The notes under the pieces: generated by a model
The model's database searches: none
Seen by the model: the letters and a program-made list of their open reading frames with translations, nothing else
Told to the model about the DNA's origin: nothing
Shown here: in pieces, positions 1 to 33,664 of the stretch
How positions within the stretch are numbered: position 1 is the stretch's first letter
How the letters are laid out: every line of letters starts with the position of its first letter
Program-made: the position numbers and the translations under genes
Assembly (NCBI RefSeq): GCF_001559775.1
Contig: NZ_LOHX01000289.1
Span: 1 to 33,664, forward strand
Direction of reading: 5' to 3'
Origin: Streptobacillus felis
Lineage (GTDB): Bacteria > Fusobacteriota > Fusobacteriia > Fusobacteriales > Leptotrichiaceae
DNA length: 33,664 bases

Positions 1-164
1 ACTAAAACTCTATATTTTCTTTTAGTATTTTGAATAATTTTATTAGATGCATAATCTTTGTGATAATCTAATATATTATTATTAGCTAAGAATCCTTCTA
101 TTTTTAGTTTTTCTTGATAACTAAGGTGTTTACCTTTTTTTAAATTTATGTTATTATTGTTCAT
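1..164 (-). CDS. Transposase-like protein, N-terminal part (runs off left edge)
   Basis: An ORF reads leftward from ATG at 164-162 to the window edge without a stop, giving 54 complete codons. It starts MNNNNINLKKGKHLSYQEKL and continues KIEGFLANNN. The stretch GKHLSYQEKLKIEGFL resembles the start of IS30-family transposases, where a 'hLt.eeR.kIE.LL' segment precedes the helix-turn-helix. The following residues (DYHKDYASNKIIQNTKRKYR) do not show a clear HTH, so the family call is tentative. A good ribosome binding site (AAAGGAA on the minus strand, 180-174) lies about 9 nt before the start, inside an inverted repeat (separate entry). The gene is divergent from rpsF. It could instead be another DNA-binding protein. 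Confidence 0.45.
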   Translation of the reverse strand, partial: MNNNNINLKKGKHLSYQEKLKIEGFLANNNILDYHKDYASNKIIQNTKRKYRVL

Positions 165-227
165 ATAGATGTGTTCCTTTACTTTAATTTATTTTTTGTT
201 TGTATTTTAAAGGTATCACATCTATAT
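163..227 (-). promoter_or_regulatory. Inverted repeat covering the RBS and start of the transposase-like ORF
   Basis: ATATAGATGTG at 163-173 is matched by its exact reverse complement CACATCTATAT at 217-227. The complementarity continues with one extra base through 174-180 (TTCCTTT) and 209-216 (AAAGGTAT), giving about 18 paired bases around a 28-nt loop. In a minus-strand transcript the 3' arm holds the ribosome binding site and touches the start codon, so folding would hide both. Several insertion sequences use such a hairpin to block translation from outside transcripts. That role here is inference. Confidence 0.5.
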
Positions 228-296
228 TTTTATTTCAAGTTTTTTTGGACATTTCTAATTTCTACTTACAAAGAGGTAAATAAATTCTAAAAAAGT

Positions 297-325
297 TTGC
301 ATTTTTTAAAAATTTGTGATAGAAT
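297..325 (+). promoter_or_regulatory. Promoter of rpsF-ssb-rpsR
   Basis: TTGCAT at 297-302 and TAGAAT at 320-325 are separated by 17 bp. TGA directly precedes the -10 box, as in an extended -10 promoter. Transcription would begin near 332, leaving a leader of about 55 nt before rpsF. Confidence 0.65.
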
Positions 326-332
326 TTATTTA

Positions 333-378
333 CCCTGCTTTGTGGAATACCACTAGGGCAAAATCCAAAGGGAAGGAG
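333..378 (+). promoter_or_regulatory. Putative rpsF leader RNA, possible S6:S18 autoregulatory site
   Basis: The rpsF 5' leader can fold. GTGG (342-345) pairs with CCAC (350-353) around an AATA loop. Outside it, CTTT (338-341) pairs with AAAG (367-370), and CCC (333-335) could pair with a G run at 370-372 next to the Shine-Dalgarno GGAAGGAG (371-378). A structured leader bound by the S6:S18 complex is known upstream of rpsF in many bacteria. I could not identify the CCG bulge typical of that motif, so the assignment rests on position and folding only. Confidence 0.35.
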
Positions 379-387
379 AAAAAAGAA

Positions 388-669
388 ATGACAAATTATG
401 AAATTATGTTTATTCTTTCAACTCAATTAACAGAAGAAGAAAAGAAAGCGAATGTTGAAAAAGTAGAAGCTGTTTTAACACATGCTGGAGCAACTGAAGT
501 TAAGACTGAGATAATGGGAGATAGAAAACTAGCATATCCAATTAAGAAAAAAGAAAATGGATATTATGTTTTAACTAAATTTACTATGGATGGTACACAA
601 TTAACAGAAGTAGAGAATAAATTAAACATATCTGAGTACTTAATGAAATATATGATAGTAAAATTATAA
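388..669 (+). CDS. rpsF: 30S ribosomal protein S6
   Basis: Encodes 93 aa, normal for bS6, a small-subunit protein that binds 16S rRNA as a heterodimer with S18. It begins MTNYEIMFILSTQLTEEEKK, the usual 'YEimfIl.p.l.ee' first strand. It continues through GDRKLAYPIKKKENGYYVL, the hallmark 'g.r.LaYpIkk...G.Y' segment, and ends in ISEYLMKYMIVKL. The start at 388 has GGAAGGAG about 9 nt upstream. The frame is open back to a GTG at 316, but that extension has no ribosome binding site and matches no S6 sequence. First gene of the rpsF-ssb-rpsR operon, a widely conserved order. Confidence 0.96.
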   Translation: MTNYEIMFILSTQLTEEEKKANVEKVEAVLTHAGATEVKTEIMGDRKLAYPIKKKENGYYVLTKFTMDGTQLTEVENKLNISEYLMKYMIVKL

Positions 670-688
670 AAAAAATAGGGGGTATATT

Positions 689-1093
689 ATGAATTACGTA
701 TCATTATTAGGAAGACTTACAAGAGACCCTGAAGTTCAATACACAGGAACAGGTAAAGCTTATTTAAGATTTTCTATTGCTGTTCAAAGAGAAAACAATA
801 GAGAGGAAGTAGATTTTATTAACTGTGTTGCTTGGGAAAAAAGAGCAGAGACTATAGGGCAATATTTTAAAAAAGGAAGTAGAATACTAGTCACAGGAAG
901 AATTTCAGTTAGTAACTATGAGACAAAAGATGGAGAAAAAAGAACTTCAACAGATGTTGTAGTCAATAGTTTTGAGTTCATAGAAAGTAGAACTGAATCA
1001 AATGGAGGAAGCAGAGATTACACATCAAATAGATCAGTTGAAGCACCAAGAGAAGAAATTCTTGTAGACGAAGAAGATGACTTCCCATTCTAA
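689..1093 (+). CDS. ssb: Single-stranded DNA-binding protein
   Basis: Encodes 134 aa. Residues 1-103 form the OB fold: MNYVSLLGRLTRDPEVQYT at the start, then 'LRFSIAVQRE' and 'DFINCVAWEKRAETIGQYFKKG', all classic SSB signatures. A short flexible linker leads to the acidic tip DEEDDFPF, the C-terminal peptide through which SSB recruits replication and repair proteins. The protein coats single-stranded DNA during replication, repair and recombination. GGGGG lies about 7 nt before the ATG. It sits between rpsF and rpsR, so its expression is tied to ribosomal protein synthesis as in many bacteria. Confidence 0.97.
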   Translation: MNYVSLLGRLTRDPEVQYTGTGKAYLRFSIAVQRENNREEVDFINCVAWEKRAETIGQYFKKGSRILVTGRISVSNYETKDGEKRTSTDVVVNSFEFIESRTESNGGSRDYTSNRSVEAPREEILVDEEDDFPF

Positions 1094-1109
1094 GAAATAG
1101 GAGGAAGAA

Positions 1110-1343
1110 ATGAAACCAGTTGCTGAATTCAAAAAAAGAAAAAGAAGACCAAAAGTTAAATTTAAACTTGAAGATATAGATTATAAAAATGTGGATTTAT
1201 TAAGAAACTTTATGAATGATAAAGGTAAAATATCTCCATCAAGAGTAACAGGGTTAGATGCTAAAATTCAAAGAAAAATTGCAAAAGCAATTAAAAGAGC
1301 AAGACAAATAGCATTATTACCATATACAAGAATAGAAAAATAA
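1110..1343 (+). CDS. rpsR: 30S ribosomal protein S18
   Basis: Encodes 77 aa, normal for bS18. A basic N-terminus ([11 protein letters not shown]) is followed by the conserved core: '[20 protein letters not shown]', then '[20 protein letters not shown]' and '[10 protein letters not shown]'. It partners S6 on the platform of the 30S subunit. The N-terminus lacks the CxxC zinc pair found in some S18 proteins, so this is the zinc-free form. AGGAGG lies 6 nt before the ATG, 16 nt after ssb. A terminator follows directly, closing the operon. Confidence 0.97.
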
Positions 1344-1350
1344 AATAAAC

Positions 1351-1375
1351 AAAGCTAGAGAGATCTAGCTTTTTA
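1351..1375 (+). terminator. Terminator after rpsR
   Basis: AAAGCTAGA (1351-1359), a GAGA loop, and TCTAGCTTT (1364-1372) form a perfect 9-bp stem running into a T-rich stretch. It lies 7 nt after the rpsR stop. Confidence 0.85.
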
Positions 1376-1411
1376 TATTTAATATAGCCCACGTTTTACC
1401 AAATTTGTATA

Positions 1412-1452
1412 TTGACAAAAAAGGTGGGAGAGGGTTATAATACTAGTATAAT
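1412..1452 (+). promoter_or_regulatory. Promoter of TAA1
   Basis: Consensus TTGACA (1412-1417), an 18-bp spacer, and consensus TATAAT (1436-1441). A second TATAAT at 1447-1452 merges into an alternating AT run reaching 1460. AAAAAGGAGG (1461-1470) precedes the ATG at 1475. Confidence 0.75.
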
Positions 1453-1474
1453 ATATATATAAAAAGGAGGCAAA

Positions 1475-4387
1475 ATGACAAATATAAACAAAGTGAAAAA
1501 GACACTTAAGTCATTTTTAAAAGGAAAAGTTAGTATAACAAAAAAGGTAACAATATTATTTTTAATAGCAGGTGTATCAGCATTTGCAGGATATAATAAT
1601 GCAGCACTTCCATCTTGGATAAATGCTTCAGAAATCCCAGGAAGTTGGGTATTTACAAATATGGAACCAGATAATGCAAAAACAATTACAGGAAATAATA
1701 ATATTGTTTTAGGGAGATTTGCTGGTGGAAATATTTCAGGAAGTCATAATTTTGTTGCAGGTCATAATGGTGCCGGTGGAGGAACAACTGGTATCAATAA
1801 TATTTTGATGGGACAAGAAGCAGGGGTAAATACTGCTGGACATAATAATGTTGCATTAGGAGATAGAGCTGGTAAGAATGTTACTGGTAATAACAACTTT
1901 GCTGCAGGTCCATTTGGTGCCGGTACAGGTGTAACAGGGTACTACAATATTGCATTAGGTAATGAAACAGGTCAAAATGTAGGATATGCAGGAAATGTTC
2001 CAGGATTAGAATCTTCAAATAATAACACTGGAATGGGTAGAAATAATGTTGCTATAGGTAGAAAAGCAGGAAATAGCGTACAAGGAAATGAAAATGTTGC
2101 TATAGGAGCAAGAGTAGGTGAAGGTGTTGGTTCAAAAGCAACAACAAATAGTGAAGGAATATATAATATTGTAGTTGGAGTAGAAAGTGGAAATAATACT
2201 CAGGGTGTTTCTAACGTAGCTCTTGGTAGAAATGCTGGGAATAATGTAGATGGGTCATATAACTTTGCAGTAGGACCTGGTGCTGGAAATGGGACAAAGG
2301 GTTCTAATAATATATTTATGGGTGAGAATGCAGGAGTATTAAACGGAGTTATTGCTAATCATACAATATCTATTGGAGGACAAACTAAAGCATTAAAAGA
2401 TAAAGTTATAGCAATAGGTTATGGTGCTCAAGCAAAAGAACTTAAGACAGTAGCTTTAGGTGGAAATGCAATAACTGACGTAGAAAATAGTGTATCATTA
2501 GGTAATGATACTGATACAGAAGGAACTGCAAATACAAGAACAAAAGGAACTGACAATACCTACACAACTGAAACAATATCTAATAAACTATCATTAAATT
2601 TTGCAGGAGGAGATCAAGTTGTAGGTGTAGTTAGTGTTGGAAATTCAAATCAAACAAGACGTATACAAAATGTAGCCCCTGGTTTAATTTCATCTACATC
2701 AACAGATGCAATTAATGGTTCTCAACTTTATGCATTAGCAGAAAAGGTTGCTAATATTGAAATTACAGCAGGAGGAGCATCACCTGTATTAAGCTTTACT
2801 GGGGATAATATAAAAACAACATCAGATGCAATAGGTAAAGTAGATTTAGGAACACAAAAACTTGCAATAAATGGAACTGATGGAAAAATAAAAACAGAGG
2901 TTGCTAAAGATGGACAAAGTGTTACTATTAATTTAGATGATGCTATAACAAATACTATTGCTGCAAAAGCGGATAAATCAGAAATTAAAACTTATGTAGT
3001 TGAAAATGGTAAAAATACTGTTGTTACAAAAGATGAATCAACTTCAGGAACAGTTAAATTTACTGTAGATGCAGAAAAAACAGTTGTAGTTGCAGGAACT
3101 GGTTTAAAAATGGTTTCAGAAGTTGCTGCTACTAAGGATAATAATTATGTCAACACATATACTTTAGGTTTAGCTGATGAAGTAGTTAATAAAATTGATG
3201 GAAAAGCAGATAAAACAGATATAGCAAAAACAACTTTAACAGTAACAGATGGAAAAGTTGCAGATTTAGAAGATGCAAACAAAACAAAATTGGTTACAGC
3301 AGATACAGTTAAAGATGCAATAAATAATACAGGATTCTTTATTAATTCAGGTAAAACAGAAGGAGAGAATACAGGAGCTAATAAGACTTTAGTTAAAGCT
3401 GGAGAAGAAGTTAAATTAATAGCAGGAAAAAATGTTACTATAGCTCAAAGTGGTAAAGAGTTTACTTTCTCTGTAGATTTACCTGAAATATCAAAAATAG
3501 AAGTTAAAGCAGAGGAAAACTCAGCAATAACTGTAACAAAAGATGCAAATAAAGATGTATATACTGTAGGAGTTAATGTTGACAATGATACTATAGTAAT
3601 TCAAGATGGTAAATTAAAAGCAATAATTCCTTCTATAGAGCCAGGTACTATAACAGATGAGGTTGTAGAAGGGAATAAGCTTGCAAAAACAGATGAGCCT
3701 AATAAATATGCAACTGCAGGAACTGTAGTGAATGCTATAAATACTTTAGGTAATAATACTATAAAACTTGCTGGAAATAGTGGAGAAACAAATACTCAGA
3801 ATTTAAATAAAGATGGTGGAATTAAGTTTGCTATTGAAGGAAATGGTTTAGTTAAAACAGAAGCAAAAGAAGATAAAGTTATTATAGATTTATCTGACGA
3901 AGCAAAAGAAAAATTAAATAAAATTGAAAATGTTGAAAAATCAACAACTTCGGCAATTTCTGGAGTAGCAAGTGCAGTAGCTATGGCTAACTTACCACAA
4001 GTAAGCAATATAGCAGGACATAGACATAATATTGCAGGATCATATGGATACTATAACGGAGAACATGCATTTGCATTAGGATTATCAGGATTAAATGAAA
4101 CAGGAAACTTAGTATATAAGGCAAGTGGATCACTTAATACTAAAGGTCATGTTGCACTTGGAGCAGGACTTGGATATCAATTTGACAAATTAGAATCAAG
4201 AAGAAAAGATATGTTAACATTACAAAGAAATGGAAATATAAACTTACTTGATGAAAAGGTTTATGAATTAGATCAAGAAGTTACAAGCTTAAAAAATAAT
4301 GTTAAAAATTTAGAAGGTGCAAATAAAGTATTAAATGAAAAATTACAGGAATTAGAAAAAATTGTAAATAAATTAATGAATAAATAA
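1475..4387 (+). CDS. Trimeric autotransporter adhesin TAA1 (YadA-like, type Vc)
   Basis: 970 aa. Residues 1-38 are a signal peptide with a long basic front (KVKKTLKSFLKGK) before the hydrophobic core, cut after VSAFA. Residues 58-350 are YadA-head repeats of about 15 aa ('NNVALGDRAGKNVTG'). A neck follows, with RRIQNVAPGL and TDAINGSQLY (410-419). The stalk to about 829 includes a TVKDAINNTGFF...LVKAGEEVKLIAGKNVTI module shared with TAA2. The anchor starts near 830 (GVASAVAMANLPQ) and its last strand ends GAGLGYQF at F903. Sixty-seven residues follow, including regular heptads (VYELDQE, VTSLKNN, VKNLEGA) of a coiled coil. By family, three chains form one 12-stranded outer-membrane barrel with the head outside, acting in adhesion or autoaggregation; the target cannot be read from sequence. 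It has its own promoter and terminator. Confidence 0.93.
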   Translation: MTNINKVKKTLKSFLKGKVSITKKVTILFLIAGVSAFAGYNNAALPSWINASEIPGSWVFTNMEPDNAKTITGNNNIVLGRFAGGNISGSHNFVAGHNGAGGGTTGINNILMGQEAGVNTAGHNNVALGDRAGKNVTGNNNFAAGPFGAGTGVTGYYNIALGNETGQNVGYAGNVPGLESSNNNTGMGRNNVAIGRKAGNSVQGNENVAIGARVGEGVGSKATTNSEGIYNIVVGVESGNNTQGVSNVALGRNAGNNVDGSYNFAVGPGAGNGTKGSNNIFMGENAGVLNGVIANHTISIGGQTKALKDKVIAIGYGAQAKELKTVALGGNAITDVENSVSLGNDTDTEGTANTRTKGTDNTYTTETISNKLSLNFAGGDQVVGVVSVGNSNQTRRIQNVAPGLISSTSTDAINGSQLYALAEKVANIEITAGGASPVLSFTGDNIKTTSDAIGKVDLGTQKLAINGTDGKIKTEVAKDGQSVTINLDDAITNTIAAKADKSEIKTYVVENGKNTVVTKDESTSGTVKFTVDAEKTVVVAGTGLKMVSEVAATKDNNYVNTYTLGLADEVVNKIDGKADKTDIAKTTLTVTDGKVADLEDANKTKLVTADTVKDAINNTGFFINSGKTEGENTGANKTLVKAGEEVKLIAGKNVTIAQSGKEFTFSVDLPEISKIEVKAEENSAITVTKDANKDVYTVGVNVDNDTIVIQDGKLKAIIPSIEPGTITDEVVEGNKLAKTDEPNKYATAGTVVNAINTLGNNTIKLAGNSGETNTQNLNKDGGIKFAIEGNGLVKTEAKEDKVIIDLSDEAKEKLNKIENVEKSTTSAISGVASAVAMANLPQVSNIAGHRHNIAGSYGYYNGEHAFALGLSGLNETGNLVYKASGSLNTKGHVALGAGLGYQFDKLESRRKDMLTLQRNGNINLLDEKVYELDQEVTSLKNNVKNLEGANKVLNEKLQELEKIVNKLMNK
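3962..4272 (+). repeat. TAA anchor repeat, copy 1
   Basis: Codes for the helix before the barrel, the four beta-strands and the linker up to LLDEKVYE of TAA1. About 310 bp are nearly identical to three other copies in the window (7573-7883, 10687-10992, 13538-13840). Similarity falls away sharply on both sides. This copy carries the most synonymous differences, and it has Ser instead of Ala in IAGSYGYY. Confidence 0.9.
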
Positions 4388-4403
4388 TTTAACGCTATTT
4401 ATT

Positions 4404-4439
4404 ATGGATACTTTCCTTAAAAGGAGGTATCCATTTTTA
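4404..4439 (+). terminator. Terminator after TAA1
   Basis: ATGGATACTTTCCTT (4404-4418) pairs with AAGGAGGTATCCAT (4421-4434), leaving one unpaired base, followed by TTTTAT. The rest of the 190-bp gap to TAA2 is AT-rich and holds only the TAA2 promoter. Confidence 0.85.
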
Positions 4440-4514
4440 TTTAAAATAAATTTTAAGAAAAGTATTAAAGAGTAAAGAAAATTTATTAAATATAAAAATA
4501 ACAAGTTAATATAG

Positions 4515-4544
4515 TTGACAAAAGTAAAAGTTTAAAGGTATAAT
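4515..4544 (+). promoter_or_regulatory. Promoter of TAA2
   Basis: Consensus TTGACA (4515-4520), an 18-bp spacer, and consensus TATAAT (4539-4544). The AGGAGG ribosome binding site is at 4569-4574 and the ATG at 4579. Confidence 0.75.
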
Positions 4545-4578
4545 TAAAATTAATTGAAACAAATAAATAGGAGGTAAA

Positions 4579-7500
4579 ATGAATAATTTAAATAAAGTTG
4601 TAAGAATTTTAAAATCAAATTTAAAAAATAAATTAAGTATCACAAAACAAACTATAATACTATTTTTAATGATGGGTATGTTAGGAATCTCAGAAGTAAT
4701 TTCAGATAATAACAAAGATAGTTTACACATAGGTACAGTTGCAAATAATGGAAGAAATAATATACTGGTAGGAGATGTAGCAACACCTGGAAATTATAGT
4801 ATAATATTTGCTACTAAAAATGGTGGTGGATGGCATGGAAATGGTAAGTATAAAATTGCATTTGGAGATGGTGTAAATGCTGATGGTGATGTAGAGTATG
4901 GAATAATATTTGGGAATGTTGCAGGACATGCTTTAAGTGGGAAATATAAGTTCATATTTGGAGAAGCAGCAGGATTTAGAAATAATGGAGAATATAATTT
5001 TGCATTTGGTAAAGCATCAGGAAGAGTAGTTAATGGAATCTATAATTTTGCTTTTGGAAATGAAGCTGGTCAAGATATAGCAGGAGGAAATAATATTTCC
5101 TTATTACAAGGTGCAGGATCTCAAACAAATGGTCATTTTAATATGGCTGTTGGATTCCAAGCAGGACAAATTACAAGAGGTAACTATAACTATGCTTTTG
5201 GTCCACAATCGGGGAAAAATACTACAGGAGATGAAAATATAGCAATAGGATCTCATGCAGGGAAAGATGTTTCTGGTAATGCTAACTATGCATTTGGACG
5301 TAGTGCAGGACAAAATGTATCTGGACTTGGAAATATAGCTTTTGGTGAAAATGCAGGTCAAAATGTAAAAGGGCTTCCTAATAATGAGATTTTAGGATAC
5401 TCAAATGTAGCAATAGGAAAAGAGTCTGGAAGAAATGTAATATCGAATCAAAGTTTAGCTTTAGGTTATAGAACAGGTGGACATGTAGGATATGTTACTT
5501 GGGATAATGCATCTAATGATTTTACAGCTAACCCGAGAGAGTATGTTAGAAATAGTGAAACTAATCCAAATGGGAATATTAAATCTGGTGCAGAGCATAA
5601 TACAGCAGTTGGAGCAAATTCTGGGAACTATATAGCAGGTCAAGATAATGTTGCTTTAGGAGAAGGTGCAGGAAACTATATAGATGGTCCAGAAGAAGGA
5701 GGAGCTGGAAATGTTGGTATAGGTAGAAAAGCGGGGAATAGAATTTATGGAAATGATAATATAGCTTTAGGAGCGAGTTCATCTAATAGAATTAAAGGAT
5801 CAAATAATATAGGAATAGGAACTTCAAGTTCAAATCAAGAAAGTTATTTAATTGAAAAGGAAAATACTATTTCTATGGGGACTTCTGCAGATTCTATAGC
5901 AAATAATGCTATATCAATAGGAACTAATGCAAAAACATTTAAAATAGATTCAATTACTATAGGTAAAGATTCACAAAATAGTGGAGAAAAAAGTATAATA
6001 GTAGGTTCAGAAAATACGATTACATCGGATAAATCAGGAATTTTTGGCTATAAAAATTATGTTTCATATAATCCAAACATACATGTAATAGGAAATAATA
6101 ATGGAGATTTTAATAACCAAATATCTGCACAAAATGGAGGAATCTTTGGAAATAACAATAAGTTACCAAATACAGCTATTAATAGCCGTATTATAGGAAA
6201 TAATAACGAGATTACAATAAATGATGGATTTATTGTAGGAAATGAATCAAAAATAAGTGGTAGTCATACAGTTGCTTTTGGTAATAATATTAATGCAAAA
6301 GAAAGCCAAAGTGTTTATTTAGGATTTAATTCAGATTTCAATTCAGATTCAACAAAAAGTGCAGGAAATACTACATACAGTAGCTATAATTTAACTGATA
6401 AAAATGGAGTAGTTAAGAAAACTTTTGATTTTGCAGCTCCAGTTCCTGTGGGAATTACAACTATAGGTTCAATAAAAAGTGAAAGAAGATTACAAAATGT
6501 AGCCGCAGGGTTAATAGGACCAAATTCAACTGATGCAATTAATGGATCGCAGCTTTATGCTTTAGCAGATTATGTAGCTAATTTAGAAAATCAAGTTAAT
6601 AATACAAGTCCAGTTAAGGTTGTTGATGGTAAAAACACATCAGTAACTACAGGAGATGATAAAGGGACAACAACTTATTCAGTTAATGTTAGTGGAGATT
6701 TAACTGAAATTACATCTATTTCAAATGAAGGAACTAAAATATCTTTAGAAGATGAAAATAAAGTGAATGTAAACGGGGCAACAATTACCAATGTATCGGC
6801 AGGAAAAGCTGATACAGATGCAGTAAATGTATCTCAATTAAATGAGTTAAAAACACAAATAAATAACAACAAAACTACAATAAATAATATAGAAAATAAA
6901 ATTTCTAAAACAGAACTTACAGTAGATAATGGTAAAGTTGTTAATTTAGATGATGAAAATAAAGATAAATTAGTTTCAGCAAATACAGTTAAAGATGCAA
7001 TAAATAATACTGGTTTCTTTATTAATTCAGATAGAACATTTGGTGAAAATATAGGAAGCAAGAAGACTCTAGTAAAAGCTGGAGAAGAAGTTAAATTAAT
7101 TGCAGGTAGAAATGTTACTATAAATCAAAGTGGGAAAAATTTTGAAATATCAATAGATAGACATTTAGCAACAGAATTTAATATAATTGGTGAAGATGGA
7201 ATAATAGCCGAAACTTCAACTGAAAATGGGAGAGATATTATTATTGTAAAATCAGATAAATCAGACATTATTTCAAAAAAGGGAGGAGAAGCTAAAACTA
7301 CAAAAGAGGATGGATTAGTTGACGCTAAAACTGTAGTTAATGCTATCAATGCTTTAGGAAATAACACTATTAGTCTTTCAGGAAATACTGGAAATACAGA
7401 TTCACAAAATTTAAATAAAGAAAATGGAATTACTTTTGGAATTAAAGGAAAAGGTTTAGTAACAACAGAAGCAAATGGAAATGAAATATTAATAGATTTA

Positions 7501-8016
7501 ACTGATGAAACAAAAGAAAAGATTAATAATATAGAAAAAGGAGCTAAATCAGCTTCAACTGCAGCTAATGCAGGAGTAGCAAGTGCAGTAGCAATGGCAA
7601 ACTTACCACAAGTAAGTAACATAGCAGGACATAGACATAATATTGCAGGAGCATATGGATACTATAACGGAGAACATGCATTTGCATTAGGATTATCAGG
7701 ATTAAATGAAACAGGAAACTTAGTATATAAGGCAAGTGGATCATTAAATACTAAAGGACATGTAGCATTAGGAGCAGGACTTGGATATCAATTTGACAAA
7801 TTAGAATCAAGAAGAAAAGATATGTTAACATTACAAAGAAATGGAAATATTAATTTACTTGATGAAAAGGTTTATGAATTAGATAAAGAAGTTAATGATT
7901 TAAAAACAAGTGTTAAGTATTTAGAAATGTCAAATAAGGAATTAAAAGAAGAAAATTTAAAATTAAATAATAGATTAGAAGAACTAGAAAATATAGTTAG
8001 AAAATCATTTAAATAA
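4579..8016 (+). CDS. Trimeric autotransporter adhesin TAA2 (YadA-like, type Vc)
   Basis: 1145 aa, the longest of the four. The N-terminus (KVVRILKSNLKNKLSITKQT, then ILFLMMGMLGISEV) matches the TAA1 signal region, but the mature start DNNKDSLHIGTVANNGRNN lacks the 'IPGxWxxTN' segment of the others. The head (about 55-640) has many YadA-type repeats ('YNFAFGKASGRVVNG') and a part rich in Asn and Ser (IGNNNEITINDGF). A first neck has TDAINGSQLY (651-660); a second has TNVSAGKADTDAVNVSQL (737-754). The stalk shares the TGFFINS...LVKAGEEVKLIAG module with TAA1. The anchor runs from about 999 to GLGYQF (F1072). A 73-residue tail follows, with heptads VYELDKE, VNDLKTS, VKYLEMS, NKELKEE. Predicted outer-membrane adhesin; the ligand is unknown. 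It is transcribed alone between a promoter and a terminator. Confidence 0.93.
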   Translation: MNNLNKVVRILKSNLKNKLSITKQTIILFLMMGMLGISEVISDNNKDSLHIGTVANNGRNNILVGDVATPGNYSIIFATKNGGGWHGNGKYKIAFGDGVNADGDVEYGIIFGNVAGHALSGKYKFIFGEAAGFRNNGEYNFAFGKASGRVVNGIYNFAFGNEAGQDIAGGNNISLLQGAGSQTNGHFNMAVGFQAGQITRGNYNYAFGPQSGKNTTGDENIAIGSHAGKDVSGNANYAFGRSAGQNVSGLGNIAFGENAGQNVKGLPNNEILGYSNVAIGKESGRNVISNQSLALGYRTGGHVGYVTWDNASNDFTANPREYVRNSETNPNGNIKSGAEHNTAVGANSGNYIAGQDNVALGEGAGNYIDGPEEGGAGNVGIGRKAGNRIYGNDNIALGASSSNRIKGSNNIGIGTSSSNQESYLIEKENTISMGTSADSIANNAISIGTNAKTFKIDSITIGKDSQNSGEKSIIVGSENTITSDKSGIFGYKNYVSYNPNIHVIGNNNGDFNNQISAQNGGIFGNNNKLPNTAINSRIIGNNNEITINDGFIVGNESKISGSHTVAFGNNINAKESQSVYLGFNSDFNSDSTKSAGNTTYSSYNLTDKNGVVKKTFDFAAPVPVGITTIGSIKSERRLQNVAAGLIGPNSTDAINGSQLYALADYVANLENQVNNTSPVKVVDGKNTSVTTGDDKGTTTYSVNVSGDLTEITSISNEGTKISLEDENKVNVNGATITNVSAGKADTDAVNVSQLNELKTQINNNKTTINNIENKISKTELTVDNGKVVNLDDENKDKLVSANTVKDAINNTGFFINSDRTFGENIGSKKTLVKAGEEVKLIAGRNVTINQSGKNFEISIDRHLATEFNIIGEDGIIAETSTENGRDIIIVKSDKSDIISKKGGEAKTTKEDGLVDAKTVVNAINALGNNTISLSGNTGNTDSQNLNKENGITFGIKGKGLVTTEANGNEILIDLTDETKEKINNIEKGAKSASTAANAGVASAVAMANLPQVSNIAGHRHNIAGAYGYYNGEHAFALGLSGLNETGNLVYKASGSLNTKGHVALGAGLGYQFDKLESRRKDMLTLQRNGNINLLDEKVYELDKEVNDLKTSVKYLEMSNKELKEENLKLNNRLEELENIVRKSFK
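7573..7883 (+). repeat. TAA anchor repeat, copy 2
   Basis: The anchor-coding block of TAA2. Its first 150 bp (AGTGCAGTAGCAATGGCAAA onward) match copies 3 and 4 almost base for base, including synonymous positions. Its end (gaaaaggtttatgaattaga) matches copy 1 instead. Confidence 0.9.
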
Positions 8017-8023
8017 ATTATAG

Positions 8024-8057
8024 TGGAGTAGATTTAAAAGTTTACTCCATTTTATTT
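8024..8057 (+). terminator. Terminator after TAA2
   Basis: TGGAGTA (8024-8030) pairs with TACTCCA (8043-8049) around a 12-nt loop, followed by TTTTATTTT. It begins 7 nt after the stop. Confidence 0.75.
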
Positions 8058-8086
8058 TCAAAATAAAAAATTAATAAAGAAAAATA

Positions 8087-8116
8087 TTGACAAATGTGTA
8101 AAAGAAATAATAAAAT
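8087..8116 (+). promoter_or_regulatory. Promoter of TAA3-TAA4
   Basis: TTGACA (8087-8092), an 18-bp spacer as for TAA1 and TAA2, and a -10-like TAAAAT (8111-8116). The -10 is weaker than in the other two. No promoter is seen before TAA4, so this should serve both genes. Confidence 0.6.
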
Positions 8117-8135
8117 ATATTAGAAAACAAAAAGA

Positions 8136-8178
8136 AAGGAGATGTATGATAAATAGTAACTAAGTCATACAAATATAA
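8136..8178 (+). promoter_or_regulatory. Displaced Shine-Dalgarno with bridging hairpin before TAA3
   Basis: The only good Shine-Dalgarno, AAGGAG (8136-8141), is 37 nt from the TAA3 ATG (8179), too far for direct use. TGTATGA (8143-8149) and TCATACA (8165-8171) form a 7-bp stem with a 15-nt loop exactly between them. Folding would leave 8 nt (one base plus 8172-8178) between Shine-Dalgarno and ATG, which is optimal. The Shine-Dalgarno also sits 4 nt before a five-codon ORF (ATG 8146, TAA 8161-8163), so re-initiation is an alternative. Confidence 0.5.
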
Positions 8179-11088
8179 ATGAAAATATCAAATAATTTAG
8201 AAAAAGTGATGAAGTCATATTTAAAAAGAAAAATAACTTTTAAGAAAGAAACAGTTATATTATTTTTAATGTTAGGTACATTTGCATTTTCTGGATATAA
8301 TAATGCTGCATTAAATTCAGGAATGAATCCAGATGTTATTCCAGGAAGTTGGATATTAACAAATGCAAAAGAAGAAACGGCTAAAACCATAGGTGGAGAT
8401 TCAAATATTGTATTAGGAAAAGAAGTTGGGGGTAATATTACTGGAAGGATGAACTTTATTTATGGTAATGATAAAGCAGGAGAAGGTACTACAGGAATAA
8501 ATAATATAATAATGGGTTCAGAAGCTGGTAAGAATACATCTGGACATAATAACGTTGCACTAGGAATTGGAGCTGGACAAAATGTATCAGGAATTAATAA
8601 CTTTGCTGCAGGTCCATCAGGTGCTGGAAAAGGAGTTACAGGATACTATAACATAGCATTAGGGACAGATAGTGGACAAAATGTAGGATATGCAGGAAGT
8701 GTTGCAGGCTTAGAATCTTCTAATGGAAATACTGGTATGGGTAGAAATAACATAGCCATAGGTAAAAATGCAGGAAATGGAGTGCAAGGAAATGAAAATA
8801 TTGCCATTGGTTCAAATGTTGGAGAAAATGTTGGTTCTAAGGCAACTAGTAATTCTGTAGGTATATATAACGTTGCTATAGGAAAAGAAACTGGGAACAA
8901 TGTACAAGGAACTTCAAATGTTTCATTAGGAAAGGGTTCAGGAAACAATGTTGAAGGTTCATATAATTTTATTGCAGGACTTAATGCAGGAAATGGCACT
9001 AAAGGTTCTCATAATATAATAATGGGGAACAAAGCTGGAGAATTAGGTACAGTAGAAGTTAGTGAAACTATTTCAATAGGTACTGAAACTAAGGCAACAA
9101 AAAATAATGTAACAGCAATAGGGTATAAAGCTCAAGCTTTAGAAGAAAAAACCATAGCATTAGGTGGTAATTCTATTGCAGATGTTGCAAATAGTATTGC
9201 ATTAGGTGATAATAGTAAAACAGAAGGAACTTCAAGCAATAGAACAAAAGGAACAGATACGAGTTATACAAAAGATGTAGTGGAAAATAAATTAAATTTA
9301 TCTTTTGCTGGAGGAGATCAAATAATAGGAGTTTTAAGTGTTGGAAATGAAAATGAAACAAGACGTATACAAAATGTTGCACCTGGTTTAATTTCAGAAA
9401 ACTCAACAGATGCTGTTAATGGTTCACAACTTTATGCTTTAGCAAAGGAAGTAGCTAACTTAAGTAATACAAGTGGAGTTGCAAATAATAATATAAAATT
9501 AGGTGGAGATACTGGAGAAACTGAAGCTCAAAATCTTGACAAAGAAAATGGAATAAAATTTGATATTAAAGGTGTCACAAAAGATGGAGTTACGTATATA
9601 GTCACTAAAGCAATGGGAGATAGAGTAGAAATTGATTTATCTGAGGAGACAAAAAATAAATTAAATATTCAAAATTATTTTCATGTTAATACAGGAGATC
9701 CTAACCAACCATTAGGATCAGATTCAAATTTAGGAACAATAGATTCTATAGGTGCAGCAAAAGGGAAGCATTCTCTTTCAGCTGGATATAGAGCATCATC
9801 TTTTGGAATAAATTCAGTCGCAGTCGGTACAGAAGCAGCATCAAATGGACAATATGGTGTAGCGATAGGACACTATTCACTAGTTGGTGAAAATTCAAGC
9901 AGCTCTATTTCAATAGGTAGTGGATCAGTTTCTGATGAAGGTGGGTCAATAGCTATAGGTAAAGAAGCTAAAGCGATGTTTGACAATGCAATTTCAATGG
10001 GGTCTAATGCGGAATCTAAAGCTATAAATTCTATATCAATAGGTTCAAATTCAGTAGCAGAAACAGAAGAATCTATAGCATTAGGTCCAGATGCAAAAGC
10101 AATAGGATTAAAGGCAGTTTCTTTAGGAGATAAAGCCATAGCAGATATAGACTTGTCAGTAGCTTTAGGTTCAAATTCTAAAACAACAGAAGCAGTAGCT
10201 GTAAATGATGCTACAGTTGGTGGATTAACTTATTCTGGATTTGCAGGTAATGAACCATCTTCAGTAGTTTCAGTGGGGAATAAAGAAGAAGGACAATATC
10301 GTCAGATTCAATATGTAGCAGCGGGGCAAATAAATAAAGATTCTACAGATGCAATAAATGGTTCACAGCTTTATGCAACAAATCTTGCATTAAGTAATTT
10401 AACAAAATCTGTTAAAGATATTTTAGGAGGAAATGCTAAAATAACTGAAACAGGAGATAATATAGGGAATATAACTATTACAAATATAGGAAATACAGGT
10501 AAAGATAATATACATGATGCAATTATTGCTTCAAAAACAGAAGTGAGATCAGGAGATGGTTCTCCAATTAAAGTTGAAAAAACTATAGATGATGTTGATA
10601 GCCACCCAATTTATACTTTGGATTTAGATGAAAAAACTAAGGAAAAATTAGAGAAATTAGAAAAATTAAGTTTTGATTCAAGTTCTGGTGTAGCAAATGC
10701 AGTAGCAATGGCAAACTTACCACAAGTAAGTAACATAGCAGGACATAGACATAATATTGCAGGAGCATATGGATACTATAACGGAGAACATGCATTTGCA
10801 TTAGGATTATCAGGATTAAATGAAACAGGAAACTTAGTATATAAGGCAAGTGGATCATTAAATACTAAAGGACATGTTGCACTTGGAGCAGGACTTGGAT
10901 ATCAATTTGACAAATTAGAATCAAGAAAAAAAGATATGTTAACATTACAAAGAAATGGAAATATTAACTTACTTGATGAAAAAGTTTATGAGCATGAAAT
11001 TGAAATAGAGAGCTTAGAAAAATTAAATAAAGAATTACTTGAAAAAGTAGAAAAATTAGAAAAAATGATTCAAAAACTAGAAAAATAA
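8179..11088 (+). CDS. Trimeric autotransporter adhesin TAA3 (two-headed, YadA-like)
   Basis: 969 aa. The signal peptide again has a long basic front (KVMKSYLKRKITFKKET), cut near GTFAFS. The mature start GYNNAAL...IPGSWILTN closely follows TAA1. The first head (about 60-340) is of ~15-aa repeats, then a neck with TDAVNGSQLY (410-419). A module ending VEIDLSEETKNKL leads to a second head starting YFHVNTGDPNQPLGSDSN, with 'SVAVGTEAAS / GVAIGHYS / SISIGSGS' repeats, and a second neck with TDAINGSQLY (723-732). The stalk is short, and the anchor runs from about 837 to GLGYQF (F910). The 59-residue tail has coiled-coil heptads (IESLEKL, NKELLEK, VEKLEKM). The ATG at 8179 is chosen because it starts the conserved signal region and an in-frame TAA precedes it directly; it lacks a normally spaced ribosome binding site (separate entry). 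Confidence 0.92.
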   Translation: MKISNNLEKVMKSYLKRKITFKKETVILFLMLGTFAFSGYNNAALNSGMNPDVIPGSWILTNAKEETAKTIGGDSNIVLGKEVGGNITGRMNFIYGNDKAGEGTTGINNIIMGSEAGKNTSGHNNVALGIGAGQNVSGINNFAAGPSGAGKGVTGYYNIALGTDSGQNVGYAGSVAGLESSNGNTGMGRNNIAIGKNAGNGVQGNENIAIGSNVGENVGSKATSNSVGIYNVAIGKETGNNVQGTSNVSLGKGSGNNVEGSYNFIAGLNAGNGTKGSHNIIMGNKAGELGTVEVSETISIGTETKATKNNVTAIGYKAQALEEKTIALGGNSIADVANSIALGDNSKTEGTSSNRTKGTDTSYTKDVVENKLNLSFAGGDQIIGVLSVGNENETRRIQNVAPGLISENSTDAVNGSQLYALAKEVANLSNTSGVANNNIKLGGDTGETEAQNLDKENGIKFDIKGVTKDGVTYIVTKAMGDRVEIDLSEETKNKLNIQNYFHVNTGDPNQPLGSDSNLGTIDSIGAAKGKHSLSAGYRASSFGINSVAVGTEAASNGQYGVAIGHYSLVGENSSSSISIGSGSVSDEGGSIAIGKEAKAMFDNAISMGSNAESKAINSISIGSNSVAETEESIALGPDAKAIGLKAVSLGDKAIADIDLSVALGSNSKTTEAVAVNDATVGGLTYSGFAGNEPSSVVSVGNKEEGQYRQIQYVAAGQINKDSTDAINGSQLYATNLALSNLTKSVKDILGGNAKITETGDNIGNITITNIGNTGKDNIHDAIIASKTEVRSGDGSPIKVEKTIDDVDSHPIYTLDLDEKTKEKLEKLEKLSFDSSSGVANAVAMANLPQVSNIAGHRHNIAGAYGYYNGEHAFALGLSGLNETGNLVYKASGSLNTKGHVALGAGLGYQFDKLESRKKDMLTLQRNGNINLLDEKVYEHEIEIESLEKLNKELLEKVEKLEKMIQKLEK
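10687..10992 (+). repeat. TAA anchor repeat, copy 3
   Basis: The anchor-coding block of TAA3. It matches copies 2 and 4 through most of its length. GVANAVAMANLPQ replaces GVASAVAMANLPQ, and the linker has RKKD instead of RRKD. The sequence diverges straight after KVYE. Confidence 0.9.
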
Positions 11089-11101
11089 TACGAGGAGAAA
11101 A

Positions 11102-13939
11102 ATGAAAAAAAATAATATAAAAAATAAAATTATAAATCCTATGTTAATTGTTTTTGCTATGGGAGTCATTGGATTTATATCTGAAAATTCATATGCTGGT
11201 TCAAATAATTATGCTATGCCAACATGGATATCACGTAATAATATACCTGGAAATTGGGTTATTACTAATACAGAGCCAGAAATTGCTTATTCTATAAGAG
11301 GAGATAACCATATATCATTTGGTAGATGGTCTGGTAATAATATATCGGGTAATAATAATTTTATTGCAGGACAAAATGGAGCAGGTAGAAATACTTCAGG
11401 AAATAGTAATATTATAATGGGGCAAGAAGCAGGAGTAGATACTACAGGAAATAGTAATATTGCATTAGGAGATAGAGCAGGAAAAGAAGTTTCAGGGAAT
11501 AATAACTTTTCTGGAGGTCCATTTGGTTCAGGAAATAGAGTTACAGGAAACAATAATATAGCTTTAGGAAATCAATCAGGTATAGCAGTTGGATATAAGG
11601 GTAATGATCCTGAATTATTAGATAAAATGGGAAACTATAACGTTGGAATAGGAAGATTAGCAGGAAATGATGTACAGGGTAGCGAAAACTATTCAATAGG
11701 TGCAAGGGTTGGAAGTAATGTAAACTCTACTGGTAATGTAGCAATAGGAGTTGAAAGTGGAAACAATGTACAAGGAAATGACAATATTTCATTAGGTGGT
11801 AATAATGGAAATAATGTTTCAGGTTCAAACAACTTTGTATCTGGAGGAGGTTCTGGACATAACATTAAGGGTTCTAATAATATAGTATTAGGTCATGATG
11901 CAGGTAATATAAATCAATTAACAGCTAATGATACAGTTTCTATAGGTAGATCAACAAAAGCTGAAAAAGATAATGTTACAACTTTAGGATATGGAGCAAA
12001 AGCAAAAGAAGATAAAACATTAGCTTTAGGAAATTCTACAGCAGATGTAATAAATAGTGTCTCTATAGGAGATGGTAGTAAAACAAATTCTTCAATAAGT
12101 AATAGAACAAAAGGAAACGACAATAGCTATACAACTGATACTATAGATGATAAAAGCTACACTTTTGCTGGAGGAGATCAAGTAATAGGAGTAGTAAGTA
12201 TAGGAAATGAAAATGAAACAAGACGTATACAAAATGTTGCACCTGGATTAATTTCAAAAAACTCAACAGATGCAATTAATGGTTCACAACTATATTCTTT
12301 AGCAGAAAAAGTTGCTAACTATAATTCCACAGGAGGTGTAGGAGACAATACAGTTAAAATTGGTGGGGATAATAAAACATTAACTAATTCTCAAAAATTA
12401 AGTAAAACAGGTGGAATTAAATTTGACATTGTTAAGTCAGAAAATAATTCATATATAGTTACAAAAGCAAGTAATAATAGAGTAGAAATAGATTTAACAG
12501 AAGAAGCAAAAGATAAAATAGAAAAAAACACATATTTTCATGTTAATACTGGAGATGCAGATCAAGAGGAAGGAGATTCTGTAACTAATTATGGAAGTTC
12601 TAGCTCTAAGGCTGGAGCATTAGCGAATCATTCTTTAACAGCAGGAATAGAAGTGGTATCTAATTCAGAAAATGGTGTTGCAATAGGTAGGGACATAACA
12701 TCTTTTGGTAGAGAAACGATTGCTATTGGAGATCAAGTTATTGTAAAAAAAGATACAGTTTCTTCAATAGGTATAGGGAAACAAGCTGTTATAGATGGAA
12801 AAGAAAGTATTGCAATTGGAGTTATATCGAATTCACAAAAAGATTATGGAATTTCTTTAGGGAATTATTCTAGGGCAAATGAAGTTAGAACGATAGCCAT
12901 AGGAAATGTTTCGCGTTCAGAATACGAAGGAACAGTCACTTTAGGAAAGTATTCTATTTCATATTCAGAAGGTTCGACTAATATTGGAGCTTTTACAATT
13001 AGTACAATTAATAAGTCTATATCTCTTGGAGCTGAAAGTATGGCTGTTGAAGCAGTTTCCGTAAATGAAGCTAGTATAGGTTCACTAACTTATGGAGGTT
13101 TTGCAGGTAATACTCCTTACTCATCATTTGCTATTGGATCTATACAAAATACACGTCAAATGCAAAATGTAGCTGCAGGACAAATTAATAAAAAAAGTAC
13201 AGATGCAATAAATGGATCTCAGCTTTATGCAACGAATAATGCTTTAGGTAATTTAACAAATGCAACTAAAACATTTTTAGGAGGAAACTCAATATTTGAA
13301 AAAGATGGGGATAATATAGCTAAATTTAATATGGATAATATAGGTGAAACAGATAAGGATAATATAAATGATGCTATTTCAGCTTCAATTACAGAAGTAA
13401 GAGTTGCTGAAGGATCGTTAATGCATATTGATAAAACAATAGCAGATGATGGGCATCATATTTATACAGTGGATTTTAATTCAAAAATTAGAGAGAATAT
13501 AAAAAAATTAGAAGATGCAGGACAAAATATAAATGCAGGAGTAGCAAGTGCAGTAGCAATGGCAAACTTACCACAAGTAAGTAACATAGCAGGACATAGA
13601 CATAATATTGCAGGAGCATATGGATACTATAACGGAGAACATGCATTTGCACTGGGATTATCAGGATTAAATGAAACAGGAAACTTAGTATATAAGGCAA
13701 GTGGATCACTTAATACTAAAGGTCATGTTGCACTTGGAGCAGGACTTGGATATCAATTTGATAAATTAGAATCAAGAAGAAAAGATATGTTAACATTACA
13801 AAGAAATGGAAATATTAATTTACTTGATGAAAAAGTTTATCAACAAAATATTAGGTTGACAAATTTAAGAAATTCAAGTTTAGCACTGTTAGATAAATTA
13901 AACTTTTTAGAAAATAAAATTGAAAAATTAATGAAATAA
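11102..13939 (+). CDS. Trimeric autotransporter adhesin TAA4 (two-headed, YadA-like)
   Basis: 945 aa, 13 nt after TAA3 and preceded by CGAGGAG, so very likely co-transcribed with it. It has an ordinary signal peptide (MKKNNIKNKIINPMLIVFAM..., cut near ENSYA) without the long basic front of TAA1-3. The mature start keeps the shared YAMPTW...IPGNWVITN. The first head (about 60-320) and neck with TDAINGSQLY (389-398) are followed by a YFHVNTGDADQEEGDS linker, a second head of 'GVAIGRDITS / TIAIGDQVIV' type repeats, and a second neck with TDAINGSQLY (700-709). The anchor runs from about 813 to GLGYQF (F886). The 59-residue tail has heptads (LTNLRNS, SLALLDK, LNFLENK). The architecture parallels TAA3, suggesting tandem duplication and divergence. 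Confidence 0.92.
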   Translation: MKKNNIKNKIINPMLIVFAMGVIGFISENSYAGSNNYAMPTWISRNNIPGNWVITNTEPEIAYSIRGDNHISFGRWSGNNISGNNNFIAGQNGAGRNTSGNSNIIMGQEAGVDTTGNSNIALGDRAGKEVSGNNNFSGGPFGSGNRVTGNNNIALGNQSGIAVGYKGNDPELLDKMGNYNVGIGRLAGNDVQGSENYSIGARVGSNVNSTGNVAIGVESGNNVQGNDNISLGGNNGNNVSGSNNFVSGGGSGHNIKGSNNIVLGHDAGNINQLTANDTVSIGRSTKAEKDNVTTLGYGAKAKEDKTLALGNSTADVINSVSIGDGSKTNSSISNRTKGNDNSYTTDTIDDKSYTFAGGDQVIGVVSIGNENETRRIQNVAPGLISKNSTDAINGSQLYSLAEKVANYNSTGGVGDNTVKIGGDNKTLTNSQKLSKTGGIKFDIVKSENNSYIVTKASNNRVEIDLTEEAKDKIEKNTYFHVNTGDADQEEGDSVTNYGSSSSKAGALANHSLTAGIEVVSNSENGVAIGRDITSFGRETIAIGDQVIVKKDTVSSIGIGKQAVIDGKESIAIGVISNSQKDYGISLGNYSRANEVRTIAIGNVSRSEYEGTVTLGKYSISYSEGSTNIGAFTISTINKSISLGAESMAVEAVSVNEASIGSLTYGGFAGNTPYSSFAIGSIQNTRQMQNVAAGQINKKSTDAINGSQLYATNNALGNLTNATKTFLGGNSIFEKDGDNIAKFNMDNIGETDKDNINDAISASITEVRVAEGSLMHIDKTIADDGHHIYTVDFNSKIRENIKKLEDAGQNINAGVASAVAMANLPQVSNIAGHRHNIAGAYGYYNGEHAFALGLSGLNETGNLVYKASGSLNTKGHVALGAGLGYQFDKLESRRKDMLTLQRNGNINLLDEKVYQQNIRLTNLRNSSLALLDKLNFLENKIEKLMK
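13538..13840 (+). repeat. TAA anchor repeat, copy 4
   Basis: The anchor-coding block of TAA4. Its first half matches copies 2 and 3. From GGATCACTTAATACTAAAGG onward its synonymous choices match copy 1. It looks like a mosaic. Confidence 0.9.
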
Positions 13940-13940
13940 A

Positions 13941-13968
13941 TTAGGGGCATTAGCCCCTAAAATATTTT
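13941..13968. terminator. Bidirectional terminator between TAA4 and the DUF1294 gene
   Basis: TTAGGGGC (13941-13948), loop ATTA, GCCCCTAA (13953-13960): a perfect 8-bp stem. A T-rich run follows on the plus strand (AATATTTT), and another lies beyond it on the minus strand (TTTATTTC). It sits between convergent genes, and its loop contains the stop codon of the minus-strand gene. Confidence 0.85.
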
Positions 13969-14228
13969 AAATAAAGTAATATAAAAATATGTATTGTCGA
14001 AAAAAAATATACAAATATAAATTTTTTCTTTTTAATTTTATGTCTAAAAAAAATCATAGAAATTATTGCTCCAAATGGTCCTAATAAAGAGATTCTTAAA
14101 AGCATTTTTTCAGATATTCTACTCATATTTTTTATAGCCAAAAATTTATCGATTCCAAAAATAATAAATGAAAATACATTAAATAATATAATAATATTTA
14201 TATTATTTATAAGTTTCAAAAAATTCAT
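13950..14228 (-). CDS. DUF1294 family small membrane protein
   Basis: 92 aa. It shows the DUF1294 signature: a first membrane helix (INIIILFNVFSFIIFG), then GIDKFLAIKNMSRISEKMLL, a second hydrophobic segment around LLGPFGAIISMIFF, the basic FRHKIKKKKF motif, and a final helix (IFVYFFSTIHIFILLYL). Members are small inner-membrane proteins of unknown function. The usual 'GG.iGa' is GPFGA here. The ATG lies inside the 3' end of the upstream secreted-protein gene (26-nt overlap) with no clear Shine-Dalgarno, so translation is probably coupled. Its TAA lies in the loop of the terminator shared with TAA4. Confidence 0.8.
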   Translation of the reverse strand: MNFLKLINNINIIILFNVFSFIIFGIDKFLAIKNMSRISEKMLLRISLLGPFGAIISMIFFRHKIKKKKFIFVYFFSTIHIFILLYLKYFRG

Positions 14229-14742
14229 GTTCAGCTATTCTATAAACTTCACTATTATCAAGAGGAGTAACTAAAAAGTCATTTAATTTAACTATCATAT
14301 TTTCTCCCCACGCAGCAGTTATAAAAAAAGTTTTTGTCTTATCTTCAATATTAAGCAATGTTAAAATATTTTCATCTACCTTTATAGCTTTTACTTTACC
14401 TATTGGCATATAAATAGACCAAAATTCATCAAAATTTTCAATAAATTTATACCTTTTATTAAATTTTTCTTCGCTCATTATATACATTTCTTTAGCATCT
14501 GTAAGATTTTTTACAACAACATTATTTTTTTTCGCTATATTTTTTGTTTCTATACCATCTTTAGTTATAGTGAGAATTTCTTCACCTTCTATAGCCTTTC
14601 TTGCATGAACTTTTTTATACTTTTCATACACTTTAATATTTTCAAAATTTAAATGAGATAATAGAAATTCTTGATTTAAAATTTTATCACTATTTGTAAA
14701 TGATAATATACTTAGAAATAAAAAAATAAATATTTTTTTCAT
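14203..14742 (-). CDS. Secreted protein with two PGDYG-like halves
   Basis: 179 aa from the ATG at 14742, which has AAAGGAG 5 nt upstream; an upstream in-frame start at 14799 lacks a ribosome binding site and would bury the signal peptide. Residues 1-18 (KKIFIFLFLSILSFTNS) are a signal peptide without a lipobox. The rest looks like a tandem duplication. Half 1 (46-99) ends NNVVVKNLTDAKEMYIMSEE then KFNKRY; half 2 (116-179) ends NDFLVTPLDNSEVYRIAEHE then FFETY. Both match the end of the PGDYG family pattern ('GDyLv...ge.Y.i....F..tY') with the PGDYG motif itself degenerate. No enzymatic role is known to me; it is presumably periplasmic or extracellular. First of a two-gene minus-strand unit with the DUF1294 gene. 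Confidence 0.6.
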   Translation of the reverse strand: MKKIFIFLFLSILSFTNSDKILNQEFLLSHLNFENIKVYEKYKKVHARKAIEGEEILTITKDGIETKNIAKKNNVVVKNLTDAKEMYIMSEEKFNKRYKFIENFDEFWSIYMPIGKVKAIKVDENILTLLNIEDKTKTFFITAAWGENMIVKLNDFLVTPLDNSEVYRIAEHEFFETYK

Positions 14743-14770
14743 GAATTCTCCTTTCAATATAATATATATA

Positions 14771-14799
14771 ATTTTACCAAAAATGAAAGATATAATCAA
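14771..14799 (-). promoter_or_regulatory. Promoter of the PGDYG-like/DUF1294 unit
   Basis: On the minus strand, TTGATT (14799-14794), a 17-bp spacer and TAAAAT (14776-14771). The start codon is 29 nt downstream of the -10 box. Confidence 0.5.
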
Positions 14800-14878
14800 A
14801 TTAATATATATCTAACTACTATTTTTTTTAAGGTTTTCGTGTTAAAATATATTAAAAATATGAGGAAGAAGGTTTAAT

Positions 14879-15991
14879 ATGAAAGTATATTTAGATAATG
14901 CAGCGACAACAGGTATTTTGGATGAATTTAAAGAAGAATTATTAAATGTATTTGTAACAAATTTTGCAAATGCCTCTTCTATACATGCCCTAGGTAAAAA
15001 ATCTAGATATATACTTGAAAAATCAAGAGAAATAGTAGCAAATAGCCTTAATGTATTACCTAAAGATATATTTTTTACTTCAGGAGCTACAGAGTCAAAT
15101 AATATGATAATAAAAGGAGTTGCATTAAGTAAAGGAAGTGGACACATTATTACATCAAGTATAGAACATCCAAGTGTTTTAAATGTATGTAAATATCTAG
15201 AAGAAAAAGGATATGAAATAACTTACCTAAGACCAGATAAATATGGCAGAATAAGTAAAGAAGATGTAATATCAAATATTAAAGAAAGCACCATCCTTAT
15301 TACTATAATGGCAGTAAATAATGAAACAGGAGTAAAAATGCCTATAGAAGATATTGGAAATGCAATAAAAGAAACAAATATCTTTTTTCATAGTGATATG
15401 ACTCAATTAATATTAAAAGAAAAAATAGATTTATCTAGTTTTAACATAGATGGAATTTCTGCATCTTTCCATAAATTACATGGTTTAAAAGGAGCGGGAA
15501 TAGCATATATTAAATCAAAATATCAGATAGAAAAAATATTACATGGTGGACATCAAGAAAAAAACAGAAGATCTGGAACAGAAAATCTTCAATCAATAAT
15601 ATATTCATCTAAAGTTTATGAATACTTATACAATAACATAGATAAAAATCTTGAATATATTAAAGAACTTAGAAAGTATTTAGGAGATAAATTAGAAAAA
15701 TTAGAAGGAAAAGTATTAGTAAATAATAATAAATATACTATAAATCATATAATAAATATACAAATAATAGGAAAAGATATAGACTATCTTTTACCACTAT
15801 TTGATATGAACGGTATATACATATCAGGAGGATCTGCTTGCCAAAGTGGTGCTATGAATCCATCGACTGTATTAATGGAACAAGGACTAAGTGAAGAAGA
15901 AGCCAAAGCTTCAGTAAGACTTAGTTTATCTATACAAAACACTAAAGAAGAAATAGACTATTTTATAGATGTTTTAAAAAAAATATTGTAA
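14879..15991 (+). CDS. Cysteine desulfurase, NifS/IscS type (class V aminotransferase fold)
   Basis: 370 aa. A PLP enzyme that takes sulfur from cysteine, leaving alanine and an enzyme persulfide for Fe-S clusters or thiolated tRNA. Visible features: YLDNAATT (4-11), TSGATESNN (67-75), the PLP-stacking His97 in SIEHPSV, NNETG (147-151), Asp173 and Gln176 in HSDMTQ (usually H.DavQ), the Schiff-base Lys199 in SFHKLHGLKG, and catalytic Cys321 in GGSACQSGAMNPS. The R.GTEN loop (231-235) is intact. No IscU-like scaffold is adjacent, so the acceptor cannot be assigned; IscS and NifS remain equally possible. GAGGAAGAAGG lies 7 nt before the ATG. A TAAAAT at 14843-14848, preceded by TGT, may be an extended -10 promoter. 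dnaE follows by 13 nt. Confidence 0.9.
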   Translation: MKVYLDNAATTGILDEFKEELLNVFVTNFANASSIHALGKKSRYILEKSREIVANSLNVLPKDIFFTSGATESNNMIIKGVALSKGSGHIITSSIEHPSVLNVCKYLEEKGYEITYLRPDKYGRISKEDVISNIKESTILITIMAVNNETGVKMPIEDIGNAIKETNIFFHSDMTQLILKEKIDLSSFNIDGISASFHKLHGLKGAGIAYIKSKYQIEKILHGGHQEKNRRSGTENLQSIIYSSKVYEYLYNNIDKNLEYIKELRKYLGDKLEKLEGKVLVNNNKYTINHIINIQIIGKDIDYLLPLFDMNGIYISGGSACQSGAMNPSTVLMEQGLSEEEAKASVRLSLSIQNTKEEIDYFIDVLKKIL

Positions 15992-16004
15992 AAGAGGTGA
16001 TGAC

Positions 16005-19000
16005 ATGTTAAGAAGAGTACATACAGATTACTCCTTATTAGAAGGTGTAGCTTCAATAGAAGAATATATTAATAAGGCTAAATTACTTAATGTTAAGGAA
16101 TTAGCAATTACTGATTTTAGCATGTTTTCTGCACTCAAGTTCTATAATCTTTGTAAGAGAAATAATATTAAACCTATAATAGGTTTAGAAATATATATAA
16201 AAGGGGTAATAGATGAGGATAATTACTATACTCTTACATTACTTGCTAAAAATTCCCAAGGTGTTAAGGATATTTACCAATTATCAACAATAAGCTATGA
16301 AAGAAGTGAATATGGCAATAATTACATACTACTAACTGACTTATTAGAACATAGTTCAAACATATATATATTAACAGGTGGTATAAAGTCAGAATTAGTT
16401 TCTTACATTCTTAAAAATGACTATAATAGAAGTAAAATGTTATTAGAAAAACTAAAAGAAGAAATGGATATAATATTAGAAATACCAACTTTTTCTATGC
16501 ATGAATTTCAAAAAATAATCTTTGATAGACTTGTAGAAGAATTAAAATTAAAAAAAATAGTAGTAAATGAAATATATTATCTAGAAAAAGAAGATAAAAT
16601 ACTACAAAAAATATTTGCTGCTATTAAGGAGAATAGGACTTTAAAAACAGTCCAAAATGATATTAAACAAGATGGTTTTCACTTTTTAGAAAACAATTTA
16701 GATGATGAAAATATCTTAGATATAGACATAGATATAGATGATGCAAATGTAGATTTTCCAACTATAGAAATACCTGATGGACTAACTGAAAGAGAATATA
16801 TTGAAAGCATAATAGAGAACAATATTAAAACAAAATATACAAATATCACAGAAGAAATCAGAGATAGAATTAAATATGAGTTAAATGTAATAGATAAAAT
16901 GGGATATATTAAGTACTTTTTAATAGTACAAGATTTCATAAAATATGCCAAAGAAAATGATATTTTTGTTGGACCTGGAAGGGGTTCAGCAGCTGGTTCT
17001 ATAATATCTTACCTATTAGGAATTACAGAGGTAGATCCTATAAAATATGGTTTGATATTTGAAAGATTTTTAAATCCAGAAAGAATATCTATGCCAGATA
17101 TAGATGTGGATATAGAACAAGAAAGAAGAATGGATTTAATAGAATATATTAAACATAGATATGGTAGTAGAAATGTAAGCCAAATTATTACATTTTCAAC
17201 ATTTAAACCAACACTTGCTTTAAAAGATTTAGCTAGGGTTTTTGAAATACCCGAAAAAAATATTAGAAAGTTACTAGATGAATCTAAAAATATGAATTTA
17301 GATGATTTAAAAGATGAAAGAGATATGGTTAAGACCCTAATATCCTTTGCAAAAAGAATAGAAGGTAAATTAAAAAATAGTTCAACACATGCAGCTGGGG
17401 TAATAATTACCAAAAATGATATGAGAGAAAATCTCCCTTTAATATATGAGCCGTATACTAAAGATTATCAAATACAATTTGAAGCTAATATATTAGAGGC
17501 TTTAGGTTATTTAAAAATGGATGTACTAGGGTTAAAAAATTTAAATGTAGTAAAAAATGTAGTTAAAAGAATAGGTGAGGATATAGATATATATAATCTT
17601 CCTGAATGTAAAGAAGCATTTGATTTATTAAATAATGGTAACAATACAGGTATATTTCAATGTGAATCAGACGGTATAACTAAACTTGCAATGAAACTAA
17701 AAATACATTCATTAGAAGATATAGCTTTGTTACTTGCACTATATAGACCAGGGCCTTTAGAAAGTGGATTAATACCTAGTTTAATAGAAGCTAAGAATAA
17801 TAAAAATATAAAAATAAGGTATATGGATTCGAGTTTAGAAGAAATACTTGCACCTACCTATGGAGTATTAGTATATCAAGAACAAATTATGCAAATTGCC
17901 CAAAAAATTGCGGGCTATTCATTAGCTAAAGCTGATGAATTAAGAAAGGCTATAGGTAAAAAGAATGTAGAACTACTTAAAAAAAATAGGGAAGACTTTA
18001 TTAAAAATGCAAATATTTCTAAAAATAAGGCAGAAGAAATATATGATTTAATAGATAAGTTTGGAAACTATGGATTTAATAAAGCACATGCTATTAGTTA
18101 TGCAAACATTACCTATCAAACAGCATATTTAAAGGCAAAATATCCTAAAGAATTTTTTGCTAGTCTATTAACAACTGAATTAAAGGTTGAAAGTAAATTA
18201 TTACGTAGTTATTCAGAAATGTTAAAGATGAATATGGAAATGTATCCACCTAGTATAAATAAATCTACAGTAGGTTTCTTACCTGTAGAAAATGGTATTA
18301 GAATACCTTTAAGTGCTCTTAAAGAAATGTCTGAAAAAACAGCAACGGATATAGTTGCTGAAAGAGAAAAAAATGGGGACTTTAAAGATATATTTGACTT
18401 TATACAAAGATGTAGATTTTTAAATAAGAGCAATTTAGAAGGTTTAATTTACTCTGGTGTATTTGATGAATTTAATCTAAAAAGAAAAGAATTAATAGCT
18501 AATTTACCTGAAATAATAAAATGGGTAGATAAAAAAATAAAGGCGGAAACAGACATCTATTCAACCCTATTTTTAAATGTTAATTTAGAAATTGAAGAAT
18601 ATAAATGGATAAAAACAGATGAATATAGTATAGAGGAAATAATAAAACTTGAAAAAGAATTTGTGAAATTAAGTTTGAAAACAGCACAAATACTAAAAAA
18701 TGAAAATATATTTAATATATTCAAATCTAAATCATATACTATAGGGTATATAGAAAGTGAAACATCTAGAGTTACTAAAAAGAATGAACTGATGAATACA
18801 GCCAGTATATTTACTTTAGATGGTAACAAAGATTATCTAATATTCCCTAAAGAGTATATGAAATTTTCAAGACTTATAAAAAAAGGCAATATTATTTGCT
18901 TTAAAAAAACACATTTAGAAAAAGATAGATATAATATTATAGACTGTTTTGCTATTGATGAATTTTCGAGATATAATATTAGTGTAATGATAGATGAAGA

Positions 19001-19178
19001 TTTTGAGTTTAAAGAAGAATTTAAACAATACATATTAGAAAATAGAGGAGATCAAGATATTAATATATATTTTGAAAACAAAAAGACTGTAAGGCATATA
19101 AATTTAAATAGAGAATTTATTGAAAAGATGATAAGCCTTCTAGGTAAGAATAAGGTTAAATTACAAATAAAAACTTGA
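16005..19178 (+). CDS. dnaE: DNA polymerase III alpha subunit, DnaE type
   Basis: 1057 aa, somewhat shorter than E. coli DnaE (1160). The replicative C-family polymerase. The N-terminal PHP domain begins RRVHTDYSLLEGVASIEEYI. Its metal ligands look lost: Arg stands in the first position of HxH, and ITDFSMF replaces the active 'TDHG'. Palm signatures are GPGRGSAAGSIISYLLG (about 325-341) and PDIDVD, with catalytic Asp365 and Asp367; the third Asp is probably Asp506 in KMDVLGLKNL. Also visible are STHAAGVIIT, VYQEQIMQIAQKIAGYSLAK and FNKAHAISYANITYQTAYLK (thumb and fingers), a helix-hairpin-helix region near 790-830 and a C-terminal OB fold (YTIGYIESETSRVTKK). AAGAGGTGATG precedes the ATG, 13 nt after the desulfurase stop, so the two are likely co-transcribed. 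Confidence 0.96.
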   Translation: MLRRVHTDYSLLEGVASIEEYINKAKLLNVKELAITDFSMFSALKFYNLCKRNNIKPIIGLEIYIKGVIDEDNYYTLTLLAKNSQGVKDIYQLSTISYERSEYGNNYILLTDLLEHSSNIYILTGGIKSELVSYILKNDYNRSKMLLEKLKEEMDIILEIPTFSMHEFQKIIFDRLVEELKLKKIVVNEIYYLEKEDKILQKIFAAIKENRTLKTVQNDIKQDGFHFLENNLDDENILDIDIDIDDANVDFPTIEIPDGLTEREYIESIIENNIKTKYTNITEEIRDRIKYELNVIDKMGYIKYFLIVQDFIKYAKENDIFVGPGRGSAAGSIISYLLGITEVDPIKYGLIFERFLNPERISMPDIDVDIEQERRMDLIEYIKHRYGSRNVSQIITFSTFKPTLALKDLARVFEIPEKNIRKLLDESKNMNLDDLKDERDMVKTLISFAKRIEGKLKNSSTHAAGVIITKNDMRENLPLIYEPYTKDYQIQFEANILEALGYLKMDVLGLKNLNVVKNVVKRIGEDIDIYNLPECKEAFDLLNNGNNTGIFQCESDGITKLAMKLKIHSLEDIALLLALYRPGPLESGLIPSLIEAKNNKNIKIRYMDSSLEEILAPTYGVLVYQEQIMQIAQKIAGYSLAKADELRKAIGKKNVELLKKNREDFIKNANISKNKAEEIYDLIDKFGNYGFNKAHAISYANITYQTAYLKAKYPKEFFASLLTTELKVESKLLRSYSEMLKMNMEMYPPSINKSTVGFLPVENGIRIPLSALKEMSEKTATDIVAEREKNGDFKDIFDFIQRCRFLNKSNLEGLIYSGVFDEFNLKRKELIANLPEIIKWVDKKIKAETDIYSTLFLNVNLEIEEYKWIKTDEYSIEEIIKLEKEFVKLSLKTAQILKNENIFNIFKSKSYTIGYIESETSRVTKKNELMNTASIFTLDGNKDYLIFPKEYMKFSRLIKKGNIICFKKTHLEKDRYNIIDCFAIDEFSRYNISVMIDEDFEFKEEFKQYILENRGDQDINIYFENKKTVRHINLNREFIEKMISLLGKNKVKLQIKT

Positions 19179-19203
19179 ATTAAACATACTCAATTGATAT
19201 AAT
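19175..19203 (+). promoter_or_regulatory. Promoter of the asp23-amaP-nusB unit
   Basis: TTGAAT (19175-19180), overlapping the dnaE stop codon, a 17-bp spacer, and consensus TATAAT (19198-19203). ATAGGAGGAAT precedes the start at 19233. Confidence 0.7.
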
Positions 19204-19232
19204 AAGATATAAGAAAAAATAGGAGGAATATT

Positions 19233-19604
19233 ATGAATAATTTTGGTAGAATAGAAATATCTCCGAATGTAATTACGGATATAGTTTTAGAAAGTGTTTC
19301 AGAAGTTGATGGGGTAGTTGGAATCTCAGATAAAACAAGCAAAGTTGAAGGAATAAATATACTTAAAAACTTAACTAAATTGGGGAATGTAAAATTTGTT
19401 GATGTAGAACTTGGAGAAACAGAATGTGTTATAGATCTAGGTATAGTTGTTGAATTTGGTAAAAATATAGTTCAAGTTGTAGCAAACTTCCAAGAAGTAG
19501 TTAAAAAAAATGTGGAAAAATTGACTAATATAAAAGTAAATGAAGTAAACGTAAAAGTAACTAATATAGTTAAAACAGTAAAAGAGGAGGAAGGCAATGT
19601 TTAG
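19233..19604 (+). CDS. Asp23/Gls24 family envelope stress protein
   Basis: 123 aa. Family features: GRIEISPNVITDIVLESVSE at the N-terminus, where 'isp.vi..Ia..a..eveGV' is typical, followed by VDGVVGI. A central VIDLGIVVEFGKNIVQVVAN matches 'v.idl.vvveyG.ni.evv..vQ.'. The C-terminal VKKNVEKLTNIKVNEVNVKV corresponds to 'v...ve.mTGl.v.eVnV.V.dv'. In Staphylococcus aureus, Asp23 lies beneath the membrane, anchored by AmaP, and is linked to alkaline and envelope stress. An amaP-like gene follows with an 8-nt overlap, supporting the same complex here. AGGAGG is 7 nt before the ATG. Confidence 0.88.
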   Translation: MNNFGRIEISPNVITDIVLESVSEVDGVVGISDKTSKVEGINILKNLTKLGNVKFVDVELGETECVIDLGIVVEFGKNIVQVVANFQEVVKKNVEKLTNIKVNEVNVKVTNIVKTVKEEEGNV

Positions 19605-20187
19605 ATTTTTAGTAGGATTAATTAAAGCAATTTTCTTTGCAGCATTAATATTATCAGGATATGTTGCTATTTCAGATACTTTCTTTTATACAAATTACTT
19701 TGAGTTAGTAACTCCGTATTTAGGATATTTAAAATTTGTAGGATTTATAGCCATAGGTTATTTAGCTATATTATTCTTATCATATGTAGAAAAACTATTT
19801 AAAAAACCAAAAGTAGTTAAATCACAAGGAAAATCAGGGAAAGTAGAAGTTGATTTAAATACTATTAATGAAATATCAAAAGTTTTCTTAGAACAAAAAC
19901 CTTTAATAAAATCAGCTAAAGTTGCATCTCATTCATATTTTTCAAAAATATTGATAAATGCAAGTGTTGAAACATATAATATAGAAAATTTAAATGATAG
20001 ATTAGCAACATTACAAAATGAATTAAAAGAATATGTTGTACTTATGACAGGTGTTGTAGTTAAAGATGTAAGCTTAAAAATAGTAAAAATTAATCAAGAA
20101 AAAATATTTGATACAGTTACAGTAGAAGATGTAACATTAAATAAATTAAGTGATGATGAAATAGTTGAAACTACACCTGAATTTTAG
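19597..20187 (+). CDS. amaP: AmaP-like alkaline shock response membrane anchor protein
   Basis: 196 aa. Two membrane segments make up the N-terminal third: about 4-27 (FLVGLIKAIFFAALILSGYV) and about 47-65 (FVGFIAIGYLAILFLSYV). A basic stretch follows (KLFKKPKVVKSQGKSGK). The soluble part has an Asp23-like rhythm: VEVDLNTINEISKVFLEQ, ILINASVETYNIENLNDRL and VVVKDVSLKIVKI. This is the layout of AmaP, which tethers Asp23 to the membrane. The ATG overlaps the end of the Asp23 gene by 8 nt and follows AGAGGAGGAA, so the pair is translationally coupled. The call depends on architecture and neighbour rather than a distinctive motif. Confidence 0.75.
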   Translation: MFRFLVGLIKAIFFAALILSGYVAISDTFFYTNYFELVTPYLGYLKFVGFIAIGYLAILFLSYVEKLFKKPKVVKSQGKSGKVEVDLNTINEISKVFLEQKPLIKSAKVASHSYFSKILINASVETYNIENLNDRLATLQNELKEYVVLMTGVVVKDVSLKIVKINQEKIFDTVTVEDVTLNKLSDDEIVETTPEF

Positions 20188-20201
20188 GAACGGAGAAGAA
20201 A

Positions 20202-20603
20202 ATGACTCAAAGAGAAGTAAGAGATGAAATATTTAAAATACTATTTGAACATGAAGTTGTTGGTAGTAATATCTCAGATAGAAAATTAGAAGTTCTTGAA
20301 ACTTTAAAAATGAGTAAAGCGAAAAAAGAATTTTTTGAAAACTACTTAGATAATTTTATGTTAAATGAAGAAGAAATAGTTAAAAAAATAAGTGAAAGAG
20401 TTAAAGGATGGACTTTTTCAAGACTTGCAACTCCAGAAAAAGTAATATTAAAAATGTCTTTTTATGAAATATTAGTAGAAAAAATAGGACATGAAATAGT
20501 TATTAATGAAGCAGTAGAACTTGCTAAAACTTATGGAGATGAAAATACTAAAGGTTTCATAAATGGAATATTAGGAGATTTAATTAGAAATATAGAAAAT
20601 TAA
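20202..20603 (+). CDS. nusB: Transcription antitermination factor NusB
   Basis: 133 aa, normal size. All-helical NusB pattern: REVRDEIFKILFEHEV at the N-terminus ('aRe.alqiLy..e'), then WTFSRLATPEKVILKMSFYE ('w...Rl...dr.iLrla.yE') and EIVINEAVELAKTYGDENT ('vvInEavelAK.yg'), closing on KGFINGILGDLIRN ('.FvNGvLd.i.r'). NusB with S10 (NusE) binds boxA in rRNA leaders and sets up antitermination. GGAGAAG lies 6 nt before the ATG, and the gene starts 14 nt after amaP. The asp23-amaP-nusB order is shared with Firmicutes. A palindromic terminator follows. Confidence 0.93.
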   Translation: MTQREVRDEIFKILFEHEVVGSNISDRKLEVLETLKMSKAKKEFFENYLDNFMLNEEEIVKKISERVKGWTFSRLATPEKVILKMSFYEILVEKIGHEIVINEAVELAKTYGDENTKGFINGILGDLIRNIEN

Positions 20604-20605
20604 TA

Positions 20606-20634
20606 AAAACTGCACCTAGGTGCAGTTTTAACTT
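20606..20634 (+). terminator. Palindromic terminator/attenuator between nusB and trkA
   Basis: A perfect 24-bp palindrome (20606-20629): AAAACTGCAC and its complement GTGCAGTTTT flank CTAG. Only four T residues close the stem before AACTT, so it may leak. The trkA ribosome binding site starts 7 nt later, leaving no room for a promoter in between. Confidence 0.75.
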
Positions 20635-20646
20635 AAAGGAGTATTA

Positions 20647-22008
20647 ATGAAAGTTATTGTTGTAGGTAATGGTAATGTTGGAAATTCGTTAATAGAACAG
20701 CTACAATCTGAAGGACATGATATTACAGTAATAGATAAGAAGATATCAAATCTAGAAGATTTAAATAATAAGTCTGATGTTTTATGTATTAATGGAGATG
20801 GGATTAATGAAGCTGTATTAACTGAAGCTGGAGTAAAGGATTCTGATTTACTTATTGCAGTTACATCTAGTGATGAATTAAACATAGTTTGTTGTATGTT
20901 GTCTAAAAGGCTAGGAGTTAAAAATGTTGTTGCAAGAATAAGAGGAAAAGAATATGCAAAACAAAGAGACTTTATTAAAAGAAATCTTAATATAGATTAT
21001 GCTATAAATCCAGAACTTAGAACTGCAAATGAAATAGCTAATCAATTTAAGTTTATAGGTAATTTTAAAATAGATACCTTATCTAAAGGATTGGTAGATG
21101 TACTATCTTTTAGAATAGAAGAAGGTAATAAATTAATAGATTTAAAACTTTCTGAGATATATAAGAACTATTCTATAAAGATGTTAGTATGCGCAGTAGA
21201 GAGAGAAAATGAAGTATTTGTACCTAGTGGAGATTTTAAACTTGAAAAAGGTGATATGTTACACTTAATATCAAGTAATAAAGAAATACCTAAAATTGTA
21301 GGAATAATAGACAGTTCAGAACAAATTACTAGCAATGTAGTTATTGTTGGTGGAGGTAAGATATCATATTACTTATGTAATGAATTAATAAAAATGGGAT
21401 TAGATATTAAGGTTATAGATTCAGATATACATGTATGTGAGGAATTAGCAGAACTTTTACCTCAGGTTACAATAATTTGTGGAGATGCTACAAATCAAAC
21501 ATTACTTGAAGAAGAAGGAATATTAAATACTGATGCCTTTGTTTCATTAACAGGTAATGATGAAATAAATATTATACTTTCACTTTATGCTAAAACACAA
21601 AATATTAATAAGGTAATTACTAAGGTGAATCAACCTACGTATTTACAGTTAGTTAAAAAAATTGGTTTAGATAATGTATTTACACCTAGAGATGTAATTA
21701 CAGGTAGTATATTAAAATATGTAAGATCTATAAAAAATAAAGGACAAATTTCTGCAGATTCTGTTCATAGAATAGTTTCAAATAAGGTAGAGGCCTTAGA
21801 ATTTAAAATAAATGAAACATTTAACTACACTGATATACCTTTAAAAGACTTAAAACTTGAAAAAGGTATAATAATAGCTGGGGTAGTTAGAGATGGTCAG
21901 TTCATAATAGCTGATGGAAATCTTTCATTAAAGCATTTTGATACTATAATAGTCATAGCAATTAAAAAGAGAATAACTAATCTAAATGATATTTTAGGTG
22001 GTAATTAA
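20647..22008 (+). CDS. trkA: Trk potassium uptake regulatory subunit TrkA
   Basis: 453 aa, typical for TrkA. It contains two tandem RCK units. RCK-N1 has the nucleotide-binding GNGNVG (7-12), VIDKK (32-36) and INGDGINEAVLTEAGV; RCK-C1 runs to about 215. RCK-N2 opens VVIVGGGKISYYL near residue 232, with VIDSD, ICGDATNQTLLEEEGI and ALEFKI in the following RCK-C2. TrkA is the cytoplasmic NAD(H)/ATP-binding gate of the TrkH potassium channel. In the second unit the usual GxGxxG reads GGGKIS, losing the last Gly. AAAGGAG precedes the ATG. The stop overlaps the trkH start (TAATG), so the two subunits are coupled. Confidence 0.93.
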   Translation: MKVIVVGNGNVGNSLIEQLQSEGHDITVIDKKISNLEDLNNKSDVLCINGDGINEAVLTEAGVKDSDLLIAVTSSDELNIVCCMLSKRLGVKNVVARIRGKEYAKQRDFIKRNLNIDYAINPELRTANEIANQFKFIGNFKIDTLSKGLVDVLSFRIEEGNKLIDLKLSEIYKNYSIKMLVCAVERENEVFVPSGDFKLEKGDMLHLISSNKEIPKIVGIIDSSEQITSNVVIVGGGKISYYLCNELIKMGLDIKVIDSDIHVCEELAELLPQVTIICGDATNQTLLEEEGILNTDAFVSLTGNDEINIILSLYAKTQNINKVITKVNQPTYLQLVKKIGLDNVFTPRDVITGSILKYVRSIKNKGQISADSVHRIVSNKVEALEFKINETFNYTDIPLKDLKLEKGIIIAGVVRDGQFIIADGNLSLKHFDTIIVIAIKKRITNLNDILGGN

Positions 22009-23465
22009 TGAATAAAAAATTTATGATAAATATAATATCAAAAATAGTAATGATAGAAGGAATATTACTGATATTACCAGCGTTAGTTGGTTTTTACTAT
22101 AAAGAAAAAGATGCCTTTTTATTCTTAGCTCTTTCTATAATAGTAACTCTAGTTACCTTCCTTTTGTCTAAAATAAAGCCTGAGCATCATAAATTCTATA
22201 CAAAGGAAAGTCTATTAATAATTTCATTTATTTGGATACTTTGGTCACTAATAGGAGCAATACCCCTTTATGTATTGTCATATACACCTAAGTATATAGA
22301 TGCTTTTTTTGAGATTGTTTCAGGATTCACTACAACTGGATCTACAATATTAACGGATATAGAAGTATTATCTAAATCTATGCTATTTTGGAGATCTTTT
22401 ACTCACTGGATAGGAGGTATGGGAGTTCTAGTGTTCGTACTTGCAGTAATTCCTTTAACTGATGGAAGTGCTATGCATTTATTAAGAGCAGAAGTTCCAG
22501 GGCCTACTGTAGGAAAGTTAGTGCCTAAGGCTAAAAAAACAGCTATGATACTATATGGAATTTACTTTATGCTTACTTTAGTAGAGGTAATATTACTAAT
22601 GCTAGGTAAGATGAGCCTATATGAAGCAATGCTTCATGCCTTCTCAACAGCTGGTACAGGTGGATTTTCAACAAGAAATGCATCTATTGCGGCCTTTAAC
22701 AGTGCATATATAGAATATGTAATGTCGATATTTATGCTTTTATTTGGTATAAACTTTAATATATATTTCTACTTATTAATTAGAAACTTTACCTATGTAT
22801 TTAAAAATGAAGAATTAAGATACTATATAGGAATAATAATATTTGCGGTAGCAACTATTACCTTCAATATTAAAAACAGTTTTGATACTATAGAACAAGC
22901 TTTTAGAGCAGCCCTATTCCAGGTTAGTGCAATAATAACTACTACAGGATTTGTTACACAGGATTTCAATTTATGGCCTAGCTATAGTAAGATATTATTA
23001 GTTCTATTAATGATAATGGGAGCTTGTGCAGGTTCTACAGGTGGAGGAATAAAAGTATCAAGAGTATTGATACTATTTAAAGAAATAAAGCTATCTATTA
23101 AAAAGCTAATTAATCCAAGAATAGTTAATCTTTTAAGTATAGATAATAAGAAAATAGAATTAGATGTAAGACATGGAACTTTAATATTCATAATACTTTA
23201 TTGTTTAATATGCGTATTATCAATAATGCTAATATCTTTAAACAATTTTGATTTTGAAACTACAGTAACTGCTGTACTAACTACATTAGGTAATACAGGA
23301 CCAGGACTTGGTGCAGTAGGACCAGTTGAAAATTTTGCAAAGTTTTCATCTTTTTCAAAAATTATACTAAGTATAAATATGTTAGTAGGAAGATTAGAAA
23401 TATTGCCAGTAGTATTTTTATTCTCACCTAGTATTTGGAAGAGTGTTAGAAGTTCTAACAAATAG
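22008..23465 (+). CDS. trkH: Trk potassium uptake channel subunit TrkH
   Basis: 485 aa, close to E. coli TrkH (483). A polytopic inner-membrane protein with four M1-P-M2 repeats. The four selectivity-filter loops are visible: TTTGST (108-113), TAGTGGFST (214-222), TTTGFVT (311-317) and GNTGPGLG (428-435). 'RSFTHWIGGMGVLVFVLAVIP' and the GACAGSTGGGIKVSRV gating-loop segment are also typical. With TrkA it forms a K+ uptake system. The start overlaps the trkA stop by one base and there is no separate ribosome binding site beyond GGTGG. A strong terminator follows. Confidence 0.95.
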   Translation: MNKKFMINIISKIVMIEGILLILPALVGFYYKEKDAFLFLALSIIVTLVTFLLSKIKPEHHKFYTKESLLIISFIWILWSLIGAIPLYVLSYTPKYIDAFFEIVSGFTTTGSTILTDIEVLSKSMLFWRSFTHWIGGMGVLVFVLAVIPLTDGSAMHLLRAEVPGPTVGKLVPKAKKTAMILYGIYFMLTLVEVILLMLGKMSLYEAMLHAFSTAGTGGFSTRNASIAAFNSAYIEYVMSIFMLLFGINFNIYFYLLIRNFTYVFKNEELRYYIGIIIFAVATITFNIKNSFDTIEQAFRAALFQVSAIITTTGFVTQDFNLWPSYSKILLVLLMIMGACAGSTGGGIKVSRVLILFKEIKLSIKKLINPRIVNLLSIDNKKIELDVRHGTLIFIILYCLICVLSIMLISLNNFDFETTVTAVLTTLGNTGPGLGAVGPVENFAKFSSFSKIILSINMLVGRLEILPVVFLFSPSIWKSVRSSNK

Positions 23466-23466
23466 G

Positions 23467-23496
23467 CAGTAAATCATTTGATTTACTGTTTTTTTC
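23467..23496 (+). terminator. Terminator after trkH
   Basis: CAGTAAATCA (23467-23476), two bases, then TGATTTACTG (23479-23488) and a run of seven T residues. It begins 2 nt after the stop codon. Confidence 0.92.
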
Positions 23497-23510
23497 CAAA
23501 CAAAAAAACA

Positions 23511-23539
23511 TTGACCAAATTATTTAATTTTTGTATAAT
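23511..23539 (+). promoter_or_regulatory. Promoter of brnQ
   Basis: TTGACC (23511-23516), a 17-bp spacer, and consensus TATAAT (23534-23539). AGAAAGGAGAG precedes the ATG at 23563. Confidence 0.8.
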
Positions 23540-23562
23540 AACAAAATAAGAAAGGAGAGTTT

Positions 23563-24864
23563 ATGAAGAGTTTATCAAAAAAAGATTTTAGATATATAAG
23601 TATAATGATTTTTGGGCTGTATTTTGGAGCAGGAAATTTAATTTTTCCACCATTTTTAGGCAAGGAGGCAGGGACAAATTCAATAATAGCATTACTATTT
23701 TTCTCAATAACAGCAATAATTTTCCCTATCTTAGGAGTTATAGCCATTTCTAAATTTGGAGATATAAATAAGTTTTCTAATATGGTAGGACCATTATTTA
23801 CATTAATATTTACAACATCTATATATTTAACTATAGGGCCTGGACTTGCCATACCAAGAAATGGGTCACTTTCATTTGAAATTGCAATACTACCATATAT
23901 TTCGAATATAAATGACATAGTAATATATAGACTAATATATACCATAATATTTTTCTCTATAGTATATTATTTATCTATGAATCCTAAAAAAATAGTAACA
24001 ACTTTAGGTAAAATACTTACGCCAACATTATTATTACTTATACTAATAATGTTTTTAGGAGTAGTATTTAAACCACTTAATCTTACATCTCCTATAGGAG
24101 ATTATGCCACAGGTCCTTCTGTAAAGGGATTTCTTCAGGGATATAATACTATGGATGCTCTTGCAGGTTTAAACTTTGGTATTACTATAGCATTTTCAAT
24201 AAAGAGCTTAGGTATAAAAGATGAAAAAAAAATTACCAAAATAACGACACAAACAGGTATAGTAGCAGGATTTATACTATTTATAGTTTATTCTATGCTT
24301 ACATATATAGGTGCATCAACAGCAGGAATTTTTCCTGATACAAAAACAGGAGCAGATATATTAGTAAATGTAATAAAAATGAATTATGGAATAATTGGAA
24401 CATTGATTTTAGGAGCTATTTTTTTTATAGCTTGTTTATCAGTTAGTGTTGGTTTAATAACATCTATAGGTCAGTATTTTCATCACACTTATCCTAAGAT
24501 TTCATATAGAAAATGGGCAATACTATATATTTTAATATCATTTGCTTTAGCTAACTTTGGATTACAAACTATATTAAAAATATCTATACCAATACTTTTA
24601 TCTATATATCCTGTTTCTTTAGTTTTAATATTACTTGGTCTATTTTCAAGTTACTTTGATAATTCAAGACTAGTATTTAAGATTACTATATATATAACAG
24701 CTATCTTTAGTATAGGGATGGTATTAAACGGATATGTTAACCATATATTAGACCCAATATTTTCTTACCTTCCTTTCTATAAAGTAGACTTAGGATGGAT
24801 AGTTCCTACTTTAATTGCATTTTTACTAAGCTTACTTATTCATAAGGTTAAAAAAAATGGATAA
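23563..24864 (+). CDS. brnQ: Branched-chain amino acid transport carrier BrnQ
   Basis: 433 aa, about 12 hydrophobic segments. LIVCS-family signatures: FGLYFGAGNLIFPPFLGKEA near the N-terminus, TIGPGLAIPRNGSLSFE (the 'iGPl.AiPRta..sfe' motif), and MDALAGLNFGITIAFSIK ('mDalaal.fG..i'). Family members take up leucine, isoleucine and valine with Na+ or H+. The conserved AIPRT is AIPRN here. It has its own promoter after the trkH terminator. Its last codons overlap the next gene by 8 nt, so the AlkD-like protein is translated from the same message. Confidence 0.93.
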   Translation: MKSLSKKDFRYISIMIFGLYFGAGNLIFPPFLGKEAGTNSIIALLFFSITAIIFPILGVIAISKFGDINKFSNMVGPLFTLIFTTSIYLTIGPGLAIPRNGSLSFEIAILPYISNINDIVIYRLIYTIIFFSIVYYLSMNPKKIVTTLGKILTPTLLLLILIMFLGVVFKPLNLTSPIGDYATGPSVKGFLQGYNTMDALAGLNFGITIAFSIKSLGIKDEKKITKITTQTGIVAGFILFIVYSMLTYIGASTAGIFPDTKTGADILVNVIKMNYGIIGTLILGAIFFIACLSVSVGLITSIGQYFHHTYPKISYRKWAILYILISFALANFGLQTILKISIPILLSIYPVSLVLILLGLFSSYFDNSRLVFKITIYITAIFSIGMVLNGYVNHILDPIFSYLPFYKVDLGWIVPTLIAFLLSLLIHKVKKNG

Positions 24865-25558
24865 AATTAAAAGTTTTCTTTTTTCTAAACAAGAAGAAAA
24901 ATACAAAGAATTTACCAAAAAATTAAATCCTACATTAGATGAAGATAAAATAATTGGAGTAAGAGTACCTGAACTTAGAAAATATGCTAAGGAAATATAT
25001 AAAGAAGACAGAGAATATGTAGAAGAATATTTAGAAAAACTTCCACATAAATATCTAGAGGAATATCAAATTCATATGTATTTACTTGATAATGAAAAGG
25101 ATATTAATATCTTAATAGATAAAACAGAAAAAGTATTAAAATACATAGATAATTGGCCAATTTGTGATATAGGGATGGGGAAGATATCTAAAAAATATCC
25201 AGAAATAGTAGAAAAAAAGATATTTGATTGGTTAAAATCAGATCATACTTTCACTGTTAGATTTGCCATAGTAGTATTAATTACTAATTTCATCAAACAA
25301 AATTTTAAAATAGAGCATATAAAAAGACTATCTAAAATAAAAAGAGATGAATACTATATTAACATTGCTATAGCTTGGTACTTTGCAGAATGTTATTCTA
25401 AACATGAAGAAGAGGTGTTAATATGTTTAGAAAACAAAGAAATAGAGAATGTCTGGGTACATAACAAGACTATACAGAAAATAAGAGAAAGTTTAAAGGT
25501 AGAAAAAGGCAAAAAAGAATATTTAAAAACATTAAAAATTGGAGCTATAAAAAAATAG
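24857..25558 (+). CDS. DNA alkylation repair protein, AlkD-like HEAT-repeat glycosylase
   Basis: 233 aa of paired helices. Features of the AlkC/AlkD superfamily: IIGVRVPELRKYAKEIYKE near the N-terminus ('.lGv..p.lR.iak.l'), 'LPHKYLEEYQIHMYLLD' and YIDNWPICDIGMG with the conserved W and D (family: 'w...D......'). They continue with FTVRFAIVVLITNFI ('..rRfa.v.l') and INIAIAWYFAECYSKHEEEV. AlkD proteins remove bulky or cationic alkylated bases, and HEAT-like helices wrap the DNA. I did not find the complete set of AlkD aromatic residues with confidence, so activity is unproven. The start overlaps brnQ by 8 nt, and the ribosome binding site is poor (AAGGTTAAAAAAA). Confidence 0.85.
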   Translation: MDKIKSFLFSKQEEKYKEFTKKLNPTLDEDKIIGVRVPELRKYAKEIYKEDREYVEEYLEKLPHKYLEEYQIHMYLLDNEKDINILIDKTEKVLKYIDNWPICDIGMGKISKKYPEIVEKKIFDWLKSDHTFTVRFAIVVLITNFIKQNFKIEHIKRLSKIKRDEYYINIAIAWYFAECYSKHEEEVLICLENKEIENVWVHNKTIQKIRESLKVEKGKKEYLKTLKIGAIKK

Positions 25559-25568
25559 CTCCAAATTT
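25539..25568. terminator. Bidirectional terminator between the AlkD-like and OMP genes
   Basis: TTGGAGCTAT (25539-25548), six A residues, then ATAGCTCCAA (25555-25564), followed by ATTTAATT. A 10-bp perfect stem between convergent genes; it overlaps the stop of the plus-strand gene. Confidence 0.8.
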
Positions 25569-25570
25569 AA

Positions 25571-26074
25571 TTAAAAAGTATATCCAGCCTGTATACCAAA
25601 ATTACCCTTACCATATCCAACATATGCTCCAATATTGTATCTTTCATTAACTTTAATTCCACCAGATACTAATCCAAGACCATCAAATACAGCATTTTTT
25701 TCACCGTTACTAGATACATCAGATCCCCCACCTATACCGGCTTCAGCTCCAACAAAACCTGATATTTTTTCAGTAATTTTAAAGTTTACATGAACTTCAG
25801 CACCTATTAAAGCTCTAACTTTTGCTCCAGAATAATACATTTTCTTGATTTGTGGTCCTGCAACTACAGTAAATTTAGGTCCAAAGGCCACATTAATATC
25901 ATGTCTAATTTCACTTCTCCATTCAGGTAAAATTGCAACATTTAATGGTAATATAACTTCATCAGCCTTTCCAACACCAACTCCACCTTCAACTTTAACT
26001 CTAGGACCTTCTACATAGGCACCAAAAGATGAAACGCTTACTAATAATGATAATGTTAATAAAAATTTTTTCAT
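25571..26074 (-). CDS. Small outer-membrane beta-barrel protein
   Basis: 167 aa from the ATG at 26074 (AAAGGAA upstream). The frame extends to 26212, but that extension lies upstream of the promoter. Residues 1-19 are a signal peptide (KKFLLTLSLLVSVSSFGA). The mature part is alternating polar/hydrophobic strands rich in Gly, such as VKVEGGVGVGKADEVILPLN, VRALIGAEVHVNFKI, ISGFVGAEAGIGGGSD and RYNIGAYVGYGKG. It ends IQAGYTF, with the C-terminal Phe of the outer-membrane beta-signal. Probably an 8-stranded barrel; the specific family and substrate are not recognised. It has its own promoter, divergent from ylxM-ffh. Confidence 0.75.
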   Translation of the reverse strand: MKKFLLTLSLLVSVSSFGAYVEGPRVKVEGGVGVGKADEVILPLNVAILPEWRSEIRHDINVAFGPKFTVVAGPQIKKMYYSGAKVRALIGAEVHVNFKITEKISGFVGAEAGIGGGSDVSSNGEKNAVFDGLGLVSGGIKVNERYNIGAYVGYGKGNFGIQAGYTF

Positions 26075-26101
26075 AATATATATTCCTTTCTCTTTTTTAT
26101 T

Positions 26102-26130
26102 ATTATACCACAGCAAAGCTATTAAATCAA
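26102..26130 (-). promoter_or_regulatory. Promoter of the small OMP gene
   Basis: On the minus strand, TTGATT (26130-26125), a 17-bp spacer and TATAAT (26107-26102). Confidence 0.75.
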
Positions 26131-26143
26131 AAACACTTAATTG

Positions 26144-26172
26144 TTGTAAAAAAACGGTAAATAGTGTAAAAT
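26144..26172 (+). promoter_or_regulatory. Possible ylxM-ffh promoter abutting the start codon
   Basis: TTGTAA (26144-26149), a 17-bp spacer and TAAAAT (26167-26172). The -10 ends directly before the ATG at 26173, and transcription would begin near the ATG at 26179. If used, it would produce a leaderless message. Confidence 0.4.
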
Positions 26173-26505
26173 ATGTGTATGAAAGAAATAGAAGAATATA
26201 TAAAGTACTCAATACTATTCATATATTACAAGGAACTTTTTTCTGATAAACAGAAAAAGTACTTATCTGCATATTTAGAGGAGGATAATTCATTAACAGA
26301 AATAGCAGAAGCTTTTAATGTAAGTAGACAGGCAGTTTTCGATAACATTAAAAGAGGATGTAAACAGCTAGATAAATATGAAAGTTTACTTGGAGTTATG
26401 GAAAGAGAAGAGAATATAATAATTAATTTGAAATGGTTAAGAGATAATTTCTCAAAAGAAAATTTAGATAAAATGATTAGAGAATACGAAGAAGGTGTAA
26501 ATTAA
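26173..26505 (+). CDS. ylxM: YlxM/p13-like HTH protein, SRP-associated
   Basis: 110 aa. It matches the YlxM family: LFSDKQKKYLSAYLEEDNSL ('lLt.kq..y...yy.eDlSl') followed by TEIAEAFNVSRQAVFDNIKR ('.EIAe...vSRQaV.D.ikr'). The helix-turn-helix is about residues 38-58, with a helical C-terminus. YlxM sits beside ffh in many bacteria and interacts with the signal recognition particle in streptococci. The start is ATG at 26173 or 26179; neither has a Shine-Dalgarno, unlike nearly all other genes here (see promoter entry). The stop overlaps the ffh start (TAATG). Confidence 0.88.
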   Translation: MCMKEIEEYIKYSILFIYYKELFSDKQKKYLSAYLEEDNSLTEIAEAFNVSRQAVFDNIKRGCKQLDKYESLLGVMEREENIIINLKWLRDNFSKENLDKMIREYEEGVN

Positions 26506-27836
26506 TGTTTAAAGGCTTAAGTGATAAATTACAGGAAACTTTTAAAAAGTTATCTGGTCAAAGTAAGATTACAGAAAGTAATATTACTGAGGCATTAAGA
26601 GAAGTAAGACTTGCTTTACTTGAAGCAGATGTTAACTACACAGTAGTTAAGAACTTTGTTTCAAGAATTAAAGAAAAAGCACAAGGACAAGAAGTAATTA
26701 AAGGAGTAAATCCAAGACAACAATTTATAAAAATAATAAATGATGAATTAGTAGAAGTTTTAGGTGGTCAAAATACTGCCTTAAATAAAGCTCAGAGTAA
26801 ACCAACTATAATTATGTTAGCAGGTTTACAAGGGGCAGGTAAAACTACCTTTGCAGGTAAATTATCAAAATTACTAAAAAAAGAAAAAGCAAAACCATTT
26901 TTAATAGGAGCTGACGTATATAGACCTGCAGCTAAAAAACAATTAATGGTACTTGCAAATCAAATAGGAGTTCCTTTCTATACTATAGAAGATAGTCAAA
27001 ATGTATTAGAAATAGTTGAAAATGGATTATTAGAAGCAAAAAAAGAATCAGCAGACTATGTATTAATAGATACTGCAGGTAGATTACATATAGATGAAAA
27101 TCTTATGAAGGAATTACAGGATGTTAAAGCTAAAGTAAATCCAACAGAAATACTATTAGTAGTAGATGGTATGACAGGACAAGATGCTGTAAATGTTGCA
27201 AAGACATTTAATGATAGTTTAGATATTACAGGAGTAGTTGTAACTAAACTTGATGGAGATACACGTGGAGGAGCTGCTCTTTCTATTAAAGAAATATCAG
27301 GTAAACCTATTAAATATATTTCTGAAGGTGAAAAACTTGATGATATATCAGTTTTCCATCCTGAAAGACTTGCAAGTAGAATACTTGGTATGGGAGATGT
27401 AGTTTCTTTGGTTGAAAAAGCTAAAGACGCTATAGATGAAAAAGAAGCACGTGAAATGGAAGCAAAATTTAGAAAAAATCAATTTGATTTTGAAGACTTC
27501 CTAAAACAATTCAAAATGATTAAAAGAATGGGATCATTAGGTGGAATACTAAAAATGTTACCAGGTATGGGTGCCATAGGTGAAATAGACTTAAATGGTG
27601 CAGAAAAAGAAATGAAAAAAGTAGAAGCAATAATATATTCTATGACACTAGAGGAAAGAAGAAATCCTAACTTATTAAAAGTTGGAAGTAGAAAAGTTAG
27701 AATTGCTAAAGGATCTGGTACTGATGTAACACAGGTTAATAAATTACTTAAGCAATTTGAACAAATGAAACAAATGATGAAAATGTTTAATTCTGGTAAC
27801 ATACCAGGATTTGGGCAAATAGGTAGAAAAAGATAA
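26505..27836 (+). CDS. ffh: Signal recognition particle protein Ffh (SRP54)
   Basis: 443 aa. The N domain (1-~85) has 'SKITESNITEALREVRLALLEADV'-type helices. The G domain has the P-loop GLQGAGKTT (107-115), DVYRPAAKKQL, DTAGRLH (189-195), and TKLDGDTRGGAAL. The M domain (from about 295, GMGDVVSLVEKA) has MLPGMG, ERRNPNLL and the RNA-binding helix-turn with SGTDVTQVNKLLKQFEQMKQ, followed by Met-rich MMKMF. Ffh with 4.5S RNA delivers ribosomes making membrane and secreted proteins to FtsY, a GTP-dependent step. The 4.5S RNA gene is not in this window. Start overlap with ylxM implies coupling. Confidence 0.97.
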   Translation: MFKGLSDKLQETFKKLSGQSKITESNITEALREVRLALLEADVNYTVVKNFVSRIKEKAQGQEVIKGVNPRQQFIKIINDELVEVLGGQNTALNKAQSKPTIIMLAGLQGAGKTTFAGKLSKLLKKEKAKPFLIGADVYRPAAKKQLMVLANQIGVPFYTIEDSQNVLEIVENGLLEAKKESADYVLIDTAGRLHIDENLMKELQDVKAKVNPTEILLVVDGMTGQDAVNVAKTFNDSLDITGVVVTKLDGDTRGGAALSIKEISGKPIKYISEGEKLDDISVFHPERLASRILGMGDVVSLVEKAKDAIDEKEAREMEAKFRKNQFDFEDFLKQFKMIKRMGSLGGILKMLPGMGAIGEIDLNGAEKEMKKVEAIIYSMTLEERRNPNLLKVGSRKVRIAKGSGTDVTQVNKLLKQFEQMKQMMKMFNSGNIPGFGQIGRKR

Positions 27837-27865
27837 TTTGCCAAATTATTTAGGAGGAGTTATAT

Positions 27866-30346
27866 ATGTTCTTACAGAAATCAGATAGATTGGCTTTAGT
27901 CGATTCTAAAGGAAATAAAGTAAGTCATAGTAAATTGGTTGATAATGTTAAATATTTTTCAAAATTTGTAGTAAAAGATACAAAAAATATACAAAATTTT
28001 AATATTATAATGATGGAAAATAGAAAGGAATGGGTATATACTTTCTATGCAATTTGGGATAAAAAGAATATCCCATTAGTAATAGATTCAGAATCTAGTA
28101 TAGATGAAATAATATATTTCATCAAAGATTCGGATGCAACCAGTATCTATGTTTCTAATAAAAGCTATGGTAAGGCTAAAGAAGCAATAGATATTTTGAA
28201 TAAAGAGATGACAATAGTAAATATTGATAGTGTAGTTATAGATGAAAATAAACTAAATGAGCTCTCTAGGGATGATAGTATTTTAAAACATCCAGAAGGA
28301 GAAGAATTAGCTATAATGCTATATACTTCTGGTACTACAGGAAATCCTAAAGGAGTAATGTTAACTTTTAATAATATAGAAGCTCAGATAGAATCTATAA
28401 AATCATTAATGATAACAGAAGAAAATGAACAGGTACTGTGTGGACTACCTTTTCATCATATACTTCCATTAATGACTACCAACTTATTATTCATGCATTA
28501 TAGCAATCAATTTTCTATGGTATTTATAGACAAGCTTTCAAGTCAAGATATTTTAAAAGCGTTAAAAGAAAATGATGTAACTATATTATCTATGGTTCCA
28601 AGGGTATATAAGATGTTTTATAGCTCAATAAAAAGTAAGATAGATTCTAAAGTTACAACAAAACACCTATTTAAACTAGTTCAAAGAGCCAATAATATTA
28701 GGTTTTCAAGAAGAGTATTTAAGAAAATTCATGAATTATTCGGTGGTAAATTAACTAGGGTAATATCAGGTGGAGCTAAAACAGATAAAGAAATAGCAGA
28801 TTTTTTCGATACTATAGGTATAGAATATTTTGAAGGCTATGGTTTAAGTGAAACTTCCCCGGTTATAGCATGTTCAACAACAAAACATGGGAAGAAAAAT
28901 GGTACCGTAGGTAAAAAAGTAGATAATATAGAAGTTAAATTAGTAGATGAAGAACTTTGGGTAAAAGGGCCTATAGTTATGAAGGGATACTATAACAAAC
29001 CTGAAGAAACTGCTAAAGTCATAACTGAGGATGGGTGGTTTAAAACAGGTGATTTAGCAGAAATAGATGAAGAAGGATACATAACTATTAAGGGTAGAAA
29101 AAACTCTATGATAGTTTTATCTAATGGGAAAAATATAGATCCTGAAAAACTTGAAGATAGATTATTAGAATATTCATATGAAATTATTAAAGAAGTAGGA
29201 ATTTTTGCAAAAAATGACAAACTTGTAGCTTTAATAGTTATAGATAATAGAAAAGTAAAAGAAAAAAACATTACAAATATTAAATCATACATAGATGATG
29301 CAATATCTTTCTATAACGCTAAATCTCATGGTTATGAAAAGATATTGGAATATAAGATGACAGAAACGGAACTACCTAAAACACGTATAGGTAAGTTAAA
29401 AAGATTTATGTTAAAAGATATATATCTTGGACAAAATCAAAATGAAAAAAAGGAAAAAATAGAAGAACCAGATATGTTAGAATATAGGGTTCTTAAAGAA
29501 TATATATATAATATGAAAAATGAATATCCAGAACCTGATATGAATTTAGAGATAGAGTTTGGTTTAGATTCATTAGATCAGGTAGAATTACTTTCTTTTA
29601 TTGAAAGAAGTTTTGGAACAAAATTAACTGATGAGGAATTTAAAGAAAATATTAGTTTAATAAGTCTAGCTAAACTTGTTAAAAGTAAATCCGATAGTTT
29701 TGTAGAAACAAAGGATCAATGGAAAGATATAATAGAACACGCCCCTATCAAAAAACTTGACAGTGGTAAAGGTATTAGAATACTTAGACCTTTAGGATGG
29801 TTAATATTTAAGATATACTTTAGACTAAGTATTAAAGGTAAGGAAAATATATTAGATGAACCACAGATATTCATTGCTAATCATGCTAGTTTTATAGATG
29901 CTCTGGCACTAAATTTACTATTACCAAGAAAAGTAGCTAAAAAAACTTATTCTTTAGCTATAGATTGGTACTTTAAGAATAAATTGATGAAAAAATTTGC
30001 CAAAGAAACTAATGTAGTTTTATTAGATATTGATGGCAATATTAAAGAAAGTATTGAAGAAATTGCATCAATATTAAAACAAGGGAAGAATGTATTCATA
30101 TTCCCAGAAGGTACAAGAACTAAAGATGGAACTTTATCATCATTTAAAAAAACTTTTGCTATAATCTCAAAAGAAATGAATGTAAAAGTAACTTGTTTAA
30201 AAATAGATGGAGCTTTTGAAGCTTATTCAAGATATGATAAATTTCCAAAACCTAAGAAAATAACAGTTAGTTATTTAGGTGTAGTTAATCCGGATAATTT
30301 AAGTTATGAGGAAATAGTTAGTAAATCAAGAGATATGTATAACTAG
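27866..30346 (+). CDS. Acyl-CoA/ACP synthetase-ACP-PlsC fusion protein, copy A
   Basis: 826 aa, three domains. (1) AMP-forming acyl-acid synthetase, about 1-520: P-loop LYTSGTTGNPKGVML (152-166), GYGLSETSP, WFKTGDLAEIDEEGYITIKG, and the C-terminal lysine motif LPKTRIGK. (2) Acyl carrier domain, about 540-610: FGLDSLDQVELL with phosphopantetheine Ser569. (3) PlsC-type acyltransferase, about 650-826: NHASFID (H673, D678) and FPEGTRTKDG (746-755). It probably activates a fatty acid, loads it on the built-in carrier and transfers it to a lysophospholipid or glycerol phosphate; that sequence is inferred. E. coli Aas has related synthetase and acyltransferase parts in the opposite order and no carrier. 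AGGAGGAG precedes the ATG; the gene is 29 nt after ffh and probably in its operon. Confidence 0.85.
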   Translation: MFLQKSDRLALVDSKGNKVSHSKLVDNVKYFSKFVVKDTKNIQNFNIIMMENRKEWVYTFYAIWDKKNIPLVIDSESSIDEIIYFIKDSDATSIYVSNKSYGKAKEAIDILNKEMTIVNIDSVVIDENKLNELSRDDSILKHPEGEELAIMLYTSGTTGNPKGVMLTFNNIEAQIESIKSLMITEENEQVLCGLPFHHILPLMTTNLLFMHYSNQFSMVFIDKLSSQDILKALKENDVTILSMVPRVYKMFYSSIKSKIDSKVTTKHLFKLVQRANNIRFSRRVFKKIHELFGGKLTRVISGGAKTDKEIADFFDTIGIEYFEGYGLSETSPVIACSTTKHGKKNGTVGKKVDNIEVKLVDEELWVKGPIVMKGYYNKPEETAKVITEDGWFKTGDLAEIDEEGYITIKGRKNSMIVLSNGKNIDPEKLEDRLLEYSYEIIKEVGIFAKNDKLVALIVIDNRKVKEKNITNIKSYIDDAISFYNAKSHGYEKILEYKMTETELPKTRIGKLKRFMLKDIYLGQNQNEKKEKIEEPDMLEYRVLKEYIYNMKNEYPEPDMNLEIEFGLDSLDQVELLSFIERSFGTKLTDEEFKENISLISLAKLVKSKSDSFVETKDQWKDIIEHAPIKKLDSGKGIRILRPLGWLIFKIYFRLSIKGKENILDEPQIFIANHASFIDALALNLLLPRKVAKKTYSLAIDWYFKNKLMKKFAKETNVVLLDIDGNIKESIEEIASILKQGKNVFIFPEGTRTKDGTLSSFKKTFAIISKEMNVKVTCLKIDGAFEAYSRYDKFPKPKKITVSYLGVVNPDNLSYEEIVSKSRDMYN

Positions 30347-30395
30347 TTATATATATAGGGGGATTAAAATTTAAGAGGAAGAAAGGAAAAAGACA

Positions 30396-32885
30396 ATGTT
30401 TTTAAATAAATCTGATAGACTTGCGATAGTAGATTTTGATGGTACAAAAATTAGTCATACACAATTAGTAAATACTATTAAATACTACTCGAAATATGTA
30501 GTTACTGAAAGGCCTCCAAAGACTTTTAGTGTAATAATGATGGAAAATAGAACAGAATGGTTCTATGCTTTTTATTCATTATGGGATAAACATTTAGTCC
30601 CTGTTACTGTTGACGCTATGTCAACTAAAGAAGAAGTAGAATACTTCTTAAATGACTCGGGTGCATCTTGTATGTATGTTTCTAAGAATACTTATGAAGT
30701 TGCAAAAGCAGCAGTAGATGCAACTGGGAGAGATATACAGATATTTAATGTTGATGATGTATCTATTGATAAAACTATTTTATCAGATATTGAAAGAGAT
30801 GATAGAGTTCTTAATCATCCTGAAATGGACGAAGTAGCTATAATGCTATATACTTCAGGTACTACAGGAGCACCTAAAGGAGTAATGTTATCATTTGGAA
30901 ACATTTATCATGAAATAAGAGCTATAAGAAGTTTAGATATTACATGGGATGATGAACAAACATTAGCGGTACTTCCATTCCATCATATATTACCACTTAT
31001 GGCAACTAACCTTTACTATTTATATCATGAACATCAATATTCAGTTGTATTAGTAGAAAAGCTATCTAGCCAAAATATTTTAGCTGCACTTGCCAAGAAT
31101 GATGTAACTATGTTATCTATGGTTCCAAGAGTATATAAATTATTCTATAAGTCTATTAAAGATACTATAGATTCAAAATGGATAACAAGAGCTATATATT
31201 CATTAGCTAAGAAATTAAATAATAAGAAATTTTCAAAATTTGTATTTAAGAAAGTACACGATAAATTTGGAGGAAAATTAAGAAGTTTAATTGCTGGAGG
31301 AGCTAAATCTGATGTTGAAATTATAGAATTTTTCAATGTATTAGGTTTTGATTATTGTGAAGGTTATGGTTTAACAGAAACATCACCAGTACTTGCTGGA
31401 GGAACTCCAAATCATGGATATAAGGTAGGGACAGTTGGACTACCAGTAGATAATGTTGAAGTTAAAGTAGTAGATGGAGAATTATGGGTTAAAGGGCCTA
31501 TAGTTATGATGGGTTACTACAATAAACCTGAAAAAACAGCAGAAGTAATTACTGAAGATGGATGGTTCAAAACAGGAGATATGGTTGATGTTGATGACAA
31601 TGGATACATTACTATAGTTGGACGTAAAAATGCCATGATAGTTTTATCTAATGGTAAAAATATAGATCCTGAAACATTAGAAATTAAATTTATGTCTTCA
31701 ACTAACCCTATAATAAAAGAAGTTGGAATATTAGGTCATAATGATAAATTAGCAGCATTAATAGTAATAGATAGAAAAGAAGCTAAAAAATTAAATATTT
31801 CAAATATCAATGCACATATTAAAGATGCAGTTGAATTTTATAACGGCTCTGTTCATAATTATGAAAAAATATTAGATTACAAAGTTACAGAAGAAGAATT
31901 GCCTAAAACACGTATAGGAAAAGTAAGAAGATTTATGTTAAAAGATGTATATTCTGGAGAAGCTAAGGTTGAGAAAAAAGAAGTAGTAAATGAGCCTGAT
32001 AGTGAAGAATACAGAATACTTAAAGAATATATCTATAAAATGAAGGGAGAATATCCTGAAGTAGATAAAAATCTAGAGGTTGAATTTGGTCTAGATTCAT
32101 TAGATCAAGTTGAATTACTTACATTTATTGAAAATAGCTTTGGTATAAAAATGTCAGAGGATGAGTTTAAAGAAAACCTAACATTAATAGGATTAACTAA
32201 ATATATTTCTGAAAAATCATCAGGATATACAGAAATGACAGATCAATGGAAAGAAGTAGTACAAAATGCTCCTAAAACAGAGTTAAAAGATGGTTGGTTA
32301 ATGTTATTACTTAAACCTTTATTCTTCCTATTATTCAAACTATACTTTAGAATAGATATTAAAGGTATGGATAAGATTAATAAAGAACAACAAATATTTA
32401 TAGCAAATCATGAAAGTTTTGTAGATGGATTAGCACTTAGCTTATTAATACCTAATGATGTATTTGAGAAAACATATACTTTAGCTATAAATTGGTATTT
32501 CAAGAATGCATTTATGAAATTCTTTGCTAAACACAGTAATATACTATTATTAGACATAGATAGAAATATTAAAGGTACTATAGAAAATGTAGCTTCTGCT
32601 TTAAAACAAGGGAAGAATATATTCATATTCCCTGAAGGAACAAGAACTAAAGATGGTAAATTAGGTCAATTTAAGAAAATATTTGCTATCTTATCAAAAG
32701 AATTAAATATACCAGTAACTTGTTTAAAAATAGATGGAGCTTTTGAAGCTTACTCTAGATACGACAAATTACCTAAACCTAGAAAAATAGGTGTTAAATA
32801 TTTAGGACAAATAAGACCTGGAGATTTATCTTATACAGAAATACTAGAAAAAGCACAAAATATGTATAAAGAAGACGAGAAATAA
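30396..32885 (+). CDS. Acyl-CoA/ACP synthetase-ACP-PlsC fusion protein, copy B
   Basis: 829 aa, a full-length paralogue of the preceding gene with the same domain order. The synthetase has LYTSGTTGAPKGVML (about 151-165), GYGLTETSP, WFKTGDMVDVDDNGYITIVG and LPKTRIGK. The carrier domain has FGLDSLDQVELL (Ser568). The acyltransferase has NHESFVD (H672, D677) and FPEGTRTKDG (745-754). All catalytic motifs are intact in both copies, so neither looks degenerate. They may differ in acyl chain or acceptor. A stretch LMLLLKPLFFLLFKLYF before the PlsC domain could dip into the membrane; copy A has a less hydrophobic counterpart. AGGAAGAAAGG precedes the ATG, 49 nt after copy A, with no promoter recognised in the gap. 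A terminator closes the unit. Confidence 0.85.
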   Translation: MFLNKSDRLAIVDFDGTKISHTQLVNTIKYYSKYVVTERPPKTFSVIMMENRTEWFYAFYSLWDKHLVPVTVDAMSTKEEVEYFLNDSGASCMYVSKNTYEVAKAAVDATGRDIQIFNVDDVSIDKTILSDIERDDRVLNHPEMDEVAIMLYTSGTTGAPKGVMLSFGNIYHEIRAIRSLDITWDDEQTLAVLPFHHILPLMATNLYYLYHEHQYSVVLVEKLSSQNILAALAKNDVTMLSMVPRVYKLFYKSIKDTIDSKWITRAIYSLAKKLNNKKFSKFVFKKVHDKFGGKLRSLIAGGAKSDVEIIEFFNVLGFDYCEGYGLTETSPVLAGGTPNHGYKVGTVGLPVDNVEVKVVDGELWVKGPIVMMGYYNKPEKTAEVITEDGWFKTGDMVDVDDNGYITIVGRKNAMIVLSNGKNIDPETLEIKFMSSTNPIIKEVGILGHNDKLAALIVIDRKEAKKLNISNINAHIKDAVEFYNGSVHNYEKILDYKVTEEELPKTRIGKVRRFMLKDVYSGEAKVEKKEVVNEPDSEEYRILKEYIYKMKGEYPEVDKNLEVEFGLDSLDQVELLTFIENSFGIKMSEDEFKENLTLIGLTKYISEKSSGYTEMTDQWKEVVQNAPKTELKDGWLMLLLKPLFFLLFKLYFRIDIKGMDKINKEQQIFIANHESFVDGLALSLLIPNDVFEKTYTLAINWYFKNAFMKFFAKHSNILLLDIDRNIKGTIENVASALKQGKNIFIFPEGTRTKDGKLGQFKKIFAILSKELNIPVTCLKIDGAFEAYSRYDKLPKPRKIGVKYLGQIRPGDLSYTEILEKAQNMYKEDEK

Positions 32886-32889
32886 TATT

Positions 32890-32947
32890 AAAGCCTGAAG
32901 TATTTAGAAAGAACATGTTCTTTTTACTTCGGGCTTTAATTATATTA
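32890..32947 (+). terminator. Terminator after copy B (nested hairpin)
   Basis: AAAGCCTGAAGTA (32890-32902) pairs with TACTTCGGGCTTT (32925-32937) with one G-T wobble. Inside, AAAGAACATGTTCTTT (32908-32923) is itself a perfect palindrome, making one long interrupted stem. The tail AATTATATT is only moderately T-rich. Confidence 0.75.
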
Positions 32948-32954
32948 GAATAAT

Positions 32955-32983
32955 TTGACAAAAGTACAAAAAAATGATAGTAT
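32955..32983 (+). promoter_or_regulatory. Promoter of the exoprotein remnant
   Basis: TTGACA (32955-32960), a 17-bp spacer and TAGTAT (32978-32983), with TGA directly before the -10. AGGAGGA follows at 33004-33010. Confidence 0.65.
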
Positions 32984-33015
32984 TAGTTAATTTAATAACA
33001 CACAGGAGGAATTTG

Positions 33016-33371
33016 ATAAGAAACACGCATTAAAACTAACTTTTCTAACATTTTTAACTACATTTTTTTCATATGCAAACATAACAGTAGATGGAAAAAC
33101 AAATGTATATGTAGAAAAGAGTAATAATGGTGTAGATATCATAAATATTTCAACTCCAAGTCCTAAAGGTGTAAGTCATTCAACCTTTAAAGAATTTAAT
33201 GTAAGTGAAAAAGGTGCTGTAATAAATAATGCAAAAAATATTGCAAGAAGTAGAATAGCTGGATTAATAAATGGAAATAATAATATAAAAGACACAAGAG
33301 CAAAACTTGCACTTCTAGATGTAACAGGATTAGAAGAAAGTAAACTAAAATTAAATAGAGGTCTAAAATGA
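33016..33371 (+). pseudogene. Truncated two-partner-secretion (FHA-type) exoprotein, start codon lost
   Basis: An open frame from 33018 to the TGA at 33369-33371 codes for a signal peptide (KKHALKLTFLTFLTTFFSYA once the start is restored). The beginning of a TPS domain follows: ITVDGKTNVYVEKSNNGVDI, PKGVSHSTFKEFNVSEKG, and GLINGNNNIK...AKLALLDVTG. FHA-type exoproteins pass through a TpsB pore and are usually very large; this one stops after about 95 mature residues. No ATG, GTG or TTG exists in frame. At the right distance after AGGAGGA the sequence reads ATAAGAAACAC, where ATGAAGAAACAC would be expected, suggesting loss of one G. Promoter and ribosome binding site remain. A sequencing error at one base is possible, but the early stop is independent of it. 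Confidence 0.7.
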
Positions 33372-33664
33372 TAGTAACTAAAAAAATTAAAGAAGAAAGA
33401 GTTGATCTAGTAATAGATAATTTAAATTCATCGGTTGAAAGCGAAAAAGAAACATTAGAATACATATTGAAAAAAAATGGAAATCCTTTAATATGTATGA
33501 AATTTATTGGAGATATTTTTAGCTTTAGAGCTTCAAAAAATTTACTTTTTGAAAAAGAACTTGAAAAATTTAAACAAGACATGTATATATATGGGAAATT
33601 ATGTATAATGGGTAGTGGTTCAAGATGTATAATTGGTAGTAGTGGATTTATAGAATTTTGTGAA
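33368..33664 (+). CDS. Unrecognised protein overlapping the exoprotein remnant (runs off right edge)
   Basis: Begins with ATG at 33368, overlapping the TGA of the exoprotein remnant (ATGA), and stays open for 99 codons to the window end. It starts MIVTKKIKEERVDLVIDNLN and includes KNGNPLICMKFIGDIFSFRA and YGKLCIMGSGSRCIIGSSGF. There is no signal peptide or membrane segment in the visible part, so it looks cytoplasmic. No family is recognised. The ATGA overlap implies translation coupled to the preceding frame, as between partner genes. Small genes behind FHA-type genes are sometimes immunity proteins, but nothing in the sequence shows that here. Confidence 0.55.
   Translation, partial: MIVTKKIKEERVDLVIDNLNSSVESEKETLEYILKKNGNPLICMKFIGDIFSFRASKNLLFEKELEKFKQDMYIYGKLCIMGSGSRCIIGSSGFIEFCE

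Follow-up and report, generated by a model that had tools for sequence, protein, structure and literature searches.

The four trimeric autotransporters encoded in the window, the whole analysed stretch of 33,664 nucleotides of Streptobacillus felis DNA, do not end with the last strand of their membrane barrel but continue for 59–73 residues beyond it. Each tail is composed of a conserved 25-residue linker followed by heptads. In tails of this type, the register is mostly kept and the charges are on average self-complementary, and the heptads have diverged behind barrels that are almost identical among paralogues. It is probable, judging from these sequence features, that the tail clamps three identical chains together in the periplasm and possibly also sorts the near-identical barrels by chain.

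The autotransporter genes are located between rpsF-ssb-rpsR and a cysteine-desulfurase-like gene, which is followed by a dnaE-like gene (names read off the translations). The open reading frames, with domains assigned by Pfam, are:

1475–4387, plus strand: trimeric autotransporter 1, 970 aa, with a signal region, YadA-type head/stalk, YadA anchor, and tail
4579–8016, plus strand: trimeric autotransporter 2, 1145 aa
8179–11088, plus strand: trimeric autotransporter 3, 969 aa
11102–13939, plus strand: trimeric autotransporter 4, 945 aa

The YadA_anchor domain (PF03895) was matched above the curated Pfam cut-off in all four proteins, which are type Vc trimeric autotransporters of the YadA family. 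Membership rests on the anchor; YadA_stalk was also matched in all four proteins and YadA_head in protein 3. By analogy with the anchor family, the proteins are expected to be homotrimers in the outer membrane. The anchors occupy the following positions:

4016–4183, plus strand: YadA_anchor of protein 1, residues 848–903, ending with GLGYQF (E = 1.5e-9; 44.6 bits)
7627–7794, plus strand: YadA_anchor of protein 2, residues 1017–1072 (E = 1.9e-10)
10741–10908, plus strand: YadA_anchor of protein 3, residues 855–910 (E = 1.6e-10)
13592–13759, plus strand: YadA_anchor of protein 4, residues 831–886 (E = 1.5e-10)

At the other end of the proteins, the N-termini contain long basic signal regions (1475–1600 and 8179–8300 of the window), which match the NCBIfam Fusobacterium autotransporter N-terminal domain with a score below the cut-off.

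The last barrel strand is usually located at the C-terminus of YadA-type proteins, yet this is not a defining feature. In the window proteins, the Pfam match reaches the final profile position (60/60) exactly at F903, F1072, F910, and F886, and tails of 67, 73, 59, and 59 residues follow in proteins 1, 2, 3, and 4, respectively. The earlier note had placed 59–73 residues behind GLGYQF at these four phenylalanines, and every number was right; however, the tail of protein 1 begins at nucleotide 4184 (4184–4384) and not at 4182, which falls within the codon of F903. The solved structures nearest to the window anchors are those of the Hia anchors (2gr7 and 2gr8), the chains of which stop at the matching residue. 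A small outer-membrane-type protein encoded on the minus strand of the window (25571–26212) has the usual C-terminal aromatic residue (AGYTF), in contrast to the tailed barrels. The linkers were delimited by sequence comparison and the coils by heptad statistics, complemented for protein 1 by a helix predicted by AlphaFold2:

4184–4258, plus strand: conserved linker of protein 1, residues 904–928, DKLESRRKDMLTLQRNGNINLLDEK
7795–7869, plus strand: conserved linker of protein 2
10909–10983, plus strand: conserved linker of protein 3
13760–13834, plus strand: conserved linker of protein 4
4259–4384, plus strand: predicted coiled coil of protein 1, six heptads, the first beginning with V929 at position a
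7870–8013, plus strand: predicted coiled coil of protein 2, about seven heptads, with RLEELE inside
10984–11085, plus strand: predicted coiled coil of protein 3, about five heptads, net g–e' self-pairing score 0
13835–13936, plus strand: predicted coiled coil of protein 4, about five heptads, net g–e' self-pairing score 0

The linker LESRRKDMLTLQRNGNINLL is identical in three of the window proteins, and protein 3 differs from it (LESRKKD). Most Streptobacillus coil-only tails keep the linker core RNGNIN[LM]LDEKVYE almost unchanged, whereas the remainder of the linker varies across species, which suggests that part of the linker is under a constraint of its own.

The description of the tails in the earlier note as a linker with heptads is borne out by tests in which the heptads exceed chance in shuffles, in register, and in charge self-complementarity. 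The a and d positions of 61 coil-only tails from Fusobacteriota are occupied by I, L, V, M, or F in 75% of cases, compared to 14% elsewhere. Composition-matched shuffles are outscored by 50 of the 61 tails (p < 0.05). Of 24 distinct tails, 20 have over their last 21 residues the register that follows from placing the linker valine at position a (binomial 7e-14); the sequences used in the heptad, register, and charge tests are related, so that all of the p-values are too optimistic. The tails grow and shrink by whole heptads with the register kept: the distance from the linker valine to the C-terminus clusters at 27, 34, and 41 residues, in steps of seven, and gaps in the alignment of the window tails span seven residues. 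Two separate tail sets were scored for the charge pairing of a tail with itself from g to e' (i to i + 5); the values are 0.42 and 0.48 (z of 4.7 and 5.7), and in each set this pair is the strongest among 22 surface position pairs. Such self-complementarity favours an arrangement in which identical chains pair in parallel and in register.

R-h-x-x-h-E is a trimer motif, and it occurs in 21 of the 61 coils, compared to 2.2 expected. Taken alone, this motif and the g–e' pairing fit a dimer as well as a trimer; the tail is predicted to be three-stranded from its barrel together with the trimer-type motif. One core a position is occupied by asparagine in most Streptobacillus coils. AlphaFold2 modelling of a single chain produced one helix across the tail, with a pLDDT of 83–92 in the distal part, and a poorly modelled barrel. 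Pfam matches of single tails to P10, bZIP, ZapB, LPP, and other families were below the cut-off and generic to coiled coils, so that homology to these families was rejected.

The four-strand topology of Hia and YadA anchors, with its pore helix, sets the C-terminus in the periplasm. The periplasmic position of the tail is well supported by analogy, because this anchor topology is complemented by the peptidoglycan-binding OmpA domain on the tails of sister proteins. No match to an OmpA (PF00691) or SLH domain was found by Pfam in the four window proteins. Contact of the tail with peptidoglycan, as proposed in the earlier note, probably occurs in the OmpA-tailed sisters, but nothing points to it in the window proteins; a docking partner is possible without being indicated, and the fixing of the trimer by the tail has indirect support.

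The genome of S. felis, a bacterium of the rat-bite-fever type, encodes 15 anchors, all of which have tails. Twelve of the tails are coil-only, an OmpA domain terminates two others (L012, 1.1e-18; L014, 5.7e-14), and one belongs to an interrupted copy. In the interrupted copy (L013; G000:C101:6342-6988, minus strand), the anchor (6803–6988) and a 37-residue tail are followed by a stop and a separate OmpA stretch (6342–6593), and the locus seems to be either an OmpA-tailed autotransporter that was interrupted or an error in assembly. Anchors are present in 31 of 91 Fusobacteriota genomes; 123 were read from the 31 genomes, with the weakest matches left aside, and two partial anchors were omitted from the tree. 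Fusobacteriaceae-like genomes have tails on 13 of 42 anchors, all 13 in one clade, and their tail-less anchors stop no more than about ten residues past the matched anchor. An anchor-based scan with a narrow alignment produced matches only in Streptobacillus (S. notomytis) and Oceanivirga (O. miroungae). YadA-like coding sequences on plasmids of E. coli and Burkholderia stop directly after the anchor match. On two E. coli plasmids, the YadA-like gene (L156, 1–2424; L157, 1–2214) is directly followed by a separate OmpA-family gene, which resembles TpgA acting in trans. The survey covered Fusobacteriota and Proteobacterial plasmids, and the spread of tails in other phyla is taken from PMC7549365.

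Coiled-coil, SLH, or OmpA domains behind the anchor have been described in trimeric autotransporters (TAAs) of Veillonella, other Negativicutes, Synergistetes, and Fusobacteria (Bechon 2020, PMC7549365), and the SLH form was reported as early as 2017 (PMC5491611). S. moniliformis was named for both the coiled-coil and OmpA forms, and the function of the coil was called unknown (PMC7549365). The window proteins resemble these TAAs in that the coil follows the YadA anchor directly, and the genus is identical. Therefore, the novelty of a coil behind the anchor, implied by the earlier note, does not hold, and in Leptotrichiaceae, the family of S. felis, a tail is the rule (78 of 79 sampled anchors). 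Other parts of that reading are supported, namely the heptads by their statistics and the periplasmic side by topology and the OmpA-tailed sisters. The previous work relied on COILS and Pfam and left the function of the coil open (PMC7549365); the present analysis adds the register, the self-pairing, the homogenised barrel cassette, and the switching of tails.

Coil-only and coil-plus-OmpA tails have interchanged at least 4–5 times on the anchor tree, which is short and weakly resolved. This interchange and the apparently interrupted OmpA-tailed gene L013 agree with the possibility that the coil-only tail is a remnant, or a precursor (acceptor), of an OmpA stalk that has little function and is harmless to assembly. 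However, the self-complementary g–e' charges, the kept register, and the length changes in heptad units indicate that selection maintains the coil-only tails as coils, and the coil-only clade in Fusobacteriaceae-like genomes has a separate origin with no OmpA relatives. It is thus improbable that the tail is such a by-product.

The barrels and the coils of the paralogues differ in their conservation. Among ten paralogues from the S. felis genome, the mean DNA identity is 94% for anchors and 95% for linkers, compared to 56% for coils. The DNA identity of nine of the paralogues is approximately 0.40–0.50 before the pore helix, 0.96 in the pore helix, barrel, and linker, and 0.45–0.60 in the coil. 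The seemingly homogenised block of approximately 300 nucleotides corresponds to 3956–4258, 7567–7869, 10681–10983, and 13532–13834 of the window, and is found in six further genes of the genome. The passenger and coil have diverged on either side of the shared block, which has sharp edges. Between L002 and L004, the second gene of the window, approximately 600 nucleotides are 96% identical, with abrupt divergence on both flanks. Gene conversion or the homology-limited spread of a cassette would explain the shared block. Coil-tailed anchors have a median identity of 0.93 to the anchor of the nearest paralogue, and tail-less anchors one of 0.52; this difference is also found within genomes G017, G036, and G037. 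Swapping of tails between barrels is suggested by L106 and L120 from genome G087, which we take to be S. moniliformis, because they have an identical coil despite anchors that are only 70% alike.

In the proposed mechanism, three identical chains would form a short parallel coil in the periplasm, below the pore of the shared 12-stranded barrel. The coil would be 4–7 heptads long in tails of the window type from the S. felis genome, corresponding to about 4–7 nm. It would function as a homotypic C-terminal clamp, gathering three like chains in register during barrel assembly in the periplasm and afterwards locking the anchor; in the sister proteins, a similar coil would be the stalk of a peptidoglycan-binding OmpA domain. 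The trimerisation of UpaG takes place in the periplasm ahead of passenger export (PMC5670179), and by analogy a homotypic C-terminal coil is suitably positioned to keep three like chains together at this step. Against the clamp, tail-less YadA anchors trimerise without one, and many of the Fusobacteriaceae-like anchors are tail-less.

The clamp may also help prevent different adhesins from mixing, since ten paralogues in one genome combine an almost identical barrel with different coils. A passage of PMC6604945, citing Mikula 2012, describes the mixing of two TAAs as lethal. If recombination keeps co-resident barrels almost identical, the barrels cannot distinguish siblings, and fast-diverging coils could serve as chain-sorting tags that favour trimers of the same adhesin before insertion and avoid mixed ones. 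Such sorting is a conjecture, and we regard it as possible but rather doubtful. The charge pairing within genomes is 0.42 for homotypic and 0.05 for heterotypic combinations; however, negative design against mixing was looked for in the coil pairing and was not found, as the heterotypic score equals the expectation from composition. A sibling coil gives a better score than self-pairing for 9 of 24 tails, three of which belong to window proteins 1, 3, and 4, and the tails of proteins 3 and 4 have no net self-pairing. Genomes G059, G071, and G074, each with a single detected anchor, nevertheless have coils, although no sorting would be needed there. Sorting as the main role is weakened by these three genomes, the common coil of L106 and L120, the heterotypic score at expectation, and the sibling-preferring tails, so that the clamp is held to be the most likely role. 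To our knowledge, it has rarely been asked how cells encoding a dozen homotrimeric autotransporters avoid mixing. The tails are positioned where trimerisation is thought to begin, pair best with themselves on average, and follow near-identical barrels; the avoidance of mixing thus becomes testable within one gene family.

It is also conceivable, although unlikely, that the coil tethers the barrel to peptidoglycan without a dedicated domain, by reaching the cell wall, where its basic C-terminus would bind or would be joined by an L,D-transpeptidase, as in Braun lipoprotein (Lpp). Lpp is a short periplasmic coiled coil, often with a C-terminal lysine; it is lipid-anchored, and the lysine is essential. 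By contrast, the window-type coil is anchored by the barrel, and lysine is not conserved: it terminates 42 of 61 coil tails (69%), compared to 32.5% of 200 other open reading frames of the genome, and tails also end in Arg, Asn, Ile, Gly, Ser, and His. The tail of L010 from S. felis ends in Arg, Leptotrichia-like tails have R, G, or S as their last residue, and tail-less anchors also tend to have K or R at their ends, so that the basic terminus is not specific to tails. The length of the coil is compatible with reaching towards the wall, the genome contains one gene for a YkuD-type L,D-transpeptidase (G000:C152:128069-128509), and sister tails end in an OmpA domain; however, the window tails contain no peptidoglycan-binding domain detectable by Pfam. 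Peptidoglycan binding has been suggested for the SLH and OmpA variants (PMC7549365).

The proposed clamp has partial counterparts in other trimeric outer-membrane proteins. OmpM of Veillonella (PMC10628300) also has a periplasmic three-stranded coiled coil; however, its stalk is N-terminal, and it has an SLH domain and a 16-stranded porin barrel, so that homology is not claimed. In the AtaA–TpgA system of Acinetobacter (PMC13082670), a periplasmic element likewise reinforces a trimeric anchor and links it to peptidoglycan. TpgA is a separate protein encoded beside the adhesin, whereas the periplasmic part is here fused to the barrel chain, and an intact OmpA domain is present in only 2 of the 15 tails of the genome. 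Two ways of anchoring a long fibre are seen: in the present family the coil or OmpA stalk is fused to the anchor, and in Proteobacteria a protein of the TpgA type is encoded separately. Similarly to TpgA on the AtaA anchor, a separate periplasmic partner could dock to the tail, with the conserved linker as the binding surface. Conservation, both within and between species, is much stronger in the linker core than in the coil, and Proteobacteria can have a separate OmpA-family gene after the TAA gene (PMC13082670; plasmid loci). However, there is no OmpA-family gene beside the window cluster, the sole stand-alone OmpA-family match of the genome is located on contig C301, and two sister-species paralogues (L100 and L118) lack the linker, which makes a docking site quite improbable. 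Elsewhere in the window, a tandem pair of similar proteins (27866–30346 and 30396–32885) appears to fuse AMP-binding (acyl-CoA-synthetase-like), carrier-like, and acyltransferase parts.

Follow-up and report, generated by a model that had tools for sequence, protein, structure and literature searches.

What role could be served by two adjacent genes that each encode a fatty acid synthetase, an acyl carrier domain and an acyltransferase in a single chain? Such a pair lies in the window (the whole 33,664-nucleotide stretch of Streptobacillus felis DNA analysed here). The original prediction read both products as self-loading enzymes that pass activated acyl groups to a lysophospholipid without free acyl-ACP, and took the presence of two copies to imply distinct choices of chain or acceptor.

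The adjacency and intactness of the two genes are borne out by their open reading frames and Pfam matches (Table 1). In both copies the domains follow the order AMP-binding, AMP-binding_C_3, PP-binding and PF01553, with every match above its curated Pfam cut-off; the carrier matches score 29.1 bits (copy 1) and 27.9 bits (copy 2) against a cut-off of 20.8, and the serine of the DSL motif is present at the predicted positions, Ser569 and Ser568. The adenylation motif YTSGTTG, the catalytic lysine (A10) at 510/509 and the EGTR motif are unbroken in both copies, as is the HX4D motif of the acyltransferase (H..D at residues 673..678 in copy 1 and 672..677 in copy 2). The same is true of synthetase motifs A3, A5 and A7.

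Table 1. Coordinates of the two fusion genes, their domains and the upstream neighbour within the window.
Feature	Positions	Strand	Evidence
Upstream neighbour, ffh-like	26505..27836	+	ORF; 29 bp before copy 1
Copy 1, synthetase-carrier-acyltransferase fusion	27866..30346	+	complete open ORF, 826 aa; four Pfam domains
Copy 1 AMP-binding (adenylation) domain, residues 5-376	27878..28993	+	PF00501, E 4.2e-56
Copy 1 AMP-binding C-terminal domain (AMP-binding_C_3), residues 414-513, catalytic Lys510	29105..29404	+	PF23562; Lys invariant 55/55
Copy 1 acyl carrier domain, residues 556-604; Ser569 at 29570-29572	29531..29677	+	PF00550 PP-binding, E 1.2e-6
Copy 1 acyltransferase domain, residues 654-775, NHASFID + FPEGTR	29825..30190	+	PF01553, E 6.9e-20
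Copy 2, synthetase-carrier-acyltransferase fusion	30396..32885	+	complete open ORF, 829 aa; Pfam; BLASTP
Copy 2 AMP-binding domain, residues 5-375	30408..31520	+	PF00501, E 3.7e-58
Copy 2 AMP-binding C-terminal domain, residues 414-520, Lys509	31635..31955	+	PF23562
Copy 2 acyl carrier domain, residues 556-604; Ser568 at 32097-32099	32061..32207	+	PF00550, E 2.8e-6
Copy 2 hydrophobic stretch, residues 635-653, directly N-terminal of acyltransferase	32298..32354	+	highest 19-residue hydropathy of copy 2
Copy 2 acyltransferase domain, residues 652-775, NHESFVD + FPEGTR	32349..32720	+	PF01553, E 4.7e-18

The two copies are separated by 49 bases and share 61% identity across 825 aligned positions (BLASTP). 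The upstream ORF presumably encodes Ffh, the signal recognition particle GTPase; the three further Streptobacillus genomes have a match to it at their fusion loci as well (L003, L141, L142 and L143, of which L003 and L142 are the same contig). The hydrophobic stretch of copy 2 is a possible point of membrane contact; in copy 1 the window of highest hydropathy sits elsewhere, not just before the acyltransferase. A scan for promoters and terminators found sites no more numerous than in shuffled sequence. An AlphaFold2 model built from a four-sequence alignment was too poor for use (mean pLDDT 39.5, pTM 0.26), and when solved structures were matched to the copy 2 sequence, the best 60 of 177 matches all fell within the synthetase part.

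The architecture is not unique to the window's genome, a possibility ruled out by its recurrence through the phylum. A search with PF01553 gave matches in all 98 Fusobacteriota genomes, many of the matches listed lying in ORFs of ~800-860 aa and others in ORFs of ~250 aa. From 40 sampled stretches (two without a fusion locus) plus L003 we obtained 57 full-length fusions, of which 55, from 36 genomes, were kept once the two of L003, duplicates of L142, had been removed. All 55 share the carrier serine, the synthetase A10 lysine and both the H and the D of HX4D without exception, a conservation far beyond chance. Selection required an ORF length of roughly 800 aa or above, and broken copies are thus uncounted; one apparent example, in G075, is split between an ORF of 205 aa that includes the carrier and one of 51 aa that covers part of the acyltransferase. 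By the PF01553 search the fusion is absent from at least one Fusobacteriota genome, G064, where the single match among those listed lies in a 261-aa ORF. The nearest named relative found is from Streptobacillus notomytis (79%, copy 2). A domain search by phylum had been proposed as a check on the original prediction: recurrence is clear through Fusobacteriota, and no ORF of at least 150 aa joining a synthetase with a carrier or acyltransferase was found by fusion-built HMMs in 71 non-Streptobacillus loci. This was a narrow scan of 72 loci (one being L003 of Streptobacillus) recovered with six peptide patterns of one query, and no real survey of phyla.

The closest familiar enzyme is E. coli Aas, which likewise joins a synthetase and a PF01553-type acyltransferase on one chain, and both halves of which are matched by the fusion-built HMMs. 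The predicted difference in order and content is confirmed: in Aas the acyltransferase comes first (residues 9-153) and the synthetase after residue 362, the reverse of the fusions, and Aas has no match to the carrier that the fusions contain. Against the NCBIfam Aas equivalog PRK08043 the fusions score 134.1 and 116.3 bits, under its cut-off of 886. At full length, PRK08633 is the best NCBIfam match of copy 1 (217 bits) and the second-best of copy 2 (191 bits), both far under its cut-off of 1221; PRK08633 and PRK06814 represent LplT-Aas fusions, from which the window's proteins differ in lacking a transporter domain, in carrying a carrier and in domain order.

Taken alone, the acyltransferase domains score best against the Aas-type PRK08633 (84 and 67 bits), and their scores against the PlsC model TIGR00530 (61.8 and 57.2 bits) lie below its cut-off of 102.95; the stand-alone PlsC of a Leptotrichia-type genome (L096) and E. 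coli PlsC, run as controls, reach 116.5 and 173.6 bits. The domains resemble PlsC in their HX4D and EGTR motifs, and differ from it in being joined to a synthetase and a carrier. In a tree of acyltransferase domains the fusions stand apart from the stand-alone PlsCs, and with the two E. coli rows on long branches it does not discriminate between PlsC and Aas. On the synthetase side, the presumed reaction (fatty acid, ATP and ACP giving acyl-ACP) is that of AasS from Vibrio harveyi and others (available text of PMC11271967); AasS is a stand-alone 533-aa enzyme that passes acyl-ACP to other enzymes, whereas the fusions have carrier and acyltransferase attached.

The gene inventory gives these proteins a setting. 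In the window's genome (99.97% complete) PF01553 has only two matches, both in the fusion genes, and the other three Streptobacillus genomes likewise have two each, all in fusion-length ORFs. We compared 33 genomes of the family, including 13 Leptotrichia-type genomes (genus group g6, G069 among them), judging FASII by KS and FabH alone and PlsC by PF01553 alone. A stand-alone PlsC (248-275 aa, E below 1e-28) is present in 23 of the 33; fusion-only status applies to the four Streptobacillus and to G065, G083, G084, G092, G093 and G068. KS (PF02801) is matched in 24 of the 33, and FabH (PF08541) exceeds its cut-off in the same 24. Neither gave such a match in the remaining nine: the four Streptobacillus, G065, G083, G084, G092 and G093. 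Stand-alone PlsC is thus found in 0 of 9 KS-less versus 23 of 24 KS-bearing family genomes, the one KS-bearing genome without it being G068 (88% complete; KS and FabH present). Seventeen family genomes, all with KS and none fusion-only, have weak additional PF01553 matches in ORFs 216-245 aa long. By the KS and FabH markers, the window's genome seems to lack fatty acid synthesis. Two weak PF08541 matches in it were considered as candidate FabH and rejected; both fall below the cut-off and lie in a mevalonate-type cluster that, named by reading the sequences, consists of thiolase, HMG-CoA synthase and HMG-CoA reductase.

Across the phylum, KS is matched in 86 of 98 genomes, and the misses beyond the nine are G001 (0.8 Mb) and two incomplete genomes, G046 and G059. 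The link between FASII loss and fusion-only status is not strict, because the FASII-positive genomes G016 and G017 also have only fusions (KS is present, and both PF01553 matches of each, among the matches listed, are in fusion ORFs); in these two the fusions apparently suffice. In the quick tree the fusions of the nine FASII-less genomes form one group (99); the careful tree, in which one row is very long, also joins them, though not firmly (62/99). FASII loss in the nine was probably one event, not nine, because all belong to one family and their fusions are mostly grouped.

Enzymes flanking the PlsC step are encoded. PlsY, CdsA and AcpS (PF01648) are matched in all 33 family genomes, and DegV/FakB in 32; in the window's genome the FakB domain lies at the C-terminus of a protein of 827 aa, behind the three FakA domains with which this chain begins. 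The exception is the FASII-less G065, which has no DegV match and in which the pathway proposed below therefore does not hold. PlsX has no match in the four Streptobacillus or the 13 Leptotrichia-type genomes, and is over the cut-off in five of the 33, the FASII-less G084 among them; its absence says nothing about FASII, because it is also missing from FASII-positive Leptotrichia-type genomes. The Gram-positive FakA/FakB-PlsX-PlsY-PlsC pathway thus has a partial counterpart in the window's genome: PlsY and a fatty acid kinase are shared, whereas PlsX and a stand-alone PlsC are without a match and FakA and FakB form one chain. Here the fusion would presumably take the place of PlsC. A free ACP is also encoded, adjoining a gene that reads as rnc, and the synthetase could load this protein instead.

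In the scheme we propose, reached from sequence and family membership, (i) the N-terminal domain would adenylate a free fatty acid with ATP, (ii) the carrier domain would take over the acyl group on a phosphopantetheine arm at Ser569/Ser568 (AcpS is encoded), and (iii) the PF01553 domain would pass it on to a lysophospholipid; the likeliest acceptor is lysophosphatidate, with phosphatidate as the product. Activation, loading and transfer would all take place on one protein or dimer, and the attached carrier suggests that the acyl acceptor of the synthetase is ACP. Ahead of this step, the one-chain FakA-FakB kinase would turn fatty acid into acyl phosphate, from which PlsY would make lysophosphatidate; the fusions would convert this to phosphatidate (the PlsC step) for CdsA.

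Self-loading is the best-supported part of the original prediction, drawn from the domains, their order and the intact residues, and we consider it highly probable. That the fusions act as the main-pathway PlsC is somewhat more likely than not, and on balance we favour the combined reading that in Streptobacillus they load themselves and carry out the PlsC step of a membrane lipid pathway that depends on fatty acids scavenged from the host, without FASII. The wording 'to a lysophospholipid without free acyl-ACP' fares less well: a free ACP is still encoded, and lysophosphatidate, proposed as acceptor solely from the absence of any other PF01553 protein, would be at least as likely as lysophospholipid repair, because the fusions are the only PF01553 proteins and PlsY and CdsA are present. 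More broadly, the chances seem even that these proteins are a kind of PlsC of the Fusobacteriota's own, self-loaded through the built-in carrier and the sole PlsC in Streptobacillus and its FASII-less relatives, with the second chain derived from the host and the first arriving through a FakA-FakB kinase, apparently one-chain (except in G065). This would explain why rat-bite-fever bacteria have the serum requirement long known for them and membranes with oleic, linoleic and arachidonic acids.

Two other roles for the proteins need to be weighed. They could be Aas-like repair or salvage enzymes that re-acylate lysophospholipids, endogenous or from host serum, with scavenged fatty acids. The synthetase-acyltransferase pairing common to Aas fits such a role, as do the nearness of the acyltransferase domain to the Aas-type model (with scores below the PlsC cut-off) and the domain tree, in which E. 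coli Aas is nearest the fusions and E. coli PlsC nearest the stand-alone PlsCs, on long branches that make the placement unreliable. However, none of the four Streptobacillus genomes has another PF01553 protein and all four have PlsY and CdsA, so something must convert lysophosphatidate to phosphatidate; moreover, lplT abuts aas in E. coli, whereas no LplT-like neighbour was recognised among the ORFs listed beside the fusions, by reading sequences alone. We regard a repair role in place of the main-pathway one as unlikely. Less likely still is that the built-in carrier serves only docking or regulation, with the synthetase making acyl-ACP on free ACP, or acyl-CoA. The free ACP is available for this, and E. 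coli Aas works by way of acyl-ACP although it has no built-in carrier (available text of PMC11271967; no carrier match in Aas). Yet the carrier serine is kept in each of the 55 full-length fusions, the carrier domain evolves under constraint (dN/dS 0.06-0.15 between the window's genome and each of the three other Streptobacillus), and its helix II residues are ACP-like (DSLDQVEL), with 22 and 23 of 73 positions of the two copies identical to the free ACP.

A further question is whether the two copies have split roles, handling different chain lengths or acceptors. Copies 1 and 2 of Streptobacillus are sisters in both the quick tree of 55 (SH-aLRT 96) and the careful tree of 25 rows (98/96), which indicates that the tandem pair arose within the Streptobacillus lineage, before its four genomes split. 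Tandem pairs also occur in family f2 (probably Fusobacteriaceae), which belongs to the same taxonomic order, most of them in two other groups of the tree, and this position elsewhere points to an independent duplication. Among the relatives, G083 has two copies that group with the single copy of G084, G065 has a second and very divergent copy (careful tree), and G092 and G093 are, like G084, single-copy. Between the window's genome and each of the three other Streptobacillus, whole-gene dN/dS is 0.11-0.12 for copy 1 and 0.15-0.18 for copy 2. Both copies are under purifying selection, carrier domain included, and their retention is therefore real. Split roles would accord with this retention in all four genomes, with the 118 fixed differences in 829 positions, and with the faster adenylation domain of copy 2 (omega 0.16-0.21 versus 0.08-0.10 in copy 1). 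On the other side, the fixed differences are spread evenly (13-15% in each domain), the duplication is genus-level, single-copy relatives exist, and dosage accounts for retention equally well. The step from two copies to distinct chain or acceptor choices is thus not supported, and we regard split roles as less likely than not.

The predicted dependence on host fatty acids can be set beside what is known of the organisms. Host serum, and not anaerobic bacterial synthesis, is the typical source of oleic (w9), linoleic and arachidonic acids; iso-C15:0 is no obvious serum acid. According to the available text of PMC3035246, S. moniliformis requires blood, serum or ascitic fluid. For five Streptobacillus species, the available text of a 2024 review (PMC11609424) describes fatty acids consisting mainly of C16:0, C18:0 and C18:1w9c (the last at 12-25%), with C20:4 in three of the five and linoleic acid also reported; all five further contain a little C17:0, and two a little iso-C15:0. 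On the whole, this is largely a host-like set, and chemistry and serum requirement agree with the genomic prediction. In Sneathia, blood is reportedly a requirement of S. sanguinegens; S. amnii has no such need but grows better with human serum (S. amnii genome paper, available text); the term 'fatty acid' is absent from the available main text of that paper.

Among the titles and abstract openings listed from open-access literature, no account of this architecture or of FASII loss in Streptobacillus was seen. What is known are the parts, and the pairing of synthetase with acyltransferase in E. coli Aas. Per the literature searched, the new elements are the domain order, the built-in carrier, the status as only PF01553 acyltransferase and the setting without FASII. 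If the favoured reading is true, it would describe a membrane pathway that can supply the second acyl chain without free acyl-ACP or acyl-CoA as an intermediate, and would single out an enzyme that is probably essential in bacteria expected to escape FASII inhibitors. The fusions would then also offer a one-protein system for direct tests of carrier-mediated hand-over from an activating to a transferring domain. A mechanism would likewise be at hand for two traits of Streptobacillus, its dependence on serum and its host-like fatty acids.

The fatty acid kinase of the Streptobacillus felis genome combines its FakA and FakB parts on one chain (see table). ORFs of 827–858 aa containing a DegV domain are present in 32 of the 33 genomes of the family; the FakA domains were examined on the same chain in the S. 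felis genome. In the paper searched for such a fusion, which deals with Staphylococcus aureus FakA, one passage mentions a domain fusion, in that case made in the laboratory.

Coordinates and domain content of features in the window and at L138, the kinase locus on contig C253 of the S. felis genome (G000).
Feature	Location	Strand	Domains
Four tandem ORFs (970, 1145, 969 and 945 aa)	window 1475-13939		YadA stalk and anchor in both ORFs scanned (2 of 4)
117-codon stretch	window 33018-33368		TPS secretion domain; match covers first 75 of 252 domain positions
FakA-FakB single-chain protein, 827 aa	L138 (G000:C253) 1454-3937	-	Dak2, FakA-like_M, FakA-like_C, DegV

The window carries two further features. 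The four tandem ORFs have in common a C-terminal 95 aa, identical at 92–94 of 95 positions in every pair; they are unequal in length and, by eye, divergent elsewhere. Their anchor may have been homogenised by gene conversion. The 117-codon stretch contains no start codon, and looks like the remnant of a two-partner-secreted protein.

G065, one of the FASII-less genomes (no KS match, and no FabH match over the cut-off), gave zero matches in domain searches for DegV/FakB, PlsX and KS, while PlsY was found by domain search. Its second copy of the synthetase-carrier-acyltransferase fusion (L145) is highly divergent.

Among the 13 Leptotrichia-type genomes (G069–G081), none was matched by PlsX; matches to KS and FabH are retained alongside this absence. 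One possibility is that endogenous acyl chains take an indirect route to PlsY in these genomes, passing as free fatty acid through the fatty acid kinase. In one of them, G075, the carrier sits in a 205-aa ORF and a portion of the acyltransferase in a 51-aa ORF, and from its ORFs the fusion seems to be broken. Both a stand-alone PlsC (~250 aa) and KS are retained beside this apparently broken fusion, consistent with G075 being able to do without it.
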